This document shows, piece after piece, positions 1 through 64,000 of a stretch of DNA of 64,000 bases. The stretch comes from Natrinema salsiterrestre. Lineage in GTDB: Archaea > Halobacteriota > Halobacteria > Halobacteriales > Natrialbaceae. The stretch lies in contig NZ_JAMQOT010000004.1 in the NCBI RefSeq assembly GCF_029502005.1, positions 1-64,000 of the forward strand, given 5' to 3'. A program made the translations under genes and the position numbers. Within the stretch, counting starts at the first letter, position 1. Each line of letters opens with the position of its first letter. The notes under the pieces were generated by a model. The model had not been told where the DNA came from and did not search any database. It saw only the letters and a list, made by a program, of their open reading frames with translations.

Positions 1-68
1 GTCCGCTCACGCTCCCAAGATTCATCAAATTCCGTCGCGTAGCACTCGCTGAGCAGGTCTGCGAGCAT
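1..68 (-). CDS. 5' end of an unidentified gene (partial, runs off the window)
   Basis: An ATG on the minus strand at 66-68 opens a frame of 22 codons that stays open to the window edge, beginning MLADLLSECYATEF. Too little is visible to assign a family. It lies downstream of, and on the same strand as, the metal-type module at 226-3430, so it may be its last gene or a separate transcript; the TATA-like AT tract and hairpin at about 130-156 lie upstream of it and could serve it. Confidence 0.35.
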   Translation of the reverse strand, partial: MLADLLSECYATEFDESWERER

Positions 69-140
69 TGTCCCAAACAAACTCTACGACCTGCTCACTT
101 CTCAAGCTGGCCTAACTAGACACTGCCCATAGTATATTAT

Positions 141-156
141 ACCCCGTTTACGGGGT
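141..156. promoter_or_regulatory. Perfect inverted repeat (6-bp stem, 4-base loop) between two minus-strand genes
   Basis: ACCCCG, TTTA, CGGGGT forms a perfect hairpin or palindrome at 141-156, directly beside an AT-rich tract (TATATTATA, about 132-140). It lies 70 bp after the stop of the SHOCT gene at 226-576 and about 70 bp before the start of the partial gene at 1-68. It could be an operator over the promoter of that gene or a terminator hairpin; the sequence does not decide. Confidence 0.3.
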
Positions 157-225
157 TAATGATTTGGTGCCGCAACGGCAGGCGTTGGGAGTGTGGTGAA
201 CCGGTTGGAACAGCAACTGTTCCGG

Positions 226-576
226 TCATCCGGTACGTTCGAGCTGTTTTCGCCGTCGATCGAATTCGTCATCCGAGAGCTCACCGCGGGCGTAGCGCTC
301 GCGGAGAACCGACAGCGACTGCTCATCGTTCCCGCCGGATCCTCGGTTGAGGATCGCATGGGCGAGGTAGAGCGGGACGGCGATGAGGAGCCCCATCCAG
401 AGGAGCCCCCAGAGTCCCATCGCTCCGCCGAAGAGCCCCCCGCCACCCATCATGCCGCCGCCGTAGCTCCCGCCACCGTGGGCAACAGCCGTTCCAGTCG
501 CCGCGACCAGCAGCGGGACGGCGAGTATCGTGAGTCGACGAGCAGTGCGTCCGACGTGAGTGGTAAGTTGCGTCAT
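226..576 (-). CDS. SHOCT-domain membrane protein, Gly/Met-rich
   Basis: 116 aa. A hydrophobic signal-like segment (about residues 14-32, ending in TGTAVAHGG) is followed by a Gly/Met-rich stretch (YGGGMMGGGGLFGGAMG) and a second membrane segment (about 53-73). The C-terminus is a short amphipathic SHOCT motif (LRERYARGELSDDEFDRRRKQLE, about residues 90-113), usually an oligomerisation or membrane-associated module. A paralogue with the same plan lies at 3608-3994. The neighbours (Met/His-rich exported protein, YHS permease) suggest a metal or redox stress context, which is inference; the molecular function is unknown. The start is the first ATG and gives a sensible signal sequence. Confidence 0.75.
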   Translation of the reverse strand: MTQLTTHVGRTARRLTILAVPLLVAATGTAVAHGGGSYGGGMMGGGGLFGGAMGLWGLLWMGLLIAVPLYLAHAILNRGSGGNDEQSLSVLRERYARGELSDDEFDRRRKQLERTG

Positions 577-633
577 TATCTTGGGTTTGTGAGTCGTGGT
601 GTTGGGTCGAAGCGATCGAAACGGTCAGGGTTG

Positions 634-936
634 TCAGCAGTGGTCCTGCCCGTACATTCCGTCGTTGTAGTCGTCGTCAGCCATGTCCTGGGCCATCCCG
701 TCGACGGTCACTCCCATGTGGGACTCCATCCACTCGACGCTACCAGGACCCATGTGGTCAGTCATGTGGCCTTCCATCCAGGCCGCCCAGTCATCCGCGG
801 TCGCATTTCTGTCGTACGGTGGCGCATCGTCAGCAGTCGTGTCGGTGCCGTGTGCGCTGACCACGGGCGCGGCAAATGCGAGTCCGACGATTGCAAGCAC
901 CACGAGCAGCCAGCCGCCGAGTTTGAAGTTGGTCAT
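634..936 (-). CDS. Small exported Met/His-rich protein, possibly metal-binding
   Basis: 100 aa. An N-terminal hydrophobic segment (residues 7-27, ending APVVSAHG) looks like a signal peptide or anchor. The remainder is acidic and rich in Met, His and Trp: EGHMTDHMGPG, EWMESHMG, DDDYNDGMYGQDHC. Methionine/histidine clusters of this sort are common in periplasmic-type copper-binding proteins, and the gene lies between a SHOCT protein and a YHS permease. No catalytic motif is seen. It is probably cotranscribed with the SHOCT gene 57 bp downstream. The metal-binding role is inferred from composition only. Confidence 0.65.
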   Translation of the reverse strand: MTNFKLGGWLLVVLAIVGLAFAAPVVSAHGTDTTADDAPPYDRNATADDWAAWMEGHMTDHMGPGSVEWMESHMGVTVDGMAQDMADDDYNDGMYGQDHC

Positions 937-1303
937 TGTTGTTCTCCTCGGTTACTCGTAGAACCGCTTGGGAGTTATCACGATGGGTGTGAATCCGCAC
1001 AGGAGATCGTTCGAGAACGTGTATAGGGCGTTTTAATCGTTTTTGAGGAATGAGATCGTTCATCCACGTCGAATTCGGCGGGCTCCGGGCTCACGTCCTT
1101 GCTGCTTTGGAAAGACTACAGGCGGAGCAGGCCGAGGTGGTTCACTTCGGCGTCAAGGAGGGCATGAAGAACCCTGCCGAGATGGGGGCAGAGCCAGAGC
1201 ATGGGCCAGGCACAGGCCGCCGATTAACACGGTGCCCGATACTGCATCGGATACCTCACTGTCGGCCGATAGTTCCACTGGGCCTGGACTGCTGCCCCTG
1301 TGG
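937..1303. other. 367-bp intergenic stretch, no supported gene
   Basis: Reading both strands shows only short frames without a convincing start, codon bias or family resemblance, including a 34-codon minus frame ending at 1116. An AT-rich block near 1020-1050 (TTTTAATCGTTTTTGAGG) probably carries the promoter of the exported-protein gene at 634-936. The stretch could contain the remains of a lost gene. Confidence 0.4.
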
Positions 1304-1903
1304 CTAGTGCTTCTGATTCTGTCGCAGATCGTCGCTCGGATAGATACGGTACGTCCGCCCTTGACGTTCGCGATACAACAGACCCCGCCTCTCAAGAGCA
1401 CTGACCGTCTGACTGACCTTGCTCTTCGAGAAGTTCGAGCGATCCCGTAATTCGATCTGCGTGATGCCGGGCGAGGAGACGATCGGTTCGAGAATCCGCC
1501 GTTCGTCGTCCGGCAAGAGGTCCAACACGCGAGCCTGCGGCTGAGACTCTGGATTGATGGCCTCATCTGGCTGGGTGTCAGCCGCCGGTGCTGTGCTCTC
1601 AGGGTCGGCTGGTTCCGACATCTCCTTCTGTGAGCGAGCGTTTGCGTCTGTGCTGGTGAAGTCGTCGCGGACTGCGAGATACCCTCCACCGATGACCGCC
1701 GCGGCGAGAAAGGTCCAAAGGACGTACCAGAGCGGATTCGTTCCGTGAACCGCCCCCATCGACGTGCCCATCATCGAGCCCATTTGTTCGATGGCTTGCT
1801 GTTGCTGGTACGCTTGCCAGCTGAGCGCACCACCGACGATGAAGATGGCAGCGACGAGGAGACCGACCAGCGTGTCTGATCGACGTCGATTCATCCATCC
1901 CAC
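1304..1903 (-). CDS. Membrane-anchored winged-helix (MarR/DUF7343-like) transcriptional regulator
   Basis: 199 aa. Two transmembrane segments (about residues 10-28 and 56-78) bracket a short Met/Gln-rich loop (QQQAIEQMGSMMGTSMG) that would face outside. A disordered acidic linker (about 85-120) leads to a C-terminal winged helix (ILEPIVSSPGITQIELRDRSNFSKSKVSQTVSALERRGLLYRERQGRTYRIYP in pieces, about 135-190). The arrangement is that of one-component membrane sensors, and the external Met-rich loop could be the sensing site. It is the likely local regulator of the metal-type module. It lies upstream of the exported-protein gene and downstream of the permease, all on the minus strand. Confidence 0.75.
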   Translation of the reverse strand: MGWMNRRRSDTLVGLLVAAIFIVGGALSWQAYQQQQAIEQMGSMMGTSMGAVHGTNPLWYVLWTFLAAAVIGGGYLAVRDDFTSTDANARSQKEMSEPADPESTAPAADTQPDEAINPESQPQARVLDLLPDDERRILEPIVSSPGITQIELRDRSNFSKSKVSQTVSALERRGLLYRERQGRTYRIYPSDDLRQNQKH

Positions 1904-2026
1904 CTCGATTTGTCGTGATCCCAGTTCATGCGTGATAGTTTGCGAGACACCGCCGTACCAGTTGTGATTAGCCGACGCAAAACTCGAAGCTGCTTGGTCG
2001 CGATACTTGGTCTCGAGACACAGCAG

Positions 2027-3430
2027 TCAATGATGTTCATGACTCTGAGAGGCTCCCGTCCCTGAAACCTGTGGATGTTGATTGGCAAACTCGGAGGGGT
2101 GCTTCTCGAACGATCGCTTGCAGGTCTTCGAGCAGAAGTAGTACGTCTCGCCGTCGTGGGTGCTGCTCGGCCCGCTATCGTCGATCCGCATCCCACAGAC
2201 CGGGTCACGATACTGGTCAGGTGCACCCAGCCCTCGGCGATAGACGTAGAGGAGGACTCCCGAGAGGGCGAACGCGACGAGGTTGAGGTAGAACGTGTAG
2301 TTGAGTTCGAAGTACGTCTGTTCGGTCGCCGTCTCACCACCGGCCAAATCCGGGACAATGTTGAGGGCGTCGAACAGTAGCTCCATGAGGAAGCCGGTGA
2401 ACGCCATCGTGACGAAGAAGACGCCGAGGATGTACAGCATCACCTTCCAGCCGTAGTATTTCCGGTAAACGTTCAACACGGGAATCGTGATGAGGTCAGC
2501 GTAGACGAACGCGATGACGCCGGCAAAGCTGATGCCGCCGCCCCAGAGTGCAACGGCGAAGGGAACGTTGCCCATACTGCCGACGAAGCTGAGGACGGCA
2601 ATTGCGACACCCATAATCGCGTTCTCGGCGGTCACGAGGAGGCCATCACCCTGGATGAACAGTGTATTCCAGACCCACTGCGGGACGAAGACGATAACGA
2701 ACCCGGAGATGAGGAAGCCGGCGATGACGTCCTTCCAGATCATCGACCACTCCTTGCGGTACTGGTTCCCGACCTTGTACCAACCACCCCACGACAGCAA
2801 CTCCTCGCGCCACCCACCACCGCTCGATGTCTCTTGGAGATACGTCTCCATACAGCCCTCCGAGCAGAATTTTAGCGTCTCACCGCCGTCAGTGGTGAGG
2901 GAATACTCGTCTTTGCCTTCCATCCCACAGGTCGGATCTTCTGTGACGCCCGATTTGCGGTCGCGTTCGTTGAGTGTCTCCCGGACTTCGTCGAAGAGGT
3001 TCTCAGGAAGCGTGAGATGGACGATGACCGCCATCACGGCGATGAGGATGAGACCGCCAAGCAGTTCCGCGACGAGGAACTCCCAGCCCAGCAGAAGCAG
3101 AATCATCAGCCCGAGCTCGACGATGAGGTTCGTCGACGCGAACATGAACGCCAGGAAGTTCACCACGTGGGCTCCCTTCTTGAACAATCCCTTCCCGATG
3201 GCGACGGCCCCGAAACTGCACCCACTGCTCGCCGCTCCGAAGGCGGTCGCCTTCGTGAGGCCGCTCAGGTCACCATCACCCAGGACCTGGGCCATTCGCT
3301 CCTTGGAGACGTAGACTTGGACGAGACTCGTGATCGTGAGCCCCATGATGATCGCCCACGCCGCCGTCCAGAGAAATCCAACACCGATGCGGAGGGATTC
3401 GAAGACTCCCTCAATCATCGTCGCCTGCAT
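2027..3430 (-). CDS. DUF318/ArsP-like permease with two YHS (TRASH) metal-binding domains
   Basis: 467 aa if started at the ATG at 3428-3430 (MQATMIEG); another ATG follows four codons later. The frame is open further upstream, but that part is low-complexity and runs into the divergent gene, so it is not used. The N-terminal membrane half contains a GAASSGCSFGAVAIGKGLF segment typical of permease DUF318. A first YHS-type motif follows (DPTCGMEG ... FCSEGC), then a second set of membrane spans (about residues 210-400), then a second YHS motif (RDPVCGM ... FCSKTC) and a His-rich tail ending HEHH. YHS Cys pairs bind heavy metals, so export or handling of a metal or metalloid is likely; the substrate is not determinable here. 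Confidence 0.85.
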   Translation of the reverse strand: MQATMIEGVFESLRIGVGFLWTAAWAIIMGLTITSLVQVYVSKERMAQVLGDGDLSGLTKATAFGAASSGCSFGAVAIGKGLFKKGAHVVNFLAFMFASTNLIVELGLMILLLLGWEFLVAELLGGLILIAVMAVIVHLTLPENLFDEVRETLNERDRKSGVTEDPTCGMEGKDEYSLTTDGGETLKFCSEGCMETYLQETSSGGGWREELLSWGGWYKVGNQYRKEWSMIWKDVIAGFLISGFVIVFVPQWVWNTLFIQGDGLLVTAENAIMGVAIAVLSFVGSMGNVPFAVALWGGGISFAGVIAFVYADLITIPVLNVYRKYYGWKVMLYILGVFFVTMAFTGFLMELLFDALNIVPDLAGGETATEQTYFELNYTFYLNLVAFALSGVLLYVYRRGLGAPDQYRDPVCGMRIDDSGPSSTHDGETYYFCSKTCKRSFEKHPSEFANQHPQVSGTGASQSHEHH

Positions 3431-3607
3431 GGTTGTATCGACGTAAGCATCATCTATTGCAGTTCCCGTTAATATCCCTCTCTTCAGAGCCCCCTCGACT
3501 ATGGATTCAAAAGTTGTACGGTTGGTTTGCAGAGGGTTCGAAGGCGTAATCGCATTGAACCGTGACCACGTACTGGACACTAGAGGCTGACTCACAGAGG
3601 GGCATAT

Positions 3608-3994
3608 ATGCCTGAAAATACGGAAGACACACGCTTGGTCACGATTCTCCTCATTATCATCGGTGCGTTCGTCATCTTCCCGATGTTCTTCATGGGCTTC
3701 GGGATGATGGGATTCGGGCCGATGATGGGCGGTATGTGGGGTGGTGGAATGTGGAGCGACGGGACGATACCAGGCTGGATGTTCATCGTTGGAATCCTGA
3801 TGCAACTCTTGTTCCTCGCTGCCCTCGTCGGCGGTGGCTATCTCATCTACAGGGTTCTAACGAGCAATGAGAGTGGCTCAGACCATGCGCTCGAAGAACT
3901 TCGGCTCGCATACGCTCGCGGCGAGCTGACTGACGAGGAGTACGAACAGCGACGGGAGGCTCTCCAACACGACACGGAATCACGTCAGGATTGA
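3608..3994 (+). CDS. SHOCT-domain membrane protein, Met/Gly-rich (paralogue of the 226-576 gene)
   Basis: 128 aa. The first membrane segment (residues 10-30) merges into a Met/Gly/Trp-rich loop (GFGMMGFGPMMGGMWGGGMW). A second membrane segment follows (about 57-83) and then a C-terminal SHOCT motif (LEELRLAYARGELTDEEYEQRREAL). It diverges from the permease gene across a 177-bp intergenic region that must hold both promoters. GAGG about 8 bases before the ATG is a plausible ribosome binding site. The topology matches the 226-576 protein, and together they flank the module. Confidence 0.8.
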   Translation: MPENTEDTRLVTILLIIIGAFVIFPMFFMGFGMMGFGPMMGGMWGGGMWSDGTIPGWMFIVGILMQLLFLAALVGGGYLIYRVLTSNESGSDHALEELRLAYARGELTDEEYEQRREALQHDTESRQD

Positions 3995-4002
3995 CCTGAA
4001 GG

Positions 4003-4647
4003 ATGACGCTGACACCAGACCGCCGTTACACGACTGGCCAACCCTCGCTCCCAGCTTGGCTCGACCGATACACGACGCTGGGCTTCTACGGACTACTCAT
4101 TGGAACGGGACTCTGCTTGGTCGCATTCATCACGAATCCGGTGCCAGACCCCTCGTTCCCGTGGGCGACGCTGTCGGAGTCACTTCGACTACCGTTCGAG
4201 CAGCCTCGGATTGAACACTGGCCAGTAAGCTATACTATCGGAATCTGGCTGTGGATTATCGGTTTTCCGTCGTTGTTCCTCGCTGGGTACAGACGATTCG
4301 GAATGCAGACGCCATTCGGATCGACGCTGTGGCTCGCTAGTCTCCCCACGTTGGCGATGGTTGGCTGGACGACGTACTGTCGGTTCTTCTGGCCGAAACT
4401 CCATCCGCCGACGTGGAATGCCCCCTCCTATACGTTCGTCTGCTGGCTGTACTGCTCCTCGTACGACGTGATCTGGAGTAATACCGCCTACGTGATTGCA
4501 CTGTTCGGTATCGTCGCGACGATCTTTGCAGTACGACGACGAAAGGGGGCCGGGTACGTCCTTCTCGGGTTTGGGCTCCTCGCACTTCCCCTCGGACTGC
4601 CAGCTGTGTACGAGGGGTACCGACGAACGACGCAAATAGTCACCTGA
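4003..4647 (+). CDS. Multi-pass membrane protein of unknown function
   Basis: 214 aa, starting 8 bases after the SHOCT gene, so the two are presumably cotranscribed. About five hydrophobic segments are visible (around residues 26-47, 74-95, 108-124, 158-178, 184-205). The region between spans is Trp/Pro-rich (RFFWPKLHPPTWNAP) and has a pair of cysteines (CWLYCSSYD). No transporter signature or catalytic motif is recognised. The cysteines could bind metal, but this is speculative. Confidence 0.7.
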   Translation: MTLTPDRRYTTGQPSLPAWLDRYTTLGFYGLLIGTGLCLVAFITNPVPDPSFPWATLSESLRLPFEQPRIEHWPVSYTIGIWLWIIGFPSLFLAGYRRFGMQTPFGSTLWLASLPTLAMVGWTTYCRFFWPKLHPPTWNAPSYTFVCWLYCSSYDVIWSNTAYVIALFGIVATIFAVRRRKGAGYVLLGFGLLALPLGLPAVYEGYRRTTQIVT

Positions 4648-4802
4648 ACTTCTACCAATGGCGCGTGATCTCCCCTGGTATAGCCGGTCACTCCAGACGA
4701 GATGCGGTTTTTTCCGACTCTCGAACCGTACATGGGCTCTCAATTGGGTAAAAGCGGGAACCAATAATAGCAACTAGATAAACATCTGGATAGTGGGCGC
4801 AA

Positions 4803-6269
4803 ATGACGGCTGACATCGCTATTCACGACGCATACGTTCTCACGGTCGATGACCGAAATCGGCTCTACGAACGGGGTACGGTACTCATCGAGGATGGTCG
4901 CATCACCGATGTGCGATCCTCCCAGAACGACGATGCGGACATCGCGGCCGCCCGTGTCATCGACGGCGAGGGCACACTCGTGATGCCGGGGCTGGTCAAC
5001 GCCCACACTCACCTCGAACTGACGCCGCTGATCGGCGCGTTCAGCGACCTGGACCTGATGGAGATGATGAGCGGGATGACAGCCATCTTCGGCCACATCG
5101 CCGAGGGCGAGTACGACTACCTCACCGAGGCGGGGTACGAACTCGCCGCGCTCAATTTCCTCGCCGGCGGCGTCACCACCGTCAACTCGATGGACGTCCG
5201 GCCGAGCGCGGGCGCCGAGACGTTCGGTGAGGCGGGCCTCCGTGGGTTCTTCGGGATGGCACTCTCTGACCTCTTCTGGGACGTTCCCGTTGACGAGCAG
5301 TTCGCCCGTGCCCGCAGGTTCATCGACGAGTACCACGACACCTATGACGGACGGATTCGAGCGACGATCGACCCCCACGACGACTGGTCGTGTACCCGCA
5401 ATCTGTGGGAGCGCACCGCTGATCTCGCCGCCGAGTACCCCGACCTGCTCGTTCACACTCACCTACTTGAACTCGAGGAGAGCAATACGATGGCACGGGC
5501 GAACGGTGCTGAGGACTCGCTTGCCCTCATCGACGACGTTGGACTCCTTGACGACCGACTAGTGGCCGCCCACTTCCGGCTCGCCGACAACGAGGACATC
5601 CGTCGGACTGCCGACGCAAACGCATCGGTCGCACACTGTCCGTCGATCTTCGCATACTGGAACACGAACGGTGACGTGCAGTGGACGCCGGTGCCAGAAC
5701 TCCGCGCAGCGGGCGTCGACGTCGGTCTCGGCATCGACGACCACTACTGGCACGACTCGTACAGTATGTTCGGTGAGGCCCGGCAGGCTCGGCTCGCTGC
5801 GAATCTCAAGCGGTCGGCCGGTCAGTACGATTCGATGGAACTGGTGCGGATGCTCACTATCGAGGGAGCAGAGGCACTCGACGTCGGTGACGAGATCGGC
5901 AGCCTCGAACCTGGCAAGCGGGCCGACGTCATCCTACTTGATGTCGAACAACCGAAGTTCACGCCGCTGACTAACATCCCGGCGCAGGTCGCCAACAACG
6001 CGGCGCCCGCAGACGTAGAAACGGTCATTGTGGACGGCAACGTGCTGATGCAAGATGGCGAAGTGAAGACGATGGATGCCGAAGCAGTGCGCGACCGCGT
6101 CGAGACCGCGGTAGACCGCTTCGAGTCAGAGACGGATTGGAAACTCGGCATTGGGGTGAGCGAGCCGCCAGGCGCTATGGACGTCGCCCGTGACCTGCCG
6201 AAGCGCGGTCCCGCCCAATTGCTTGGCCGCCTCGCGTTCCAGTCGGTCAGGGACAAGTTCCTGTTTTGA
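4803..6269 (+). CDS. Metal-dependent amidohydrolase (TrzA/AtzA/SsnA-like)
   Basis: 488 aa, the usual length for the cytosine-deaminase/chlorohydrolase branch of amidohydrolases. The N-terminus is the composite beta domain (ADIAIHDAYVLTVDD); the first metal motif is NAHTHLEL (about residue 70). Later motifs are HTHLLELEE (about 220), a His in VAHCPS, and an Asp in GLGIDDHYW (about 315). The C-terminus has the family signature GSLEPGKRADVILLD. A hydrolytic deamination or dechlorination of a heterocycle or guanidine-like compound is likely; the substrate cannot be named. The gene stands alone in the island with no transporter or regulator beside it. Confidence 0.88.
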   Translation: MTADIAIHDAYVLTVDDRNRLYERGTVLIEDGRITDVRSSQNDDADIAAARVIDGEGTLVMPGLVNAHTHLELTPLIGAFSDLDLMEMMSGMTAIFGHIAEGEYDYLTEAGYELAALNFLAGGVTTVNSMDVRPSAGAETFGEAGLRGFFGMALSDLFWDVPVDEQFARARRFIDEYHDTYDGRIRATIDPHDDWSCTRNLWERTADLAAEYPDLLVHTHLLELEESNTMARANGAEDSLALIDDVGLLDDRLVAAHFRLADNEDIRRTADANASVAHCPSIFAYWNTNGDVQWTPVPELRAAGVDVGLGIDDHYWHDSYSMFGEARQARLAANLKRSAGQYDSMELVRMLTIEGAEALDVGDEIGSLEPGKRADVILLDVEQPKFTPLTNIPAQVANNAAPADVETVIVDGNVLMQDGEVKTMDAEAVRDRVETAVDRFESETDWKLGIGVSEPPGAMDVARDLPKRGPAQLLGRLAFQSVRDKFLF

Positions 6270-6590
6270 TCCCACTGTGAGTGCCAATAACAACGGATAC
6301 ATAGACATTACCATTTACAATCTAATGGCGACCTTGATTCAGTCCCGAGTGTACTCGACGCGATCCTGCTCCCGATGATTTTTGTGGTATGGACCTGCTG
6401 CTGTTTGGAACCAGGACGCATCTTCATCTCATGCATCTGAACCTCGTGAAGCAACTGCGGAAGGCAGAAAACTCGACGCTATGACATCGGAGAAATGAAA
6501 AGAATCGTAAAATAAGCTTCCCCTCATCATACTCACTGTCCAATTTCTATTACCCACCATCCCCAAACGTTATTACTCAATACACGAATC
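6270..6590. other. 321-bp AT-rich intergenic region with probable promoter
   Basis: No open frame is supported on either strand. The last 60 bases are AT-rich and contain a TATA-like ACGTTATTACTC about 25 bases before the ATG at 6591, which fits a leaderless archaeal promoter for the HTH/PIN pair. The low GC compared with the flanks is typical of island spacers. Confidence 0.35.
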
Positions 6591-7184
6591 ATGAATTGTA
6601 TGTCGAAAGCCGCCGGGGATCCCGAGCGAGCCATCAACGGCCTCCTGTCGGTCGCCCAGCTCTTGGAAGAGCCGCGACTGGCTCGGCTCTATACGTTCAT
6701 CCTTCGCGAGGGCGAACTCACCATCGACGACATCGTCGATGCTCTGGAAATGCCACGGACGACCGTGTATTCAGACACTGGAACGCTCGTTGATCTGGGG
6801 GTGCTGACACGCAACGAGGAACAGAAGACACACACGTATTCGGCGGTGCCGATCACGCTTACCGCTAACCTCGACGGGGACGAATACACGGTCACCCCGA
6901 CCCTCATCGAGGCTTTCGGTCGCTCGCCGCGGGATCAGGATCTTGATCTCCTGATCGAAAAACATGGCCTGGGAAAACTCGCAGCCGCACTCACGTACGC
7001 AATTCCGTACGCCGAAGGCAAAATGTCGGAGCGAGTGGCTACCCGGGAACTAGATTTCCAGCATGCGTTTGCCATCTCCGTCTTACAAGCCCTTCGAGAG
7101 GTCGTACTCGACATGCAGACGGTCGATCCGTACTTCGACGACATTCGAAGTGCCCGCGATCAACCGCCTGAGACGGAGGACTGA
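6591..7184 (+). CDS. Winged-helix regulator, probable antitoxin partner of the downstream PIN protein
   Basis: 197 aa. Residues about 20-85 form a winged helix (LARLYTFILREGELTIDDIVDALEMPRTTVYSDTGTLVDLGVLTR in pieces), as in haloarchaeal DUF7437/TrmB-like regulators. The C-terminal half (LIEKHGLGKLAAALTYAIPYAEGKMSERVA) is helical and of unknown role. A second ATG at 6600 is equally possible as start. It ends 11 bp before the PIN-like gene. This HTH-PIN pairing recurs in haloarchaea and resembles a toxin-antitoxin module, with the regulator probably also binding its own promoter; that role is inferred. Confidence 0.75.
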   Translation: MNCMSKAAGDPERAINGLLSVAQLLEEPRLARLYTFILREGELTIDDIVDALEMPRTTVYSDTGTLVDLGVLTRNEEQKTHTYSAVPITLTANLDGDEYTVTPTLIEAFGRSPRDQDLDLLIEKHGLGKLAAALTYAIPYAEGKMSERVATRELDFQHAFAISVLQALREVVLDMQTVDPYFDDIRSARDQPPETED

Positions 7185-7195
7185 CGGGTTGATAG

Positions 7196-7726
7196 ATGAA
7201 CGGGTCTTTCAATCCAGTCGAAGAGAGCGTCGTCTGGGTCGCAGATACGGGACTGTTCGTGGCCTGTGGACGCCAGCAAAACAACAAATACACAGCCCTC
7301 GAGCGGTTCGCCCAACGGAACAATCTCTCATTCGTGATTCCACAACGCGTGTACGATGAACTCGGTGGGGCGCCAAATCGAAGTACACCTGGTCAAACCC
7401 CGATCGACAGCGCGATTAACGCAGGTTGGGTGACAGTGGCCGAGGAACTAGACTATACGAACAGCATCGTATCGCAGGTGATGGATGACGTACGAACGTA
7501 TATCGCCCAATCGTCAAACCGGCGGGAAGATCAGATCGAAAAAGCAGACACCGCACTCGCGGCCGTTGCAGCAGAACAGCTTACGGGCTCTGATGTCGAG
7601 TTTGCGTGCGTCGTGACGACTGACATTGACGCCGGCGAAGGTATCGTTTCGGCGCTCTCACGGAACGGGTTCGACGGGCGCGTTCAGTTCAAAAATGGGT
7701 TCGAGTTGATCGAGGAGATTGCTTAA
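7196..7726 (+). CDS. PIN-like ribonuclease domain protein (putative toxin)
   Basis: 176 aa. Acidic residues lie where a PIN fold expects them: Asp17 in WVADTGLFVA, a Glu in RVYDELGG, an Asp in EKADTALAAVA and an Asp in VVTTDIDAGEG. Length and order fit a single-domain PIN nuclease that would cleave RNA with metal ions. It lies directly behind the winged-helix gene, and AGATGAA-like spacing suggests coupled translation. The alternative is an RNA-processing nuclease without toxicity. I rate the fold more securely than the toxin role. Confidence 0.72.
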   Translation: MNGSFNPVEESVVWVADTGLFVACGRQQNNKYTALERFAQRNNLSFVIPQRVYDELGGAPNRSTPGQTPIDSAINAGWVTVAEELDYTNSIVSQVMDDVRTYIAQSSNRREDQIEKADTALAAVAAEQLTGSDVEFACVVTTDIDAGEGIVSALSRNGFDGRVQFKNGFELIEEIA

Positions 7727-7884
7727 TTCATCGTCGCATTACAGGTCATCGGAGTAGTCTCTCAGCTGCCCCCATTAGTTCTGAGGATCGAAACCAACGC
7801 TATGTGGCGATTCACAAGAACTCAATCACGTACAATCCAACCTTCGTACGCGAAAATACTGAAGAACTCCAGTAGTGAGGCGGG

Positions 7885-8412
7885 CTAATATAGCCCGTTA
7901 CGGATCTTCTTTTCAGCGACTCCGTAGCCGTCCGCGGGTACTAGGTCCCACTTTGATGGGGTGTACCCAAGGAGTTGACGAATCTCAGATTGTGGAACCC
8001 CGGTCCGAAGCAGGCGCGTTGTGAACGTCGACCGAAGTGTTTGAGAATGGACGTTATCGGAGAGACTGTCTTCACTGACTGATTTGACTCGTTTTGTCAC
8101 CGTTGAGGGGGTGATCGCAACCTCACTTCGCGTTCTGAAGAAGTCCTCGAACCGTTCGACCCCGTCTTCGGACAGCGGAATCGACCTCACTCGAGACCTT
8201 ATGCCCTTAACTGCATCTGCCGGGACTTGGAGCATTTGCTTTTCGCTATCGAGCCATTCACAGCTCAAGCGACTGAACTCACTACCGCGCAGTCCAGTGT
8301 GGCCGAGCGCGTACACGGTGAATCCGTGTCGGTTCGACCTCTCTTCTGCGGCCTTGAGCAGCTTGTTGTACTTCGATGGTGACAGCGGTGCGGGCTCTTT
8401 ACTCATCCTCAC
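7885..8412 (-). CDS. Tyrosine recombinase catalytic-domain protein (short, probably a fragment)
   Basis: 175 aa, only the catalytic half of a phage-type integrase: HTGLRGSEFSRL (first Arg), HSQTLRSTFTTRLL (box II, with H-SQTL-R spacing rather than H-x-L-R), LLGYTPSK, and a candidate nucleophile Tyr in VPADGYGVAEKK. The N-terminal SAM-like/core-binding domain is absent, so this is either a truncated integrase or a regulator derived from one. It overlaps the end of the upstream gene at 8399 by 14 bp, so the two are translated as a pair. The altered box II spacing argues for lost or reduced activity. Confidence 0.65.
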   Translation of the reverse strand: MRMSKEPAPLSPSKYNKLLKAAEERSNRHGFTVYALGHTGLRGSEFSRLSCEWLDSEKQMLQVPADAVKGIRSRVRSIPLSEDGVERFEDFFRTRSEVAITPSTVTKRVKSVSEDSLSDNVHSQTLRSTFTTRLLRTGVPQSEIRQLLGYTPSKWDLVPADGYGVAEKKIRNGLY

Positions 8413-8782
8413 TGAGCACTAGATCGTATAAGTTCGCTTCTTTTGGATCTCGGGCATACTGCTTGAGGAACTTGATGCCGTCTTCGACTGCGACTTGCCC
8501 TTCCAGGAAGATGGGGACCTCAAATGGGCTCCCCACGCCCCAGGACTCGAGGTGCACGACTGCCTGCATCTGATTCCCTGCAAACTGAAGCTGCTTTTCA
8601 TCATCCACAGACTCCGCGTCAGAGAGGTCGGCGTGCACCTTGATGATGAGTGCTCTCCCTTCTAGCAGAGACTCTTTCGCCACTGCGATACTGTGGACTC
8701 CTTCCGTTTCGCTGAGATTTCGGACGTAGTTTTCCAGTTCGATACTACCGTCGTTTTTGTTTTGTGATTCTGATTTTGACAT
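8399..8782 (-). CDS. Hypothetical acidic protein overlapping the integrase fragment
   Basis: 127 aa, soluble, with no recognised family. It begins with a polar tail (SKSESQNKNDGSIE). A mixed alpha/beta core follows (VHSIAVAKESLLEGRALIIKVHADLSD, then VVHLESWGVGSPFEVPIFLEG). The alternation and length suggest a compact domain, possibly an accessory of the recombinase-like protein it overlaps. It lies in the AT-richest part of the island. No function is proposed. Confidence 0.6.
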   Translation of the reverse strand: MSKSESQNKNDGSIELENYVRNLSETEGVHSIAVAKESLLEGRALIIKVHADLSDAESVDDEKQLQFAGNQMQAVVHLESWGVGSPFEVPIFLEGQVAVEDGIKFLKQYARDPKEANLYDLVLSEDE

Positions 8783-8790
8783 AGATCACT

Positions 8791-9030
8791 CTATGCAGGT
8801 TCTACGATTTTCGCCTCAAATGGCGCAATTCGCCGTGTAATGGCGATCTCTACTACCCGACTTCGCTGCAAGTGATCTTTGGTGGGTTTAGTAAAATTCT
8901 TTGCGATAAATAATATGACAGGTTCTGGCTCATCTTGGTTAATAACTGCTTCACTTAAAAGATTTATATAGATTTTCGGCTGGAGAGGGTGTAGATTATA
9001 AATTAGACTCGGTAGACGTGAATCAATCAC
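8791..9030 (-). CDS. Small hypothetical protein, first gene of a minus-strand island operon
   Basis: 79 aa from an ATG at 9028-9030; the stop lies 8 bp before the next gene. Sequence such as PVILFIAKNFTKPTKDHLQRSRVVEIAITRRIAPFEAKIVEPA (shown in pieces) has an alternating beta pattern, but no family is recognised. Codon usage is AT-rich, unlike the core genes of the window and like its immediate neighbours, which suggests shared foreign origin. It could also be a remnant of a longer gene. Confidence 0.4.
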   Translation of the reverse strand: MIDSRLPSLIYNLHPLQPKIYINLLSEAVINQDEPEPVILFIAKNFTKPTKDHLQRSRVVEIAITRRIAPFEAKIVEPA

Positions 9031-9181
9031 TATGAGCCAATAGGCCTGGTGCAGAAATCAGGGAATAGAGGTTCTGATATCGACTTTTAGCCAGTAATAG
9101 AGATAATAACTACTTTTTCGAAGTGGCAATTATAGATGGAAAAAGCTTCGAAAATAGATCGTAGATTCTCCTGGGATCTCC

Positions 9182-9341
9182 CTATTTGATGACTTCGATG
9201 AACTCTACTTCCCCTTTCGACTCTAACTCGAACAAGAACCTCGCTCGTCCCAATCTCATACTCCCCTTCCGTGGATGAGGAGACCTTCACGCGCTCATCA
9301 TCTGGATATACTCGGAGCTCCCTGGTCCGAGCATAGCCCAC
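9182..9341 (-). pseudogene. Decayed small gene, probable PH-like domain with one frameshift
   Basis: Starting from a GTG at 9341, the frame reads GYARTRELRVYPDDERVKVSS ... EIGTSE and then degenerates. One base out of register, the same DNA continues sensibly as FLFELESKGEVEFIEVIK and stops at 9182-9184. Together they resemble the tail of a PH-like/SHOCT-associated domain (RYEDVVGY ... FLFELESKG). Upstream of the GTG the frame gives HRYEDVV after a stop codon. I infer a broken gene of at least 50 codons. It lies head-to-head with the nuclease gene at 9431. Confidence 0.35.
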
Positions 9342-9430
9342 GACGTCTTCATATCGATGCTATAGACGACTCAGTAAGTGTATCGCCATCTCTAAGTTAT
9401 TCGATATGCTGCGCTCAACGAGATGCAGCG

Positions 9431-10738
9431 ATGACGTATTGTGTTGAACCATATGTTCAGGATCTCGTGTGGCTCTGGCTGGAAAATAATCCCGCCTATA
9501 CACAAGTAGGAGGCGAAGTCAGTATCGGGTCTGGTATCCATTCTGGGCGTATCGACCTTGTCGCGAAGACAGCCGATGGAGAGTATCATGGGTTCGAAAT
9601 TAAAAATAACGCGTTCGCTGATGAACAGCTTAATCGGTATCTGAATTCAGAATATCTAGATAAGCTCTTTCACTGCTCTAGGGTTGGTGAGTCTGTTGCC
9701 GACCGGTTAGCTAATAAAAAGAAGGTAGGCGGCGGAACCTACACGAATCAGCAGATACGGAAGCAGGTGAGTAATGCGATTGCAGCCGGCCAATATACGG
9801 AAGCGGACTATCTAGAGGCACTTGACGGACATTTTCCGGACGACGTTCTTGAGCAATCGGTCTCAGTTTATCAGACGAACGAGCGTATTCTCGATGATGA
9901 ACAGAAGACGGTCCGTGCACGATTAGAACGGAATCTCGGGATTCCAACGGCGGATTTCGACCCATCTGAGACATACATCGATCTGGAGGAGGCAATCAAA
10001 CGAATGCAAAATAACCTCCTGTTGCCTGATCAGACCGGTGTGGTCGACGTCCCTCTTGAGCTGGAAAGCACTGATGAGCAAGATGGATTCCGGCAACCTC
10101 TCCCAAATGCCACAGACGACGCCTTTTCCCAACAGAAATGGACTGCTGTAGAAGTGATTCGTGAGGGATCTTCTCTCCCCCGCGAACACACACCAACACT
10201 CTCCTGCGACAACGAAACGTGGGTACAGCATCATGTGTGGCGGGCATACGGTCATATTCGCGAGGCTGTCGTTCCTAGTCAGCAAGATAACGCCGAATAC
10301 CTCATCGATGTAATGGGCTTTGAAGATGGGAAAGCACCTGCGAAAATCTATCAAGAAGATAACAGCAAAAAATTGATCGGAGTCGAAGCAAAGGGAGATT
10401 CAACGGTGGCGACGACGGAGCAGATTGAGGAGATTCGGGCCCAGTTAGAACGGTACCAGTCAAGTGGGGTGATTACACACCTCTATCTGGCGGTTCCGCA
10501 GCAATATCAGGCGAACGGCGAACAAGTCCTTGCAGTTGACTCACTTTCAAAAGTCGGACTAATGACGGTTTCTCGTTCTGGAGAAGTGACAATCACACGT
10601 GAAGCCATGCGGTCGGAGATGGAGTTCGATGGGTACATCAAACGATCTGGCTCGAATGAGTATCCCCGGTCGATCGGATTCGGGAACTTGCGACCACGGG
10701 ACGAACCGGAACACGTCGCCCCCTGCCGTGTCGGCTAA
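9431..10738 (+). CDS. Protein with two PD-(D/E)XK nuclease-like motifs (putative defence nuclease)
   Basis: 435 aa from the ATG at 9431 (MTYCVEPYVQ); an upstream extension to 9275 is rejected as antisense to the decayed gene. Motif set 1: Glu29, Asp42 (GRIDLVAK) and Glu56-Ile-Lys58 (GFEIKNN). Motif set 2: Asp293 (EYLIDVMGF) and Glu319-Ala-Lys321 (GVEAKGD), followed by a helix (TTEQIEEIRAQLERYQSSG) and a strand (THLYLAVPQQY), as in restriction-endonuclease-like folds. Between them lies a mostly helical linker. Both motif sets look intact, so the protein may have two active sites or one active and one regulatory fold. It ends 6 bp from the convergent 10745 gene and is followed by the giant helicase. 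A DNA-targeting role is inferred. Confidence 0.75.
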   Translation: MTYCVEPYVQDLVWLWLENNPAYTQVGGEVSIGSGIHSGRIDLVAKTADGEYHGFEIKNNAFADEQLNRYLNSEYLDKLFHCSRVGESVADRLANKKKVGGGTYTNQQIRKQVSNAIAAGQYTEADYLEALDGHFPDDVLEQSVSVYQTNERILDDEQKTVRARLERNLGIPTADFDPSETYIDLEEAIKRMQNNLLLPDQTGVVDVPLELESTDEQDGFRQPLPNATDDAFSQQKWTAVEVIREGSSLPREHTPTLSCDNETWVQHHVWRAYGHIREAVVPSQQDNAEYLIDVMGFEDGKAPAKIYQEDNSKKLIGVEAKGDSTVATTEQIEEIRAQLERYQSSGVITHLYLAVPQQYQANGEQVLAVDSLSKVGLMTVSRSGEVTITREAMRSEMEFDGYIKRSGSNEYPRSIGFGNLRPRDEPEHVAPCRVG

Positions 10739-10744
10739 GAACTC

Positions 10745-11374
10745 TCAGAGGGTCGTCTCAAGGAGATCCCCTGTCGGCGAAATATACCCTAGGAGTTCGT
10801 CGTCGCCACCGTAGGTATCGGTCACCTTGAACGCGGGATCACCTTGGTATGTAACACCCTCAACGCCAATATTTACTGCGCGACCGACCTCACTGTGGTC
10901 ACGGATGTCTGTCGTCTGGAAGCGTCCCGCATCCATCGCATCCTCGACATCGTAGCAGTAAATCGTTTTGTCAGATAGCCGCCAAAATGCCACATAGTTG
11001 CCATTGGGTGTAAAAGACGGTCTGCGTGCGACCTCGACAACACGTTGTAGCACTGTTTCGCCTTCCCAGGTCACTAGATTGAAAATTTTCTCTTGATGCT
11101 CGCCTGTATGGTATGCGATGTACCCCGTCTCACTCACTTCGATAGACCGGTTTAGTGGAGAGAGGACTTGTACGTATTCATCGATCGTAAATGAGAGTTC
11201 ACCATCAACAAAGACTGCGACTACATTTTCACCGGTCGTTGCCGCGACGGTACACTTGCCCACCTGAATTGTTTCGGCCCACTCTGTACTTCCATCTGGA
11301 AAAATCAATTCTTCCGTTCCGATGTCTGTCTCACGCAATTCAAATTCGTCTGAACTGTTATTTCCTGTCTCCAT
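10745..11374 (-). CDS. Hypothetical beta-rich (propeller-like) protein in the nuclease/helicase cluster
   Basis: 209 aa, acidic, soluble. Repeated blade-like units can be seen: VAVFVDGELSFTIDEYVQVL, GYIAYHTGEHQEKIFNLVTW, YVAFWRLSDKTIYCYDV, and a C-terminal DELLGYISPTGDLLETTL. The pattern is that of a small WD/propeller-type beta protein, too short for a full seven-blade ring. No catalytic residues are evident. It is convergent with the double-motif nuclease gene (6 bp) and divergent from the helicase gene across 158 bp, so it sits physically inside the putative system, as a sensor or scaffold if it belongs there. Confidence 0.6.
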   Translation of the reverse strand: METGNNSSDEFELRETDIGTEELIFPDGSTEWAETIQVGKCTVAATTGENVVAVFVDGELSFTIDEYVQVLSPLNRSIEVSETGYIAYHTGEHQEKIFNLVTWEGETVLQRVVEVARRPSFTPNGNYVAFWRLSDKTIYCYDVEDAMDAGRFQTTDIRDHSEVGRAVNIGVEGVTYQGDPAFKVTDTYGGDDELLGYISPTGDLLETTL

Positions 11375-11532
11375 AGCATGACCAGCCCACTACATAGCGA
11401 TAAATTCCGTGGTAGACAGAACTCAGATGGAGTGGTTATCGATACTCTGCGGTATCGTTTTAATCCACCTCAGTGACGACCATATATCATTCAGCGATAG
11501 TTTTTTGCCATCGAGAAGGAATTGGGTAACAG

Positions 11533-14500
11533 ATGGCAGGACTGGTCGAGTACGATTACGATTTCTTCGAAGATTATCAGTCCAAAGTTCTCTCCGATCT
11601 ACCATCTATCGAACAGCTGATTCGCCTTGATGATGAGGTTGCGAACAAGGTCACGATGGCCCGATACGAAGGGCCAGTTGATCCGATCGAATGGAATGAC
11701 CTTGAACGATACTACAGTGATCTCTTTGCAGATTTTGTTACGGAACGTATCCAGGGGGTAGTTGACACTGAGCCTATCGAGACGAACCGGGATCGGTTTC
11801 ACACGTTTCGCCGCCATGTCGCCTCACTGAATAAGAATCTACCTGCTCAACGGACAGCACAAACGAGCGTCATCTCAAAGCCCGCAGAAACCGTCTTGCT
11901 CAAGCGATTACGACAGCTGGGATTTGACCCAAGTGCACTCGACATCACGCATATCGGCCGTGGTGGTGGCCTCTATCTTTTGGAACTCTTCGTGACAGCT
12001 GCTCAGCAGCAGGCACTCTCGGATACAGAGTTACTCACCGCATTGTTGGAGGAGGCCTCGTCGTTGGGTAGCTTAGGACGGGAGGAAGCGATGGCCCGCC
12101 TTCACAACCCTGTCCTGATGGTTTCTCTCTGGGATAATCAGCAGGCAGGGCTAGACAACTGGCTCACAAACGGACGTCACGGCATTCTCGAGATGGCGAC
12201 AGCAACCGGGAAGACTGTCGCTGGAATTGCAGCTATCGCCGAGTGCTGTGGAGTTCTTCCTAACGACCCTAACCACTCTCCACGAACAACAGATGCGAAT
12301 ATCATGGTAGTGGCGCACTCAAACGCCATTCTGAAGCAGTGGGAGCGAGAGATTCAGGAGAAGCTTGGTCTTCCGATGCCTGCAGGAAAGACGGGTGACA
12401 AAGCCGACCGACTCTCGTTCAATGGTGGAGAAGTCGAGTTTTACACCGCTCAGTCGCTCCTACCGAGGTACGACCGCGATCTCGAAAATAAATACGATCT
12501 CGTCATTTACGACGAAGTCCACCACTACTCGAATATCGACGGTTACGGAGCCGCAATCGATAGACCGAACTACGAATCCGCAATGGGTCTTTCTGCCACC
12601 ATCGGCGACGAGGGTGGACTGAAGCGGGAACAGCTTACCGAACTCTTAGGGGACGTCGTGTACACCTACGGGGTCGAAGACGCCCGCCGTGATGGCATCA
12701 TTCCCGACTTCGACTGGACTGTCCATCCAACACCACTCGACCCGTACGAGCGTGAGGAGTGGGAAGAGACCACTGAGTCGATCTCTGATCAATTCAAACA
12801 CATTCGTCGGTCCTCGGAAACCGAGCGAATCCTAAAGCGAATACCTGTTCCATTCACCGAACTCGAAGACTTAGGCGACTTCATTCGTGCCCACGAAGCC
12901 GCCTCGATGGCTCTCGACGACGACCAGATTCCGGACGACTGGTCGAACCTCCAGGCAACGATTCACTCGCGTACGTGGATTCGCCACCGCTCACAGCCGA
13001 AGATCGAGGGAGCCATCGAACTGGCAGAGGAGTATCTCTCGGATCCAGACCAGCCTGTCAAGGTCGTCATCTTCGCGATGGACATCGACACGGCTGACCG
13101 AATCGCCGACACTCTGAGTGACGTCACAGATAACGTCTACCGGGCACACAGCCAGCTTGAGAGCTCCTCCCGGAAGAACAACGAGCGAGTTCAGCAAAAC
13201 ATCGACGCGTTCGCAAACTGCGACAACGGTGTGTTGGTGTCACCGAAGATGCTCGACGAAGGTATTGACGTTCCCGACGCTGAGGTCGGGATCAACGTCG
13301 CTGGTACCAAGACGAAACTCCAACTCGTCCAGCGGATGGGACGGGTTCTGCGGAAGCACGGCGACCAGCGACCCCATTTCCACCACTTCATCGCAGTCCC
13401 TGACGAGAACTACATCGCAGGACTCGACTCCAAAGAGTATGTTCAGGAGCTTAACTGGGTTCGTGAACTCGGCGAAACGATCGGGGTCCAGCCTGTTATC
13501 GAGGAAGCAGGAGTGGACGCCGACCTCCTCGAGCGCGCAAAGCAGCGGGGACACGAACTGTGGGCTCGTGACCTTCTTGACGACCTTGAAATCGAAACAG
13601 TCCAGGGGAACGTTCATCTTGACCAGCTGCTCGAAGAGCTGACCGCCGAGGCAATCGAAATCCTCCTCGATGAACTCTGGCTTGGTGGAGAGTATGTTGC
13701 ACAGGATGACTGGGAGACTGCGATGGACCGGCTTCGGGATGACGAAGCACTCACTGTGGAAGGTCTCCAGCGCGTCTGGTGGCTCTTCCCTCTCTACCGG
13801 GAACGCCCGGAGGAACTGGAGGATCTGTTAACCGCATCATTTGAGGCTCTTTCAGAAGAGGACGTTCCCACGACTAGGAAAGGGAGAGACTCTGACAACT
13901 CAGACCAAGAGTCGACTAATGCTGATGACGGTCGCGTAGAGACGTCTTCTACCGAAAGAGACAATCAATCGAGCAGTTCCGAGGACGAAGGTCAACCGCG
14001 GGTATCGGGGGAACCCACGGAAGCGGGAGATTCAGAGTCGTCTAATGAGAAGTCGACATCGGCGACAAAGGCTGCTGAGCTTCAGGTGCCCGTTCCCCAG
14101 AGTGTGGACATCCTCGAAGAATTCGGTGTACAAAAATCGGCTATTGAATTAGACGCCAACCGAATCACCCAGGATGCTCAGCAGTCGGTTGACGATGAAC
14201 TGCTTACTGGGATCGGAAGTGGAGGACTGCTTTCCTCTGGATACCTCTACCAGCGCTCGCTTGCGACCTATCTTTATGAAGATGAGCAACCACAGTATTT
14301 GCTCGCATCTGAGGACCGTTCACCTGCCCTCTATATCTCAACCGATCTCGAACGATCGTTACCTAATTTAGACGGGTATCAGGCCATCACGGCGATTACA
14401 CCAACACGTGCACTCTGTGTCGTTGGGAGTGAACCTGAGAATGTCCCTGTACAGCTCCGCTATGAGGACCTCACGAAAGTCGAGATCGAGCAGAGTGGCC

Positions 14501-16257
14501 AGCTGTTCTGGAAAAAGTCCTCTCTCGTGCTTCGGACAGATGATCAGCGACTCACCATCCCGGACGAGACCGGAACTGATCTCAAGGCGGTCGCAGAGTA
14601 CATTTGCGCAGCGGCCTATCAACAGAAGCACGCTGCTGGACTCCGACTCCTGGATGCATGTAACTCGGTCCTCGCGACTGGTGAAGTCGATCGGCTCGGT
14701 TCGGTGCTGGAGATGGCTCGAGAGCAGTTGCAGTACGCGATTCACTGGGGGAATTCACACGACCTCGACACAGAGAGTTCACGCAGAGCACTCGAGTTGG
14801 TAGATACTTGTGTCGGGCAGTTCGACACTAAGCGTGACGTCCTCCGGTTATGGGGTGAGGTTCAACGAATACTGGTCGATGCTCGCCTGACGTCCCTCGA
14901 CAACGATGATCGCCTCGAGGAACTGTGCACAACCGCGCAGACGAAACTCGACAAACTGCTTTCGGGCAGTGTTCGGGGGAGCCAGTACCTTCAGACAGAA
15001 GCAACGCGCTTGCAGAATAGTCTTGAGGTGGCACTCCCGAGTGATGAGGATTCGAACACCGATACGGCAGAGGACGAGACGTCAGAACCGCCAGAGGGCT
15101 CGTCTAAGAGTAGTGAACGCAAACCGAAGCGACAACGGTTGCTCGACGAACTTCAGGCTCTCACAGAGGAACTTGGTGCGGTACCGAAGGCGCCCGAAAT
15201 GGACGAACAGGGAACGTACTCGACCCATGAGTATTATCAGACGTTTGGATCGTGGGACGACGCACTCGATGCAGCTGGACTTGACAAGAGAGCAGCTCTC
15301 ATCGACGAATTAGAACGAGTAGCGACAGAACTGGGTGAGATTCCCTCGACGACGCAAGTCGACGAGCACGGTCGATACAGTTCCGGTATGTACTCGAACG
15401 AGTTTGGGACCTTCACCGAAGCACGGGATGTCGCTAACTTTGAATTCCTCGAGGAAGAGCCGTCGAGAGAGGGAGAGAGCCAAAGCGAAACGGAACAAGA
15501 TGAAGACAGGGCAACCGAAAATCCAGACGCTGAACCGGCACGTGAGGCGCTAATTGCAGAGATTCAACGCCTAGACCGATCGACAGAGGAATTGCTACCG
15601 TACGCTTCTGAGATGGATTCTCGAGGAGAGTTCACTGCATACGGCTGTCAGCGTGAATTCGGCTCGTGGGACGACGCACTCGATGCTGCCGGTATCGATA
15701 AGCGGGAGCGACTGCTTGAGGAGCTTCGGCGTGTACGTGACGAGGTGGAACGAATCCCCAAAACGACAGACATGGATAACCATGGCCGAGTTTCAGCGTC
15801 TATGTATTCGAATTTCTTCGGTTCCTGGACCGAAGCGACCTCACTCATCGAAGATGCCACACTATCGGCTTCTGGAAAGGGAGATTCTACCACAACCTCA
15901 GAGGGAGATACACTGGATGAGAATGACGAAGATGTACTGACTTGGGAAGACATCCCCGGGAACAGCCGCCTTCCGGGACCCATCCCGATTCAGATTGTAG
16001 AAAAGCGTACCGCGCGGTCCGACCGCGTCGATGGCCGCTACCTAGTTCGAGACTTAGCTGGGACAGAGTTCGAACTCAAGGTCTGGGCTAAACACGGAAT
16101 CACGGTCGACTGGGAGCCGGGATGCTGGTACGTACTCTCTGAGGCACGGGGAACGGTCTGGGAAAGCGATGGGGAAGTCAACCGAATGCTCGACAGCACC
16201 CGAGACTTAGAGACTGTCGAGTGTCTGTCTCGACCAACAAAACAGGATCTACTGTAG
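11533..16257 (+). CDS. Large SF2 helicase with PH-like domain and four homing-endonuclease-associated repeats
   Basis: 1,574 aa. An N-terminal unknown region (1-200) precedes RecA domain 1 with Walker A ATATGKT (222-228), DEVH (327-330) and GLSAT (352-356); RecA domain 2 has LVSPKMLDEGIDVPDAE and motif VI QRMGRVLR (600-607). An acidic disordered linker (about 770-860) follows, then a PH-like beta domain (about 893-1030; LRYEDLTKVEIE), helices, and four repeats of the type LLDELQALTEELG ... YSTHEYYQTFGSWDDALDAAG (about 1203-1250, 1255-1301, 1337-1390, 1393-1440), matching homing-endonuclease-associated repeats that bind DNA. An OB-like C-terminus (about 1465-1565) closes it. Helicase plus DNA-binding repeats suggest a DNA-translocating defence effector or sensor; this is inferred. 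Confidence 0.85.
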   Translation: MAGLVEYDYDFFEDYQSKVLSDLPSIEQLIRLDDEVANKVTMARYEGPVDPIEWNDLERYYSDLFADFVTERIQGVVDTEPIETNRDRFHTFRRHVASLNKNLPAQRTAQTSVISKPAETVLLKRLRQLGFDPSALDITHIGRGGGLYLLELFVTAAQQQALSDTELLTALLEEASSLGSLGREEAMARLHNPVLMVSLWDNQQAGLDNWLTNGRHGILEMATATGKTVAGIAAIAECCGVLPNDPNHSPRTTDANIMVVAHSNAILKQWEREIQEKLGLPMPAGKTGDKADRLSFNGGEVEFYTAQSLLPRYDRDLENKYDLVIYDEVHHYSNIDGYGAAIDRPNYESAMGLSATIGDEGGLKREQLTELLGDVVYTYGVEDARRDGIIPDFDWTVHPTPLDPYEREEWEETTESISDQFKHIRRSSETERILKRIPVPFTELEDLGDFIRAHEAASMALDDDQIPDDWSNLQATIHSRTWIRHRSQPKIEGAIELAEEYLSDPDQPVKVVIFAMDIDTADRIADTLSDVTDNVYRAHSQLESSSRKNNERVQQNIDAFANCDNGVLVSPKMLDEGIDVPDAEVGINVAGTKTKLQLVQRMGRVLRKHGDQRPHFHHFIAVPDENYIAGLDSKEYVQELNWVRELGETIGVQPVIEEAGVDADLLERAKQRGHELWARDLLDDLEIETVQGNVHLDQLLEELTAEAIEILLDELWLGGEYVAQDDWETAMDRLRDDEALTVEGLQRVWWLFPLYRERPEELEDLLTASFEALSEEDVPTTRKGRDSDNSDQESTNADDGRVETSSTERDNQSSSSEDEGQPRVSGEPTEAGDSESSNEKSTSATKAAELQVPVPQSVDILEEFGVQKSAIELDANRITQDAQQSVDDELLTGIGSGGLLSSGYLYQRSLATYLYEDEQPQYLLASEDRSPALYISTDLERSLPNLDGYQAITAITPTRALCVVGSEPENVPVQLRYEDLTKVEIEQSGQLFWKKSSLVLRTDDQRLTIPDETGTDLKAVAEYICAAAYQQKHAAGLRLLDACNSVLATGEVDRLGSVLEMAREQLQYAIHWGNSHDLDTESSRRALELVDTCVGQFDTKRDVLRLWGEVQRILVDARLTSLDNDDRLEELCTTAQTKLDKLLSGSVRGSQYLQTEATRLQNSLEVALPSDEDSNTDTAEDETSEPPEGSSKSSERKPKRQRLLDELQALTEELGAVPKAPEMDEQGTYSTHEYYQTFGSWDDALDAAGLDKRAALIDELERVATELGEIPSTTQVDEHGRYSSGMYSNEFGTFTEARDVANFEFLEEEPSREGESQSETEQDEDRATENPDAEPAREALIAEIQRLDRSTEELLPYASEMDSRGEFTAYGCQREFGSWDDALDAAGIDKRERLLEELRRVRDEVERIPKTTDMDNHGRVSASMYSNFFGSWTEATSLIEDATLSASGKGDSTTTSEGDTLDENDEDVLTWEDIPGNSRLPGPIPIQIVEKRTARSDRVDGRYLVRDLAGTEFELKVWAKHGITVDWEPGCWYVLSEARGTVWESDGEVNRMLDSTRDLETVECLSRPTKQDLL

Positions 16258-16335
16258 TAGAGCGTCTGGTCCGACAGAAATCATACCTTCAAATAGGAAA
16301 TGTGAGATACTGCCCCGTGAATGACGGGGAAGATA

Positions 16336-17379
16336 TTACAACCACGATAGGCCAGTATTGAGTTCTTCGAGGAACGACGGCCGTATTTGGACGTCGGATG
16401 GAAACGCAAGTTGTTCTCCTTGCCGTTCAAGGATAGTTTCGCGAAGAAAAGGGTGGGCAGGGTCGAACGAAGGACTTGTTCGGATCCGATAGTCGCTGTC
16501 GATGGTAAACAGTGCGGCGTCGAACGCGCGGTGGTGCAGCGAATTCAGTACGAGGACGTTCTCAGGGTGTTCAGCGAGATCGGGGTGTTGACTTCGGGGG
16601 AGGATATGCGCTAGGTCCAAAAGATCACTCTCTTGAATGCCGGTCATCGTGCATGCGTGGCCATATCGATTGAACATGTCTTCACGGAAAGCGTCGCTTA
16701 CGACGGTTTCGGACCTTTCGTACCGTCGAACCTGTCCGCTCTGATCGAGAGTCTCGCCGGTCGGCCACTGAGAGACCTCACCAGTCTCAACCCAGTGTGT
16801 CCAGACGTCCGGAGCACGACCGTCATCGTTCATTCGGGCGCGATCGTGTAGCCACGAAACGGGGACAGACTGCGTATTGAGAATGGAGAAGTGGAAGAGG
16901 TAATTCGGGATCTGTGTGCCGGTATCGTCTTGGTAGGAGCGAACCTCGAAGTGTTCGGGGACACACAGCCCACAGAACTCGACGACGCCGGACTCCGGTT
17001 TGCGAAAGATGAAAACGGGCGGGACATCCTCCCGTCGACCGGACGCTGTTCGGTCGAACGCGGTCTTGATCTTCTTGTTCTTCGCAGACTCGTCGTACGG
17101 ATTGGTGGCTTTGGCGTCACCCCAGTAGCTGATGTATCCGGCGTTGACAGCGAGCGTATCTTCCCAGGGGTCGTCGTGCTGGGAAATGCCGCTATCGTTC
17201 GACACGAGGACGAGCGCCGCAGGCGTGTCGGATCGATCGGCGCCGAGGGTACGAATACCGCCTGTGTTCTTGATGCCGCTGTCGAGCGGGCCGCGGATCC
17301 ACCGCAGGAACTGGTCGTCAGAGTTCCGAAAGCTACCGGTGTCCCGGTACCGTTCGCCGACCCGGAACCTGTGGTTCAT
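16336..17379 (-). CDS. HNH_2-type endonuclease with N-terminal DNA-recognition-like domain
   Basis: 347 aa. C-terminal HNH: HACTMTGIQESDLLDLAHILPRS (first His about residue 258) then PENVLVLNSLHHRAFDAALF, matching the HNH_2 (PF13391-type) pattern. The N-terminal 200 residues contain GERYRDTG, WIRGPLDSG, VNAGYISYWGDAK and CVPEHFEVRSYQDD, a beta-rich arrangement reminiscent of SRA-like or modified-base-binding domains of type IV restriction enzymes, though I cannot confirm this. It is convergent with the helicase gene (78 bp apart). A paralogue sharing the HNH and the tail (PFLRETILERQGEQL) is at 23433-24392. A modification-dependent restriction enzyme is the leading hypothesis. Confidence 0.78.
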   Translation of the reverse strand: MNHRFRVGERYRDTGSFRNSDDQFLRWIRGPLDSGIKNTGGIRTLGADRSDTPAALVLVSNDSGISQHDDPWEDTLAVNAGYISYWGDAKATNPYDESAKNKKIKTAFDRTASGRREDVPPVFIFRKPESGVVEFCGLCVPEHFEVRSYQDDTGTQIPNYLFHFSILNTQSVPVSWLHDRARMNDDGRAPDVWTHWVETGEVSQWPTGETLDQSGQVRRYERSETVVSDAFREDMFNRYGHACTMTGIQESDLLDLAHILPRSQHPDLAEHPENVLVLNSLHHRAFDAALFTIDSDYRIRTSPSFDPAHPFLRETILERQGEQLAFPSDVQIRPSFLEELNTGLSWL

Positions 17380-17572
17380 GATGGATCACCGTTGCGTTTC
17401 TGAATTAATAAATGGCCACGTGCGTTGCTGCATCACGAGAAGAAATACAGCATTCTGAGACGAAGACATTGAAGTCTGGAGGTTCTATCTGGATACAGAA
17501 CTGTGGCGTTTTACCGGAATACAAGGTCCTGTATGAGGAAAGTGATTCCATACGCCTGGATAGTTACACACC

Positions 17573-18058
17573 TTATTCTTCCTCTCCCCCGACTTCAATC
17601 GTGACTGAGACATCATCTGGTGTTATCTCTGGTTCCGAAGAACAGAGGTAGACGCTTACCGCTACAATGTTCTCTAACCGTTCCAGACCTGCGCCGTTGA
17701 GTACGAACCTAAATGGGCATGTCAACCGGACAAGTTTCTCAACCGCGTCGATGTCATCAACGTCAATATCCTCGTCCGGTAGGTCGCCGAACAGGGCTTC
17801 CTCATTGTCGAATTCTTCCCAGCGATCGAGCAAGCAAAAATCAGCCAGTGCGTGGCGCACTGTTTCATGCAACCGCTCGTGGTAGCGATTGGGCAGTGTT
17901 TCGTTCCCATCAATCGCTTCTTGTATGTGGCCTCGATCGACCAACGTTAGAAACCCATCTGCCCAATCTTTGAGCGGTGGATCGAGTTCCGAGCCGCATT
18001 CGGGACAGTAGTTGGCCGTCGGTTCGACGGAGGAACTGCAATTGTCACAGATAGTCAT
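17573..18058 (-). CDS. Zinc-ribbon protein of unknown function
   Basis: 161 aa. The N-terminus is a classic zinc ribbon, CDNCSSSVEPTANYCPECGSE (four Cys in two CxxC pairs, residues 4-22). The rest is acidic and helical (ALADFCLLDRWEEFDNEEALFGDLPDEDIDVDDID) and ends in a beta segment. Haloarchaea have many such small zinc-ribbon proteins and their roles are mostly unknown. It lies between the HNH gene and the DUF4209 operon on the same strand but is separated from both by more than 150 bp, so it probably has its own promoter. Confidence 0.68.
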   Translation of the reverse strand: MTICDNCSSSVEPTANYCPECGSELDPPLKDWADGFLTLVDRGHIQEAIDGNETLPNRYHERLHETVRHALADFCLLDRWEEFDNEEALFGDLPDEDIDVDDIDAVEKLVRLTCPFRFVLNGAGLERLENIVAVSVYLCSSEPEITPDDVSVTIEVGGEEE

Positions 18059-18222
18059 AGTGGTTATTCTACTGGCTCGGTTATCAAGACATCCACCCAG
18101 ACAGAAGAATCCCTCTTGAGGCGTAGTGAGTCGTCGAATCTGCGACGACGCTAACTAAACTCGTGGCTACCTTTGATTATCACTACCCGATACGAAGTTC
18201 TCGCATACTCCAGGGGCAATGT

Positions 18223-18489
18223 CTATTTCCCCGGACTCTCGTCAGAATCGTCCTGCACATCGGCGATCTCGTTGACGACGTCTTTCACGTGCTGTTGGTG
18301 GGAAGCGGACGTCTGAACACTCTGGACGGCTTCGAGTTGATCGTTGACAACGGTGTTCTGCTGTGGCCCCCATTTCTCTGGTGGCTCGGACTTGATGTAC
18401 TCGACCCAGCGCTTGACCGCCTCGATCCGCGCTTAGCGGTTCTGCTCGTGTTTCGCGTCGAGGGAGTCAGGCACGTTTGAGTCACTCAT
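18223..18489 (-). pseudogene. 88-codon small gene interrupted by an in-frame TAA at codon 19
   Basis: The minus-strand ATG at 18487-18489 overlaps the stop of the upstream DUF4209-like gene (ATGA). The frame reads MSDSNVPDSLDAKHEQNR, then TAA (plus 18433-18435), then continues without another stop as ARIEAVKRWVEYIKSEPP ... VVNEIADVQDDSDESPGK to a TAG at 18223-18225. The part after the stop has normal haloarchaeal composition and amphipathic helices, so it was recently coding. A single C-to-T change (CAA to TAA, Gln) would explain it. Haloarchaea have no known TAA recoding, so I call it a pseudogene or a sequence error. Confidence 0.6.
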
Positions 18490-20822
18490 ATTTGTCTTTC
18501 AGCCATGGCGGAGGGTGATGTGAGGTCGGTTGCTAGTCGGTGTGCCCGGTCGGGGCCGATGCCGGGAATCGCTTGGAATGCGTTTTGATCCGCATCGAAG
18601 AACGCCTGTTCGCTATCGAAGTGGTCGGCGATGCGCCACGCAAGCGTTTCGCCGATGCCGGTAACGCGGGTGGCCTGTTCAAATATGTGCAGACACTCGT
18701 CGGTGGGGACGACCGTTTCTCGGTCAAGCCCTCTTATCGTGATGTCGCCCCGTTCTTCGAGTCGCCGGAGCGCGGTCCGGGTCGTGCTTTCGTCTATGCC
18801 GCGGACTTTCGCGTGTTCGATGATCGTATCTCGGGAGGGTGCGTCGGCGGGGGCGGCGGTCTGGTCATCGATTACGTTCGTAATGGTGGGGAGGATCAGA
18901 TCGTCCTGGTCGAGCCAAGTGTAGTCGATGCTGTCCGGGATGTTAGGGTAGTCGTCGCGGAGTTGGTCAATTTCGTCCCGGGTCAGTCCGGTCCCGTCAA
19001 TGAGATACCGGTGGATACGACCACGGTCAACGAAGAGATCGGTGTGGCCCTCGTGGCCGTTTTCGCGGACGACGACCAGGGTGTGGCCGTCGGTGGAGGT
19101 TCCATAGCCGATGATCTGCTTGTTCAGGTCTGTGAACAGGGAGAGGTCGGTCTCCTGGTCGTACTGTGTGGGCGGGGAGAGGGACTGCTGAGGAATACCG
19201 AAGTAGTTCAGATAGTCGGCGCTGTTGAGTGTGATGAGGCATTTCAGAATGTCGAACAGGGTTAGGACCGCATTCAGGTAGTTCGCATTCCGGTACCGAA
19301 GCTGGCCGTGGGAAAGCCGGTTTCGGAGGTTCATTCCTTCCCGGCTCGTGTATCGGTACCGGAGGTAGATGGCGTAGTGGCGTCCGAACAGGTCGCGTCC
19401 GTCGATGAACAGCCCTCCTAGGAGCTGTTGTTGGGTTCCTTCGTCGATGATTGTGTATGCTGGTCGTCCAATGGATTGGAGGGTGTCGACGATTGTTGCT
19501 TCGAGATGTGGGACGAAGAGGAACAGCGCCTGGCGGTGGTTGTCTTCGTGGAGTTCGAGGAGTGCGTCGGTGAGGAATGCTTCTGTATTGGGGGAAAGCG
19601 TGTCTCCGATCGCGAATATGTGGAAGATGTCGGATAACGTGAGGTGGCCTTGCTTGATCAGGCGGTACAGCGCGTTTCCTAGCGATGACATCTTCCCTGC
19701 TGCATGGTGGGCATAATTGTTCGGGATAGATTCAGGGTCCGAGGGGTCAACGGAGAGTGTGTGCGCTTCCGGGGAGATGATCTGGCGGCTGACGAGTTGG
19801 GAGATGACGAACTCCTCTGTTGACAAGCGAATCTTGTTCGGGTCGGGGATGAGGCTGCTGGAGAGTGCTAGGCAGTAGAGTGCGTACGACCCGGATCCGG
19901 AGGCCTGCTTCACATGCTTGAACCAGTCGATGTAGACCTGGGTGTTGTGCTCCATTTCTTCGGCGACAGCCTGCTGGAGGCTTTCGCCCTCAATCCCGTC
20001 CACATCCAGATCGTTCGGGTCGAATTCGTGGAGTTCGGTTTCGGTCCCGGTTCGGCGGGCTTGGATGGCCTCCTGTTTCCAGTCGCGCTTCTGTTCGTCA
20101 CTTAGATATTCAGCGCACTCGGCGACGCCACTCTGGAGGATGTCAGCCTTTTGTAACAGGCTCTCTCGCCCGACAAGTTCGGCTTCTCTTCGGTACGAGT
20201 CGACAAGTGCGGTTTCCACGTCCGATGTGTCTCGGTCGCATGCTTGTTTGAGCTCGTGCAGCAGCCGAAGGTATTCTCTGAGCTGGTTGAAGCGGTTGTC
20301 TGTACGGTAAGCGTCCGCGTTCGCCTCAATTAGGTCTATCCACCGGTCTCTGTGGGGGTCCGGTACATCGTCGATGTTGTCGATTGCGGCCTCGATGATT
20401 GAGGTTGTGAAGTTGGGGGAGTCGTCTATGTGGTAATTCTCTATGAATTCGAGTGCTTCTTCGAGTTCGTCTGTTGCGTCATGGCCCTGTAACCCTGCTT
20501 TGAGGTGGATTCGCCGATACTGGTATTGGGCAGTGACGTTCACCCATCCGCGGTCCTCTGCGTCGGCGATGGCGTCCTCGAACTGGTCCAGTGCATCACG
20601 GGCTGATTGGAATGTGCCGTCGCTGTACCAGTCCTCAAGGTTGTCCACGAGATCGGGCAGCAGGTATTCACCGGCCATTTCGTCGAGGTGGAGCCAGGTT
20701 TCTTCGCTGAGTTCTTCCTCATTTTCAACTGAATCGAAAATTCGATCTAACTGTAGAGCAAAGTGGAAATCCTCCCCGGGGTCTGCCCGCGCCCTGTCGA
20801 GTGCATCGAGTAACCGGACCAT
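18486..20822 (-). CDS. DUF4209-like protein with C-terminal helix-hairpin-helix
   Basis: 778 aa from the ATG at 20822 (MVRLLDALDRARADPGE); the frame opens upstream to 20870 but that part looks non-coding. The long helical body contains, near residue 530, REGMNLRNRLSHGQLRY, matching the RNxxxHG-type motif of DUF4209 proteins and recalling HEPN-like nucleases. A winged-helix-like segment follows (TIIEHAKVRGIDESTTRTALRRLEERGDI), and the C-terminus is a HhH pair (VTGIGETLAWRIADHF ... FQAIPGIGPDRAHRLA), which binds DNA non-specifically. It overlaps the small broken gene by ATGA. Defence or nucleic-acid surveillance is plausible, given the neighbours. Confidence 0.7.
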   Translation of the reverse strand: MVRLLDALDRARADPGEDFHFALQLDRIFDSVENEEELSEETWLHLDEMAGEYLLPDLVDNLEDWYSDGTFQSARDALDQFEDAIADAEDRGWVNVTAQYQYRRIHLKAGLQGHDATDELEEALEFIENYHIDDSPNFTTSIIEAAIDNIDDVPDPHRDRWIDLIEANADAYRTDNRFNQLREYLRLLHELKQACDRDTSDVETALVDSYRREAELVGRESLLQKADILQSGVAECAEYLSDEQKRDWKQEAIQARRTGTETELHEFDPNDLDVDGIEGESLQQAVAEEMEHNTQVYIDWFKHVKQASGSGSYALYCLALSSSLIPDPNKIRLSTEEFVISQLVSRQIISPEAHTLSVDPSDPESIPNNYAHHAAGKMSSLGNALYRLIKQGHLTLSDIFHIFAIGDTLSPNTEAFLTDALLELHEDNHRQALFLFVPHLEATIVDTLQSIGRPAYTIIDEGTQQQLLGGLFIDGRDLFGRHYAIYLRYRYTSREGMNLRNRLSHGQLRYRNANYLNAVLTLFDILKCLITLNSADYLNYFGIPQQSLSPPTQYDQETDLSLFTDLNKQIIGYGTSTDGHTLVVVRENGHEGHTDLFVDRGRIHRYLIDGTGLTRDEIDQLRDDYPNIPDSIDYTWLDQDDLILPTITNVIDDQTAAPADAPSRDTIIEHAKVRGIDESTTRTALRRLEERGDITIRGLDRETVVPTDECLHIFEQATRVTGIGETLAWRIADHFDSEQAFFDADQNAFQAIPGIGPDRAHRLATDLTSPSAMAERQI

Positions 20823-20995
20823 ACGGAATACCGGATCCCCGATTATGTAAAGATGGCAGACGTGTGCCACTCTCGAATTGGTGCTCTAATCAATCTGTCT
20901 GAGGCCGTCGTCCAGCTCCGCAGTTAGTTTCTCGCCCTCGACGACGATGAATCAGCTGTCAACGATACGTGGCAAAGAAATGGTGGTCGGGTTAC

Positions 20996-22009
20996 TTAGA
21001 GCCGATCCAGGTAGTCGCGGCGCTGTTCCATCTTTTCTTTCTCGGTACGCCGATCGTAGTGCTGTTCGATGACCGCGGGGCTCACGTTTGCCCGGTCACT
21101 CACGACATTGTCCGGAAGATCACTGTTAAGCGAGTGCGTGATGCTGCCTCGCCGGATCGCGTGGGGGTTGACGTTCGCGGGACACCTGAACGCCTCTTGG
21201 TCGTTGACAGCAGCCTCACACTCTTCTGGGTCCCGATCCTCGGGGCATTCTGCCCCACGGAAGCACGGCCGGGTCGCCTGGTAGACGTACTTCCGAAGTG
21301 TAGTCTTGTTTGCGCGGCCCTCCCGCGTCGCGACGAGCGGTTCACGGCCGAAGTCGTCAGTCACGTTCGGTCGCTTCTCTTCGATCCAGTCGTCGAGCAG
21401 CATGCAGATGTCATCCGACAGCGCGACCAGGCGCTCGCCGTCTTTCTTGTTCTTGATTGGCGTGTCAGTATCCGGGCGGTGGTGAACCTCGATGTACTGC
21501 TCGCCGGGATTGTAGTCGTCGACGTCGAGAGCGTTGACGCTGCTGACACGCATCATCGTGTGCCACATCAGCGCGACGGTGACGTGTTCACGGGATGCGT
21601 AGTCGTACTTGGCGAGGTACGAGAGAACCGCTTCGGCTTCCTCGGTCTCCAGCATCTCGTCGCGGGTGTTTTGCTCTGGCGTCATCGACGGCGAACGGAC
21701 CTTCGTCGAGAGGTCCTGTTCGACGGCGTCGATCGACTCGGCCCAGCGGATGAACACGCGCAGCGTGTCCATTTGGGTCTTCTCGCTGGCGACGGAGAGG
21801 TCACCGTCGTCGCGCCGCCAGAGGCGGTACTGTTGGATTTTGCGCCCGGTGAGGTCGTTGAGGTTGTCGATGTCCTCCATCTCACACCAGCGCAGGAAGT
21901 GCTTGAGGCGGTACCTGTGCGACTGAATCGAACTCTCGGCGAGTTCGGCTTCCTTGTCCGTGAGGTACAGCTCGAGTGCTGTCTCCGGATCGATTGGCTC
22001 GAGACTCAT
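20996..22009 (-). CDS. Tyrosine site-specific integrase of the island
   Basis: 337 aa from the ATG at 22007-22009 (MSLEPIDPETAL); upstream codons to 22225 run through the att site and are rejected. The N-terminal SAM-like/core-binding domain (about 1-110) precedes a catalytic domain with Arg in MWHTMMRVSSVNAL, box II His/Arg in NPHAIRRGSITHSL, and nucleophile Tyr in IEQHYDRRTEKEK. A cysteine-containing insert (CFRGAECPEDRDPEECEAA) is typical of haloarchaeal integrases and may bind zinc. It lies 210 bp from a 3'-tRNA fragment, so it is very likely the enzyme that inserted this island. Confidence 0.88.
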   Translation of the reverse strand: MSLEPIDPETALELYLTDKEAELAESSIQSHRYRLKHFLRWCEMEDIDNLNDLTGRKIQQYRLWRRDDGDLSVASEKTQMDTLRVFIRWAESIDAVEQDLSTKVRSPSMTPEQNTRDEMLETEEAEAVLSYLAKYDYASREHVTVALMWHTMMRVSSVNALDVDDYNPGEQYIEVHHRPDTDTPIKNKKDGERLVALSDDICMLLDDWIEEKRPNVTDDFGREPLVATREGRANKTTLRKYVYQATRPCFRGAECPEDRDPEECEAAVNDQEAFRCPANVNPHAIRRGSITHSLNSDLPDNVVSDRANVSPAVIEQHYDRRTEKEKMEQRRDYLDRL

Positions 22010-22218
22010 AGTCGTGAGTCGCGAACCGATAACGGGTCGATCTGAACTCCGGGATTTCCCTCCGTTCGTCAGACTGAACGAGAGGAATCCTGAGGGCGTC
22101 TGAGGCCCTGTGAGCCTGCAGCGCCCATGTTTCTGTCGCGAACGAATTCGTGAGCGGCAGATACCGGATCGCGAAGGATTTGCGGTAGACGGCGGCAAAC
22201 GAAGCGAGCCGACGGCGT

Positions 22219-22240
22219 GGTTCAAATCCCGTCGCGCCCA
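22219..22240 (+). other. att site: 3' tRNA fragment (T-loop to acceptor end)
   Basis: GGTTCAAATCCC followed by GTCGCGCCCA reproduces the T-loop, T-stem 3' strand and 3' acceptor strand of a tRNA. No matching 5' acceptor strand (GGGCGCG) or anticodon arm lies upstream, and the 5' side of the T-stem is already mismatched, so this is a fragment rather than a gene. Such 22-base 3'-tRNA duplications mark the distal end of tRNA-integrated elements; the intact tRNA should lie beyond the left edge of the window. Confidence 0.7.
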
Positions 22241-22379
22241 TCCACATCCTGCCCGGTTCTGGACTGCTTACGACGCTCTCGAGTCCCGACCCCTGCCGTG
22301 GATGAGGGGCTGGTACCACCTCTCCGAGATGCTTCGTCGATTGACGCCCAGATACTGTCGTTCTCTGGGTTCCGTCATG

Positions 22380-22885
22380 TCAGAGCAGCCGGTCGGCTAC
22401 CCTCTGTCCAGTACAAACTGGTTGGGCGTCGGCACCGCATTCAGCCGGAACCGTGAACGAAACCGTTGCTCCGTCGCCGGGCGCGGAGTCGATCCAGATC
22501 TCGCCGCCGTGCCGTTCGACGATCCGGCGACAGAGCGCGGGACCGATCCCCGTCCCGTCGTACTCCTCGCGGCTGTGCAGTCGGTTGAACACGGTGAAGA
22601 CGCGGTCGTGATCCGCCGGATCGATTCCGATCCCCTCGTCCCGAACCGCGATCACCCACGTTCTCCCTCGTCGGTCGGCACCGACGTGGACGCGCGGCGG
22701 GTCGTCACCGCGTACGTGATCGCGTTCGAGAGCAGGTTCTGGACCACCTGCCGTAGTTGGCTGGCGTCCCCCGATACCGTGGACAGTTCCTCGGTCGTGA
22801 TCTCGGCCTCGCTTTCGTCGACAGTGAGCTGCAGATCCGCCAGGGCGTCGTCGACCGCGTGGCGGCGCTGCTGGACGCCCTCGAG
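22380..22885 (-). pseudogene. C-terminal fragment of a sensor histidine kinase, frameshifted
   Basis: One frame gives the N-box region DALADLQLTVDESEAEI ... ASQLRQVVQNLLSNAI. At about 22,705-22,715 the reading shifts by one base to DDPPRVHVGADRRGRTWVIA ... VRDEGIGIDPADHDRVFTVF and the G boxes (GTGIGPALCRRIVERHGG, GATVSFTVPAE). The sensor, PAS and DHp parts are missing. So an HATPase fragment remains, cut at about 22,870-22,885 where it abuts the oppositely oriented fragment. Joined to the att site, this looks like debris of an integration or rearrangement. Confidence 0.7.
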
Positions 22886-23233
22886 AGCGACGACCTGAAG
22901 GGAGAGTCGTGGGAGTGTTTCGGCGAGTACACGAGATTCGAGGAGACCTGCGAGCACTGCGACGTGGACGTACCGCGAACGACGCTGTCCGAGTTCGATA
23001 TCGATACGGAGCGGTATCACGACCGCAGGGACAGGACGGACGCACTGAAGTCGTACCTCGCGGGCGGGGGTGTTCCGATCGCCGGCGAGCGATATCTCGA
23101 CCTGCTCGAGGCCGGTGCGACCGCGACGAAGACGTTCCGCGAACTCGAGGGGCTGCTCACCCACTACGCGACGACCGACGTCGTGCCGCTGTTCGAACTC
23201 GCGGATTCGCGGCCGTTCGAGGAGTACGCGTAG
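22757..23233 (+). pseudogene. Truncated gene, C-terminal part of an unknown haloarchaeal protein
   Basis: The frame opens at an ATG at 22757, but the first 40 codons are antisense to the kinase fragment and look non-coding. From about 22,870 it reads like a genuine acidic protein: LESDDLKGESWECFGEYTRF, EETCEHCDVDVPRTTLSEFD, then RYLDLLEAGATATKTFRELE and LFELADSRPFEEYA to the stop. Only about 120 residues survive, with the N-terminus replaced at the junction. CEHC is the only notable motif. Family unknown. It might still be expressed from the ATG as a chimera. Confidence 0.45.
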
Positions 23234-23432
23234 TAGCGTCGACGAATGGGCGATGGGGTCTCGTTGCCTCTCTCGACACCGCTCCTCGAGCGCTCACGAC
23301 TGCACGAGAGGGCTATACAACATCGATAGAGTGCACGATATTAGTTCAATAAATGGATATAATTTGAAAAGCTGATATAGATGGAAAATATTTAACGGAA
23401 CTTACATGTTATAATAACGATGTTGGGCAGAC

Positions 23433-24392
23433 ATGCCCGTACAGGCGATCAATGATTGGCTCGCGCTCCTCGAGCAAGAGGCTCAAGAGCGCAATATCTC
23501 TGTGGATACTGATATTGATGGCCGTATTTTCCATTTTCATCTCGGCGACGATCCCGGAATCATCGGAAAGGTACGCTATTCCGAGAAAAAAGAGCGGAAC
23601 TACGAAAACGAACAGGGCCTGACCCATATCTGGCATCGATACAATCGGGAAAAGGATCGAATTCGGGACGGGTCCGAACGCAACGTCGTAAACGTCACTC
23701 TCGATATCTGGGAGAAGGACGAGTTTGACCCAAAAGATCATCATTTCATCTTCTTGACTGAACAAATGATCGCCGAGGATACCTACTCGAAAGGTGACCA
23801 GAAAATCCACATTCTAGATGACGGGAAATACAAAGGACCGTTATCGAAATATGTCGATGATTGGGATTCTATATTCGAGTATGCAGCGGGAGAAGCATCT
23901 CCAACACCGACCACGACCTCCGAAGGTGAAATCGACACGCAGTCCCAGGAAACCGATGGCGATGTCTCGGCTCCAGATGATCTCTCTGGAACCGTGCGTG
24001 AAGACACACAAACGCAGGTACGTGTTAGTGAAGAATTCAAGCGAGCAGCCTACGACCAGTTCGAGAATCAGTGCGTACTCACTGGGATTGAACGGCAGGA
24101 ACTGCTGACGGTGTCTCATGTACTCGACCGCGCTACCAATCCGGAGATCGCTCAAGACATCGAAAACGTGCTGATTCTCGATTGGACACATCACACCGCC
24201 TTCGATGCCGGTCTGTGGACGTTCGATGAACTCGGCCGGATCTGGATCAAGCCCCAATTTGATACTGAAAGTCCGTTCCTCAGAAGCTCACTGATCGATA
24301 GACACGGCGAGAAAATAGATGCTCTCACCGACGTGGGCGAGGAGTACATCGAACAACACAATGACGAACTTCAGTGGTGGCCACCGAGATAA
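23433..24392 (+). CDS. HNH_2 endonuclease, paralogue of the island HNH protein
   Basis: 319 aa. The N-terminal half (DIDGRIFHFHLGDDPG, RYSEKKERNYENEQG) is beta-rich and unrelated by eye to the 16336-17379 N-terminus. A polar linker (about 150-195) leads to the HNH: FENQCVLTGIERQELLTVSHVLDR and IENVLILDWTHHTAFDAGLW, then SPFLRSSLIDRHGEK. In the second half the paralogue's VLNSLHHR is VLDWTHHT, so the usual Asn is an Asp here, which some HNH families tolerate. AT-rich upstream region and codons indicate transfer. Probably a restriction-type nuclease. Confidence 0.78.
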   Translation: MPVQAINDWLALLEQEAQERNISVDTDIDGRIFHFHLGDDPGIIGKVRYSEKKERNYENEQGLTHIWHRYNREKDRIRDGSERNVVNVTLDIWEKDEFDPKDHHFIFLTEQMIAEDTYSKGDQKIHILDDGKYKGPLSKYVDDWDSIFEYAAGEASPTPTTTSEGEIDTQSQETDGDVSAPDDLSGTVREDTQTQVRVSEEFKRAAYDQFENQCVLTGIERQELLTVSHVLDRATNPEIAQDIENVLILDWTHHTAFDAGLWTFDELGRIWIKPQFDTESPFLRSSLIDRHGEKIDALTDVGEEYIEQHNDELQWWPPR

Positions 24393-24522
24393 TTTTCCCA
24401 GTCGCGGAGTGGTTTGCTCACGTTCTACACGCCTCTTTCCAACTAGTTGTCGATAGATATAAGTTGCAACGAGTCAACAATCAGGACGGAAGTAACCCTC
24501 CACGTGTCGCAGGGGGCTGCGC

Positions 24523-24586
24523 GCAAATGCCCCGGGTGCTAGAGACACCCGAGACGTTGCTTCCAAACCCCTGGGTGGGGATTTGC
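24523..24586 (+). repeat. Foldback sequence with nested hairpins
   Basis: GCAAATGCCCC (24523-24533) pairs with GGGGATTTGC (24577-24586), leaving one bulged base. Inside it GGGTG (24534-24538) pairs with CACCC (24546-24550), and CCCC (24568-24571) can pair with GGGG (24577-24580), competing with the outer stem. The loop contains ACGTTGCTTCC. This could be the structured end of an IS200/IS605-type element, a MITE or a small RNA; no transposase is adjacent. Confidence 0.35.
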
Positions 24587-24684
24587 AAGCATGATTCCGT
24601 ACATTCTACCGGGATATAAACGTCCCGCACGCCGACAGGACGCATCGCCTCGAGCAGTCAAACAACCCTCGAGCGGAGGCCACC

Positions 24685-24837
24685 GTGCCTGACCACCCCG
24701 AGGACCAGCCGCCGGACTGTCCCCACTGCGGGCACACGGTGACCGCGATCTCGGTCGTCGGGCCGACGGAGGCGTACGTCTCCCCGTGTGGCTGCGAGAT
24801 CGCACCCGGGCTGCTCGCGACGGGATTCGAGCCATAA
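24685..24837 (+). CDS. Small zinc-finger (CPxCG-type) protein
   Basis: 50 aa from a GTG at 24685, preceded by GGAGG about 7 bases upstream. It contains CPHCGHTVTAIS and, after 20 residues, SPCGCEIAPG, giving four cysteines in CxxC and CxC pairs, the hallmark of the tiny haloarchaeal CPxCG zinc-finger proteins. Codon usage (GC at third positions) and the ribosome site support it. Several proteins of this class affect growth or biofilm formation in Haloferax, but no role can be assigned to this one. Confidence 0.65.
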   Translation: MPDHPEDQPPDCPHCGHTVTAISVVGPTEAYVSPCGCEIAPGLLATGFEP

Positions 24838-25042
24838 TCGCCCGATCGCACGACCACCGCGCGATCGGCGCGTTGCAGGCGCAGCGCTCGAGCCGCGGCG
24901 GACAGCCGGGCCGTCGACGGCGGCCGATCGAAACCACCCGTCTCGACACACCACCGACGGCCGCCGTCGGCTCCCGGCCCGCGATCGCGGCTCGAGCGCT
25001 GTCGCTCCGCTTTCTCGTCTCGAACCCTGCCGAGAAGAACCG

Positions 25043-25360
25043 CTAGTCGCTCCCCGAGAGCCACGACTCGAGCCGATCCACGACGGCCTCGGCGATCGCC
25101 TCGCCGATGCGGTCGGGCGCGTCGGAGAGGTCCCAGAGATAGTCGCCGGTCCGGGTGATCGTCACCCAGTCGACGTAGTCGCGGCGGTCCAGCTCGAGCA
25201 GGAGGTCCTCGAGGACGGACTCGTTCACGCGACAGCCCAGCGCGTCCTCGATCGCGGCGGTGAGCTGGGCCGTCGTCGCGATGACGCGGTCCTCGAGGCT
25301 GTGATCGATCGTCGTGGGGCCGGTCGTCGGGGAGGGCGGGAATGTCGGCCGGTGTGGCAT
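25043..25360 (-). CDS. Hypothetical protein, possible winged-helix fold
   Basis: 105 aa with a Pro/Thr-rich N-terminal tail, then helices (HSLEDRVIATTAQLTAAIED, ESVLEDLLLELDRRDYVDW), a beta hairpin (VTITRTGDYLWDLSD) and a final amphipathic helix (IGEAIAEAVVDRLESWLSG). Helix-helix-hairpin order resembles a small winged helix. GC-rich codon use is native to the chromosome, so this is the first convincingly core-like gene right of the island. It stands alone. Confidence 0.65.
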   Translation of the reverse strand: MPHRPTFPPSPTTGPTTIDHSLEDRVIATTAQLTAAIEDALGCRVNESVLEDLLLELDRRDYVDWVTITRTGDYLWDLSDAPDRIGEAIAEAVVDRLESWLSGSD

Positions 25361-25773
25361 TCTCGACCGCTGGATTCGGCGTGGTCGTTATAGGTTTGAT
25401 GATAGTCCTCGGAACACACGGAATCCGGGCCCCGAAATCGAAGCGCCCTCGCTGCCCTGCGACCTCGAGATTTCCCAGTCCCGTCGCTGGCCGCTGTCCG
25501 ACCCACGGGTTCGACTTCCGCCTCGAGCGCTTCCCCGTCACGGTCACCTGTCCCCGAAGACGTCCTCCACGTCATCGAATTCGGATCCGGAGCGGTCGTT
25601 CGGCACCCCCGTCCGCGTTCCGTCTCGGCGTATCGTTCGGGTGAGGAAACTGTGATCGGTATCTTGGCGTACCGCCGGTGATCGAGTGCGATCGGGTCGA
25701 TTTCCCCGACGAGATACGAAATCGGTCGGACCCCACGGTCGTCCGAAAATCGGTGACCCTCGCTGCCCGGAGT
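25361..25773. other. 413-bp stretch without a supported gene
   Basis: Open frames exist on both strands, as expected at high GC, but none has a coherent protein pattern. A plus-strand frame at 25342-25644 begins with a hydrophobic segment (VVVIGLMIVLGTHG) and then becomes Arg/Pro-rich noise, and it overlaps the gene at 25043-25360. I see no RNA gene or repeat. Confidence 0.35.
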
Positions 25774-25941
25774 TCAGTCGGTAGCGACCAGTTCGTAACC
25801 GCCGCCGTCGGTGTCGATCCCCTCGTCAGACGCTTCCTCGTCGCCTTCCGGTGGATTCGGCGCGCGCTCTGCGTAGCAGATCGGTCCGTCGATCACGCGC
25901 GGCGTGCTCGAGCTGTGTCCCTTGTTGTCGATCCGACGCAC
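25774..25941 (-). CDS. Possible 55-aa hypothetical protein
   Basis: A GTG at 25939-25941, preceded immediately by a stop in frame, opens RRIDNKGHSSSTPRVIDGPI and ends GGGYELVATD before a TGA at 25774-25776. Third-position GC is high and consistent and the composition (acidic, EGDEEASDEGIDTDGG) is typically haloarchaeal, so it reads as coding, perhaps the end of a small conserved protein. No family is recognised, and start and reality are both uncertain. Confidence 0.4.
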   Translation of the reverse strand: MRRIDNKGHSSSTPRVIDGPICYAERAPNPPEGDEEASDEGIDTDGGGYELVATD

Positions 25942-26061
25942 TCACTCGAGGGGAACGTGGTTTGCGTTGTCTGAAGAGTTACCGACCGTCAGTTACTGCC
26001 GATCCGAGAATCGACGTACTGCGTCGGCGGTTCGGACGGCCGCCGCGCCGCCGCGCTCCCG

Positions 26062-26709
26062 TTACGCGTCGGGTGACTCGTTGATGACGACGACGGCCTC
26101 CCCGTCGATCACGGGGTCGCCGTCCTCGCCGGTGACCGTCGTGTGCAGCCGGTAGCGATCGTCACCCAGCGACTCGACGATCTCGCAGTCGGCCGTGACC
26201 GTTTCGCCGATCCGAACCGGATTCACGAACTCGAGGTCCTGGGAGAGGTAGACCGTGACGCCGGGGAGCCGGGCCAGCGCGGCGCTGATCGTCCCCGCGA
26301 CGAGCGTCCCGTGGACGATCTGGCCGTCGAACAGGGTCCGTTCGGCGAACTCGGGCTCGAGGTGGAGCCGGTTGGTATCGCCGGAGACCTGTGCGAACGC
26401 GGTGACGTCGGTCTCGGCGATCGGCTTCCGAAAGCGGACGTAGTCGCCGACGCCGAGCGAATCGTAGTCGTCCGTCGATCGCTCCATGACCCAGTTCTCG
26501 TCACCGAACGCGACTTCGGCGGCGGACGTCGTCGTCCCCGTCTCCGAACGAGTCGGAGAGTCCTCGTCCGAGGAACCGAACCCCATCGCCGCGAGGAAGG
26601 CGTTGTTGGCCTCGAGGTAGCTATTGAACACGTGTTTCGAGATGCTGGACCACTGCTCCGTCGGGGGTGTGGAGGCGACGTCGTCGGTGTCCGAACAGTG
26701 ACTACTCAT
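26062..26709 (-). CDS. phaJ: MaoC-like (R)-enoyl-CoA hydratase with phasin-like N-terminus
   Basis: 215 aa from the ATG at 26707-26709; upstream codons to 26931 look non-coding. The hot-dog domain (about 90-215) has the hydratase motif in SGDTNRLHLEPEFAE (Asp ... His pair) and GQIVHGTLVAGTISAALA. It would convert trans-2-enoyl-CoA to (R)-3-hydroxyacyl-CoA, feeding polyhydroxyalkanoate synthesis. Residues 15-45 (TEQWSSISKHVFNSYLEANN) form an amphipathic helix like PHA-granule proteins or PhaE, an unusual addition that may target the enzyme to granules. The symbol is by family, not proven function. Confidence 0.72.
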   Translation of the reverse strand: MSSHCSDTDDVASTPPTEQWSSISKHVFNSYLEANNAFLAAMGFGSSDEDSPTRSETGTTTSAAEVAFGDENWVMERSTDDYDSLGVGDYVRFRKPIAETDVTAFAQVSGDTNRLHLEPEFAERTLFDGQIVHGTLVAGTISAALARLPGVTVYLSQDLEFVNPVRIGETVTADCEIVESLGDDRYRLHTTVTGEDGDPVIDGEAVVVINESPDA

Positions 26710-26985
26710 AGGTGGATGATAGGTGCCATTTGACGGAAGGTGTGATTCCAAGTAGCAATTAACGCGGTAGCCACCTTCGTCGTATCGCCAAATCATATTG
26801 GAGCCCGTTCGCTGACTGTCACGGAATGTGACGGGTATCTGGACGAGACAGCGCCGAACAGTTCGGAGTGGGGATTCCGATCCCGGATCCACCCTCCCGA
26901 TGTGAGCGACGGATATCTCGGACGAACTCACTACGGGGCCGTCGTCGTCTGGCGACGGCGCGCTTGGCTGACACCGCTCACGGAG

Positions 26986-27813
26986 TCACGCTGCGGGAAG
27001 TTCCTCGAGGAAGTCGGCCGCCGCCCTGTTGAACGCGCGCGGCCGATCCTGATTGACGAGATGGCCCGAATCGGCCAGCTCCAGCTGGTCGCCGTCGGCG
27101 ACTTCCGAGGCGATCTGTCGCCCCTGTCGCTTGACGAGCGGCGCTTCCTGATCGCCGTGGACGACGAGCGTCGGCGTTTCGACGCCCGTGAGCTCGGGCG
27201 GATCGTACCGGTAGAGCGCGCCGAAGATCTTCCTGAATTCGCTCGCGGAGACGGTGCCGACCTGCTCGATCGCCGCGGCCCTGACCTCGGGGTCGACCGA
27301 CAGCCACCGCTCGCCGGTCGTCGCCTGAATCGAGTACAGCATCGATCGGAACGTGCCCTCCGAGCCCGACAGCGACAGCGACGCCGAGAGGGCCGGGAGC
27401 GGCGACCAGATCGATTTCAGACCGGACGGCATGTCCACTGGCGGCATCGATCGCACTGCGCCGCCCAGGATCGCACCCGCCGCGTCGTTCGGATGGCGAT
27501 CGAGGTACTCCTGGACGACCATCGATCCCAGCGAGAGCCCACAGAGGATCGGCCGTTCGATCTCGAGCCTCGAGAAGAGGGCCTCCAGATCGTCGGTGAA
27601 GAGGCCGATCGAGTAGCTGTCCGGAGCCGTCACGCCGGTCTCGCCGTGGCCCCGAACGTCGATCGTGACGACCCGATAGTCGTCGGCGAAGCGATCGACC
27701 TGTGGCTCCCAGGCCGTGCCGTCCAGCCAGCCGCCGTGGACGAACACCAGCGGCGGACCGTCACCGCTCGTCTCGTAGTAAATAGTCCCGTCCTCGAGTT
27801 CGAGTTCTGCCAT
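26986..27813 (-). CDS. Alpha/beta-fold hydrolase
   Basis: 275 aa, a complete single-domain hydrolase. Oxyanion loop in VFVHGGWLDGT, nucleophile elbow GLSLGS (Ser about residue 94), and the likely catalytic His in LADSGHLVNQDRP near the C-terminus; the acid is probably the Asp in VVHGDQEAPL. It resembles 3-oxoadipate enol-lactonase or chloroperoxidase-like members, whose substrates vary widely. It is transcribed toward the MaoC gene but 276 bp from it, so a shared pathway is uncertain. Confidence 0.82.
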   Translation of the reverse strand: MAELELEDGTIYYETSGDGPPLVFVHGGWLDGTAWEPQVDRFADDYRVVTIDVRGHGETGVTAPDSYSIGLFTDDLEALFSRLEIERPILCGLSLGSMVVQEYLDRHPNDAAGAILGGAVRSMPPVDMPSGLKSIWSPLPALSASLSLSGSEGTFRSMLYSIQATTGERWLSVDPEVRAAAIEQVGTVSASEFRKIFGALYRYDPPELTGVETPTLVVHGDQEAPLVKRQGRQIASEVADGDQLELADSGHLVNQDRPRAFNRAAADFLEELPAA

Positions 27814-27915
27814 ACTCCCGGTTGGGGCTCGCTCACCATTAGCCGTCGGGTTGCGCTAGCGCGATCTGAGACTCGCTCGAAACGATAGTTCGGACCGACA
27901 GTCCTGAGACGGGAC

Positions 27916-29505
27916 TCAGTCGTCGCTTCGCGTCTCCGTCCGGACCCAGCGGTCCCAGAACGAGTCGAACTCGGCTTCGTCTTCGGTGATGCGGTCCCAC
28001 GCCGCGAGGCCGCGTTCCGCTCGCGAGCCCGGGATCGTGTTGTCGAGGACGAGCGCGGCGAGCCCGCCGACGGCCATGCCGGTCGAGCCGATGATGTAGA
28101 TCGTGTCGACGACGGCCTGCGCGGCGGCTTCGATCGGTGCCGCAGCGGCCGTCCCGCCCACCCCGATCGCGGCGACGAGCGAGTCGATGGCCGGCTCGAG
28201 GCCGACGGCTTGCCGGAAGGCGATCGGGCTCGCGAAGTTGCCCATGTACGCCGGAATCGCGAGGCCGACGAAGAGGGCGAAGCCGACGACGAAGGTGTTG
28301 CGCGAGGAGTCGAGGTCGACGTGGCGGAGGTTGGAGATCCCGACGGCGACGATCTGGCCGAACATGGCGATGAACAGGCCGCCGACGATCGGATCCGGGA
28401 TCGTGGCGATCAGTTGCCCGAAATAGCCGACGAAGCCGACGAACAGCATGATGACCGCGCCGATCTGGACGACGTACCGCGACGCGACGCCGGTCAGGCC
28501 GATCGCGCCGATGTTCTCGGAGTAGGAGGTCGAGCCGGCGGTGCCCATCACGCCCGAGAAGACGTTCATCAGCCCTTCCATCCCGATGCCGTGGTTGATC
28601 CGTTTGCCGCTCGGAGCGCCCGAGCCGGTGATGTTGGCCACCGCGTAGTAGTCGCCGATGCTCTCGACGATCGAGGCGAGCACGCCGGCGAACATCCCGA
28701 TGACGAACGCGGTCGTCATCTGCGGGATTCCCCACTGGAAGGGATAGATCGGCAGCAGGGGTCGGGTGTCGGCGACCCGTCCCAGATCGACGAACCCGGG
28801 ATGGCCGCCCCCGATCACGCCGGAGACCGACAGCGCGGCCGCGACGGCCCAGGCGATAACCAGCGCCAGAATGACCGGGTAGAGTCGGAACGCTCTGTGC
28901 TTGACGTCGAGATACTGCGAGAACAGCAGAATGAGTCCGAGAGTGAGGCCGAGCAGCCACCAGCTCTGGTTCGCCGCGGTGATCTGCGGTGCGCCGAACA
29001 GCGACAGGCCGATCAGCGCGATCGTCGGTGCGATAACGACGGGCGAGAGGTACCGCCGGAGCCGGCCGACCAGTCCGAAGTAGCCCATCGCGACCTCGGC
29101 GATCGAGGCGACGATGATCGCCCCCTGTAACTGCAGCAGTGCGGCTTCCCAGCTCGGTTGGCCTGTAACGCCGCCCGCGGTGACGACGCCGACGATGGCG
29201 AGCGCGGGCGCGAGCATGGAGAACGGCGCGCCCTGCACGATCGGGTACCGGTTGCCGAACGTCGTCTGGGCGAGCGTCGCGATCCCGGAGACGACGAAGA
29301 ACGTCCCGACGAACCGGGCGGTCACGTCGGGCGGCATCTCCATCGCCCCGGCCAGTATCAGCGGGACCGCGATGTTCGCGCCGACCATCGTCAGGTAATG
29401 CTGAACCCCGAGCACCATCGATTCGCCCAGCGGCGGCTGTTCCTCGATTCCGTATTCGATACCGTCACCGGCGGCCTCGTCGGCGACTGGCTCGTCCCCC
29501 GTCAT
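27916..29505 (-). CDS. NCS2-family xanthine/uracil permease
   Basis: 529 aa, about 13-14 membrane spans. The N-terminus has the family start (GVQHYLTMVGANIAVPLILA), and the characteristic segments QGAPFSMLAPALAI and ASIVESIGDYYAVANITG are present; the latter corresponds to the substrate-binding Glu region of NCS2 proteins. It would import a nucleobase with a proton or sodium ion. Whether xanthine, uric acid or uracil is taken up cannot be read from the sequence. The soluble acidic N-terminal 25 residues are haloarchaeal in style. Confidence 0.88.
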   Translation of the reverse strand: MTGDEPVADEAAGDGIEYGIEEQPPLGESMVLGVQHYLTMVGANIAVPLILAGAMEMPPDVTARFVGTFFVVSGIATLAQTTFGNRYPIVQGAPFSMLAPALAIVGVVTAGGVTGQPSWEAALLQLQGAIIVASIAEVAMGYFGLVGRLRRYLSPVVIAPTIALIGLSLFGAPQITAANQSWWLLGLTLGLILLFSQYLDVKHRAFRLYPVILALVIAWAVAAALSVSGVIGGGHPGFVDLGRVADTRPLLPIYPFQWGIPQMTTAFVIGMFAGVLASIVESIGDYYAVANITGSGAPSGKRINHGIGMEGLMNVFSGVMGTAGSTSYSENIGAIGLTGVASRYVVQIGAVIMLFVGFVGYFGQLIATIPDPIVGGLFIAMFGQIVAVGISNLRHVDLDSSRNTFVVGFALFVGLAIPAYMGNFASPIAFRQAVGLEPAIDSLVAAIGVGGTAAAAPIEAAAQAVVDTIYIIGSTGMAVGGLAALVLDNTIPGSRAERGLAAWDRITEDEAEFDSFWDRWVRTETRSDD

Positions 29506-29637
29506 CGATTCTCGTCGGATAACGACGGAGGGCGTTCAAAGAGATGTTGATCCGTTTTCTCCGGTCTCGTCGGGCGATCGGACTCGCTAATCGAGAAATC
29601 CGGCTCCGCCTCGAGGCCGACCGCGGCTCCGGCGGGC

Positions 29638-31869
29638 CTACTGCCGTCGGTCCGTCGCCGCGGTCTCGGCGGCGGTTCGAACCGTCTCGACCGACAGCGA
29701 CGAGAGGTCGACCAGTTCGCCGTCGGTTTCGCTCGCGACCAGTTCCGAGAGCCCCGCCCGGGAGTCGTCGCCGGCGTCGACCACCACCACTCGAGCGCCA
29801 CTCGCGGCGAGCGCTCGTGCCGCGGTTCGCGTCGCCTCGGTCGGACTCCCGTCGGCGACGTTCGCGCGGCCGTCGGTGACGAGAAGGACGACCGATGCGT
29901 CCGCGTCCGCACGCTCGAGGACCCGGCGGGAGGTCTCGAGGCCGGCCGGTAACGGCGTCCGGTCGCCGGAGGGCAGGTCCTTGAGGTGGCGGGCGGCCAG
30001 CGAGACGCTGTCGGTCGGCGGGAGCAGGACGTCTGCGTCCTCGCCGGCGAAGGCGACGAAGGAGACCTGATCGCGGTGCTCGTAGCTATCGCGCAGGAGT
30101 TCGAGCACGACGCCTTTGGCTGTCCGCATCGCCGGGCGCATCGAGGCGCTGGCGTCGACGGCGAAGACGATCGTCACCGAGGTGTCGCCGGTGCGGACGG
30201 ACTGCCGGAGGTCCCGGTCTTCGACCCGCGATTCGCCGCGAGACGCGGCCGATCGCACGGACGCGGCGGCGTCGATCGACCCGTCGCCGGACGCGGGTTC
30301 GGTGCGGACGCGAGCGCCTCGGTTGTCCGTGCTCGGTGCCGTGTTCGCTCGCGTTCCCGTCGCGCTCGCGCTCTCGGTCGTTTCGGCGGTCGGCGTCTCG
30401 AGGTCCGGTGCCCGCGCTTCGCCGACGCCGGCCCGCTGCTGGCCGGGAACCAGCGGCTGGGCGGTTTCGTCTTCCCCGTCGTCGTCGGGTGACTCGTCCG
30501 ACTCGGAGTCCCGCTCGTTCGAATCGCCGTCGGAACCCCCGTCACCGGCGTCAGCGGGTTGCCGGTTCGGCGATGTCGGTCGGTCGCCGTCCTCCGGCTG
30601 CCGGCCACCTTCGGTATCGTCGCCATCGGGTTCGGAGCCGTCGCCGCTCGAGTCGCCACCGTCCCCACCGTCGTTCCCACCGGAACCGTCTTGGTCGCTG
30701 CCCTCCCGATCGTCGTCCTCACGCTGACTTCCGTCCTCGGCGTCGTCACTCGAGTCATCGGCCTCGTTCCCGTCGCCCCCGTCAGCCGCGTCGCTTCCGT
30801 CGGTGTCGTTTCCCTCGCCGTCGTCAGGCGACTCCTCGTCGAATCGGTCCTCGAGCAGGTCGTCGAGATCCGGTTCGTCCTCGAAGGGCGTGCTCCGGAG
30901 GCGGTGAGGAAGCGCGTACGTCGCGGCCTCGTGAATATCGGACTCGATGACGGTCTCCCGGCCCTCGAGCGCGGCCAGGGTCATGGCGGTTCGAGCCGTC
31001 GCCACGTCGCCGCGGTGGCCGTCGACGCCGGCCTCGAGGCAGAGTTCGGCGATCTCGGCTTTGAAATCGCTCGGGAGGTCGACGGTCGGGAGGCGGTCGC
31101 GGGCCGCGGCGAGGTCGTCGCGAAGGGTCTCGACCTCGTCGCCGTACTTCACAGACGGGGCCGTTCCGTCGCCACTGTCGACCGCGAGCGCCCGGTCGAT
31201 GATCTCGACCCGATCGTCGATCTCCCGACAGCCCTCGACGGTGGCTTGCAGGGCGAAGCGGTCCCGAAGCTGGGGACGCAAGTCGCCCTCTTCGGGGTTC
31301 ATCGTCCCGATCAGGGTGAAGTTCGCGGGATGAGAGACGCTGATACCGTCTCGTTCCACGGTGTTGACGCCGCTGGCGGCGGCGTCGAGAATCACGTCGA
31401 CGAGGTGGTCGTCCAGCAGGTTGACCTCGTCCACGTAGAGAATGCCGCGGTTCGCACGGGCCAGCAGGCCGGGATCGAAATCTGCCTCGCCCGCCAGCGC
31501 GTCCTCGACCGAGAGGGTGCCGACGACCCGATCTCGAGTCGCGCCCAGCGGCAGGGTGACGAGCGGGACGGGTCGGGTCTCGATCGGCATTTCGCCGGGG
31601 TCCCGGCGGCGGCAGTCCTCGCACTGCTGGCTCGAGTCGTCGGGCGAACAGCCGTACGGACAGTCCGCGACGAACCGTTGCTCGGGGAGGAGATCGACCA
31701 GTGCCCGAACGGCGGTCGACTTCGCGGTCCCCTTCTCGCCGACGATGAGGGAGCCGTCGAGGCCGTCGTTTGCGGCGACGGCGAGCAGCACGCGCTTCAA
31801 CTCGTCCTGTCCGACGATCGCCGGAAAGGGGAGTGACGACAGCTTTTTGTCCTCGGACTCTGCAACCAT
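29638..31869 (-). CDS. chlID: ChlI/ChlD fusion: AAA+ and VWA subunit of a cobalto/magnesium chelatase
   Basis: 743 aa. The AAA+ part has Walker A GEKGTAKS (44-51), a Cys-rich insertion (CPYGCSPDDSSQQCEDC) that could hold zinc, Walker B ILYVDEVNLLDD, and GTMNPEEGDLRPQLRDRF. A very acidic, Gly/Asp/Ser-rich linker (about 340-510) separates it from a VWA domain with MIDAS motif FAVDASASM (about residue 550) and LLVTDGRAN. It powers metal insertion by the CobN large subunit and diverges from cobN over 34 bp, so it is the BchI/BchD-like partner of CobN in late cobalt insertion. Length and linker are normal for haloarchaeal versions. Confidence 0.88.
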   Translation of the reverse strand: MVAESEDKKLSSLPFPAIVGQDELKRVLLAVAANDGLDGSLIVGEKGTAKSTAVRALVDLLPEQRFVADCPYGCSPDDSSQQCEDCRRRDPGEMPIETRPVPLVTLPLGATRDRVVGTLSVEDALAGEADFDPGLLARANRGILYVDEVNLLDDHLVDVILDAAASGVNTVERDGISVSHPANFTLIGTMNPEEGDLRPQLRDRFALQATVEGCREIDDRVEIIDRALAVDSGDGTAPSVKYGDEVETLRDDLAAARDRLPTVDLPSDFKAEIAELCLEAGVDGHRGDVATARTAMTLAALEGRETVIESDIHEAATYALPHRLRSTPFEDEPDLDDLLEDRFDEESPDDGEGNDTDGSDAADGGDGNEADDSSDDAEDGSQREDDDREGSDQDGSGGNDGGDGGDSSGDGSEPDGDDTEGGRQPEDGDRPTSPNRQPADAGDGGSDGDSNERDSESDESPDDDGEDETAQPLVPGQQRAGVGEARAPDLETPTAETTESASATGTRANTAPSTDNRGARVRTEPASGDGSIDAAASVRSAASRGESRVEDRDLRQSVRTGDTSVTIVFAVDASASMRPAMRTAKGVVLELLRDSYEHRDQVSFVAFAGEDADVLLPPTDSVSLAARHLKDLPSGDRTPLPAGLETSRRVLERADADASVVLLVTDGRANVADGSPTEATRTAARALAASGARVVVVDAGDDSRAGLSELVASETDGELVDLSSLSVETVRTAAETAATDRRQ

Positions 31870-31903
31870 ACTTGAGCTAATACAATAGAGGTTTAAAAAC
31901 TCG
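31870..31903. promoter_or_regulatory. Shared divergent promoter of chlID and cobN
   Basis: Only 34 bp separate the two start codons, so both transcripts must be leaderless or nearly so. GTTTAAAAAC (31891-31900), an inverted repeat of GTTT/AAAC, lies about 26 bp upstream of the chlID ATG and can serve as its TATA element; AGCTAATACA, about 26 bp upstream of the cobN ATG, is the counterpart. The overlap means the two genes are probably controlled together. Confidence 0.5.
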
Positions 31904-34900
31904 ATGACAACGATTGGGATCTATACTGCGACGGAGAACGAACTCGGCTCGATCGGCCGGGCCGCCACGCGTCTCGAGGACGTCGAGCTGGTCGTCCGTT
32001 CGGAGAGCGACCTCGAGGACGAGGCCGACGTCGAGGAGTTCGTCGAGGAATTGCACGACGCCGCGGCGGCGATCTTCTGGCTGCACGGGGCCGAAGACAG
32101 CATGCCCGGCTACGACTACGCGACGGGCGCGCTCGAGGAGGCGGGCGTCCCCCTGATCGTCAAAGCGACCGGCGACGCCTTCGCGTTCGAGGACACGACG
32201 GTCTCGGACGGGCATCGAGACCTCGTCTACGACTACCTCGAGAAGGGCGGCACGATCAACGTCGCGAACCTGTGTCGCTTCCTCGCCGCCGAGTACGAGG
32301 GTCGGGACCTCGAATACGACGAGCCGACCGAACTCCCAACGGAGGGCGTCTACCACCCCGATCATCCGGGAATCGAGTACGAAGACCTGCTCGAGACCCA
32401 CGATCCGACCAAACCGACGGTCGCGGTCTGGTTCTACGAATCGCACTGGACACACGAGAACACCCGCTACGTCGACGCGCAGGTCCGGGCGCTCGAGGAA
32501 CAGGGGGCGAACGCCCTGCCGATCTTCTGTAACCCGGCGACGGACACCGACGAGCAGGAAGACGCGGAGTGGGTGACGGACAACTGGCTGCTCGACGCGG
32601 ACGGGAATTCGATCGTCGACGCCGTGCTCTCCTCGTTCATGTTCTCTCTCTCGATGGACGAGCGCGGCCGCAGCGCCAGCGACGAAGGCAGCGGTGCGGA
32701 GGACGTCTTCCTCGATCGGCTCGGCGTTCCGGTCCTGCAGACGGTTACGACGATGCGCTCGCGGTCGCGCTACGAGTCCAGCGACACGGGCGTAATGGGC
32801 TTCGAGCTCGCCCTCTCCGTGGCGCTGCCGGAGTTCGACGGCAACGTCATCACGCACCCGATTTCCGGCAAGGAGCGCACCGACGACGAGGCCGGCATCG
32901 GCTCCGCGCCGAAACACCACTTCCCGATCGAGGACCGGATCGACCACGCGACCCGACTGGCGGTCAACTGGGCGCAACTGCGCCACACCCCGAACGAGGA
33001 CAAGCAGGTCGCCGTGGTCCTCCACAACTACCCGCCGAGCGACGACGGGATCGGGACCGCGTTCGGGCTCGACTCGCCGGAGTCGACGGTCAATCTGCTC
33101 GAGGAACTCGACGCCCGCGGCTACGACCTCGGCGACGACATGCCCGATAGCGGGCAGTCGCTCGTCGAGAAATTGACCGCACAGCTCACGCTCGAGGACC
33201 GGTGGGTCGCCCCGGAGGACGTTCGCGACCTCTCGGTCGACGTGGTCTCCTCGGACACGTACGAAGAGTGGTTCAGCGATACTGACGAGCGCTTTCAGGA
33301 GAATATCGTCGAGGAATGGGGCGAGGTACCGGACCGCCCGTTCGCGATCCCGGGCGTCGAGTTCGGCAACGTGCTCGTCACCGTCCAGCCCCCGCGCGGG
33401 TTCGGGATGGACCCCTCGAAGGTCTACCACGACTCGAACCTCCAGCCGCCCCACGACTACTTCGCCTTCTACGGCTGGCTGCGCAACAGCTTCGAGACCG
33501 ACGCGGTCGTCCACCTGGGCACCCACGGCAGCCTCGAGTGGCTCCCCGGCAAGACCGTCGGGCTCAACGGCGAGAGCGCGCCCGACCAGCTGATCGACGA
33601 TATCCCGAACGTCTACCCCTACATCGTCAACAACCCCGGCGAAGGGACGCAGGCCAAGCGGCGCTCGTATGCGGCGATCGTCGACTACCTGACGCCCGTC
33701 ATGCGGAACGCGGGCACGTACGACGAGCTGTCGGAACTCGAGGAGCTCGCCAACCAGTACCGCGAGGCCGGGATGGAGGACGCCCGGAGCGACGACGGCG
33801 AACATCTCGAGGCCCTCATGCGGGAGAAAGTCGAGGAACTCGACCTCGCCGTCGAGCTCGGTATCAGTGGTACGATCGACGAGAAAGCCGACGTTCGCGG
33901 TCCCGACGAGGCCGGCTCGAGCCTCGCGGAGGGCGATGTCGAGGGCGAGGAAGTCGATGTCGACGAACTGGTCGAACGGGTCCACGAGTACCTCACGGAC
34001 GTGAAGACGACCCAGATCCGGCTCGGCCTGCACACCATGTCCGAGCCACCGGAGGGCGAGCGCCTGACCGAGTATCTGGTCGCGCTCACCCGGCTCGAGA
34101 ACCCCGGCGCGCCGAGCCTGCGCGAGAGCGTCGCCGGCGCGCTGGGCGTCGACTACCAGACGATGCTCGACTCGCCCGGCGAGTACGCCGAGGACCTCGG
34201 CATGACCTACGCCGAGGCCGCAGATATCGTCTACGAGACCAGCGTCGAACTGATCGAGACGCTCGCGGAACACGACTTCGACATCCCGGTCTCGGGGCGT
34301 GAAGCCGATCCAGGGGACGAAGTGAACGTTAACCTCCTCATCGTCGATCTCGAGACGATCGGCGACGGGCGCGCGAAATCCGGTGCGCACAACGATCTTC
34401 GGGAGGCTCTGGCCTACATCTGCGAGGAGGCCCAGCCCCGCGTCCAGGGGGCCGAAGACGAGATTCCCCGAACCGCCGACGCCCTTTCGGGCGAGTACGT
34501 GCCGCCGGGCGGCTCCGGCGCGCCGACCCGCGGCGGCGTCGACCTGCTGCCCACGGCCCGCAATTTCTACACGCTCGATCCGCGCAAGGTGCCGGCGAAG
34601 GCCGCCTGGCAGGTCGGGAGCGAGGTCGCAGAGGGCGTCCTCGAGCGCCACCACAGCGAAAACGACGAGTACCCCGAGGAGATCGGCGTGGTCGCCTGGG
34701 GGACGCCGACCGTGCGCACCCGCGGCGAGACGATCGCCCAGGTGCTCGCGATGATGGGCGTCGAACCGCAGTGGACCGACGCCGGACGGATCGACGACGT
34801 CGAACCGATCCCGCTCGAGGAGCTCGACCGGCCCCGAATCGACGTGACGACCCGCGTCTCGGGGCTGTTCCGCGACGCCTTCCCCGCCGCGGCGGGCGTC

Positions 34901-35800
34901 ATCCACGACGCCGTGGATGCGGTCGTCGACCTCGACGAGCCTCACGAGATGAACTACGTGAAAAAACACGTCGAGGAGGAGCAGGCCGAACTCGAGGCGG
35001 AAGAGGGTCTCGACGAATCAGATGCGCGAAAAGCGGCGAAACATCGCGTCTTCACGACTCGGCCCGGCGGCTACGGTGCCGGGACGAACAAGGCCGTCGA
35101 CGAGGGCAACTGGGACGACCGCGCCGATCTGGCCGAGGTGTACGTCCAGTGGGGCGGCTACGCCATGGGGTCGAGAGGCCGCGTCTCGGACGCCCACGAC
35201 GCGTTCGAACGCCGCCTCTCGAGCGTCGACGCGACGGTCAAGATCGAGGACACGATGGAGCAAGACGAGTTCGACTCCTCGGACTGGTACGCCTTCCACG
35301 GGGGCTTCATCTCCGCCGTGAGCGAGATTTCAGGCGAAGAGCCGGCCTCCTACGTCGGCGACTCCTCGGACCCCGACAACGTCGACGTCTACACGAACGA
35401 GGAGAAGGTCCGCAAGGCGATGCGCTCACGCGTGCTGAATCCGGACTGGCTCGAGTCCATGGAGGACCACGGCTACAAGGGCGCGGGCGACCTCTCGACG
35501 ACGGTCGACGTGACGCTGGGCTGGGACGCGACCACCGGGGTCGTCTCGGACACGCTGTGGGAGGAGGTCGCCGAGAAGTTCGCCTTCGACGAGGATCGAC
35601 AAGACTGGATGCGCGACGTCAATCCGTGGGCGCTCGAGTCCATCACGGACACCCTGCTCGAGGCGATCGAACGGGACCTGTGGGACGCCGACGACGAGAC
35701 GATCGACCGACTGCGCGATCTCAATCTCGAGGTCGAGGGCGACCTCGAGGCGCGGACGACCAACGAGGGCGTCGGCGCGGAGGTGTCGACGGATGACTGA
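31904..35800 (+). CDS. cobN: Cobaltochelatase large subunit CobN
   Basis: 1,298 aa, the usual size of CobN/ChlH proteins. Recognisable segments are VWFYESHWTHENTRYVDAQV, PVLQTVTTMRSRSRYESSD, VHLGTHGSLEWLPGKTVGL (about residue 537, a core chelatase motif), GRNF-type region LLPTARNFYTLDPRKVPAKAA and FTTRPGGYGAGTNKAVDEGN. It binds the corrin or hydrogenobyrinate substrate and inserts cobalt with ATP hydrolysis by the ChlI/ChlD-type partner encoded divergently. cbiC follows through a short bridging frame. An insertion with acidic repeats (about 640-690) looks like halophilic adaptation. Confidence 0.92.
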   Translation: MTTIGIYTATENELGSIGRAATRLEDVELVVRSESDLEDEADVEEFVEELHDAAAAIFWLHGAEDSMPGYDYATGALEEAGVPLIVKATGDAFAFEDTTVSDGHRDLVYDYLEKGGTINVANLCRFLAAEYEGRDLEYDEPTELPTEGVYHPDHPGIEYEDLLETHDPTKPTVAVWFYESHWTHENTRYVDAQVRALEEQGANALPIFCNPATDTDEQEDAEWVTDNWLLDADGNSIVDAVLSSFMFSLSMDERGRSASDEGSGAEDVFLDRLGVPVLQTVTTMRSRSRYESSDTGVMGFELALSVALPEFDGNVITHPISGKERTDDEAGIGSAPKHHFPIEDRIDHATRLAVNWAQLRHTPNEDKQVAVVLHNYPPSDDGIGTAFGLDSPESTVNLLEELDARGYDLGDDMPDSGQSLVEKLTAQLTLEDRWVAPEDVRDLSVDVVSSDTYEEWFSDTDERFQENIVEEWGEVPDRPFAIPGVEFGNVLVTVQPPRGFGMDPSKVYHDSNLQPPHDYFAFYGWLRNSFETDAVVHLGTHGSLEWLPGKTVGLNGESAPDQLIDDIPNVYPYIVNNPGEGTQAKRRSYAAIVDYLTPVMRNAGTYDELSELEELANQYREAGMEDARSDDGEHLEALMREKVEELDLAVELGISGTIDEKADVRGPDEAGSSLAEGDVEGEEVDVDELVERVHEYLTDVKTTQIRLGLHTMSEPPEGERLTEYLVALTRLENPGAPSLRESVAGALGVDYQTMLDSPGEYAEDLGMTYAEAADIVYETSVELIETLAEHDFDIPVSGREADPGDEVNVNLLIVDLETIGDGRAKSGAHNDLREALAYICEEAQPRVQGAEDEIPRTADALSGEYVPPGGSGAPTRGGVDLLPTARNFYTLDPRKVPAKAAWQVGSEVAEGVLERHHSENDEYPEEIGVVAWGTPTVRTRGETIAQVLAMMGVEPQWTDAGRIDDVEPIPLEELDRPRIDVTTRVSGLFRDAFPAAAGVIHDAVDAVVDLDEPHEMNYVKKHVEEEQAELEAEEGLDESDARKAAKHRVFTTRPGGYGAGTNKAVDEGNWDDRADLAEVYVQWGGYAMGSRGRVSDAHDAFERRLSSVDATVKIEDTMEQDEFDSSDWYAFHGGFISAVSEISGEEPASYVGDSSDPDNVDVYTNEEKVRKAMRSRVLNPDWLESMEDHGYKGAGDLSTTVDVTLGWDATTGVVSDTLWEEVAEKFAFDEDRQDWMRDVNPWALESITDTLLEAIERDLWDADDETIDRLRDLNLEVEGDLEARTTNEGVGAEVSTDD

Positions 35801-35864
35801 CGACGAGCACGAACGCGTTCGGCCGACGGACGATATGCGAGCCCCCGCGAGTGATTCCCGATGA
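35793..35864 (+). other. 23-codon bridging frame between cobN and cbiC
   Basis: An ATG inside the last codons of cobN (35793) opens MTDDEHERVRPTDDMR and ends in a TGA at 35862-35864 that overlaps the cbiC ATG (ATGA). Both neighbours are thus joined by overlapping stop/start signals. It could carry ribosomes across the 60-bp gap or be chance in high-GC DNA. Confidence 0.25.
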
Positions 35865-36610
35865 GTGACCAACAGGAGTTCGAGAACGAGTACGCCGATC
35901 TGGGTGCAACGACGCAGAACGCCATGGACATCGCGGAAACGAGCATGGACATCGTCAGGCAGTTCGTGCCCGACGAGACGCTGGCAGATCGGGTCCGGCA
36001 GAAGTCGGTCCACTCGATGGGCGACATCGAGTTTCAGCACTTGATCGAGTTCACCGGGAGCGACGACCTCGGCGACGACGAGGACGCCCCGGTTCGGGCC
36101 GGCGCTCGAGCCGTGCTCGACGAGGCGACCATCGTCACCGACATCACGATGTCGAAGGCCGGCATCACCGGCCGCGGCCACAACTGCGAGAAGCGCAAGG
36201 CGATCGGCAACGGCGCGGAGCTGGCCGAAGAGACGGGAATGACCCGGACCGCGGCCTCGGTGCTGGAGCTCGACAAACAGGGCGTCTACGACGGCGCGAT
36301 CGCGACGATCGGTAACGCGCCGACGGCCGCCTTCGCGCTGGCGGATTGCATCGAAGACGGCACCCGCCCGGCCGCCATCGTCGCGACGCCAGTCGGCTTC
36401 GTCAAGGCCGAGGAGAGCCGCCAGCGCATCCGAGAGATCAGCGAGGCGTACGACGTCCCGGCGATCACGAACGTCGGCCGCCGCGGCGGGAGCGGCCTCG
36501 CCGCGGCCCTGACGAACGAACTGATCCACGTCGCGAAGGACGTCCGGACCGACGAGATCGAACTCGAGCTCGACGCCGAAACGCGGGCCGCGGACGGCCG
36601 GAACCGATGA
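35861..36610 (+). CDS. cbiC: Precorrin-8X methylmutase (cobyrinate synthesis)
   Basis: 249 aa. It has the family motif RVRQKSVHSMGDIEFQHLIEF with the catalytic His (about residue 52), the segment VTDITMSKAGITGRGH and ATPVGFVKAEESRQRI. It moves a methyl group from C11 to C12 of precorrin-8x, or its cobalt form, to give cobyrinate. It ends in an ATGA overlap with cbiE, so the two are translationally coupled, and is in the cobN transcript. The length is a little over the usual 210 because of an N-terminal extension. Confidence 0.92.
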   Translation: MSDQQEFENEYADLGATTQNAMDIAETSMDIVRQFVPDETLADRVRQKSVHSMGDIEFQHLIEFTGSDDLGDDEDAPVRAGARAVLDEATIVTDITMSKAGITGRGHNCEKRKAIGNGAELAEETGMTRTAASVLELDKQGVYDGAIATIGNAPTAAFALADCIEDGTRPAAIVATPVGFVKAEESRQRIREISEAYDVPAITNVGRRGGSGLAAALTNELIHVAKDVRTDEIELELDAETRAADGRNR

Positions 36611-37392
36611 GCGGCGAGTACGACCTCGACGCGGGGCCGGACCCGGCGACGTTCGCGGCGGGAGCGGCGGAGCCGAACATCGACGAAGAGACGGACGACC
36701 CGGTCTACGCCGTCGGCGTCGGCCCGGGGAATCCGGAATATCTCACCCCGCGAGGCGAGCGGGCGATCCGCGAAGCCGACGTCGTCGTCGGGTTCACGAC
36801 CGTCGTGGAGTTCGTCGAAGATCGGACCGACGCCGACCTGCTGACCTGCGGCTACAAAGACGAGGCCGAGGCCCTCAAAGAGTTCGGCGAGCGCGTCGCC
36901 GCCGGCGAGTCGGGGACGGCGGTCGCGATGGGCGATCCGAACCACTCGGGCTATCAGTTCGTCGGGAAGGTCCAAGACACCGTCGAACGCCACGATTCCG
37001 ACATTCCGGTTCGCGTCGTTCCCGGCATCTCCTCGCTCCAGATGGCGGCGAGCCGCGCTCGAACGCCGATGGAGGACACCGAGTTCGTCACCCTCCACAA
37101 GAGCGGCGACCTCGAGTCCGACATGGACCGCCTCGCCACCGCGGTGGACGACCGCCACCTGCTGGTCCTCCCGCGACCGTACGATCGGATGCCCGGCGAC
37201 ATCGCGGCGTTCTTGCTCGAGGCGGGTGCCGATCCCGACCTCGAGGCGCTTGTGCTCGAGAAACTCACCCACGACGACGAGCAGATTCATCGGTTCACGC
37301 TCGCGGAACTGGCGGAGCACGCCGGCGGACGCGGGAAAGAGGACACGCCGTTCTCGGATTTGGTGGTGCTCACGGTGCGACAACCGGTGTAG
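36607..37392 (+). CDS. cbiE: Cobalt-precorrin-7 C5-methyltransferase (CbiE)
   Basis: 261 aa. An acidic N-terminal extension (about 1-38) precedes a SAM-dependent tetrapyrrole methylase domain with PVYAVGVGPGNPEYLTPRGE, AMGDPNHSGYQFVGKV and VRVVPGISSLQMAASR. The Glu-rich C-terminal half contains LVLEKLTHDDEQIHRFTLAEL. In anaerobic-type corrin synthesis CbiE methylates C5 and works with CbiT (C15 methylation and decarboxylation), which lies separately at 40358. Start chosen at the ATG overlapping the cbiC stop. CbiE ends the cobN-cbiC-cbiE unit. Confidence 0.9.
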   Translation: MSGEYDLDAGPDPATFAAGAAEPNIDEETDDPVYAVGVGPGNPEYLTPRGERAIREADVVVGFTTVVEFVEDRTDADLLTCGYKDEAEALKEFGERVAAGESGTAVAMGDPNHSGYQFVGKVQDTVERHDSDIPVRVVPGISSLQMAASRARTPMEDTEFVTLHKSGDLESDMDRLATAVDDRHLLVLPRPYDRMPGDIAAFLLEAGADPDLEALVLEKLTHDDEQIHRFTLAELAEHAGGRGKEDTPFSDLVVLTVRQPV

Positions 37393-37490
37393 TGGTCACT
37401 GCGACAACCGGTGAGCGGTCACGGTTGTATCGCGGTTCTCCCGCCACGGTTCGAGACGACGGGCCCGGTTCTCGAGCGCCGGGGCGGTCG

Positions 37491-37715
37491 TCAGTCTTCT
37501 TCCCAGTAGTACAGTTCCTCCCGCGGTGCGGCGCATCCGGGACACGCCTCCGGCAACTCCTCCTCGAACCGTCCCATCTCGCCGCACGACCGACAGCGCC
37601 ACATGGTGCACCCGCGGCATTCGGGCTCCCGGGCCTCGCCGATCGGGATTTTGGTCTCGTTCTTGTTGCGCAGTTCGTCCGCGACCGACGGGTGGTCAGT
37701 TTCGGCCCTCATCAC
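37491..37715 (-). CDS. Small zinc-ribbon (rubredoxin-like) protein
   Basis: 74 aa. Cysteine pairs: ECRGCTMWRCRSCGEMGRFE and ACPGCAAPREELYYWEED. The spacing CxxC ... CPGC with a following Tyr-Tyr-Trp resembles rubredoxin-like zinc ribbons of haloarchaea. It may be structural or act in electron transfer; the metal is not determinable. It lies convergent with cbiE but is not obviously linked to it. The start could also be the second Met. Confidence 0.65.
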   Translation of the reverse strand: MMRAETDHPSVADELRNKNETKIPIGEAREPECRGCTMWRCRSCGEMGRFEEELPEACPGCAAPREELYYWEED

Positions 37716-37831
37716 GGTCGTTCCTACGGCCTATGTCGTGTTAAAACACACCGTGGTAGGGGCGAGTATCGATCGAGGCCGCTCAGCCGAGACGGTTCCG
37801 ACGGCGTCGGAAAACTGATCCCGAACGGTCG

Positions 37832-37999
37832 CTACTCGTCGCCTTCGTACTCGCGCAGCACCGACGACACGGTGTTCGACACTTCCTCGAGCGCGACGGC
37901 GTTGGTCTTCCTGAGGTCGTCGTCGTCCTGTGCCTGGCCCAAGTGTTTGAGCGCCTCCCGGAGGTGCCGTTCGGTGTCGGACCCGGTTTCGTCGGTCAT
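37832..37999 (-). CDS. Small hypothetical helical protein
   Basis: 55 aa from an ATG at 37997-37999: DETGSDTERHLREALKHLGQ then AVALEEVSNTVSSVLREYEG. Two amphipathic helices, soluble. It is in the same orientation as, and downstream of, the DUF1802 gene (59 bp). Longer reading through to 38647 is Arg-rich nonsense. Haloarchaeal short proteins of this type are widespread; the role is unknown. Confidence 0.5.
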   Translation of the reverse strand: MTDETGSDTERHLREALKHLGQAQDDDDLRKTNAVALEEVSNTVSSVLREYEGDE

Positions 38000-38058
38000 G
38001 GTTCGAGCGACGGGTCGTAACCGACTCGAGCGGTTAAGTTCGTCGGTGGGTCGAACCC

Positions 38059-38619
38059 TCACTCGAGGGCGTCTCGAACCGCCGCCCGGCGTTCCGCGAA
38101 GGCCGCGTCGTCCAATACGGGCGTCGCCGACGCGAGATCGACCGTCGTGTCGCCTTCCAGTTCGATCCAGGCGCGACAGCCCCGGTAGCTGCCCCGCTCC
38201 TCGATGAGCCGCGGCGACTCGAGTTCCCGGACCCGGAGCAACAGCACCCGCAGGTCGTCGTCCGGATCGTGCTTGTCGCGCAGTCCGTCCGGGGTGTAAA
38301 CGTAGTGGCGAGCGAGGGCCTGGATGTCGTTGCTCGAGACGGTATACTCCTCGCGAACCTCGGCGACGGCGCGAATCGGTACTCCGTCCTCGGGTTTGGC
38401 GCTCGCCCGGTGGTAATAGTCCTCGTACCGGGGCTGGTACCGATCCGGTTCCTGATGGGTGTAGGCCGGATACAGAACGAACCGGTCGTCGATCGTCCCC
38501 GGATCGAGCGTGGGGTGACGCACGAGCACCGTCTGGGTACCGTCGATCAGTGCGTTGACCACGCCGGCGCGCTCTTTTAGCGCGGGGATCGCGGTCCTCG
38601 CGGATTCGGCGTTGCTCAT
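38059..38619 (-). CDS. DUF1802 family protein
   Basis: 186 aa, close to the family's usual length. Visible landmarks are ALKERAGVVNALIDGTQTVL, VRHPTLDPGTIDDRFVLYPA, ALARHYVYTPDGL and the C-terminal YRGCRAWIELEGD. DUF1802 proteins are uncharacterised but widespread in archaea and cyanobacteria. It diverges from cbiA (190 bp), which gives no functional hint. Confidence 0.75.
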   Translation of the reverse strand: MSNAESARTAIPALKERAGVVNALIDGTQTVLVRHPTLDPGTIDDRFVLYPAYTHQEPDRYQPRYEDYYHRASAKPEDGVPIRAVAEVREEYTVSSNDIQALARHYVYTPDGLRDKHDPDDDLRVLLLRVRELESPRLIEERGSYRGCRAWIELEGDTTVDLASATPVLDDAAFAERRAAVRDALE

Positions 38620-38732
38620 ATTTCGAGCGAACGCGGGACAGCGTCAATTGGGTTTCGACTGATCACCCGCCGAGAGAAGCGATCGATATCGGCGGCACCG
38701 ACGGATTCAAGTCGAGTTGTACTAACTCAAAT

Positions 38733-38813
38733 ATGATGATGGTAGACGTCACGGCTATCGAGTACGAACGGACTGCTGGGACGCCCGATCGGCCGACGGA
38801 GCGAGGACGATGA
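38733..38813 (+). other. 26-codon leader-like frame overlapping the cbiA start
   Basis: Three consecutive ATG codons at 38733-38741 open MMMVDVTAIEYERTAGTPDR and the frame stops at TGA 38811-38813, overlapping the cbiA ATG as ATGA. The upstream TACTAACTCAAATATG is AT-rich and could be its promoter, so this frame could be the start of the cbiA transcript. It may control cbiA translation or be incidental. Confidence 0.3.
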
Positions 38814-40117
38814 AGGGGGTCGTTCTCGGCGGCGTCAGCTCCGGCGTCGGGAAAACGGTCGCGACGCTGTCGATCGTTCAGGCGCTCGAGGACGCCGGCC
38901 ACGAGGTCCAGCCCGCCAAGGCGGGTCCGGACTTCATCGATCCGAGCCATCACGAGGCGATCGCGGGACGGCCCTCTCGCACGCTCGATAGCTGGCTCGA
39001 GGGCGAGGAGGGGCTCCGCCGGAACTACCGGCGCGGCGAGGGCGACGTCTGCGTCGTCGAGGGCGTGATGGGGCTCTACGACGGGGACGGCTCGAGCACC
39101 GCCATGGTCGCGGAGACCCTCGACCTTCCCGTCGTCCTCGTAGTCGACGCGAAAGCCGGGATGGAAAGCGTCGCGGCGACCGCGCTCGGATTCCGCGAAT
39201 ACGCCGACACCATCGGGCGCGATATCGAGGTCGCCGGGGTCATCGCGCAGCGCGCCCACGGCGGCCGCCACGAGCAGGGAATCCGAGACGCCCTGCCGGA
39301 CGATCTCGAGTATTTCGGTCGAATCCCACCGAACGACGACCTCGAGATCCCGGATCGGCACCTCGGCCTCGAGATGGGCGCGGAGGCGGCCCTGCCGAAA
39401 GAAGCGCTGCGGCAAGCGGCCGAATCGCTCGAGGCCGATCGGCTGGCTGCAGTCGCGAGCGAACCGCCCGCCCCCGAAACGCCGGTCGAGTCCGCGGAGC
39501 CCGTCGAGGCCACGATCGCCGTCGCCAGCGATGCCGCGTTCTGTTTCCGGTATCCGGCGACGATCGAGCGGTTCCGCGACCGGGCCGAACTGGTCACGTT
39601 CTCACCTGTCGCGGGCGACGGCGTTCCGGACGCCGACGGCGTCTATCTGCCCGGCGGCTACCCCGAACTCCACGCCGAGGAACTCGAGTCGTCGGGAACG
39701 CTCGGCGAACTCGGCCGACTCGCCAGCGACGGACTACCGGTGCTCGGCGAGTGCGGCGGCCTGATGGCCATGAGTCAGTCGCTGACGACCGCCGAGGGCG
39801 ACCGCAGCGAGATGGCCGGGATTCTCCCCGCCGACGTCACGATGCACGACCGGTATCAGTCGCTCGATCACGTCGAACTCGAGGCCACCGAGGGAACGCT
39901 GACCGCCGACACCGGGGAGACGATCCGCGGTCACGAGTTCCACTACTCGAGCGCCGACGTCGACGCCGACGCCCGCTTCGCCTTCGAGACGGTCCGGGGC
40001 GACGGCATCGACGGGGAGCACGACGGGCTCACCGAGTACGAGTCGCTGGGGACGTACGTCCACGTTCACGCGGAAAGCGGGGCGTTTGATCGGTTCCTCG
40101 AGTCGCTCGCCAACTGA
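38810..40117 (+). CDS. cbiA: Cobyrinate a,c-diamide synthase
   Basis: 435 aa. The N-terminal dethiobiotin-synthetase-like ATPase has GGVSSGVGKTVATLSI (P-loop), PAKAGPDFIDPSHHEAIAG and VVEGVMGLYDGDGSS. The C-terminal glutamine amidotransferase has GGYPELHAEEL, the nucleophile region LGECGGLMAMSQSL (Cys about residue 316) and a late His in RGHEFHYSS. It amidates the a and c side chains of cobyrinate using Gln and ATP, the step after ring completion and cobalt insertion. It has its own promoter region, with the 26-codon frame in front. Confidence 0.92.
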   Translation: MKGVVLGGVSSGVGKTVATLSIVQALEDAGHEVQPAKAGPDFIDPSHHEAIAGRPSRTLDSWLEGEEGLRRNYRRGEGDVCVVEGVMGLYDGDGSSTAMVAETLDLPVVLVVDAKAGMESVAATALGFREYADTIGRDIEVAGVIAQRAHGGRHEQGIRDALPDDLEYFGRIPPNDDLEIPDRHLGLEMGAEAALPKEALRQAAESLEADRLAAVASEPPAPETPVESAEPVEATIAVASDAAFCFRYPATIERFRDRAELVTFSPVAGDGVPDADGVYLPGGYPELHAEELESSGTLGELGRLASDGLPVLGECGGLMAMSQSLTTAEGDRSEMAGILPADVTMHDRYQSLDHVELEATEGTLTADTGETIRGHEFHYSSADVDADARFAFETVRGDGIDGEHDGLTEYESLGTYVHVHAESGAFDRFLESLAN

Positions 40118-40319
40118 GCGTGGTCGTCGGCTGCTTGTACGGCGACCACAAACGGTTCTGGTTATAAATCGGGCATTCCATCGCACTGTAACGCCGTATG
40201 CGGCACAGTAGTTCGAAAGATGGGAGGTCGATTCGAACGAAATAGACAGTCCGCTCGGGTTCGACAACTCGCGTTGTCCTACTCCAACTCTACATGGGCA
40301 ATCGCAGTTGTTCTACACC
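40118..40319. other. Intergenic region before the main cbi operon
   Basis: About 200 bp with no supported frame. It is AT-richer than the genes and carries the likely promoter and control elements of the operon starting at cbiT. No cobalamin riboswitch consensus is recognisable, as expected for haloarchaea, where such riboswitches are not generally known. Confidence 0.35.
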
Positions 40320-40333
40320 AAACAAAATTGTTT
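40320..40333 (+). promoter_or_regulatory. AT-rich palindrome at the cbiT promoter
   Basis: AAACAA, AA, TTGTTT is a perfect 6-bp inverted repeat with a 2-bp centre, 25-38 bp before the cbiT ATG. The position fits an archaeal TATA box for a leaderless transcript (AATTGTTTTA), so a protein bound to the palindrome would block or recruit the machinery. It is the best operator candidate for the operon. Confidence 0.45.
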
Positions 40334-40357
40334 TAGGGCCGGACTCTGTTCCAACGG

Positions 40358-40975
40358 ATGATGCCACCCATCGCGCTTCCACACGATGCGAAGGCCGGAC
40401 CGACCAAGTCGGAGGTCCGCGCCGTCGTCCACTCGAAACTCGCGCTCGAGCCGGACGACCACTTCGCGGAGGTCGGTTCCTGTACGGGAGCCATCACGAT
40501 CGAAGCCGCACAGCGGGCCGGGCGGGTGACCGCCCTCGAGCGGAAGGCCGAACGGCTCGAGACGACGGAAAAGAACCTCGCTGCAAACGAGGAGTCGGTC
40601 CGCGCCGACGTCGAACTCCGGAACGCGGAAGCGCCCGAGGGACTGCCCGACGACGCCGACGCGCTCTTTCTCGGCGGAAGCCGGAACTTCGAGGACGTGC
40701 TGGACCACGCCGTCGAGACCGAAATCGACCGCGTGATCATGAACGTCTCGCGGCTCGAGGTCGCCGGCAAGGCGACTGAGGCCTTCCGCGAGCGGGACCT
40801 GCTCGAGGAGGTCGTCCAGTTCCAGGTGAGCCACGGCTACGAGCTCGCCGGGGCGACGAGTTTCAATTCGGATAACCCGGTGTACATGCTGGTCGGGAGC
40901 GCGACGCCCGACGAGGAGACCGAGGGAGACGACGGCGAGAAAGTGGCCGCCGATGGAGGTAGTCCCCGTCAATGA
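40358..40975 (+). CDS. cbiT: Cobalt-precorrin-6B C15-methyltransferase/decarboxylase (CbiT)
   Basis: 205 aa. A Rossmann-type SAM methyltransferase with the motif I FAEVGSCTGAITIEAAQRAG, an acidic SAM loop in VTALERKAERLETTEKN, and DDADALFLGGSRNFEDVL. The start is the first of two adjacent ATGs (MMPPIALPHDAKAGPTKSEV), with the family's GPTKSEVR N-terminus. It methylates C15 and decarboxylates C12 acetate, partnering CbiE. It heads the longest operon of the locus and overlaps cbiL by ATGA. Confidence 0.9.
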   Translation: MMPPIALPHDAKAGPTKSEVRAVVHSKLALEPDDHFAEVGSCTGAITIEAAQRAGRVTALERKAERLETTEKNLAANEESVRADVELRNAEAPEGLPDDADALFLGGSRNFEDVLDHAVETEIDRVIMNVSRLEVAGKATEAFRERDLLEEVVQFQVSHGYELAGATSFNSDNPVYMLVGSATPDEETEGDDGEKVAADGGSPRQ

Positions 40976-41784
40976 CGCTGTACGGCGTGGGGCTCGGCCC
41001 CGGCGAGGCCGACCTCGTCACGGTTCGCGGGAAGGAAGTCCTCGAGGAGTGCGACGTGGTCTACTCGCCGGGCCGCCTCTCCCGGACGGTCGCGCTGAAA
41101 CACGTCGACGAGTCGAAGATCGGGGATCTCGACTTCCCGATGACGAAAGACGAGGAGAAGCTGCGAGCGGCGTGGAAGGAGGCCGCGGCGGAGATCGCCC
41201 CGAACGCCCGCGATGGCGACGTCGCCTTCGTCACGCTGGGCGATCCGAACGTCTACTCGACGTTCGGCCACCTGCGACGGACGATCGACGCCTTCCACCC
41301 GGACGTCGAGTTGGAGATCGTCCCCGGCGTGAGCGCGGTGACGGCCTTCGCGACCGCGATGGGGGTCGAGATCGAAGCCGGCGCGGGGCTCTCCTTGCGG
41401 GAGGCCGCCAGCGGACACAGCCCGACCGGCCCGGATCGGATGATCCTGTTCAAAGTCACCGACGCGCCGGCGACCCACGAGGGCCTCGTCGAGGCCGGCT
41501 ACGACGTGACCTACGGCCGCCGGCTGTTCATGGAACAGGGCGAGACGATCGTCACCGACGACCCCGAGGAGATCGACGAGCGGGACTACTACACGCTCGC
41601 GTACGCCGAGAAGGAAGACCTCGAGGTCGAGCAGGCGACCGCCGCGTTCCAGACGGACGACTCGGACACCTCGAGTGAGGACGACTCGACGGCGAACGGC
41701 GAGCCGGTGACCGACGGAGGCAGGCTGGTCGACCTCGAGCGAGCCGAGGGCTGCGAGGGCGGCGATTACGGAGGACACCGATGA
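40972..41784 (+). CDS. cbiL: Precorrin-2 C20-methyltransferase (CbiL)
   Basis: 270 aa. A tetrapyrrole methylase fold with YGVGLGPGEADLVTVRGKEV, FVTLGDPNVYSTFGHLRR, EIVPGVSAVTAFATAMG and the product-side GHSPTGPDRMILFKVTDAP. CbiL adds the methyl at C20 of (cobalt-)precorrin-2. The last 50 residues are an acidic disordered extension (DDSDTSSEDDSTANGEPVTDGG) not in shorter homologues. The start overlaps the cbiT stop and the stop overlaps cbiF (ATGA), so a coupled run of genes is translated. Confidence 0.9.
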   Translation: MTLYGVGLGPGEADLVTVRGKEVLEECDVVYSPGRLSRTVALKHVDESKIGDLDFPMTKDEEKLRAAWKEAAAEIAPNARDGDVAFVTLGDPNVYSTFGHLRRTIDAFHPDVELEIVPGVSAVTAFATAMGVEIEAGAGLSLREAASGHSPTGPDRMILFKVTDAPATHEGLVEAGYDVTYGRRLFMEQGETIVTDDPEEIDERDYYTLAYAEKEDLEVEQATAAFQTDDSDTSSEDDSTANGEPVTDGGRLVDLERAEGCEGGDYGGHR

Positions 41785-42680
41785 CTGACGAGGATACACC
41801 CAACGACCCGCAGGACGCGATCGACTCCCAGGGCGAAGCACGCCGCGAGGAACTGGACGACCGGATCTTCGAGCACAGCGCCGGCGACGAACAGGAGGGG
41901 ATTCCCTTCGTCGGCGCCGGCCCCGGCAACCCGCGCCTGCTGACCGTCGCGGGGAAGGAACTGCTCGAGGAGGCCGACCTCGTCGTTCACGCGGGGTCGC
42001 TGGTCAACAGCGAACTGCTGGACGAGTACTGCGCCCACGCCGAGTTAGTGAATTCCGTGGGGAAGGACCTCGAAGAACTGATCCCGCTGATGCGGGACGC
42101 CTACGAGGACGGCGACGACGTCGTCCGCCTGCACAGCGGCGATCCGGCCATCTACGGCGCGGCGCTCGAGCAGATGGACGCGCTGGAACACGAGGGGGTA
42201 CCGACCCACTTCGTGCCCGGCGTCACGTCGGCCTTCGCGGCCAGCGCAACGCTACGGACCCAGCTGACGCTCAACGAGGTCTCGAACCACGTCGCCTTCA
42301 CCCGGCCACAGGGCAAGACGCTCACGCCGGAGGAGGACCACATCTCCGACTTCGTGGAGATGGGCGACGTGACGACCTGCATCTACCTCGGCACGCACGC
42401 GGTTCGGGACACGATGGATCGGTTGCTCGAGGACGATCACGACCCCGAGACGCCGGTCGCGGTGATCTACCACGCCTCGTGGCCGGACGAGGACGTGATC
42501 ATCGGCTCGATCGGTGATATCGCGGATAAAGTGGAGGAAGCCGGATACCGGGCGTCGGCGCTGGTCGTCATCGGTGACGCCGTGACCGGCGCGGGCTACG
42601 AGCGCTCGTTCCTCTACGGCGACTGGGCCAATCGAGGATCGTCGGGGGAGTCAGGCGAGACGGAGGCGAGTGATGACTGA
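41781..42680 (+). CDS. cbiF: Cobalt-precorrin-4 C11-methyltransferase (CbiF)
   Basis: 299 aa. An acidic N-terminal extension (about 1-38) then IPFVGAGPGNPRLLTVAGKE, VRLHSGDPAIYGAALEQMDA, FVPGVTSAFAASATLRTQLT, and the CbiF-specific HVAFTRPQGKTLTPEEDHI and TCIYLGTHAVRDTMDRLL. It adds the methyl at C11 of cobalt-precorrin-4. The gene overlaps cbiL and ends 120 bp before cbiG, a gap spanned by a short bridging frame. Confidence 0.92.
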   Translation: MTDEDTPNDPQDAIDSQGEARREELDDRIFEHSAGDEQEGIPFVGAGPGNPRLLTVAGKELLEEADLVVHAGSLVNSELLDEYCAHAELVNSVGKDLEELIPLMRDAYEDGDDVVRLHSGDPAIYGAALEQMDALEHEGVPTHFVPGVTSAFAASATLRTQLTLNEVSNHVAFTRPQGKTLTPEEDHISDFVEMGDVTTCIYLGTHAVRDTMDRLLEDDHDPETPVAVIYHASWPDEDVIIGSIGDIADKVEEAGYRASALVVIGDAVTGAGYERSFLYGDWANRGSSGESGETEASDD

Positions 42681-42804
42681 GATGGCTCGGAGCCACTACC
42701 GCGGACACGATGAAAGCCCCCAGCCCCTTTCAGTCCCACCCGAACGGTGGATTGGACGGGGTCGTGGAACGGATAATTTCGATTCGATTGAGGTTACACA
42801 ATGA
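42673..42804 (+). other. 43-codon bridging frame between cbiF and cbiG
   Basis: An ATG at 42673 within the last codons of cbiF opens MTEMARSHYRGHDESPQPL and stays open to a TGA at 42802-42804 overlapping the cbiG ATG (ATGA). Within it, GGATAATTTCGATTCG about 30 bp before cbiG could be a secondary promoter. No protein family is recognised; it may be a translation bridge. Confidence 0.25.
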
Positions 42805-43799
42805 GTTCAGGAACTGAGAACGCGGACACGACGGACGATTCGGGATCGGACTCCGGCGGCGGACACTGTTCGACGGCGGATTCGGACGGCGAAGTCGCCG
42901 AGGAGATCGCGATCATCTCATTCGGCCGGAAGATGGACACCGCCGAGGAGATCAAAGCCGAGATCGGCGATCGCTACGAGGCGATCGACATCATCGAGTA
43001 CCACGGCGACGTCTTCGAGGAGCACTGGGGCGAGTACGACTGCTTCATCGGCCTGATGGCGTCGGGAATCGCGATGCGGAAGACGGCCCACTTGCTCGAC
43101 GACAAGTGGGAGGACCCCGCAATCTGCGTCGTCGACGAGGAACTGACGTGGGCCATCCCGATCACGGGCGGCCACCACGGCGCGAACCAGGTCGCACAGG
43201 ACCTGGCGACGATGGGGGCCGTCCCGGCGATGACGACGGCTTCCGAGGCCGCCGGGAAGCAGGGCGTCGAGTCCCGCGCGAAGGCGATGGACACCCACGT
43301 CGTCAACGGCGACTCGACCGTCAAGACGAACCTCGCCGTGCTCGACGAGAACCTCGGTCCCGTGGCCCGGCTCGACGGCCCGAAGGCCGTCCTCGTCGGC
43401 GACGACGTGACGGTGCTCAAGCGAAACACGGACGACGGGGTCGTCCTCGGCACCGGCAGCGTTTCGGGAGCGAGCAAAGAGGCCTTCCTCGAGGCCTGGG
43501 AGGAAGCGCTCGAGCAGACCGACTACGACATCGACGACGTCGAATTCGTGGGGACTGCAACGCGGAAAGAGGACGAGGAAGGACTGCTCGAGGCCGCGCA
43601 GGAACTCGACCTCGGCGTGGTCGCCTTCGACAAGGAGACCCTGCTCGAACACGAGGGGCCGACGCCCTCGAAGTCGAAGGAGCTGATCGGCTGGCCCGGC
43701 GTCTCCGAGGCGAGCGCGATCGCCGGCGGTGCCGAACGGGAGCTGGTCCTCGAGAAGATCAGCTACGACAACGAGGTCACGGTGGCGATCGGTCGATGA
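42801..43799 (+). CDS. cbiG: Cobalt-precorrin-5A hydrolase (CbiG)
   Basis: 332 aa. An acidic, Ser/Gly-rich N-terminal tail (about 1-30, with a lone GGGHCS) precedes the CbiG N-terminal domain (IAIISFGRKMDTAEEIKAEI, DCFIGLMASGIAMRKTAHLL), the central PITGGHHGANQVAQDLATMG, and the C-terminal domain (VGTATRKEDEEGLLEAAQEL, SEASAIAGGAERELVLEK). It opens the lactone ring of cobalt-precorrin-5A and releases acetaldehyde, the step that marks the anaerobic route. ATGA overlap with cbiH. Confidence 0.92.
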   Translation: MSSGTENADTTDDSGSDSGGGHCSTADSDGEVAEEIAIISFGRKMDTAEEIKAEIGDRYEAIDIIEYHGDVFEEHWGEYDCFIGLMASGIAMRKTAHLLDDKWEDPAICVVDEELTWAIPITGGHHGANQVAQDLATMGAVPAMTTASEAAGKQGVESRAKAMDTHVVNGDSTVKTNLAVLDENLGPVARLDGPKAVLVGDDVTVLKRNTDDGVVLGTGSVSGASKEAFLEAWEEALEQTDYDIDDVEFVGTATRKEDEEGLLEAAQELDLGVVAFDKETLLEHEGPTPSKSKELIGWPGVSEASAIAGGAERELVLEKISYDNEVTVAIGR

Positions 43800-44689
43800 G
43801 TTCGGACGCCGAGGCCACCGAGATGGACGCGAACGCGGACGCCGCCGGCGGCACCCCCGACGACCACGGCACGCTCTACGTCGTCGGCATCGGCCCCGGC
43901 CTGCCGGAGCACATGACCAAGCGGGCCAAGGAGGTCATCGAGTCCTCGGAGGTCGTCATCGCCTCGAGTCTCTACCAGGAGTTCCTGCGCGACGACGGGA
44001 CCCTGCTGCCGGAAGAAGAAACGGACGATGACGGCATCGCGGTCCGCGAGGACGGCTTCGAACAGGAGATCGTCCGCTCGACGATGGGCCGCCAGATCGA
44101 ACTCGCCCGCGCGGCGTTCGACTACGTTCGCGAGGGGAAGGACGTGGCCCACGTCTCCGGCGGCGATCCGTCGGTCTACGGTAAGTCCGACCTCATCTTC
44201 AAGATGGCAGAGGAGGAGGACGCGACGGACGTTCCGATCGAGATCGTCCCCGGCCTGACGGCGGCACTGGGCGGGTCGGCGAACGTCGGCGCGCCGCTGT
44301 GCAACGACTTCTGTACGGTCTCGCTGTCGGACAAGTGGCGCGGCTGGGACGAGATCGAGGAGAAGCTGCGGGCGGCGGCGATCAGCGACTTCGTGATCGT
44401 CCTCTACAACTGCTGGCGCAACTACGAGAAGGCGGTCGACATCGTCCGCGAGGAGCGGACCGACGACGCCTACGTGGCCATCGTCAACGACGCCGGCCGC
44501 GCGGACGCCGGCCGCAACGGCGAGAGCCAGTTCATTACCACCCTCGGCGAGGCCGCCGACCACGACGACAAGGTCTCCGGAATGGGCACCTCGCTGATCA
44601 TCGGCAACCACGAGACCGAAACCTGGCGCAACGACGACCGAACGTACCTCGTCACCCCGCGCGGCGGGCGTGACGTCGACGACTTCTGA
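43796..44689 (+). CDS. cbiH: Cobalt-precorrin-3B C17-methyltransferase (CbiH, copy 1)
   Basis: 297 aa. The tetrapyrrole methylase domain has TLYVVGIGPGLPEHMTKRAKE, VAHVSGGDPSVYGKSDLIF, EIVPGLTAALGGSANVGAPL and the CbiH-type SDKWRGWDEIEEKLRAAAIS, plus a C-terminal TYLVTPRGGRD. It adds the C17 methyl that drives ring contraction. It overlaps cbiG. A second CbiH-like gene follows, so the ring-contraction step has two candidate proteins; this one has a loop with EEETDDDGIAVRED where the other does not. Confidence 0.88.
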   Translation: MSSDAEATEMDANADAAGGTPDDHGTLYVVGIGPGLPEHMTKRAKEVIESSEVVIASSLYQEFLRDDGTLLPEEETDDDGIAVREDGFEQEIVRSTMGRQIELARAAFDYVREGKDVAHVSGGDPSVYGKSDLIFKMAEEEDATDVPIEIVPGLTAALGGSANVGAPLCNDFCTVSLSDKWRGWDEIEEKLRAAAISDFVIVLYNCWRNYEKAVDIVREERTDDAYVAIVNDAGRADAGRNGESQFITTLGEAADHDDKVSGMGTSLIIGNHETETWRNDDRTYLVTPRGGRDVDDF

Positions 44690-44707
44690 GACAGACGATA
44701 CACAACC

Positions 44708-45748
44708 ATGAGTACTGACACCAACGCGGACGCCGACGCGGAATCGACTTCCAAATGCGGAGCCTCGAGCAGCGAGAGCGCCACCAGCGAGGCGAGTACC
44801 GACGCCTCGAGCTCGAAGTGCGGTGCCTCGAGCAGCACCGACGACTCGAGCGGCTCCACGTGCGGGGCATCCTCGAGTTCCTCGTCGTCCTCGAGTAGCT
44901 GCGGGGCCTCGAGTTCCGACGACAGCGGCTCCAACGAGCAAGAGGTCGGCTCCACCGTCGACGACTTCGACGCCGATCCCGGTCAACTGAGCGCCGTCGG
45001 CCTCGGCCCCGGCCATCCGGAAGGGATGACCGACCGCGCGAAGACGGCGCTGCTCGAGGCCGATCACATCGTCGGCTACACGACCTATATCGACCTCATC
45101 CCGGACGAGATCACGGAGGAGGCCGACGAGCTGTACGACACGCCGATGTGCGGCGAAGTCTCCCGCACCGAGGAAGCCATCGACCGCGCGCTGGCGGGCA
45201 ACGACGTCGCCATCGTCGGTAGCGGCGACCCCAACGTCTACGCGCTGGGCGGGCTCGCACTCGAGATCCTCGAGTCCAAGGGCGCGACGGCGTCGATGGT
45301 CGACTTCGAGGCCGTGCCGGGCGTCCCGGCGGCCCAGTCCTGTGCGGCCCGGCTGGGTGCCCCCCTCGTGAACGACACCGTCTCGATCTCGCTGTCGGAC
45401 CATCTCGTCCCGATGCCCGAGATCGAGTCGCGGCTCCACTCCGCGGCCAAGGAGTCCTTCACGATCACGATCTACAACCCCTGGAGCCGCAAGCGCCGGG
45501 AGAACTTCGAGAAGGCCTGCGAGATCCTGCTGGCCCATCGCGACGAGGACACGCCCGTCGGCATCGTCCACGGCGCCGGCCGCGACGACGAGCAGGTGAT
45601 GATCACCGAACTCGGCGAACTCGAGGAGCTCGGCGAGAGCGAGATCATCGACATGACGACGACGATCGTCGTCGGCAACGAGGACACCTACGTCTGGGAC
45701 GACCGGATGGTCACCCCGCGCGGGTACGAGACGAAGTACGACTACTGA
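44708..45748 (+). CDS. Second CbiH-like C17-methyltransferase with Cys/Ser-rich N-terminal repeats
   Basis: 346 aa. Residues 1-85 are a disordered acidic Ser-rich tail with four CGASSS repeats at Cys17, Cys38, Cys52 and Cys65. The methylase domain follows: LSAVGLGPGHPEGMTDRAKT, AIVGSGDPNVYALGGLALEI, PGVPAAQSCAARLGAPLVND, SISLSDHLVPMPEIESRL and ITIYNPWSRKRRENFEKACE, closer to canonical CbiH than copy 1 in the last motif. The tail is not part of any CbiH known to me; its regularly repeated Cys could ligate cobalt or an Fe-S cluster. It lies just before a ferredoxin-like gene. Function of the tail is inference. Confidence 0.85.
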   Translation: MSTDTNADADAESTSKCGASSSESATSEASTDASSSKCGASSSTDDSSGSTCGASSSSSSSSSSCGASSSDDSGSNEQEVGSTVDDFDADPGQLSAVGLGPGHPEGMTDRAKTALLEADHIVGYTTYIDLIPDEITEEADELYDTPMCGEVSRTEEAIDRALAGNDVAIVGSGDPNVYALGGLALEILESKGATASMVDFEAVPGVPAAQSCAARLGAPLVNDTVSISLSDHLVPMPEIESRLHSAAKESFTITIYNPWSRKRRENFEKACEILLAHRDEDTPVGIVHGAGRDDEQVMITELGELEELGESEIIDMTTTIVVGNEDTYVWDDRMVTPRGYETKYDY

Positions 45749-45771
45749 GCGGAATTCGGAGCACATCCACA

Positions 45772-46038
45772 ATGTCACGATACGAAGTCACCATCGAGAA
45801 GGACGCCTGCGACGGCATCTTCGCCTGTCTGACCCGCGACCCGCGATTCGTCGAGGGCGAGGACGGCCTCGCGACGATCGACCCCGGTGCGGATCCGGTC
45901 TACGACTGCGAGGGCGAAGTTACCGACAACGACGACCGGGTCGTCGCCACGTTCGACGACGACCGCATCGACGAAGCCCAGCAGGCCGCCGCGGCGTGCC
46001 CGACGGACGCGATCGTCGTCGAGGAGGTGGGCGAATGA
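45772..46038 (+). CDS. Small ferredoxin-like protein in the cbi operon
   Basis: 88 aa. Cysteines occur in IEKDACDGIFACLTRDPRFV, VYDCEGEV and AAACPTDAIVVEE. The CPTDAI end is the hallmark of bacterial-type [4Fe-4S]/[3Fe-4S] ferredoxins, and the CxxxxC is the atypical first half of such monocluster ferredoxins. It probably supplies electrons for corrin modification or for CbiX/CobN-linked reduction. Upstream is the Cys-rich CbiH2; downstream is the 46035 gene by ATGA overlap. Confidence 0.8.
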   Translation: MSRYEVTIEKDACDGIFACLTRDPRFVEGEDGLATIDPGADPVYDCEGEVTDNDDRVVATFDDDRIDEAQQAAAACPTDAIVVEEVGE

Positions 46039-46733
46039 GCGACGCGGAGTCCGCGACCGATATCGAGGTGCCGTCGGACCCGCTGGCGGGTCACGCTGCA
46101 AGCGCGTACTTCTGGGGCCACGTCGCCGGGAGCGGCGATGTTTCCGACGACGGCATCGAGGTCGTCACCAACGACGAAGCGTCCGCACAGGTGCTCGCCG
46201 CGGTCGCCGGGGGCGACCTCGAGCACGACACGACCACCCGCGACTACGCCCACGACACGTCCATTACGCGAACCGAAGAAGAGTACACGCTCTCGATCGA
46301 CAGCGAGGACGGCGACGATGCCGGCCTGTTGGGCCGCAGCGGCGCGCTCGGCCTCCCCGTCGACGGCCGCGGCAACTACCGCTTCGGCGCGTTCTCGAGC
46401 TACGACCGGGAGCTGCTCCGGGGGCTGCTCGAGGGCTGTGGCACGATCTGTTTCAAGTCCTCGAGCGGTACCGTGGGTATCTCCTTCGTCCACGACGACG
46501 CCGACCCACTCGAGTTTGCCCGCGAGCTGATCGCGGACTGCCCCGTGGATGCTCCGATGGGCGACCTCTCCGAGACGTCCTCGGGCGGCTACTGGTTCGG
46601 CGTCGACGACGACGCCGCGCCCGCCTTCGGCACGTGGCTCTACGAGGACTGCGAGGAGACGGGCCTGTTCGCGCCGAGTCGCCGGCGTAAGCTCGAACGG
46701 AGCCTCGAGCAGGCAGCGGCGTACGACGAGTAG
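46035..46733 (+). CDS. Conserved protein of the haloarchaeal cobalamin operon, function unknown
   Basis: 232 aa. Landmarks are YFWGHVAGSGDVSDDGIEVV, SYDRELLRGLLEGCGTICFK and GTVGISFVHDDADPLEFARE. The ...RFGAF... LLRGLLEGCGTICF pattern recalls a LAGLIDADG-like fold without the nuclease acidic motif, and I do not identify a catalytic function. It is coupled to the ferredoxin gene (ATGA) and lies just before cbiX, so it is likely to serve the same pathway, possibly metal delivery. Start at 46035 is fixed by the overlap. Confidence 0.7.
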   Translation: MSDAESATDIEVPSDPLAGHAASAYFWGHVAGSGDVSDDGIEVVTNDEASAQVLAAVAGGDLEHDTTTRDYAHDTSITRTEEEYTLSIDSEDGDDAGLLGRSGALGLPVDGRGNYRFGAFSSYDRELLRGLLEGCGTICFKSSSGTVGISFVHDDADPLEFARELIADCPVDAPMGDLSETSSGGYWFGVDDDAAPAFGTWLYEDCEETGLFAPSRRRKLERSLEQAAAYDE

Positions 46734-46763
46734 CCAGCCGAACGATCGAGACATCCGATACTG

Positions 46764-47996
46764 ATGAGCACACCCGACCAGACCACGCACGCACCCACAG
46801 CCGGGTTCGACGACGAGGCCGTTCTGCTGATCGGCCACGGCTCCCGGCGCGAGAAGTCGAACGAACAGGTCCGCGAACTGGCCGCCGACCTCGAGTCGCA
46901 GCTGGGAATCCCGGTCGACGCCGCGTTCCTCGAGCTCGCGGAGCCGGCGATCGACGAAGCGTTCGCCCAGCTGGCACCCGTCGCGTCGCAGGTGACGGTC
47001 GTCCACTGTTCGCTGTTCGCCGCGAGCCACGTCAAGAACGACGTGCCGCTCGCGATCGAGCAGGCCCGCGCCGAACACGACCTCGAGATCAATAACGGCG
47101 CACATCTGGGGGTCCACCCGGCGATCCTCGACCTGCTGGACGACCGCGCCGCGACCGTCGAGCGCGAACTGGGCGTCGACCGCGAGGACGACGACGTCGC
47201 GGTCGTCGTCTGCGGCCGGGGCTCGAGCGATCCCGACGCCAACGGCGACGTCCACAAGCTGGCCCGCCTGCTCTACGAGGGTCGGGAGTTCGACCGCGTC
47301 GAGGCCTCGTTCATCGGCGTCACGGAGCCGACGCTCGAGGACACCCTGCACGGCCTCTCGAAGCACCGCCCCGACGCGGTCGTGGTCCTGCCGTACATGC
47401 TCGGCGACGGCGTCCTCACGCAGCGAGTGCGCGACTGGACGGCGGAGTTCGACGAGGACTATCCCTACGTCGACGCGCTCGCGGGGGATCCGCTCGGGAC
47501 CGACTCCCGACTGCTCGACGTCTTCGCCGACCGCTGGGAGGAGGCCCGCACCGACAGCGTCGAGATGTCCTGTGACACGTGCAAGTACAAGGTCGACCTC
47601 GAGGGCTACGAGGAGGACGTCGGCGGCGCACGGGCCATGCTCCGCGCGCTGGCCCACCAGGAGGCCCACGCCGACCGCGACGAGATCGACGAGGAGCCCG
47701 ACAGCCACGACGCGCCGGAAAAGCACGTCGCGGTCTGCACCAACCAGACCTGCGCCAAGATGGGGTCGCCGGCGGTCCTCGAGCGCCTCCGTCAGGAGGT
47801 CAGGGACTCGGAACACTGCGACGCCCGTATCACGCGGTCGTCCTGTCTGGGACGCTGTGGCGACGGGCCGATGGTCGCGGTCTACCCCGACGGCATCTGG
47901 TACGGCGGCGTCGAGGACGACGACGCCGAGCGGATCGTGGGCGACCACCTCGATCGGGATCGCATCGTGAGCGAGCTCGTCGACCAAACGTTATGA
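46764..47996 (+). CDS. cbiX: Sirohydrochlorin cobaltochelatase CbiX with C-terminal ferredoxin domain
   Basis: 410 aa. Two CbiX half-domains: LIGHGSRREKSNEQVREL (about residues 25-42, His catalytic) and VVVCGRGSSDPDANGDVHKL (about 150), with VTVVHCSLFAASHVKNDVP and VVLPYMLGDGVLTQRV holding the metal-binding His/acid sites of the fold. A CDTCKYK motif lies at about 270-273, and the C-terminal 90 residues are a thioredoxin-like [2Fe-2S] domain: VCTNQTCAKMG (Cys325, Cys330) ... SSCLGRCGDGPM. It inserts cobalt into sirohydrochlorin at the start of the anaerobic pathway; the Fe-S domain may sense redox or help metal delivery. Confidence 0.9.
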   Translation: MSTPDQTTHAPTAGFDDEAVLLIGHGSRREKSNEQVRELAADLESQLGIPVDAAFLELAEPAIDEAFAQLAPVASQVTVVHCSLFAASHVKNDVPLAIEQARAEHDLEINNGAHLGVHPAILDLLDDRAATVERELGVDREDDDVAVVVCGRGSSDPDANGDVHKLARLLYEGREFDRVEASFIGVTEPTLEDTLHGLSKHRPDAVVVLPYMLGDGVLTQRVRDWTAEFDEDYPYVDALAGDPLGTDSRLLDVFADRWEEARTDSVEMSCDTCKYKVDLEGYEEDVGGARAMLRALAHQEAHADRDEIDEEPDSHDAPEKHVAVCTNQTCAKMGSPAVLERLRQEVRDSEHCDARITRSSCLGRCGDGPMVAVYPDGIWYGGVEDDDAERIVGDHLDRDRIVSELVDQTL

Positions 47997-48035
47997 CCGA
48001 AATACACTTTTTCCGAGGGTGTAAATCTATACGCA

Positions 48036-48416
48036 GTGGTGTATGGAAAGAATTCGGCATCGCTTGCGGCATACTACGCGATCCTCGTGGCGTTCGGTGC
48101 GATGCTGCTGGTCCCGGATCCGACCGGCGCGCTCAACGTCCTCGTTGCGATCGCTGGCCTCGGTATCGTCGGGGTCGCGCTGATCGACGGATCAGTTCGC
48201 GAGCTGCGCCCGGGAATCGGCGCCCTGTACGCGTTCGGCATCGTTGCGTCGGTCGGCGTTTGGGCGCTGCAGGACCCCCTCTGGGCTTCCGAAGTGTACG
48301 GGACGGTCGTCGAAGTCATCGCGGTACTCTCACTCGCCGTCTTGCTCGGCACGTATCTGATCGCCCGACATCGTGGAACCGGCGGCGATCGTTCACTCGC
48401 CGATCGGACGGGGTAG
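48036..48416 (+). CDS. Four-helix membrane protein, hypothetical
   Basis: 126 aa from tandem GTG codons at 48036 and 48039. Four hydrophobic segments are clear (about residues 9-29, 33-50, 62-82, 88-109), with a short C-terminal Arg tail. No family or motif is seen. It sits between cbiX and DUF3209; whether it belongs to the operon is uncertain because a 39-bp gap with TTTTTCCGAGGGTGTAAAT could contain a promoter. A DUF-type membrane protein with no assigned role. Confidence 0.62.
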   Translation: MVYGKNSASLAAYYAILVAFGAMLLVPDPTGALNVLVAIAGLGIVGVALIDGSVRELRPGIGALYAFGIVASVGVWALQDPLWASEVYGTVVEVIAVLSLAVLLGTYLIARHRGTGGDRSLADRTG

Positions 48417-48507
48417 TAGACGACGCATCGACTCCCTCGGCGACTTCTCACGTCGGGGTTGCACCGATATCGATCGAGCGAAACAACGGACCACGTTATC
48501 GACACCT

Positions 48508-48879
48508 ATGAGCTGCTACGAAATCGAAGCGCTACGACTCGGACTGATGAACGTCCTCGGCGTCGGGGACGACAGCACCCGCGATCACGCGGAGAAAGAA
48601 CTCGAGGGCCATCTCGAGGGCCCCATCAAGGGCCTCGCGGAGGCCGACAGCCTCGCGGAGATCGAGCGCCACCTCGACGCGGCGCTGGTCGACTTAGAGG
48701 AGGAAGTGGCCGCAATGGACAGCGACGACCCCGAATTCGATTACACGCGGGGGCGGCTGCTGGCGGTTCGCGACGCCGAGCGAGCGGTCCAGCGCCTGAG
48801 CGCACAGGGAGAGAGCATCGTGGACGGGCTCGGCGACGCACACGACACGCTCCACGAGACCTTCCCGGTAGAGGAGTAA
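48508..48879 (+). CDS. DUF3209 protein
   Basis: 123 aa from the ATG at 48508; upstream codons are rejected because the frame becomes Arg/Thr-rich noise. It opens SCYEIEALRLGLMNVLGVGD, then helical acidic stretches (LEGHLEGPIKGLAEADSLAE, LLAVRDAERAVQRLSAQGES). DUF3209 is a haloarchaeal family that, to my knowledge, occurs with cobalamin genes, and CYEIEALRLG has a lone Cys. It is 2 bp from the PQQ-propeller gene, so the two are cotranscribed. Confidence 0.75.
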   Translation: MSCYEIEALRLGLMNVLGVGDDSTRDHAEKELEGHLEGPIKGLAEADSLAEIERHLDAALVDLEEEVAAMDSDDPEFDYTRGRLLAVRDAERAVQRLSAQGESIVDGLGDAHDTLHETFPVEE

Positions 48880-48881
48880 CC

Positions 48882-50165
48882 ATGGCCGACACTGCCGATA
48901 CCGAACGCGATCTCCCCCTCGAGTTCCGGTCGGTCCCGCTCGGCGAGATCGAGACGGCCCGGAGCCGTCACATGTGGACCCGATCCGCGGTCGGCGTGGC
49001 GGCGTCCGGTGACCTCGTCGTGACCGGCGAGTGGGACGGGACCGTCACCGCCCGCGAGGCCGACTCGCTCGAGACGCGGTGGACGGCCGATCACCCGGAC
49101 CACGCGGTCGGGATCGCGTCGCTCGAGAGCGACGGGGAAGACGGCAGCGACGAGACGATCGTCGTCGCCGGACGCGGCGAAACCGGAACGATCGCGGCCT
49201 ACGACGCCGAGACGGGCGACCAGCGCTGGCGGTACGACACCGTCGAGGACGTCGGCGAGGCGGTCAAAGACACGGTCTTCTACCTGCCCTACGCGGTCGC
49301 GCTCGAGACCGGATCTGAGGGCCGCCTGTACGCCGCCGCACGACGGTACGAACGCGACGGCGACCACCGCCAGTGGCACAGCACCGTCTACGCGTTCGAT
49401 TCCGACGGGTCCGTCCGCTGGACCGACGCGACCGACGCCTCGCCGATCGCGATCGATCTCGACGCCGACGGCGAGCGCCTCGCAGTCGGCTACAACCGCT
49501 GTATGGGCGACCACGACACCGGGCTCGTGGTGCTCGAGGCCGAGTCGGGCGAGCGACTGTGGAGCTGGGACCCCGGCACGGAGGGCGATCGACGCGTCGG
49601 CGACGTCTCCTTCGACGGGGAGTCGATCGCCGTCTCGAGCCACGGCGACAAACGCGGCTACCTACTCGGGCCCGGCGGTGCCGAGCGCTGGCGCGTCGAC
49701 CTCGCAGTGGAGACCGAGATCGACGACGAGACGCTGTACGCCTATCCGAACCACGCGTACGCGAACGACGGTCGCGTGGCGTTCGTGACCGGCAACACCT
49801 ACGCGGTGGAGAGCCGGGAGACCGAGAGCCGACACCCGAACGAACATCGGGTCGCCGCGTTCGATGCGGACGGCGACCTCCTGTGGGACGACGAAGTCCG
49901 CGGCTTCGTTCACGGCCTCGCCGCCGACGGCGGGCGACTCGTCGCCCCCTGCGCCCAGAACTTTCGGCTTCGCGATCCTGATACCCACGCCGTCCGCTGG
50001 TTCGACCTCGAGTCCGGCGCGGGCGGGTGCGAGCGCCTCGAGGGGATCGGGACGGCGGCCGCCGTCGAAGACGGGACGATCGCCGCCATCGAGGAACCCG
50101 TCGAGTACCACGACGAGGGCCGGACGCGCGGTGAATACGCGCTTCGCGTCGGCTCGCTCGAGTAG
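48882..50165 (+). CDS. PQQ-like/WD-type beta-propeller protein, last gene of the cbi operon
   Basis: 427 aa, cytoplasmic (no signal peptide). Repeated propeller blades: ASGDLVVTGEWDGTVTAREA, TGTIAAYDAETGDQRWRYDT, STVYAFDSDGSVRWTDATDA, TGLVVLEAESGERLWSWDPG and HRVAAFDADGDLLWDDEVRG. The W-x-W/D patterns match PQQ-like (BamB-like) repeats. No PQQ ligands or catalytic site can be named, so it is likely a scaffold or sensor. Placement 2 bp behind DUF3209 and after cbiX implies a role in cobalamin synthesis or its control. Confidence 0.8.
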   Translation: MADTADTERDLPLEFRSVPLGEIETARSRHMWTRSAVGVAASGDLVVTGEWDGTVTAREADSLETRWTADHPDHAVGIASLESDGEDGSDETIVVAGRGETGTIAAYDAETGDQRWRYDTVEDVGEAVKDTVFYLPYAVALETGSEGRLYAAARRYERDGDHRQWHSTVYAFDSDGSVRWTDATDASPIAIDLDADGERLAVGYNRCMGDHDTGLVVLEAESGERLWSWDPGTEGDRRVGDVSFDGESIAVSSHGDKRGYLLGPGGAERWRVDLAVETEIDDETLYAYPNHAYANDGRVAFVTGNTYAVESRETESRHPNEHRVAAFDADGDLLWDDEVRGFVHGLAADGGRLVAPCAQNFRLRDPDTHAVRWFDLESGAGGCERLEGIGTAAAVEDGTIAAIEEPVEYHDEGRTRGEYALRVGSLE

Positions 50166-50502
50166 CGCCGTCGATCGGTCGTTTTCTTCGAGCACGGCGG
50201 TTCCTGTCAGTTACGGGAGACGGAAACGGTGGCGGGGGCTCTCGAGTCAATTCCGATGGTGCCTCCCAGCAGGCGCTGATGGACGGAACAACGACTGTTA
50301 CAACGGATGTGCGATCCGTCCACAACGTTGCGGTAGCGGTGGCGGCCGCCGAGTGACACTGGTGTGGTTCGACCCTTCCGCTCACCGTAACCGGAAGCAG
50401 TTACTGTTTCGCGCGGAGAGCCCGCTCGAGAGCCCTTCGTAACCGGTATCGAGTCCTTCGAGCGGTACGTTTATGTGATTGTGTTCCATCGTTGTTCCCG
50501 AT
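50166..50502. promoter_or_regulatory. 337-bp intergenic region with probable tupA promoter
   Basis: No frame is supported on either strand. GGTACGTTTATGTGATTG (about 50462-50479) lies 25-30 bp upstream of the tupA ATG and is the likely TATA/BRE element. The remainder is featureless GC-rich DNA, part of which may terminate the preceding operon. Confidence 0.4.
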
Positions 50503-51426
50503 ATGGAATATCGACGTCGGGAGATACTGGGTGCGAGCGCGACGGGGATCGCTGCCGCTGTCGCGGGGTGCCTCGGCTCGGGCGGCGACGGCGGCGAAGC
50601 GGGGATCGCGGGCGAGGAGTTGGCGCTCGCGACGACGACCAGCACGTACGATACGGGGCTGCTCGACGAGGTCAACGCCGCGTTTCAGGAGCGGTTCGGA
50701 ACGCCGGTCGCGGCGAACGCACAGGGGACCGGTGCCGCGATCGAGTCGGCGCGCAACGGGAACGCCGACGTGATACTGGTCCACGCGCGCTCGCAGGAAG
50801 ACGAGTTCATGCGAGACGGGCACGGAGTCAATCGGCGCGACCTGATGTTCAACGACTTCGTGATCGTCGGTCCCAGTGATGATCCCGCGGGCGTCGGCGA
50901 TACCGAGCAGGCGACGGCGGCCTTCGATGCCATCGCGAACGCGCAGGCGCCGTTCGTCTCGCGCGGGGACGACTCCGGAACGCACACCAAGGAGCTGGCG
51001 ATCTGGGACGCGGCCGGCGTCGAGCCCGGCGGCGAGTGGTATCAGGAACTCGGTCAGGGCATGGGGAACACGCTGAACAACGCGAGCGAGTCGGGGTCGT
51101 ACACGCTCGCCGATCGCGGGACCTTCCTCTCGATGCAGGACAACGTCGACCTCGAGATCCTGCTGCAGGGACCGATCGAGGGCGGCCCGGAACTGCTGGC
51201 GAACCCCTACGGAATCATGGCGGTCAATCCCGAGATCCACTCGAACGTCAACTACCAGCTGGCGATGGCGTACATCGGGTTCTTCACGAGTCCGGCGGGA
51301 CAGGACGTGGTCTCGAACTACACCGCAAACGGGCAACAGCTGTTCTACCCCGAGGCGCTATCGGAGGACCCGGACTTCCAGCAGTACGTCCCGGAGGGCT
51401 GGCAGTCCGACGGCGACAGCGAGTGA
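50503..51426 (+). CDS. tupA: Tungstate ABC transporter substrate-binding lipoprotein TupA
   Basis: 307 aa. The N-terminus [18 protein letters not shown] carries a twin-arginine-like RRRE pattern followed by a lipobox (AAVAGC, Cys about residue 23), so it is probably a Tat-exported lipoprotein. The body has [27 protein letters not shown]-like [36 protein letters not shown] and [19 protein letters not shown], the oxyanion-binding Ser/Thr pattern of TupA. It captures tungstate (or molybdate) for tupB/tupC. An upstream Met would extend but lacks the lipobox-proximal Arg pair. Confidence 0.9.
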
Positions 51427-51465
51427 TCGTCAGGCCCACTATCCACACGGACCGACCTACCACCG

Positions 51466-52137
51466 ATGCCATTCGAGTCCATCGCCGATCCCACGTATCT
51501 CCGGAGTATCGTCCGGGTTTCGCTGACGGTGAGCCTGACCGCCGTCCTGCTGAGCACGGCGCTTTCCCTGCCGATCGCGTTCGCCGTCGGCTTCTCGGAG
51601 TTCCGGGGCAAACGGCTGATCACGGCCGTCATCAACACGGGGATGGGCTTTCCGAGCGTCGTCGTCGGACTGCTCGTCCTAATGGCGCTCTCGAGCAGCG
51701 GCCCGTTCGGATCGCTGGAACTCGTGTACACGCCCGAGGCGATGATCCTCTCGCAGTGCGTGCTCGCCGCACCGGTGATCACCGGCGTCGCGCTGTCGTC
51801 GGTCGAGAGCGTCGACGAGGCCGTTCGGGACGCGGCCTACGGCGTCGGTGGGACCCGCGCCGACGTCGCCCTGATCACCCTCAAGGAGGCGCGATTCGGG
51901 GTCGTCACCGGTGTCCTCGCCGGCTTCGGCCGCGCGATCAGCGAGGTCGGATCGGTCCTCATCGTCGGGGGCAACATCGCCTACGCCGACGGCACCTCGA
52001 AAACCCGGACGATCACGACCGCGATCACGCTCGAGACGCGCCGCGGCGAGTTCGAGACGGCGCTGGTACTCGGTGCGGTCCTGCTCGCGCTCGTCTTGCT
52101 CGTCAACGGAGTCGTCATGCGACTCGGAGGGCGATGA
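51466..52137 (+). CDS. tupB: Tungstate ABC transporter permease TupB
   Basis: 223 aa, about five to six membrane spans. It has the permease EAA-like loop [20 protein letters not shown] (about residues 123-142) that contacts the ATPase, and [20 protein letters not shown]. Upstream spacing from tupA is 39 bp; downstream it is joined to tupC by a 13-codon frame (52134-52175) overlapping both. TupB translocates the oxyanion delivered by TupA. Confidence 0.9.
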
Positions 52138-52175
52138 CCGTGCGACGGACCGCGACGGAGGTGACCGCGCGGTGA
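52134..52175 (+). other. 13-codon bridging frame between tupB and tupC
   Basis: ATG at 52134 overlaps the tupB stop and the frame [13 protein letters not shown] ends at a TGA (52173-52175) overlapping the tupC GTG. Same architecture as the frames at 35793 and 42673. It may support translation reinitiation; it is too short to judge as a peptide gene. Confidence 0.2.
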
Positions 52176-52975
52176 ATCTCGACCTCGACGACGTCTCCTA
52201 CGGCGTCGACGGAACGGCGATCCTGTCGGACGTCTCGCTGTCGGTCGGCTCGGGCGAGGTCGTGACGGTCATCGGTCCCTCGGGGGCCGGCAAGACGACC
52301 CTGTTGCGGCTGGCGGCGCTGTTCGAGCGGCCGACCGGCGGCGCGCTCCGCTGTGACCGAACCGATCCGTGGGCGCTGTCTCGCGAGGACCGCCTCGCGG
52401 TCCGGCGGCGGATCGGGATGGTGTTCCAGCGTGCGAGCCTCTTCGAGACCTCAGTGGCCCGTAACGTCGATATCGGCCGGCGAATCCGTCGGCCCTGGCC
52501 CCAGCGCCTGCGCGGGTTCGGACGGCGCCTCGCGGACCGGCTGGTCCGGGACGAGCCGACCGTCGACGACCGCGTCCTCGAGGCCCTCGAGCTGGTCGGG
52601 CTCGGGGACGCGTGGGACCGAGACGCCGCGTCGCTGTCCGGCGGCGAGGCGCAGCGAGTGTCGTTCGCCCGCGCGCTCGCGACCGATCCGGACCTGCTCG
52701 TCCTCGACGAGCCGACCTCCGATCTCGACCCGCGGAACACGGCGATCCTCGAGCAGGCGATCGATCGATCGCGCGAGCGGGGCCACGGCGTCTTGCTCGC
52801 GACCCACGACATGCACCAGGCCGAGCGGGTCTCCGACCGGGTCGCCTTCCTGCTCGACGGCGAGCTGGTCGAGATCGGGCCGGCCGAGCGGGTCTTCGAG
52901 GACCCGCGCGACGAGCGGACCGCGCGGTTCGTCCGCGGCGATCTGTTGTACGATGACAACGAACTTCTGGCCTGA
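52172..52975 (+). CDS. tupC: Tungstate ABC transporter ATP-binding protein TupC
   Basis: 267 aa from a GTG at 52172 (the frame read from 51911 is antisense-like upstream of this). Walker A GPSGAGKTTLLRLAALFE (residues about 34-51), Q-loop VFQRASLFETSVARN, signature LSGGEAQRVSFARALA, Walker B LLVLDEPTSDLDP and switch His LATHDMHQAERV. It powers oxyanion uptake with TupA and TupB. An unusual Arg-rich insertion (RRPWPQRLRGFGRRLADRLV, about 107-126) between the Q-loop and the signature is not in all homologues. Confidence 0.9.
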   Translation: MNLDLDDVSYGVDGTAILSDVSLSVGSGEVVTVIGPSGAGKTTLLRLAALFERPTGGALRCDRTDPWALSREDRLAVRRRIGMVFQRASLFETSVARNVDIGRRIRRPWPQRLRGFGRRLADRLVRDEPTVDDRVLEALELVGLGDAWDRDAASLSGGEAQRVSFARALATDPDLLVLDEPTSDLDPRNTAILEQAIDRSRERGHGVLLATHDMHQAERVSDRVAFLLDGELVEIGPAERVFEDPRDERTARFVRGDLLYDDNELLA

Positions 52976-52993
52976 CGACGAACGGCGAGTCGA

Positions 52994-53725
52994 ATGGAAA
53001 AGGAGTTCGACCCCTACCTCCGGATCGACGACGTCGCCGTCGATCGGAGCGACGTCGAGATGCTGCGCGCGATCGACGACCGCGGATCGCTGTCGGGCGC
53101 AGCCGAAGCGCTCGAGCGGTCCTACCCCCGCCTCCAGCAGCGGGTCGTCGAACTCGAGGCGGCGATCGGGGCGCTGGTCGAGCGCACCCGCGGGGGAGCC
53201 GACGGCGGCGGCAGTTCCCTGACGGCGACGGCACGGGACCTGCTGGCGCGCTTCGACCGGCTGGTCGCGGCCTACGAGGGCGTCGCCCGCGTCGACGAGA
53301 CGGTACTCGAGGGGGCGGTCGTCGACCGCGACGGCGAACTCGCGACCGTCGAGACCGGCGTGGGGGAGATTCTGGCGGTCGTCCCAGCAGAGGCCGTGAC
53401 CGCGTCCGTGACGATCCGCTCCGACGCGGTCAGTCTGCACGCGCCCGACGACGTGCCCCGAGCCGAGGGGACGAGCGTCCGGAACCGGTTTCCGGGAACC
53501 GTCTCGTGGCTCGAGGCCGGCGACGCCGTCGCTCGAGTGGGGGTCGATCTCGAGGCGGCCGACGGGACGGACGGGGACGGCACCGAGCTCGTCGCGCTGG
53601 TCACCCGCCGGAGCGTCGAGGCGCTGGGGCTCGAGCCGGGCCGTTCGATCGTCGCGTCGGTGAAGGCGACGGCGGCGCGCGGTGTCGCGAAAGAGAAACG
53701 GAACCCCGACGAGAATAGCGGCTGA
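52994..53725 (+). CDS. ModE-like molybdate/tungstate-responsive regulator
   Basis: 243 aa. The N-terminal LysR-type HTH (DVEMLRAIDDRGSLSGAAEA, LERSYPRLQQRVVELEAAIG) matches ModE and the C-terminal half resembles TOBE (Mop-like) oxyanion-binding domains: GELATVETGVGEILAVVPAE, VTIRSDAVSLHAPDDVPR, VARVGVDLEAADGTDGDGTE and LVALVTRRSVEALGLEPG. It lies 18 bp after tupC. The likely role is to repress tup or molybdenum-cofactor genes when tungstate or molybdate is bound. Confidence 0.82.
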   Translation: MEKEFDPYLRIDDVAVDRSDVEMLRAIDDRGSLSGAAEALERSYPRLQQRVVELEAAIGALVERTRGGADGGGSSLTATARDLLARFDRLVAAYEGVARVDETVLEGAVVDRDGELATVETGVGEILAVVPAEAVTASVTIRSDAVSLHAPDDVPRAEGTSVRNRFPGTVSWLEAGDAVARVGVDLEAADGTDGDGTELVALVTRRSVEALGLEPGRSIVASVKATAARGVAKEKRNPDENSG

Positions 53726-54073
53726 CGGATCCGTCGAACCGTATCGTGGTCGCTGTAGCAGGGATGGGAGTTCTGACTCGGGTCACGTCGCAGGGATCGA
53801 CGATGAATCGAACGTGTTGCTCGTGCTGGCAGCACGGAGGTGCCACCCCCTCCCCAACCGATCGCGGTCCTTGCTCCCACTGGTCGCTGCGGTCCTCATC
53901 CATCGGAAGACGATCCGCGTCTTCCGAGCAGTCGCTCGTTGTACTCGCGACGACCTCGCGCAGGGTCGTGTCGCAGTTCGCCGTCGGCTCACAGCGACAC
54001 AGCGCGCGCCGCAGCAGACGGAACGATTCGGCAGAGCCACAGGTCTTTCTCGAGGGGGGTCGTATCACCGCCC
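53726..54073. other. 348-bp intergenic region, no supported gene
   Basis: Frames on both strands are Arg/Ser-rich and lack the acidic bias of the real genes. The last 40 bp (GAGGGGGGTCGTATCACC) carry the upstream region of the UspA gene at 54074; TATA-like signals are weak. I see no RNA or repeat. Confidence 0.35.
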
Positions 54074-54496
54074 ATGTACGACGCCATTCTGGTGGCGACC
54101 GACGGCAGCGAGGCCGCGGCGACGGCGATCGATCACGCGATCGCGCTGGCTCAGCGCTTCGACGCGCCGCTGTACGGGATCGCCGTCGTCGACGAGCGAA
54201 CCGAGTACGACACGGGCATCGTCGATCCGAAAGAGGCCCGGCGACACCTCGAGGAGCGAGCGGCGGGCTGGCTCGCGGACCTCGAGGCGACGGCGACGGA
54301 CGGTGACGTGGCCGTCGAAACGACGGTTCGATCGGGCGTTCCCCACGAGGAGATTCTCGACTATGCGGCCGAGCGCGATGCGGATGCGGTCGTGCTCGGC
54401 TCCCGGGGTCGCTCGTCGTTCAAGGGTGCGCTGCTCGGCAGTACCGTCGACAGGGTCGTCAGGACCGCGGATCGTCCCGTGCTGGTCGTCGGCTAA
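54074..54496 (+). CDS. Universal stress protein (UspA family), copy 1
   Basis: 140 aa. Start at the ATG at 54074 gives the family N-terminus MYDAILVATDGSEAAATA (the frame upstream is non-coding). The ATP-binding loop is VVLGSRGRSSFKGALLGSTV, matching G-x2-G-x9-G(S/T), then DRVVRTADRPVLVVG. Such proteins form dimers, bind nucleotide and respond to stress. It probably has its own promoter and is 100 bp before the second UspA gene. Confidence 0.88.
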   Translation: MYDAILVATDGSEAAATAIDHAIALAQRFDAPLYGIAVVDERTEYDTGIVDPKEARRHLEERAAGWLADLEATATDGDVAVETTVRSGVPHEEILDYAAERDADAVVLGSRGRSSFKGALLGSTVDRVVRTADRPVLVVG

Positions 54497-54595
54497 CGCG
54501 GAGGTCAGTCCAGCGATCGGTCGTTCGCCGGGGGGTCGAAGCGAACGGGTAGTGGAGGGAGAACATTTACCTCCGCTGTCGTGTGAACTACCCGT

Positions 54596-55096
54596 ATGTC
54601 ACTGCTCGTTCCCTTCGACGGCTCGAAACTGGCGACGCAAGCGCTCGAGCGCGCCTCGACCTTCGGCGACCTGCTCGACGAGGACGTCGTCGTCCTGACG
54701 GTGATCCCGGACGACTCCGACTACGCCCAGGAACGAGGGTGGATCACGCAGGGCGAGCCGTTCGATGCGGAGGCGATCGCCGAGGGAATGCAGACTCGGG
54801 CGCTCGAGGTCGCCCCGGAAGCGACGATCCAGATAGAACGAGTCAGTTCCGACGAGCCGACGGCGACGTCGACGACGAACGTCGTCCGCGAGATCCGCCG
54901 CGTCGCGGGCGAGGTGGAGGCGTCGGTCGTTTTCATCGGCTCGGAGAACGCGGGGTCGGTCATCGCACCGCAGTCGAGCGTCGGCAGCCCGGTCGCGAAC
55001 GACCAGCGATACGACGTCTACGTCGTTCGCCACCCGGACGTCGACGTCGACGCGGAAGACGTCGCCGATATCGACTCGACGACGGACGAGTTCTAG
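54596..55096 (+). CDS. Universal stress protein (UspA family), copy 2
   Basis: 166 aa. N-terminus MSLLVPFDGSKLATQALERA, with VVFIGSENAGSVIAPQSSVG as the probable loop, so the classic G-x2-G-x9-GS/T is altered (IGSENAG) and ATP binding is doubtful. The C-terminal tail is acidic (PDVDVDAEDVADIDSTTDEF). Close to, but clearly different from, copy 1. It lies 142 bp before acs, and haloarchaeal acetate loci often carry UspA genes nearby, though no functional link is shown. Confidence 0.82.
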   Translation: MSLLVPFDGSKLATQALERASTFGDLLDEDVVVLTVIPDDSDYAQERGWITQGEPFDAEAIAEGMQTRALEVAPEATIQIERVSSDEPTATSTTNVVREIRRVAGEVEASVVFIGSENAGSVIAPQSSVGSPVANDQRYDVYVVRHPDVDVDAEDVADIDSTTDEF

Positions 55097-55238
55097 GCGA
55101 TCGGCGTTCGCGTCTCGGCCGCGCTGGCCGATCGAACGGCGTCCGCGGATGCGTCGTGTGCCCGCGCTCGTTCCCGCCCACCGGCTTGCGATTCGGAGGA
55201 ACGTTTATTCCCCTGAGCGACCACGGTTCGGACGAGAT

Positions 55239-57239
<2,001 letters not shown>

Positions 57240-57353
57240 TGCTTCGGTGATTCTATTCACGCGAAACCGCTGGTCCTTCATCGAACCGGGTAGAATCGCA
57301 ATGCCGAGTCGGATGCCGGGGAGAGGCGATACAATTATGTTCGCGTCTCTAGA

Positions 57354-59591
57354 ATGTGCGAACCAGAACCGATGAGCCTCGAGGGGACCGGGGAGGCAGT
57401 GCTCACGCGGCGGGAGTACGAATCGCTGCTCGACGCGGCCGAAACCTACCGCGAGGCGCTGGTGGTCCGGCTCTGCGGGGACGTCGGGCTTCGGCCGACC
57501 GAGCTGCCGCGGCTCGCGATCGACGACATCGAGCAGGTGCGGATCGATCCGCCGCGGTACCTGATGCGGGTTCCGACCGACGACGACCGGGGAACCCGCA
57601 CCGCGTACCTGCCGACCCGCGTCGAACGCGAACTCCGGCGGTACGCCCGGAGTAACGACCTCTCGCCCGACGACCGGATATTCACCGTCACCCCCCGCCG
57701 GCTCCAGATGCTGGTCTCGGACGTCGCTACCCGTGCCGGCGACCTGTTCGACGAATCCGGGCTCGCCGACGCCTCCACCAGCGACCTCCGGCAGTACTTC
57801 GCCCACACCGCACTGGTCGAGCACGACGTCAATCCGCGAGTGGTCAAGGCTACGGGCGGCTGGCAGAGCTTCGAAGCCCTCGAGTCGTACCTCCCCGAGC
57901 CGGCGGACGCCGAGATCGTCGACGCCTTCGACGCCGTCGAGGGGCCCTCGAGCCCCCGCTCGGGCGACCCACAGCCCGGTCGGGCGGTGGGCGACGACAG
58001 CGTCGTCAGACTGTTGCTGGCGGCCAGCGACCGCTACGCGCTCGTCCGACTCGACGCCGACGGCTACGTCGAACGCTGGAACCGCAGCGCGGCCGCGCTG
58101 TTCGGCTACCGGGCGGGCGAAATCGTCGGCACGCACGTCTCGACGTTCTACACCGACGAGGCAGTCGACGCCGGCGTTCCCGATCGGACGCTCTCGAGGG
58201 CGCTCGAGGAGTCTGGCGTCGAAACCGACGGCTGGCGGGTTCACGAGGACGGCTCGCAGTTCCACGCGACCGAGGTCGTCTCGCCCCTGCGGGACGACCA
58301 GGGAACGCATCACGGCTTCGCCGTGTTCGTCCGCGACGGCACCGCCGCCCGCGAGGAACTCGAGGCCGTTCGGGAGCGACGTGACGAGCTCGACGATCTG
58401 TACGCGGTCGCCCGGCGTCACCGTGCGGTGACCCGCGCGCTGCTCGAGTCGACCGACCACGAAGAGATCGAGACCGCGACCTGTACCGCACTCACCGACG
58501 GGCGGGCCTACGCGTTCGCCTGGATCGACCGGGCGACGATCTCGGATCGCCGCCGGGAGTGGCGTGCGGCCAGCGGCATCGACCCCGGTTCGGTCGAGCG
58601 AGTCGTTCCCGATGCGTGGCGCAACGACGGGTCGACAGCACCACTCGAGCGGTCGCCCCCGGGAGACGACGGCGGGTCCGGGCCGGACGGGCGAGTGAGC
58701 GTCGCGGACGGCGTCACGGCGACCCTCGACGGCGACACCTCGTTCGACGGAGCCGTCGCGAGAGTCTCCCTCGCCTACGGCGACACCGTCTACGGGACGC
58801 TCTCGGTCGCGACCGAACGCGACGGCGCGTTCGAGGACGACGAACGCGCGTGGCTCGCGACGATCGGCCGGCAGGTCGGCTACGCCGTCGCCTCCATCCG
58901 CCGACGGAACCTCCTGCTCTCCGACCGCGTCGTCGAACTCGAGATCGCCTGCCGGGACGACGGATCGTTCTTCGTCGACGCCTCGCGCCGGCTCGACTGC
59001 CGCTTCGAACTCGACTCGCTGGTCCCGATCGGGGAGTCGACCCAGCTGTCCTACGTCCGGCTCGAAGGGGCGTCGCCGGCCGACGTGTTCGAGCTCGCCG
59101 ACGACGCGCCCTGGATCGAGGACTGTCGGCTGGTCGAGACCGACGAGGACGGCTGGCGCGTCGAGTTCGTCCTTCGGGGGTCGTCTCCGATCCTCACGTT
59201 GACCGAATACGGCGTCACCGTCCACGAGGCGGTCTTCGAGGGCGGATCGGCGACGATCACCGGCGATTGCGCGGCCGACGCCGACCTCCGGACGATCGTC
59301 GACGGGCTTCGCTCCGCGTTCCCCGACTCGGAACTCCTCGGAAAACGGGAAGCCGAACGGACCGTTCAGACCGCCCGCGAGTTTCGCGAGGGCCTCGAAG
59401 ACCGGTTGACGGACCGTCAGGAGGCCGCGCTCCGGGCGGCGTACTTCGGCGGCTACTACGACTGGCCCCGGGAGAGCACGGCCGAGGAAGTGGCCGACGC
59501 GATGGGGGTCTCCTCGCCGACCCTGCACAACCACCTGCGGAAAGGCCAACACGAGTTACTCCGGACGTTCTTCGACGAACCGGGCGGGTGA
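57354..59591 (+). CDS. Bat-type (HTH_10) regulator with integrase-like N-terminal domain
   Basis: 745 aa. Residues 1-190 resemble a tyrosine-recombinase catalytic domain: VLRLCGDVGLRPTELPRL (Arg47), STSDLRQYFAHTALVEHDVN (Ser143, Arg146), GGWQSFEALESYLPE (Trp170, Tyr179). The usual box II His is Ser143, so strand exchange is doubtful. A PAS domain (about 215-330, RLDADGYVERWNRSAAALFG), a GAF-like Bat domain (about 370-520) and a C-terminal HTH_10 (LTDRQEAALRAAYFGGYYDW, VADAMGVSSPTLHNHLRKGQ) follow. A DNA-binding sensor regulator; its position between two acs genes suggests acetate metabolism as the target, which is inference. Confidence 0.85.
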   Translation: MCEPEPMSLEGTGEAVLTRREYESLLDAAETYREALVVRLCGDVGLRPTELPRLAIDDIEQVRIDPPRYLMRVPTDDDRGTRTAYLPTRVERELRRYARSNDLSPDDRIFTVTPRRLQMLVSDVATRAGDLFDESGLADASTSDLRQYFAHTALVEHDVNPRVVKATGGWQSFEALESYLPEPADAEIVDAFDAVEGPSSPRSGDPQPGRAVGDDSVVRLLLAASDRYALVRLDADGYVERWNRSAAALFGYRAGEIVGTHVSTFYTDEAVDAGVPDRTLSRALEESGVETDGWRVHEDGSQFHATEVVSPLRDDQGTHHGFAVFVRDGTAAREELEAVRERRDELDDLYAVARRHRAVTRALLESTDHEEIETATCTALTDGRAYAFAWIDRATISDRRREWRAASGIDPGSVERVVPDAWRNDGSTAPLERSPPGDDGGSGPDGRVSVADGVTATLDGDTSFDGAVARVSLAYGDTVYGTLSVATERDGAFEDDERAWLATIGRQVGYAVASIRRRNLLLSDRVVELEIACRDDGSFFVDASRRLDCRFELDSLVPIGESTQLSYVRLEGASPADVFELADDAPWIEDCRLVETDEDGWRVEFVLRGSSPILTLTEYGVTVHEAVFEGGSATITGDCAADADLRTIVDGLRSAFPDSELLGKREAERTVQTAREFREGLEDRLTDRQEAALRAAYFGGYYDWPRESTAEEVADAMGVSSPTLHNHLRKGQHELLRTFFDEPGG

Positions 59592-59858
59592 CCGACCCCG
59601 TATCGGCGGCCGGCACCGGCACCGAATTAAGTCTCTAGACGTACCGATCAGTGGTATCAATATACTGTTATCTGGGGCGCGAGTCGAGGGGAACCAACCC
59701 GTCGCGCCGGCGACGAACCGGGGTGTGACCGGCCCACCGATCGATTATCACACCCTAATATAGTCATTATATGCTAGATTCTCCTCTCACTATCGGGTCG
59801 ATTTTGCACAACTAGAGGCCGTCTTTACTAAGTGGGTTATCCATTGAGTGGGTGTACC

Positions 59859-61838
<1,980 letters not shown>

Positions 61839-61861
61839 CACTCCCATTTCGATTTTCGAGA

Positions 61862-61900
61862 ATGACAGACGACACGAGAATACGACTCGCAAACATATGA
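61862..61900 (+). other. 12-codon frame overlapping the DUF4212 start
   Basis: ATG at 61862 opens MTDDTRIRLANI and ends at TGA 61898-61900, overlapping the DUF4212 ATG as ATGA. This is the fifth such case in the window. It may be chance; listed for completeness. Confidence 0.15.
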
Positions 61901-62343
61901 CAGATAATAACAGCCACGATTCGACTGACAATCGGACCGCAACGGACGGGGGGATGGCCGGACAACCCGGCCAATCCCACCGAGATACCGACTATCTCAG
62001 TGCGGAGGTGAACTTGCTGAATCCGAGCACGCCGTTCATGCGCGACCACCTTCGCATCGTCTGGACGGGCTTCGTGATCTGGTTCGTCATCGTCTTCGGA
62101 CCGGTAACGATGACGCGGCTCGCTCCGGGCGTGATGACGACGGAACTGCCGGTGATCGGATTCCCGCTGCACTACTTCCTGGTCGCGACCGTCGCGCCGA
62201 CCGGTGCGTTGATCCTCTCGTTCTGGTACTCCCGCAAGCGCGACGCGCTCGACGCGAAGTACGGTATCGAACATCAGACGGCCGAGGAAACCGGACGCGG
62301 CGGCGGAGACGCTGCGGCGACTGACGGAGGGATCGACGAATGA
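61897..62343 (+). CDS. DUF4212 small subunit of the sodium/substrate symporter
   Basis: 148 aa. Acidic N-terminal tail (about 1-38), then LNPSTPFMRDHLRIVWTGFV and two membrane spans (about 53-74 and 93-112), ending with YSRKRDALDAKYGIEHQTAE. DUF4212 proteins are the small partners of ActP-type symporters. It overlaps the symporter start by ATGA, the usual arrangement, and is 58 bp after the second acs. The role is in acetate (or another short-chain carboxylate) uptake; the name is by family. Confidence 0.88.
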   Translation: MTDNNSHDSTDNRTATDGGMAGQPGQSHRDTDYLSAEVNLLNPSTPFMRDHLRIVWTGFVIWFVIVFGPVTMTRLAPGVMTTELPVIGFPLHYFLVATVAPTGALILSFWYSRKRDALDAKYGIEHQTAEETGRGGGDAAATDGGIDE

Positions 62344-64000
62344 CGGGCGCTGCGAACGTCGTTCTCCAGAGCGGCCTCCTTCCGGAGGGACTGAACGTCT
62401 CGTTCAAGCTCGTTCCGGCGATCCTGGTCCTCTCGATGCTGCTCCTGTTCCTCGCCATCGGCTTCGTCTTCCGCGTGGCCGACACGGAGAACATGTGGGT
62501 CGCGGGACGATCGATCGGGAACGTCGAGAACGGGATGGCGATCGGCGCCAACTGGATGTCGGCCGCTTCGTATCTCGGGATGGCGGCCCTGATCGCACTG
62601 TCGGGCTTCTACGGCCTGGCGTTCGTCGTCGGCTGGACGACGGGCTACTTCATCCTGCTGATCTTCATGGCCGCACAGCTGCGCCGGTTCGGGAAGTACA
62701 CCGCGCCGGACTTCGTCGGGGACCGCTTCAACTCCGACGCCGCACGCGCGATCGCGGCCATCACGACGTTCCTCATCGGGTTCGTCTACGCGATCGGGCA
62801 GGCCCGCGGGATGGGTCTGGTCGGCCTGTACATCTTCGGTGACATCGGCCTCCCGGGACTCTCCGGCTACCAGTCGATGGTCGTCTTCATGATGGCCATC
62901 ACGGTCGGCTACCTGACGCTCTCGGGGATGCTGGGCGCGACCAAGAACATGGCCGTCCAGTACACCATCCTCATCATCGCGTTCATCGCCGGCCTCTACG
63001 TCGTCGGCTTCACCCAGGGGTACTCGACGGTGCTTCCCCACATCGAGTACGGCGCACTGATAGGCGAGCTCGGCAGCGAGTTCAGCGAACCCTTCGTGAG
63101 CGGGAGCTACTACCTGTGGATAGCCACGTGTTTCTCGTTGATCGTCGGCACGTGTGGACTTCCACACGTGCTCGTGCGGTTCTACACGGTCGAAAGCGAG
63201 CGGACGGCTCGCTGGTCGACAGTGTGGGGCCTGTTCTTCATCTGCCTGCTGTACTGGAGCGCCCCCGCGTTCGCGGCCTTCGGGACCGACCTCTACGGCG
63301 AGAACGTCGGCGCAGTGTACGGCGACCCCGGCATGAGTAGTGCCGCGGGCGACGTCATCGTCGTGCTGGCGGCCCAGCTGGCGGAACTGCCCCAGTGGTT
63401 CGTCGGACTCATCGCAGCGGGCGGCATCGCCGCAGCGATCGCGACGGTCGCCGGACTGTTCATCGCCGGCTCGTCGGCCATCTCCCACGACATCTACACG
63501 AACATCATCAACCCCGACGCCACGCAGCGCCAGCAGATCCTCGTCGGCCGCCTGAGCATTATCGCGCTGGGCGTGCTGACGACGCTCGCTGCACTGGACC
63601 CCGCGGCACCCATCGCCGCGCTGGTGTCCTACGCGTTCTCGCTGGCCGGCTCGGTGCTGTTCCCGATGTTCTTCCTCGGCATGTGGTGGGAGAACACGAA
63701 CCGGCAAGGTGCCCTCGCCGGAATGCTCACCGGACTGAGCATCTGGAGCATCTCGATGATCAACGAAGTGGTGCCGACGTATATCAGCAGCGTCGAGGGC
63801 GCGTTCGTCCCGGTACTCGCGCAGTGGATGCCCGCGATCGGCTCGGCGCTGATCGCGGTCCCGATCGTCTTCACCATCACCATCGTCGTCTCGATGGTGA
63901 CCGACGAACCGCCGATGGAAACGAAACGGGTCGTGCGCCAGTGTCACAGCCCCGAACCGATGACCCAACAGCAGACGGCGGAAGACGTCGTCACTGATGG
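62340..64000 (+). CDS. Sodium:solute symporter, ActP-like acetate permease (partial at the window end)
   Basis: At least 553 aa and still open at the window edge. Start at the ATG overlapping the DUF4212 stop. SSS-family features: TENMWVAGRSIGNVENGMAI (a signature of the ActP branch), GANWMSAASYLGMAALIALS, FIGFVYAIGQARGMGLVGLY, GLPHVLVRFYTVESERTARW, AGLFIAGSSAISHDIYTNII and the C-terminal MFFLGMWWENTNRQGALAGM. About 13 membrane spans. It would couple acetate entry to sodium and supply the two acetyl-CoA synthetases. The C-terminal tail is cytoplasmic and acidic; only its beginning is seen. Confidence 0.9.
   Translation, partial: MTGAANVVLQSGLLPEGLNVSFKLVPAILVLSMLLLFLAIGFVFRVADTENMWVAGRSIGNVENGMAIGANWMSAASYLGMAALIALSGFYGLAFVVGWTTGYFILLIFMAAQLRRFGKYTAPDFVGDRFNSDAARAIAAITTFLIGFVYAIGQARGMGLVGLYIFGDIGLPGLSGYQSMVVFMMAITVGYLTLSGMLGATKNMAVQYTILIIAFIAGLYVVGFTQGYSTVLPHIEYGALIGELGSEFSEPFVSGSYYLWIATCFSLIVGTCGLPHVLVRFYTVESERTARWSTVWGLFFICLLYWSAPAFAAFGTDLYGENVGAVYGDPGMSSAAGDVIVVLAAQLAELPQWFVGLIAAGGIAAAIATVAGLFIAGSSAISHDIYTNIINPDATQRQQILVGRLSIIALGVLTTLAALDPAAPIAALVSYAFSLAGSVLFPMFFLGMWWENTNRQGALAGMLTGLSIWSISMINEVVPTYISSVEGAFVPVLAQWMPAIGSALIAVPIVFTITIVVSMVTDEPPMETKRVVRQCHSPEPMTQQQTAEDVVTD

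What the first reader, a model, noticed from the sequence alone, without database searches (positions are those of the whole stretch)
9431..10738. One protein with two complete PD-(D/E)XK signatures
Both halves show the D...ExK pattern (Asp42/Glu56-x-Lys58 and Asp293/Glu319-x-Lys321) with surrounding strand/helix order. A tandem arrangement could cut both strands as a monomer or pair a sensor domain with a nuclease. Whether the two halves are homologous to each other is not visible by eye.
Basis: partly seen in the sequence, partly recalled or inferred. Interest (0 to 1): 0.6.

Follow-up and report, generated by a model that had tools for sequence, protein, structure and literature searches.

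The report
Two-active-site tandem nuclease in haloarchaea
This gene, carried on a foreign-looking island of a salt-loving archaeon, encodes an unnamed protein built from two related DNA-cutting domains that both keep a complete active site, so one molecule could probably cut both DNA strands, most likely as a defence against invading DNA.

Summary
The 435-aa ORF (9431-10738, +) carries Asp42/Glu56-x-Lys58 and Asp293/Glu319-x-Lys321 exactly as stated. The bare pattern is common by chance (65% of shuffles have two or more). However, all six residues are invariant in 14 relatives that share only about 30% identity. AlphaFold2 gives both halves the alpha-beta-beta-beta-alpha-beta core of restriction-endonuclease folds. 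Domain 1 alone matches MmcB-like, XisH, PaqCI and EndoMS/NucS structures (Z 8-12.6); domain 2 matches XisH, AF1548 and EndoMS (Z 7-9). Half-versus-half profile alignment puts Asp, ExK, Gln and Tyr in register (98%, P about 1e-15). Both domains are under purifying selection. I find no degenerate 'sensor' copy, which argues against a Sau3AI-type layout. The family has no Pfam, NCBIfam, PHROG or PADLOC model. It occurs sporadically in haloarchaea, mostly on plasmids or islands beside defence genes (Hachiman, SIR2-HerA, pAgo, modification-directed restriction). Best reading: an internally duplicated defence nuclease that cuts both strands as a pseudo-dimer. The fold and sites are well supported; the cutting mode and the defence role are inferred.

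The parts
9431..10738 (+). Complete gene for the tandem PD-(D/E)XK-type protein (435 aa)
   Evidence: start supported by alignment; GC3 0.50 against 0.85 for a core gene
9431..9721 (+). Domain 1, first part (residues 1-97): alpha-beta-beta-beta-alpha-beta core
   Evidence: AlphaFold2 models; PDB matches Z 8-12.6; profile alignment to domain 2
9554..9604 (+). Active site 1: Asp42 (9554-9556), Glu56 (9596-9598), Lys58 (9602-9604)
   Evidence: Invariant in 14 of 14 relatives
9722..10021 (+). Mostly helical insertion in domain 1 (residues 98-197), nearly absent in the short relative L035
   Evidence: no profile similarity to either domain
10022..10180 (+). Domain 1, closing strands (residues 198-250); GVVDVP aligns with GLMTVS of domain 2
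   Evidence: hhalign with the insertion removed; DSSP strands 203-206, 209-211, 241-244
10193..10684 (+). Domain 2 (residues 255-418): second nuclease-fold core
   Evidence: PDB matches XisH 8.9, AF1548 7.3, EndoMS 6.7
10307..10393 (+). Active site 2: Asp293 (10307-10309), Glu319 (10385-10387), Lys321 (10391-10393)
   Evidence: Invariant in 14 of 14 relatives
10442..10456 (+). Gln338...Tyr342 of domain 2, equivalent to Gln66...Tyr70 (9626-9640) of domain 1; RecB/Cas4-like Q..Y motif (motif name from general knowledge)
   Evidence: In register in hhalign; Gln338 14/14, Gln66 13/14

Best explanation
The gene encodes a metal-dependent endonuclease made by internal duplication of one MmcB/NucS-like PD-(D/E)XK domain. 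Each copy keeps a full active site (D, ExK, Q). I infer that the two copies act as a built-in pseudo-dimer, each cutting one strand of the same DNA, so that one polypeptide makes a double-strand break. I further infer that it serves as a defence factor against plasmids or viruses, without an adjacent cognate methyltransferase. Shown: sequence, fold prediction, homology of the halves, conservation and purifying selection at both sites, mobile/defence setting. Inferred: catalysis, strand division, target and activation.
For: Both halves have the restriction-endonuclease core. Domain 1 folded alone matches MmcB-like 3dnx (Z 12.6, rmsd 2.6, 114 aligned), XisH, AF1548 and EndoMS; domain 2 matches XisH, AF1548 and EndoMS. 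The halves align at P 6.9e-15, and 2.4e-16 with the insertion removed, catalytic residues in register. A profile of the family finds archaeal NucS-like proteins at E about 1e-5. Both triads are invariant in 14 of 14 and present in two further divergent tandem subfamilies (L053 and L056). dN/dS is 0.06-0.29 in both domains. It lies in a low-GC region, beside an integrase, absent from a close relative. Neighbours here: a PbeA-like helicase and an AspBHI_N-HNH modification-directed enzyme. Neighbours of relatives: Hachiman HamA/HamB, SIR2-HerA, pAgo. Copies with a stop or split exist (L004/L031, L040), as is usual for mobile defence genes.
Against: No biochemical data. No sequence-recognition domain identified. 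The defence role rests on neighbourhood only, with no statistical baseline; the neighbours differ from locus to locus. Two intact sites also fit two independent nicking activities, or a homodimer with four sites.
Confidence: 0.55

Rival explanations
1. One domain cuts and the other binds DNA or a ligand as an allosteric or sensor module, as in Sau3AI or Can1.
For: This is a common fate of duplicated PD-(D/E)XK domains: Sau3AI and COG1395 have a degenerate second copy (PMC1189080); Can1 has a nuclease-like domain without active-site residues (PMC6981274). The domains differ in detail: domain 1 has a helical insertion, domain 2 a Trp/His-rich first helix.
Against: Both D-ExK-Q sets are kept in nearly every relative down to distant ones, and both domains are under purifying selection. 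A pure sensor copy would be expected to lose catalytic residues in some lineages.
Confidence: 0.2
2. A repair or DNA-processing nuclease of plasmids and islands (NucS/MmcB-like role) rather than a defence factor, for example acting on mismatches, branched DNA or replication intermediates of the element that carries it.
For: Closest folds are MmcB-like and EndoMS/NucS; found on several plasmids; a bacterial contig and a euryarchaeal AN1-finger fusion lie outside obvious defence islands.
Against: Sporadic distribution (15 of 391 class genomes), a variable island here, and repeated proximity to defence systems.
Confidence: 0.2
3. It is a subunit of a multi-gene system, activated by a neighbouring protein, rather than a stand-alone enzyme.
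For: A divergent gene lies next to it in most long-form relatives: a beta-propeller-like protein in L021, L022, L023, L026, L030, L032, a phrog_13083 protein in L024, L025, L027, L028, L036-L038. A weakly beta-propeller-like gene follows it convergently in the window (10745-11374).
Against: The partner is not the same gene across subfamilies, is divergent rather than co-transcribed, and the window neighbour is not a detectable homologue and occurs elsewhere without the nuclease.
Confidence: 0.2

Closest known systems
Single-chain Type IIT/IIS restriction enzymes with two catalytic domains (Mva1269I, BsrI, BtsCI)
   Same: Two different intact catalytic domains in one chain, each cutting one strand in the known enzymes (PMC4081073)
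   Different: Mva1269I combines EcoRI-like and FokI-like domains; here both copies are homologous and MmcB/NucS-like. No recognised target-recognition domain and no methyltransferase found nearby
Sau3AI
   Same: Tandemly duplicated PD-(D/E)XK domains in one chain (PMC1189080)
   Different: Its second copy is degenerate; here both sites are invariant
COG1395 (PAB2104 family)
   Same: Archaeal protein with two PD-(D/E)XK domains (PMC1189080)
   Different: It has an HTH between the domains and a C-terminal domain without an active site; neither feature is seen here
Can1 (CRISPR ancillary nuclease 1)
   Same: Monomer with two nuclease-fold domains, used in defence (PMC6981274)
   Different: Can1 has two CARF domains and only one active nuclease domain; no CARF domain was seen here
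EndoMS/NucS, MmcB-like and XisH proteins
   Same: Same single-domain fold; NucS-like proteins found by the family profile
   Different: They carry one nuclease domain per chain; the Pfam NucS_C and MmcB-like models score below their cut-offs

Membership tests
PD-(D/E)XK nuclease superfamily | alpha-beta-beta-beta-alpha-beta core | tested here: met
   Both halves of the model; PDB matches for each domain
PD-(D/E)XK nuclease superfamily | Asp and (D/E)xK on adjacent core strands | tested here: met
   Present and invariant in both halves; positions on strands 39-47/52-57 and 289-297/315-320; distances not measured
PD-(D/E)XK nuclease superfamily | Metal-dependent phosphodiester cleavage | not testable with these tools
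   Needs purified protein
EndoMS/NucS | Reaches the curated NucS_C / NucS model cut-off | tested here: not met
   NucS_C 13.1 bits against 24 for a relative; NCBIfam NucS 14 against 252 for the window protein
MmcB-like (PF06319) | Reaches the Pfam gathering score | tested here: not met
   15.8 bits against 22 in the best relative; not listed for the window protein
Type IIT/IIS single-chain restriction enzymes | Two intact catalytic domains in one polypeptide | tested here: met
Type IIT/IIS single-chain restriction enzymes | Sequence-specific cleavage near an asymmetric site | not testable with these tools
   Needs cleavage assays
Type IIT/IIS single-chain restriction enzymes | Cognate DNA methyltransferase encoded nearby | tested here: inconclusive
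   None among the window ORFs scanned or annotated near eight relatives; the rest of the genome was not searched
Sau3AI-type duplicated nuclease | Second copy without active site | tested here: not met
   D293, E319, K321 invariant
COG1395 | PD-(D/E)XK - HTH - inactive PD-(D/E)XK | tested here: not met
   Second site intact; no HTH model matched in the protein
Can1/Can2 CARF nucleases | CARF domain | tested here: inconclusive
   No CARF model matched and the N-terminus is itself a nuclease fold; matches to Can2/Card1 chains mostly fall in the nuclease region
Known defence-system proteins in PADLOC-DB | Match to any model | tested here: not met
   No family for P0001 at E up to 1

The most novel reading that the evidence does not exclude
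An undescribed archaeal family of defence nucleases in which one ancestral MmcB/NucS-like domain was duplicated and both copies stayed catalytic, giving a single-chain double-strand cutter that works without a cognate methyltransferase; at least three divergent subfamilies plus an AN1-finger fusion share the layout.
Probability: 0.4. Interest if true: 0.6.

Novelty: new variant of a known kind. Interest (0 to 1): 0.48.

Why it matters
In the duplicated PD-(D/E)XK proteins described in the papers read here, either one copy decays (Sau3AI, COG1395, Can1) or the two domains are of different lineages (Mva1269I). A family whose homologous copies both remain intact down to about 30% identity is a clean natural test of whether a restriction-endonuclease-like dimer can be replaced by one chain. 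Two point mutants would show which domain cuts which strand. The family has no curated model in the four libraries searched and sits in haloarchaeal defence islands, so it is also a candidate defence gene to test.

Tried and rejected
Bare motif count as evidence: rejected, 65% of shuffles have two or more D...[DE]xK sites. Direct sequence search of PDB, Pfam, NCBIfam, PADLOC and PHROGs with the window protein: only sub-threshold hits. Relatives in viral contigs and phage genomes: none found. Single-protein scan of genome contigs: none; the alignment scan gave eight loci. The longer start at 9275: rejected. The downstream beta-propeller-like gene as a fixed partner: not supported. Foldseek against PDB gave no E below 0.001; the VIA-align ranking was used instead, with domain 1 refolded alone because whole-model matches mix the two domains. 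No Sau3AI paper came up in the library search, so Sau3AI is cited through PMC1189080.

Full report
OBSERVATION. The ORF at 9431-10738 (+) translates to 435 residues, and the six named residues are at the stated positions. Counting motifs alone would not justify the claim: the protein has four D...[DE]xK sites, and 65% of composition-preserving shuffles have at least two. Conservation does justify it. Relatives at about 30% identity were found in 15 of 391 genomes drawn from the class and in ten plasmids. The window's genus is probably Natrinema, because the same-genus genome G715 carries a copy at coordinates that coincide with those of a Natrinema zhouii plasmid. In an 11-sequence alignment, 31 columns are invariant, and all six catalytic residues are among them. 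In a 14-sequence alignment including a bacterial MAG contig (L047) and a non-haloarchaeal euryarchaeal protein (L068), D42, E56, K58, D293, E319, K321, E6, E262 and Q338 are invariant; Q66 is missing only in L068.

FOLD. AlphaFold2 on the window protein with eight relatives gives mean pLDDT 77 and pTM 0.78. Secondary structure is H5-19 E23-32 E39-47 E52-57 H63-71 E78-83 H86-95 for the first half and H262-273 E276-282 E289-297 H303-309 E315-320 H329-344 E350-356 H357-366 for the second. This is the restriction-endonuclease-like core twice, with Asp on the second core strand and ExK at the end of the third in each copy. VIA-align against PDB matches the second half to XisH (Z 8.9, rmsd 2.6, 112 aligned), AF1548 (7.3) and EndoMS (6.7). 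Domain 1 refolded alone (residues 1-255, pLDDT 69) matches MmcB-like 3dnx (Z 12.6, rmsd 2.6, 114 aligned), PaqCI (9.9), XisH (9.4), AF1548 (9.0) and EndoMS (8.1-8.3). In viral predicted structures the best match is also an MmcB-like protein. Z values under 8 on their own may mean only a common arrangement (tool note); the weight comes from the catalytic residues agreeing with the fold.

ARE THE HALVES HOMOLOGOUS? Yes. hhalign of the two half-alignments gives probability 98.4% and P 6.9e-15, with D42/D293, E56-K58/E319-K321, Q66/Q338 and Y70/Y342 in register; the middle segment matches neither half. Removing residues 98-196 and keeping 197-250 extends the match through GVVDVP = GLMTVS (P 2.4e-16). 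So domain 1 is one nuclease fold interrupted by a mostly helical insertion of about 100 residues, and domain 2 follows. The short haloarchaeal relative L035 (351 aa) nearly lacks the insertion but keeps both sites.

WIDER FAMILY. The family profile also finds two more divergent tandem proteins in haloarchaea (L053, 372 aa; L056/L061, 385 aa), each with both ExK sites, plus single-domain relatives (L054, L055) and NucS-like proteins (L058, L062; E 7e-6 and 2e-5). hhalign places the repeat twice on L053 and on L056. L068 adds an N-terminal AN1 zinc finger. Several relatives carry about 230 further C-terminal residues of unknown fold; the window protein, L029, L026, L067 and L035 are short forms. 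Close pairs have dN/dS of 0.06-0.29 in both domains.

SETTING. The gene lies in a GC-poor stretch (47-57% against 65-70% in the conserved flank) with GC3 0.50 against 0.85 for a core gene. The congeneric genome G143 aligns with the window almost continuously from about 25 kb on, only in pieces from 21.3 to 25 kb, and not at all before 21.3 kb, next to an integrase gene at 20996-22225. Nearby are a helicase resembling PbeA (E 1e-47) with four HNH_repeat modules and an AspBHI_N-HNH protein matching modification-directed restriction enzymes. Relatives sit near Hachiman HamA/HamB (L027), SIR2-HerA and pAgo (L022), and restriction or HNH genes. No methyltransferase was seen next to the gene in the loci inspected. 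This is guilt by association, without a statistical baseline. PbeABCD is itself reported to act without cleaving DNA (PMC6459918), so the neighbouring helicase is not evidence for cutting.

MECHANISM. Steps shown: two homologous PD-(D/E)XK folds, both with complete conserved sites, in a variable island. Steps inferred: metal-dependent cleavage, one strand per domain, action as an intramolecular pseudo-dimer, and use against invading DNA. Precedent for one chain using two catalytic domains for the two strands exists in Mva1269I-type enzymes (PMC4081073). Precedent for the opposite outcome, a decayed second copy, exists in Sau3AI and COG1395 (PMC1189080) and Can1 (PMC6981274). The invariance of both sites favours the first.

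NOVELTY. The fold and the tandem idea are known. Homologous copies that both stay intact, on an MmcB/NucS-like domain, in an unnamed archaeal family, make it a new variant of a known kind. No paper describing this family was found, but only an open-access library was searched.

Noticed in passing
window 11533-16257 (+): 1574-aa helicase with ResIII and Helicase_C domains, PbeA-like in PADLOC (E 1e-47) and dnd_restrict_1-like, fused to four HNH_repeat (homing-endonuclease-associated) modules; no PLD domain found.
   Followed up: partly
window 16336-17379 (-): AspBHI N-terminal (modification-recognising) domain fused to HNH_2; a related HNH_2 protein lies at 23433-24392.
   Followed up: partly
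window 20996-22225 (-): Tyrosine integrase at the point where synteny with the congeneric genome G143 begins; G143 has a 71% identical stretch there, suggesting a shared integration hot spot.
   Followed up: partly
window 7885-8412 (-): Short (175 aa) tyrosine recombinase catalytic domain without an N-terminal arm-binding domain.
   Followed up: no
window 10745-11374 (-): Small, weakly beta-propeller-like protein convergent with the nuclease gene; a 51% identical relative occurs in G111, with no tandem nuclease found within that 19-kb stretch.
   Followed up: partly
L068:8364-9833: Euryarchaeal protein with an AN1 zinc finger followed by two PD-(D/E)XK domains, both with intact ExK.
   Followed up: partly
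L053:877-1995 (-) and L056:748-1905 (-): Two further divergent haloarchaeal tandem PD-(D/E)XK proteins (372 and 385 aa open frames), each with two intact sites.
   Followed up: partly
L026:9962-11281: A member of this family is annotated 'DNA/RNA nuclease SfsA' in the public record, apparently a fold-level misnomer.
   Followed up: no
L027:8620-9780 (-) and its equivalents in L024, L025, L028, L036-L038: Divergent neighbour of the long-form nuclease that belongs to viral family phrog_13083 (E 4e-150), function unknown.
   Followed up: no
window 29638-47996: Run of genes that read as a cobalamin (vitamin B12) biosynthesis cluster in the conserved GC-rich part of the window (read from translations only).
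   Followed up: no

Follow-up and report, generated by a model that had tools for sequence, protein, structure and literature searches.

A probably orphaned and recently broken antitoxin-like gene in Natrinema salsiterrestre and the haloarchaeal NTase/small-protein pair of its relatives

A small gene interrupted by a single in-frame stop codon lies on the minus strand of the window, the term used here for the whole stretch of 64,000 nucleotides that was analyzed (contig NZ_JAMQOT010000004.1, positions 1 to 64,000). It is probably an orphaned, recently broken, antitoxin-like copy of a gene for a small helical protein, whose family elsewhere forms the second member of a pair and overlaps the gene of a nucleotidyltransferase (NTase) with a predicted MenT1 fold. 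The antitoxin role of the small protein is a best guess that the gene pattern and the predicted fold suggest. The frame itself is a real gene, and the TAA is a real interruption in the given sequence. The frame consists of the following parts.

18223 to 18489, minus strand: broken small gene of 88 codons plus stop, a probably orphaned relative of the second gene in a haloarchaeal NTase/small-protein pair (translation, homologues, profile).
18433 to 18435, minus strand: codon 19, an in-frame TAA that no other examined copy shares (translation, alignment).
18226 to 18432, minus strand: conserved core, the 69 codons 3' of the stop, without a start codon ahead of it (translation, homologues, profile).

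Translation from 18489 to 18223 yields 18 residues, the TAA (18433-18435), 69 residues, and then TAG. The preliminary description of an 88-codon frame with a lone TAA at codon 19 and an ATGA start in the DUF4209 gene is thereby confirmed, with the ATG of the small gene (18489-18487) overlapping the TGA of its neighbor. The suggestion that the codons after the stop encode a natural protein also holds, as these 69 residues retrieve 22 loci in named haloarchaeal genomes at 49-86% identity, the best match being that of Halospeciosus flavus (86%). The frame is open across the stop position in all 22, so it is not a product of chance. A profile built from 58 relatives aligns to the window both before the stop (profile positions 1-18, E 4.9e-5) and after it (profile positions 21-84, E 1.4e-30), and the family has seven invariant columns, all of which except M1 fall 3' of the window stop. 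Two relatives, L009 and L026, have no ATG at the aligned start, and L026 carries an insertion further along the frame.

The identity of codon 19 was compared across ungapped copies with checked anchors. The 67 copies other than the window carry GAG (50), CAG (9), GAA (4), GCG (2), GAC (1), or AAC (1), and TAA occurs in the window only (1 of 68 ungapped copies, window included). Because the stop is absent from every other copy examined, it was rejected as a shared or functional feature. The single-base change from CAA to TAA that had been proposed finds no backing, since CAA is present at codon 19 in none of the 67 other copies and the window differs from its nearest relative, L005 (CAG GAG), at three of the six bases of codons 19 and 20. 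A restart downstream of the TAA was rejected as well, as no ATG, GTG, or TTG stands in frame in the window sequence from the stop up to the conserved core.

The gene directly upstream of the small gene in its relatives is mostly not the DUF4209 gene that stands there in the window but an NTase of ∼200 residues, recognized from an NTase-like motif read by eye and supported by the predicted fold. Where the NTase is intact, the end of its gene runs 23 nt into the small gene in 50 of 62 copies. The pair is widespread in haloarchaea (for example, L172:1915-2734 and L005:5361-6204), and both genes are annotated as 'hypothetical protein' in a named plasmid record. Within the order, the NTase was matched in 99 of 392 genomes and the small gene in 137 of 392. 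The query that found the NTase in those 99 genomes gave no match in the window's own assembled genome. An NTase at another site there was accordingly rejected, as were NTase remnants in the window other than a 3' tail.

The association between the two genes is asymmetric. For the converse test, 84 near full-length NTase loci were picked by judgement, with partial matches left out. A small gene lies directly downstream of all 81 full-length NTases, intact in 80 cases and cut by the contig end in one, while the other three loci have NTase matches of fewer than 180 profile positions. In the census of the small gene, 118 copies were classed, a number reduced to 116 once copies with identical cores had been merged and one duplicate entry dropped; the sample combines loci already retrieved with 60 places from the genome match list, most places with E above about 3e-15 being left out. 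The small gene is intact in 62 of 62 copies beside an intact NTase, 24 of 27 beside a partial NTase, and 20 of 27 without an NTase, where the boundary between 'partial' and 'absent' is our own cut of 15 profile positions. Broken copies without an NTase are L001 (the window), L026, L043, L134, L135, L158, and L161; those with a partial NTase are L046, L130, and L155. The difference between the intact-NTase and absent-NTase classes has a Fisher p of 1.3e-4, uncorrected for relatedness. The general logic of two-gene toxin/antitoxin (TA) systems fits these counts, as no full-length NTase examined lacks the small gene, whereas 27 of 116 copies of the small gene have no NTase. Because the NTase is not seen alone while the small gene can be, we infer a toxin/antitoxin pattern in which the small gene has antitoxin-like polarity.

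Solitary copies of the small gene are found in several settings. Six intact copies (L011, L013, L033, L090, L024, and L127) stand 26-108 nt behind genes of one HTH-like family. For four of these solo tips (L011, L013, L033, and L090), omega is 0.098 and neutrality fits about 7.8 lnL worse. As these copies are under selection, loss of the NTase alone does not make the gene useless, and partner loss seems to permit decay without forcing it. Other copies lie behind genes labeled PIN-like by eye (L025:9002-9807, L019:5082-6201, L121, and L161); the two PIN-like proteins gave no Pfam match at E 0.01 or better. In L019, a UPF0175 gene precedes the PIN-like gene and the small-gene copy, and L025 also holds an NTase-linked copy 3.6 kb away. 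A search of viral contigs for relatives gave 15 pattern matches, none of which was confirmed.

The two proteins of the pair differ in what modeling and database searches reveal. The NTase model (pLDDT 95.2) has MenT1 as its top match (Foldseek E 3.3e-7; Z 15.7 over 174 residues, rmsd 3.6), ahead of the best non-MenT chain, 5uvd (Z 12.1), and of ANT(2'')-Ia (Z 11.3), and the predicted structure is thus of the MenT type. By sequence, the haloarchaeal NTase is outside the MenT family. None of 47 NTases has an AbiEii (DUF1814) Pfam match at E 0.1 or better, and the NTase-family matches at this threshold are all weak (DUF2204 in 3 of 47 and DUF6036 in 1 of 47). The small protein is predicted with modest confidence (pLDDT 75.6) to consist of helices only. 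A fold search with this model gave no fold match (Foldseek returned one chain only, and MenA1 was absent), and Pfam, NCBIfam, and PADLOC gave no informative match. A sequence match of its profile to yeast STH1 (E 7.4e-4) is taken as chance similarity of charged helices.

The pair resembles several described systems in part. Like MenAT1 (MenT1/MenA1, Rv0078A/Rv0078B), it combines an NTase of ∼200 residues and predicted MenT1 fold with a small helical protein in which no enzyme domain was detected; MenA1 is a 68-residue helical antitoxin encoded upstream of menT1, according to the available part of PMC10435456. In contrast with MenAT1, the haloarchaeal NTase, only about 15% identical to MenT1, is encoded ahead of its partner in an overlapping arrangement, and neither the sequence searches nor the one-chain fold result linked the small protein to MenA1. 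The logic of the two systems may nevertheless be the same. HEPN-MNT modules share the gene order, with the NTase first and a small helical protein second, as set out in the part of PMC3710099 available. However, 58 copies of the small protein share no invariant Rx4-6H, and no HEPN Pfam match was obtained at E 0.1 or better, a criterion that is not absolute as some known HEPN families do not have the motif. A point of likeness to AbiE (AbiEii NTase toxin/AbiEi) is that PADLOC weakly matches the NTase to AbiEii (E 0.0066), yet Pfam AbiEii is missing from the 47 NTases at E 0.1 or better and the partner is an 87-residue protein that matches no known antitoxin family. Consistent with orphan, or solitary, antitoxins, antitoxin-like genes occur here without a toxin, some intact and some broken; unlike those, the present family is archaeal and was not found under an earlier name, and its antitoxin role is putative. 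A literature search at listing level, mostly without subscription papers, found no description of the NTase/small-protein pair.

In the window, the small gene follows a DUF4209 gene, and the region where the two meet contains the following features.

18467 to 18498, minus strand: remnant of an NTase 3' tail that runs into the beginning of the small gene in a different frame, with a TGA in the NTase frame (compare L005:5941-5963).
18490 to 18512, minus strand: apparent recombination joint, where the similarities to both sets of relatives end.
18486 to 20870, minus strand: open DUF4209 (HEPN-class) gene of 794 residues with C-terminal DUF5817_CT and helix-hairpin-helix domains, its last ∼7 residues unlike those of relatives (domain and relative comparison).
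19308 to 19325, minus strand: Rx4H motif RNRLSH, residues 516-521 of the HEPN/DUF4209 domain (sequence; meaning of the motif from the available part of PMC3710099).

DNA similarity to the DUF4209 relatives stops at 18498 (L057 and L058) or 18512 (L059), and similarity to the relatives of the small gene starts about 9 nt 5' of its ATG. The DUF4209 genes of L057, L058, and L059 are about 88% identical to that of the window, with another C-terminal end and other DNA after it, and none of the three is followed by the small gene. Because the similarities on both sides end at the joint and these relatives have no small gene, the ATGA overlap appears to be a product of recombination and not a conserved coupling. 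A conserved translational coupling is thus not borne out, and intact homologues, which the preliminary description proposed to look for beside DUF4209 genes, are not found in the three close relatives. The first 23 nt of the window small gene, together with a few preceding bases, match the tail of an NTase gene, and the same TGA in the NTase frame is present in L162, a copy whose NTase match is no more than short and partial. Another such joint is seen in a genome of the window's genus, in which a diverged copy starting with ATA (L043:1441-1671) shares a few bases with an HTH gene. When plasmids were searched for the window joint, the matches, in two records, covered either DUF4209 or the integrase and never the joint itself.

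The DUF4209 protein matches PF13910 at 28 bits, above the cutoff of 22.3, which places it in the HEPN superfamily, consistent with the assignment of DUF4209 to HEPN families in the part of PMC3710099 available. The RNRLSH motif is also present in the three close relatives, and PADLOC returned PDC-S39 as a candidate match. As the protein is about 88% identical across genomes of different families, its gene is probably horizontally mobile. An integrase adjoins it at 20996-22225; part of this stretch aligns to a Haloterrigena plasmid with 92.9% DNA identity, and the aligned part does not include the DUF4209 gene. The surroundings include a defence-like cluster (11533-17379 and 23433-24392) with a helicase containing four HNH_repeat stretches, an AspBHI-N and HNH endonuclease, and a second HNH protein, as well as a zinc-ribbon-like protein (17573-18058).

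The age of the stop is constrained by the selection acting on the rest of the gene. With the stop masked, 80 codons give an omega of 0.083 for the window branch and 0.081 for the background, and making the branch neutral costs 4.65 lnL. When the test is restricted to codons 20-80, omega is 0.11 and the cost of neutrality is a mere 1.83 lnL. Most of the window branch was therefore spent under purifying selection, and the stop either arose recently or is an error in the sequence. If the TAA came from sequencing or assembly, the gene would be intact, solitary, and antitoxin-like, and co-translated with the DUF4209 gene. This is unlikely, although it accounts for selection equal to the background, for a stop found in no other copy examined, and for the scarcity of decay besides the stop, which counts against the orphaned and broken gene that we favor; intact solo copies, moreover, do exist. 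Against an error, the three differences from L005 among the six bases of codons 19 and 20 are more than one miscalled base, and real loss would be unsurprising in a genome without the NTase. Readthrough of the stop into a regulated or recoded 88-residue product, which the preliminary description had also considered, is highly improbable. The frame around the stop does look selected over most of the branch, but the stop is carried by no other copy examined. Of the 43 tRNA matches in the genome, ARAGORN decoded 41 (all but those at L198 and L240); none of the 41 anticodons reads TAA, so a suppressor tRNA was rejected. Haloarchaea are not known to have a mechanism of TAA recoding.

The remaining alternatives concern the partner. 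If the ATGA overlap is taken at face value, the small gene would be a true ancestral companion, perhaps the antitoxin, of the DUF4209/HEPN gene, and would just have been lost; DUF4209 is an HEPN domain (PMC3710099), here with an intact Rx4H motif, and could conceivably belong to an RNase toxin needing a partner. This is very unlikely, and DUF4209 was rejected as the ancestral partner, given the missing small gene in three relatives at about 88% identity, the break in similarity on both sides of the joint, and the NTase tail still in place. It is also rather improbable that the small protein serves haloarchaea as a portable, antitoxin-like guard, moved repeatedly behind unrelated toxin-like genes (the MenT-fold NTase, PIN-like genes, and here an HEPN/DUF4209 RNase), in which case the window would record a recent change of partner and then a nonsense mutation. 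Such swapping has some room because other copies stand behind HTH-like or PIN-like genes, the latter so labeled by eye.

For the favored orphaned and broken gene, the ancestral state would be a small gene behind an NTase, the arrangement seen in relatives, and the pair would act as a TA module whose toxin is the NTase and whose antitoxin is the small protein. Of the NTase gene, the assembled genome retains the 3' tail only, and a secondary joint, apparently made by recombination, has placed the small gene behind the DUF4209/HEPN gene. With the NTase gone, the antitoxin would no longer be required and a nonsense change could be tolerated, presumably leaving an 18-residue peptide as the only present product. 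The earlier proposal of a recently lost partner survives as regards the recent breakage of the small gene, but not as regards DUF4209, as the regular neighbor is the NTase; of the toxin or immunity function it raised, an immunity-like, that is antitoxin-like, role is the best guess from gene pattern and fold.

As a remnant, the broken gene is ordinary, but following its relatives led to a common gene pair of haloarchaea, so far unnamed, with a TA-like gene pattern and a predicted toxin-like fold, whose scattered copies provide natural cases of antitoxin-like genes surviving, or dying, once the partner is lost.
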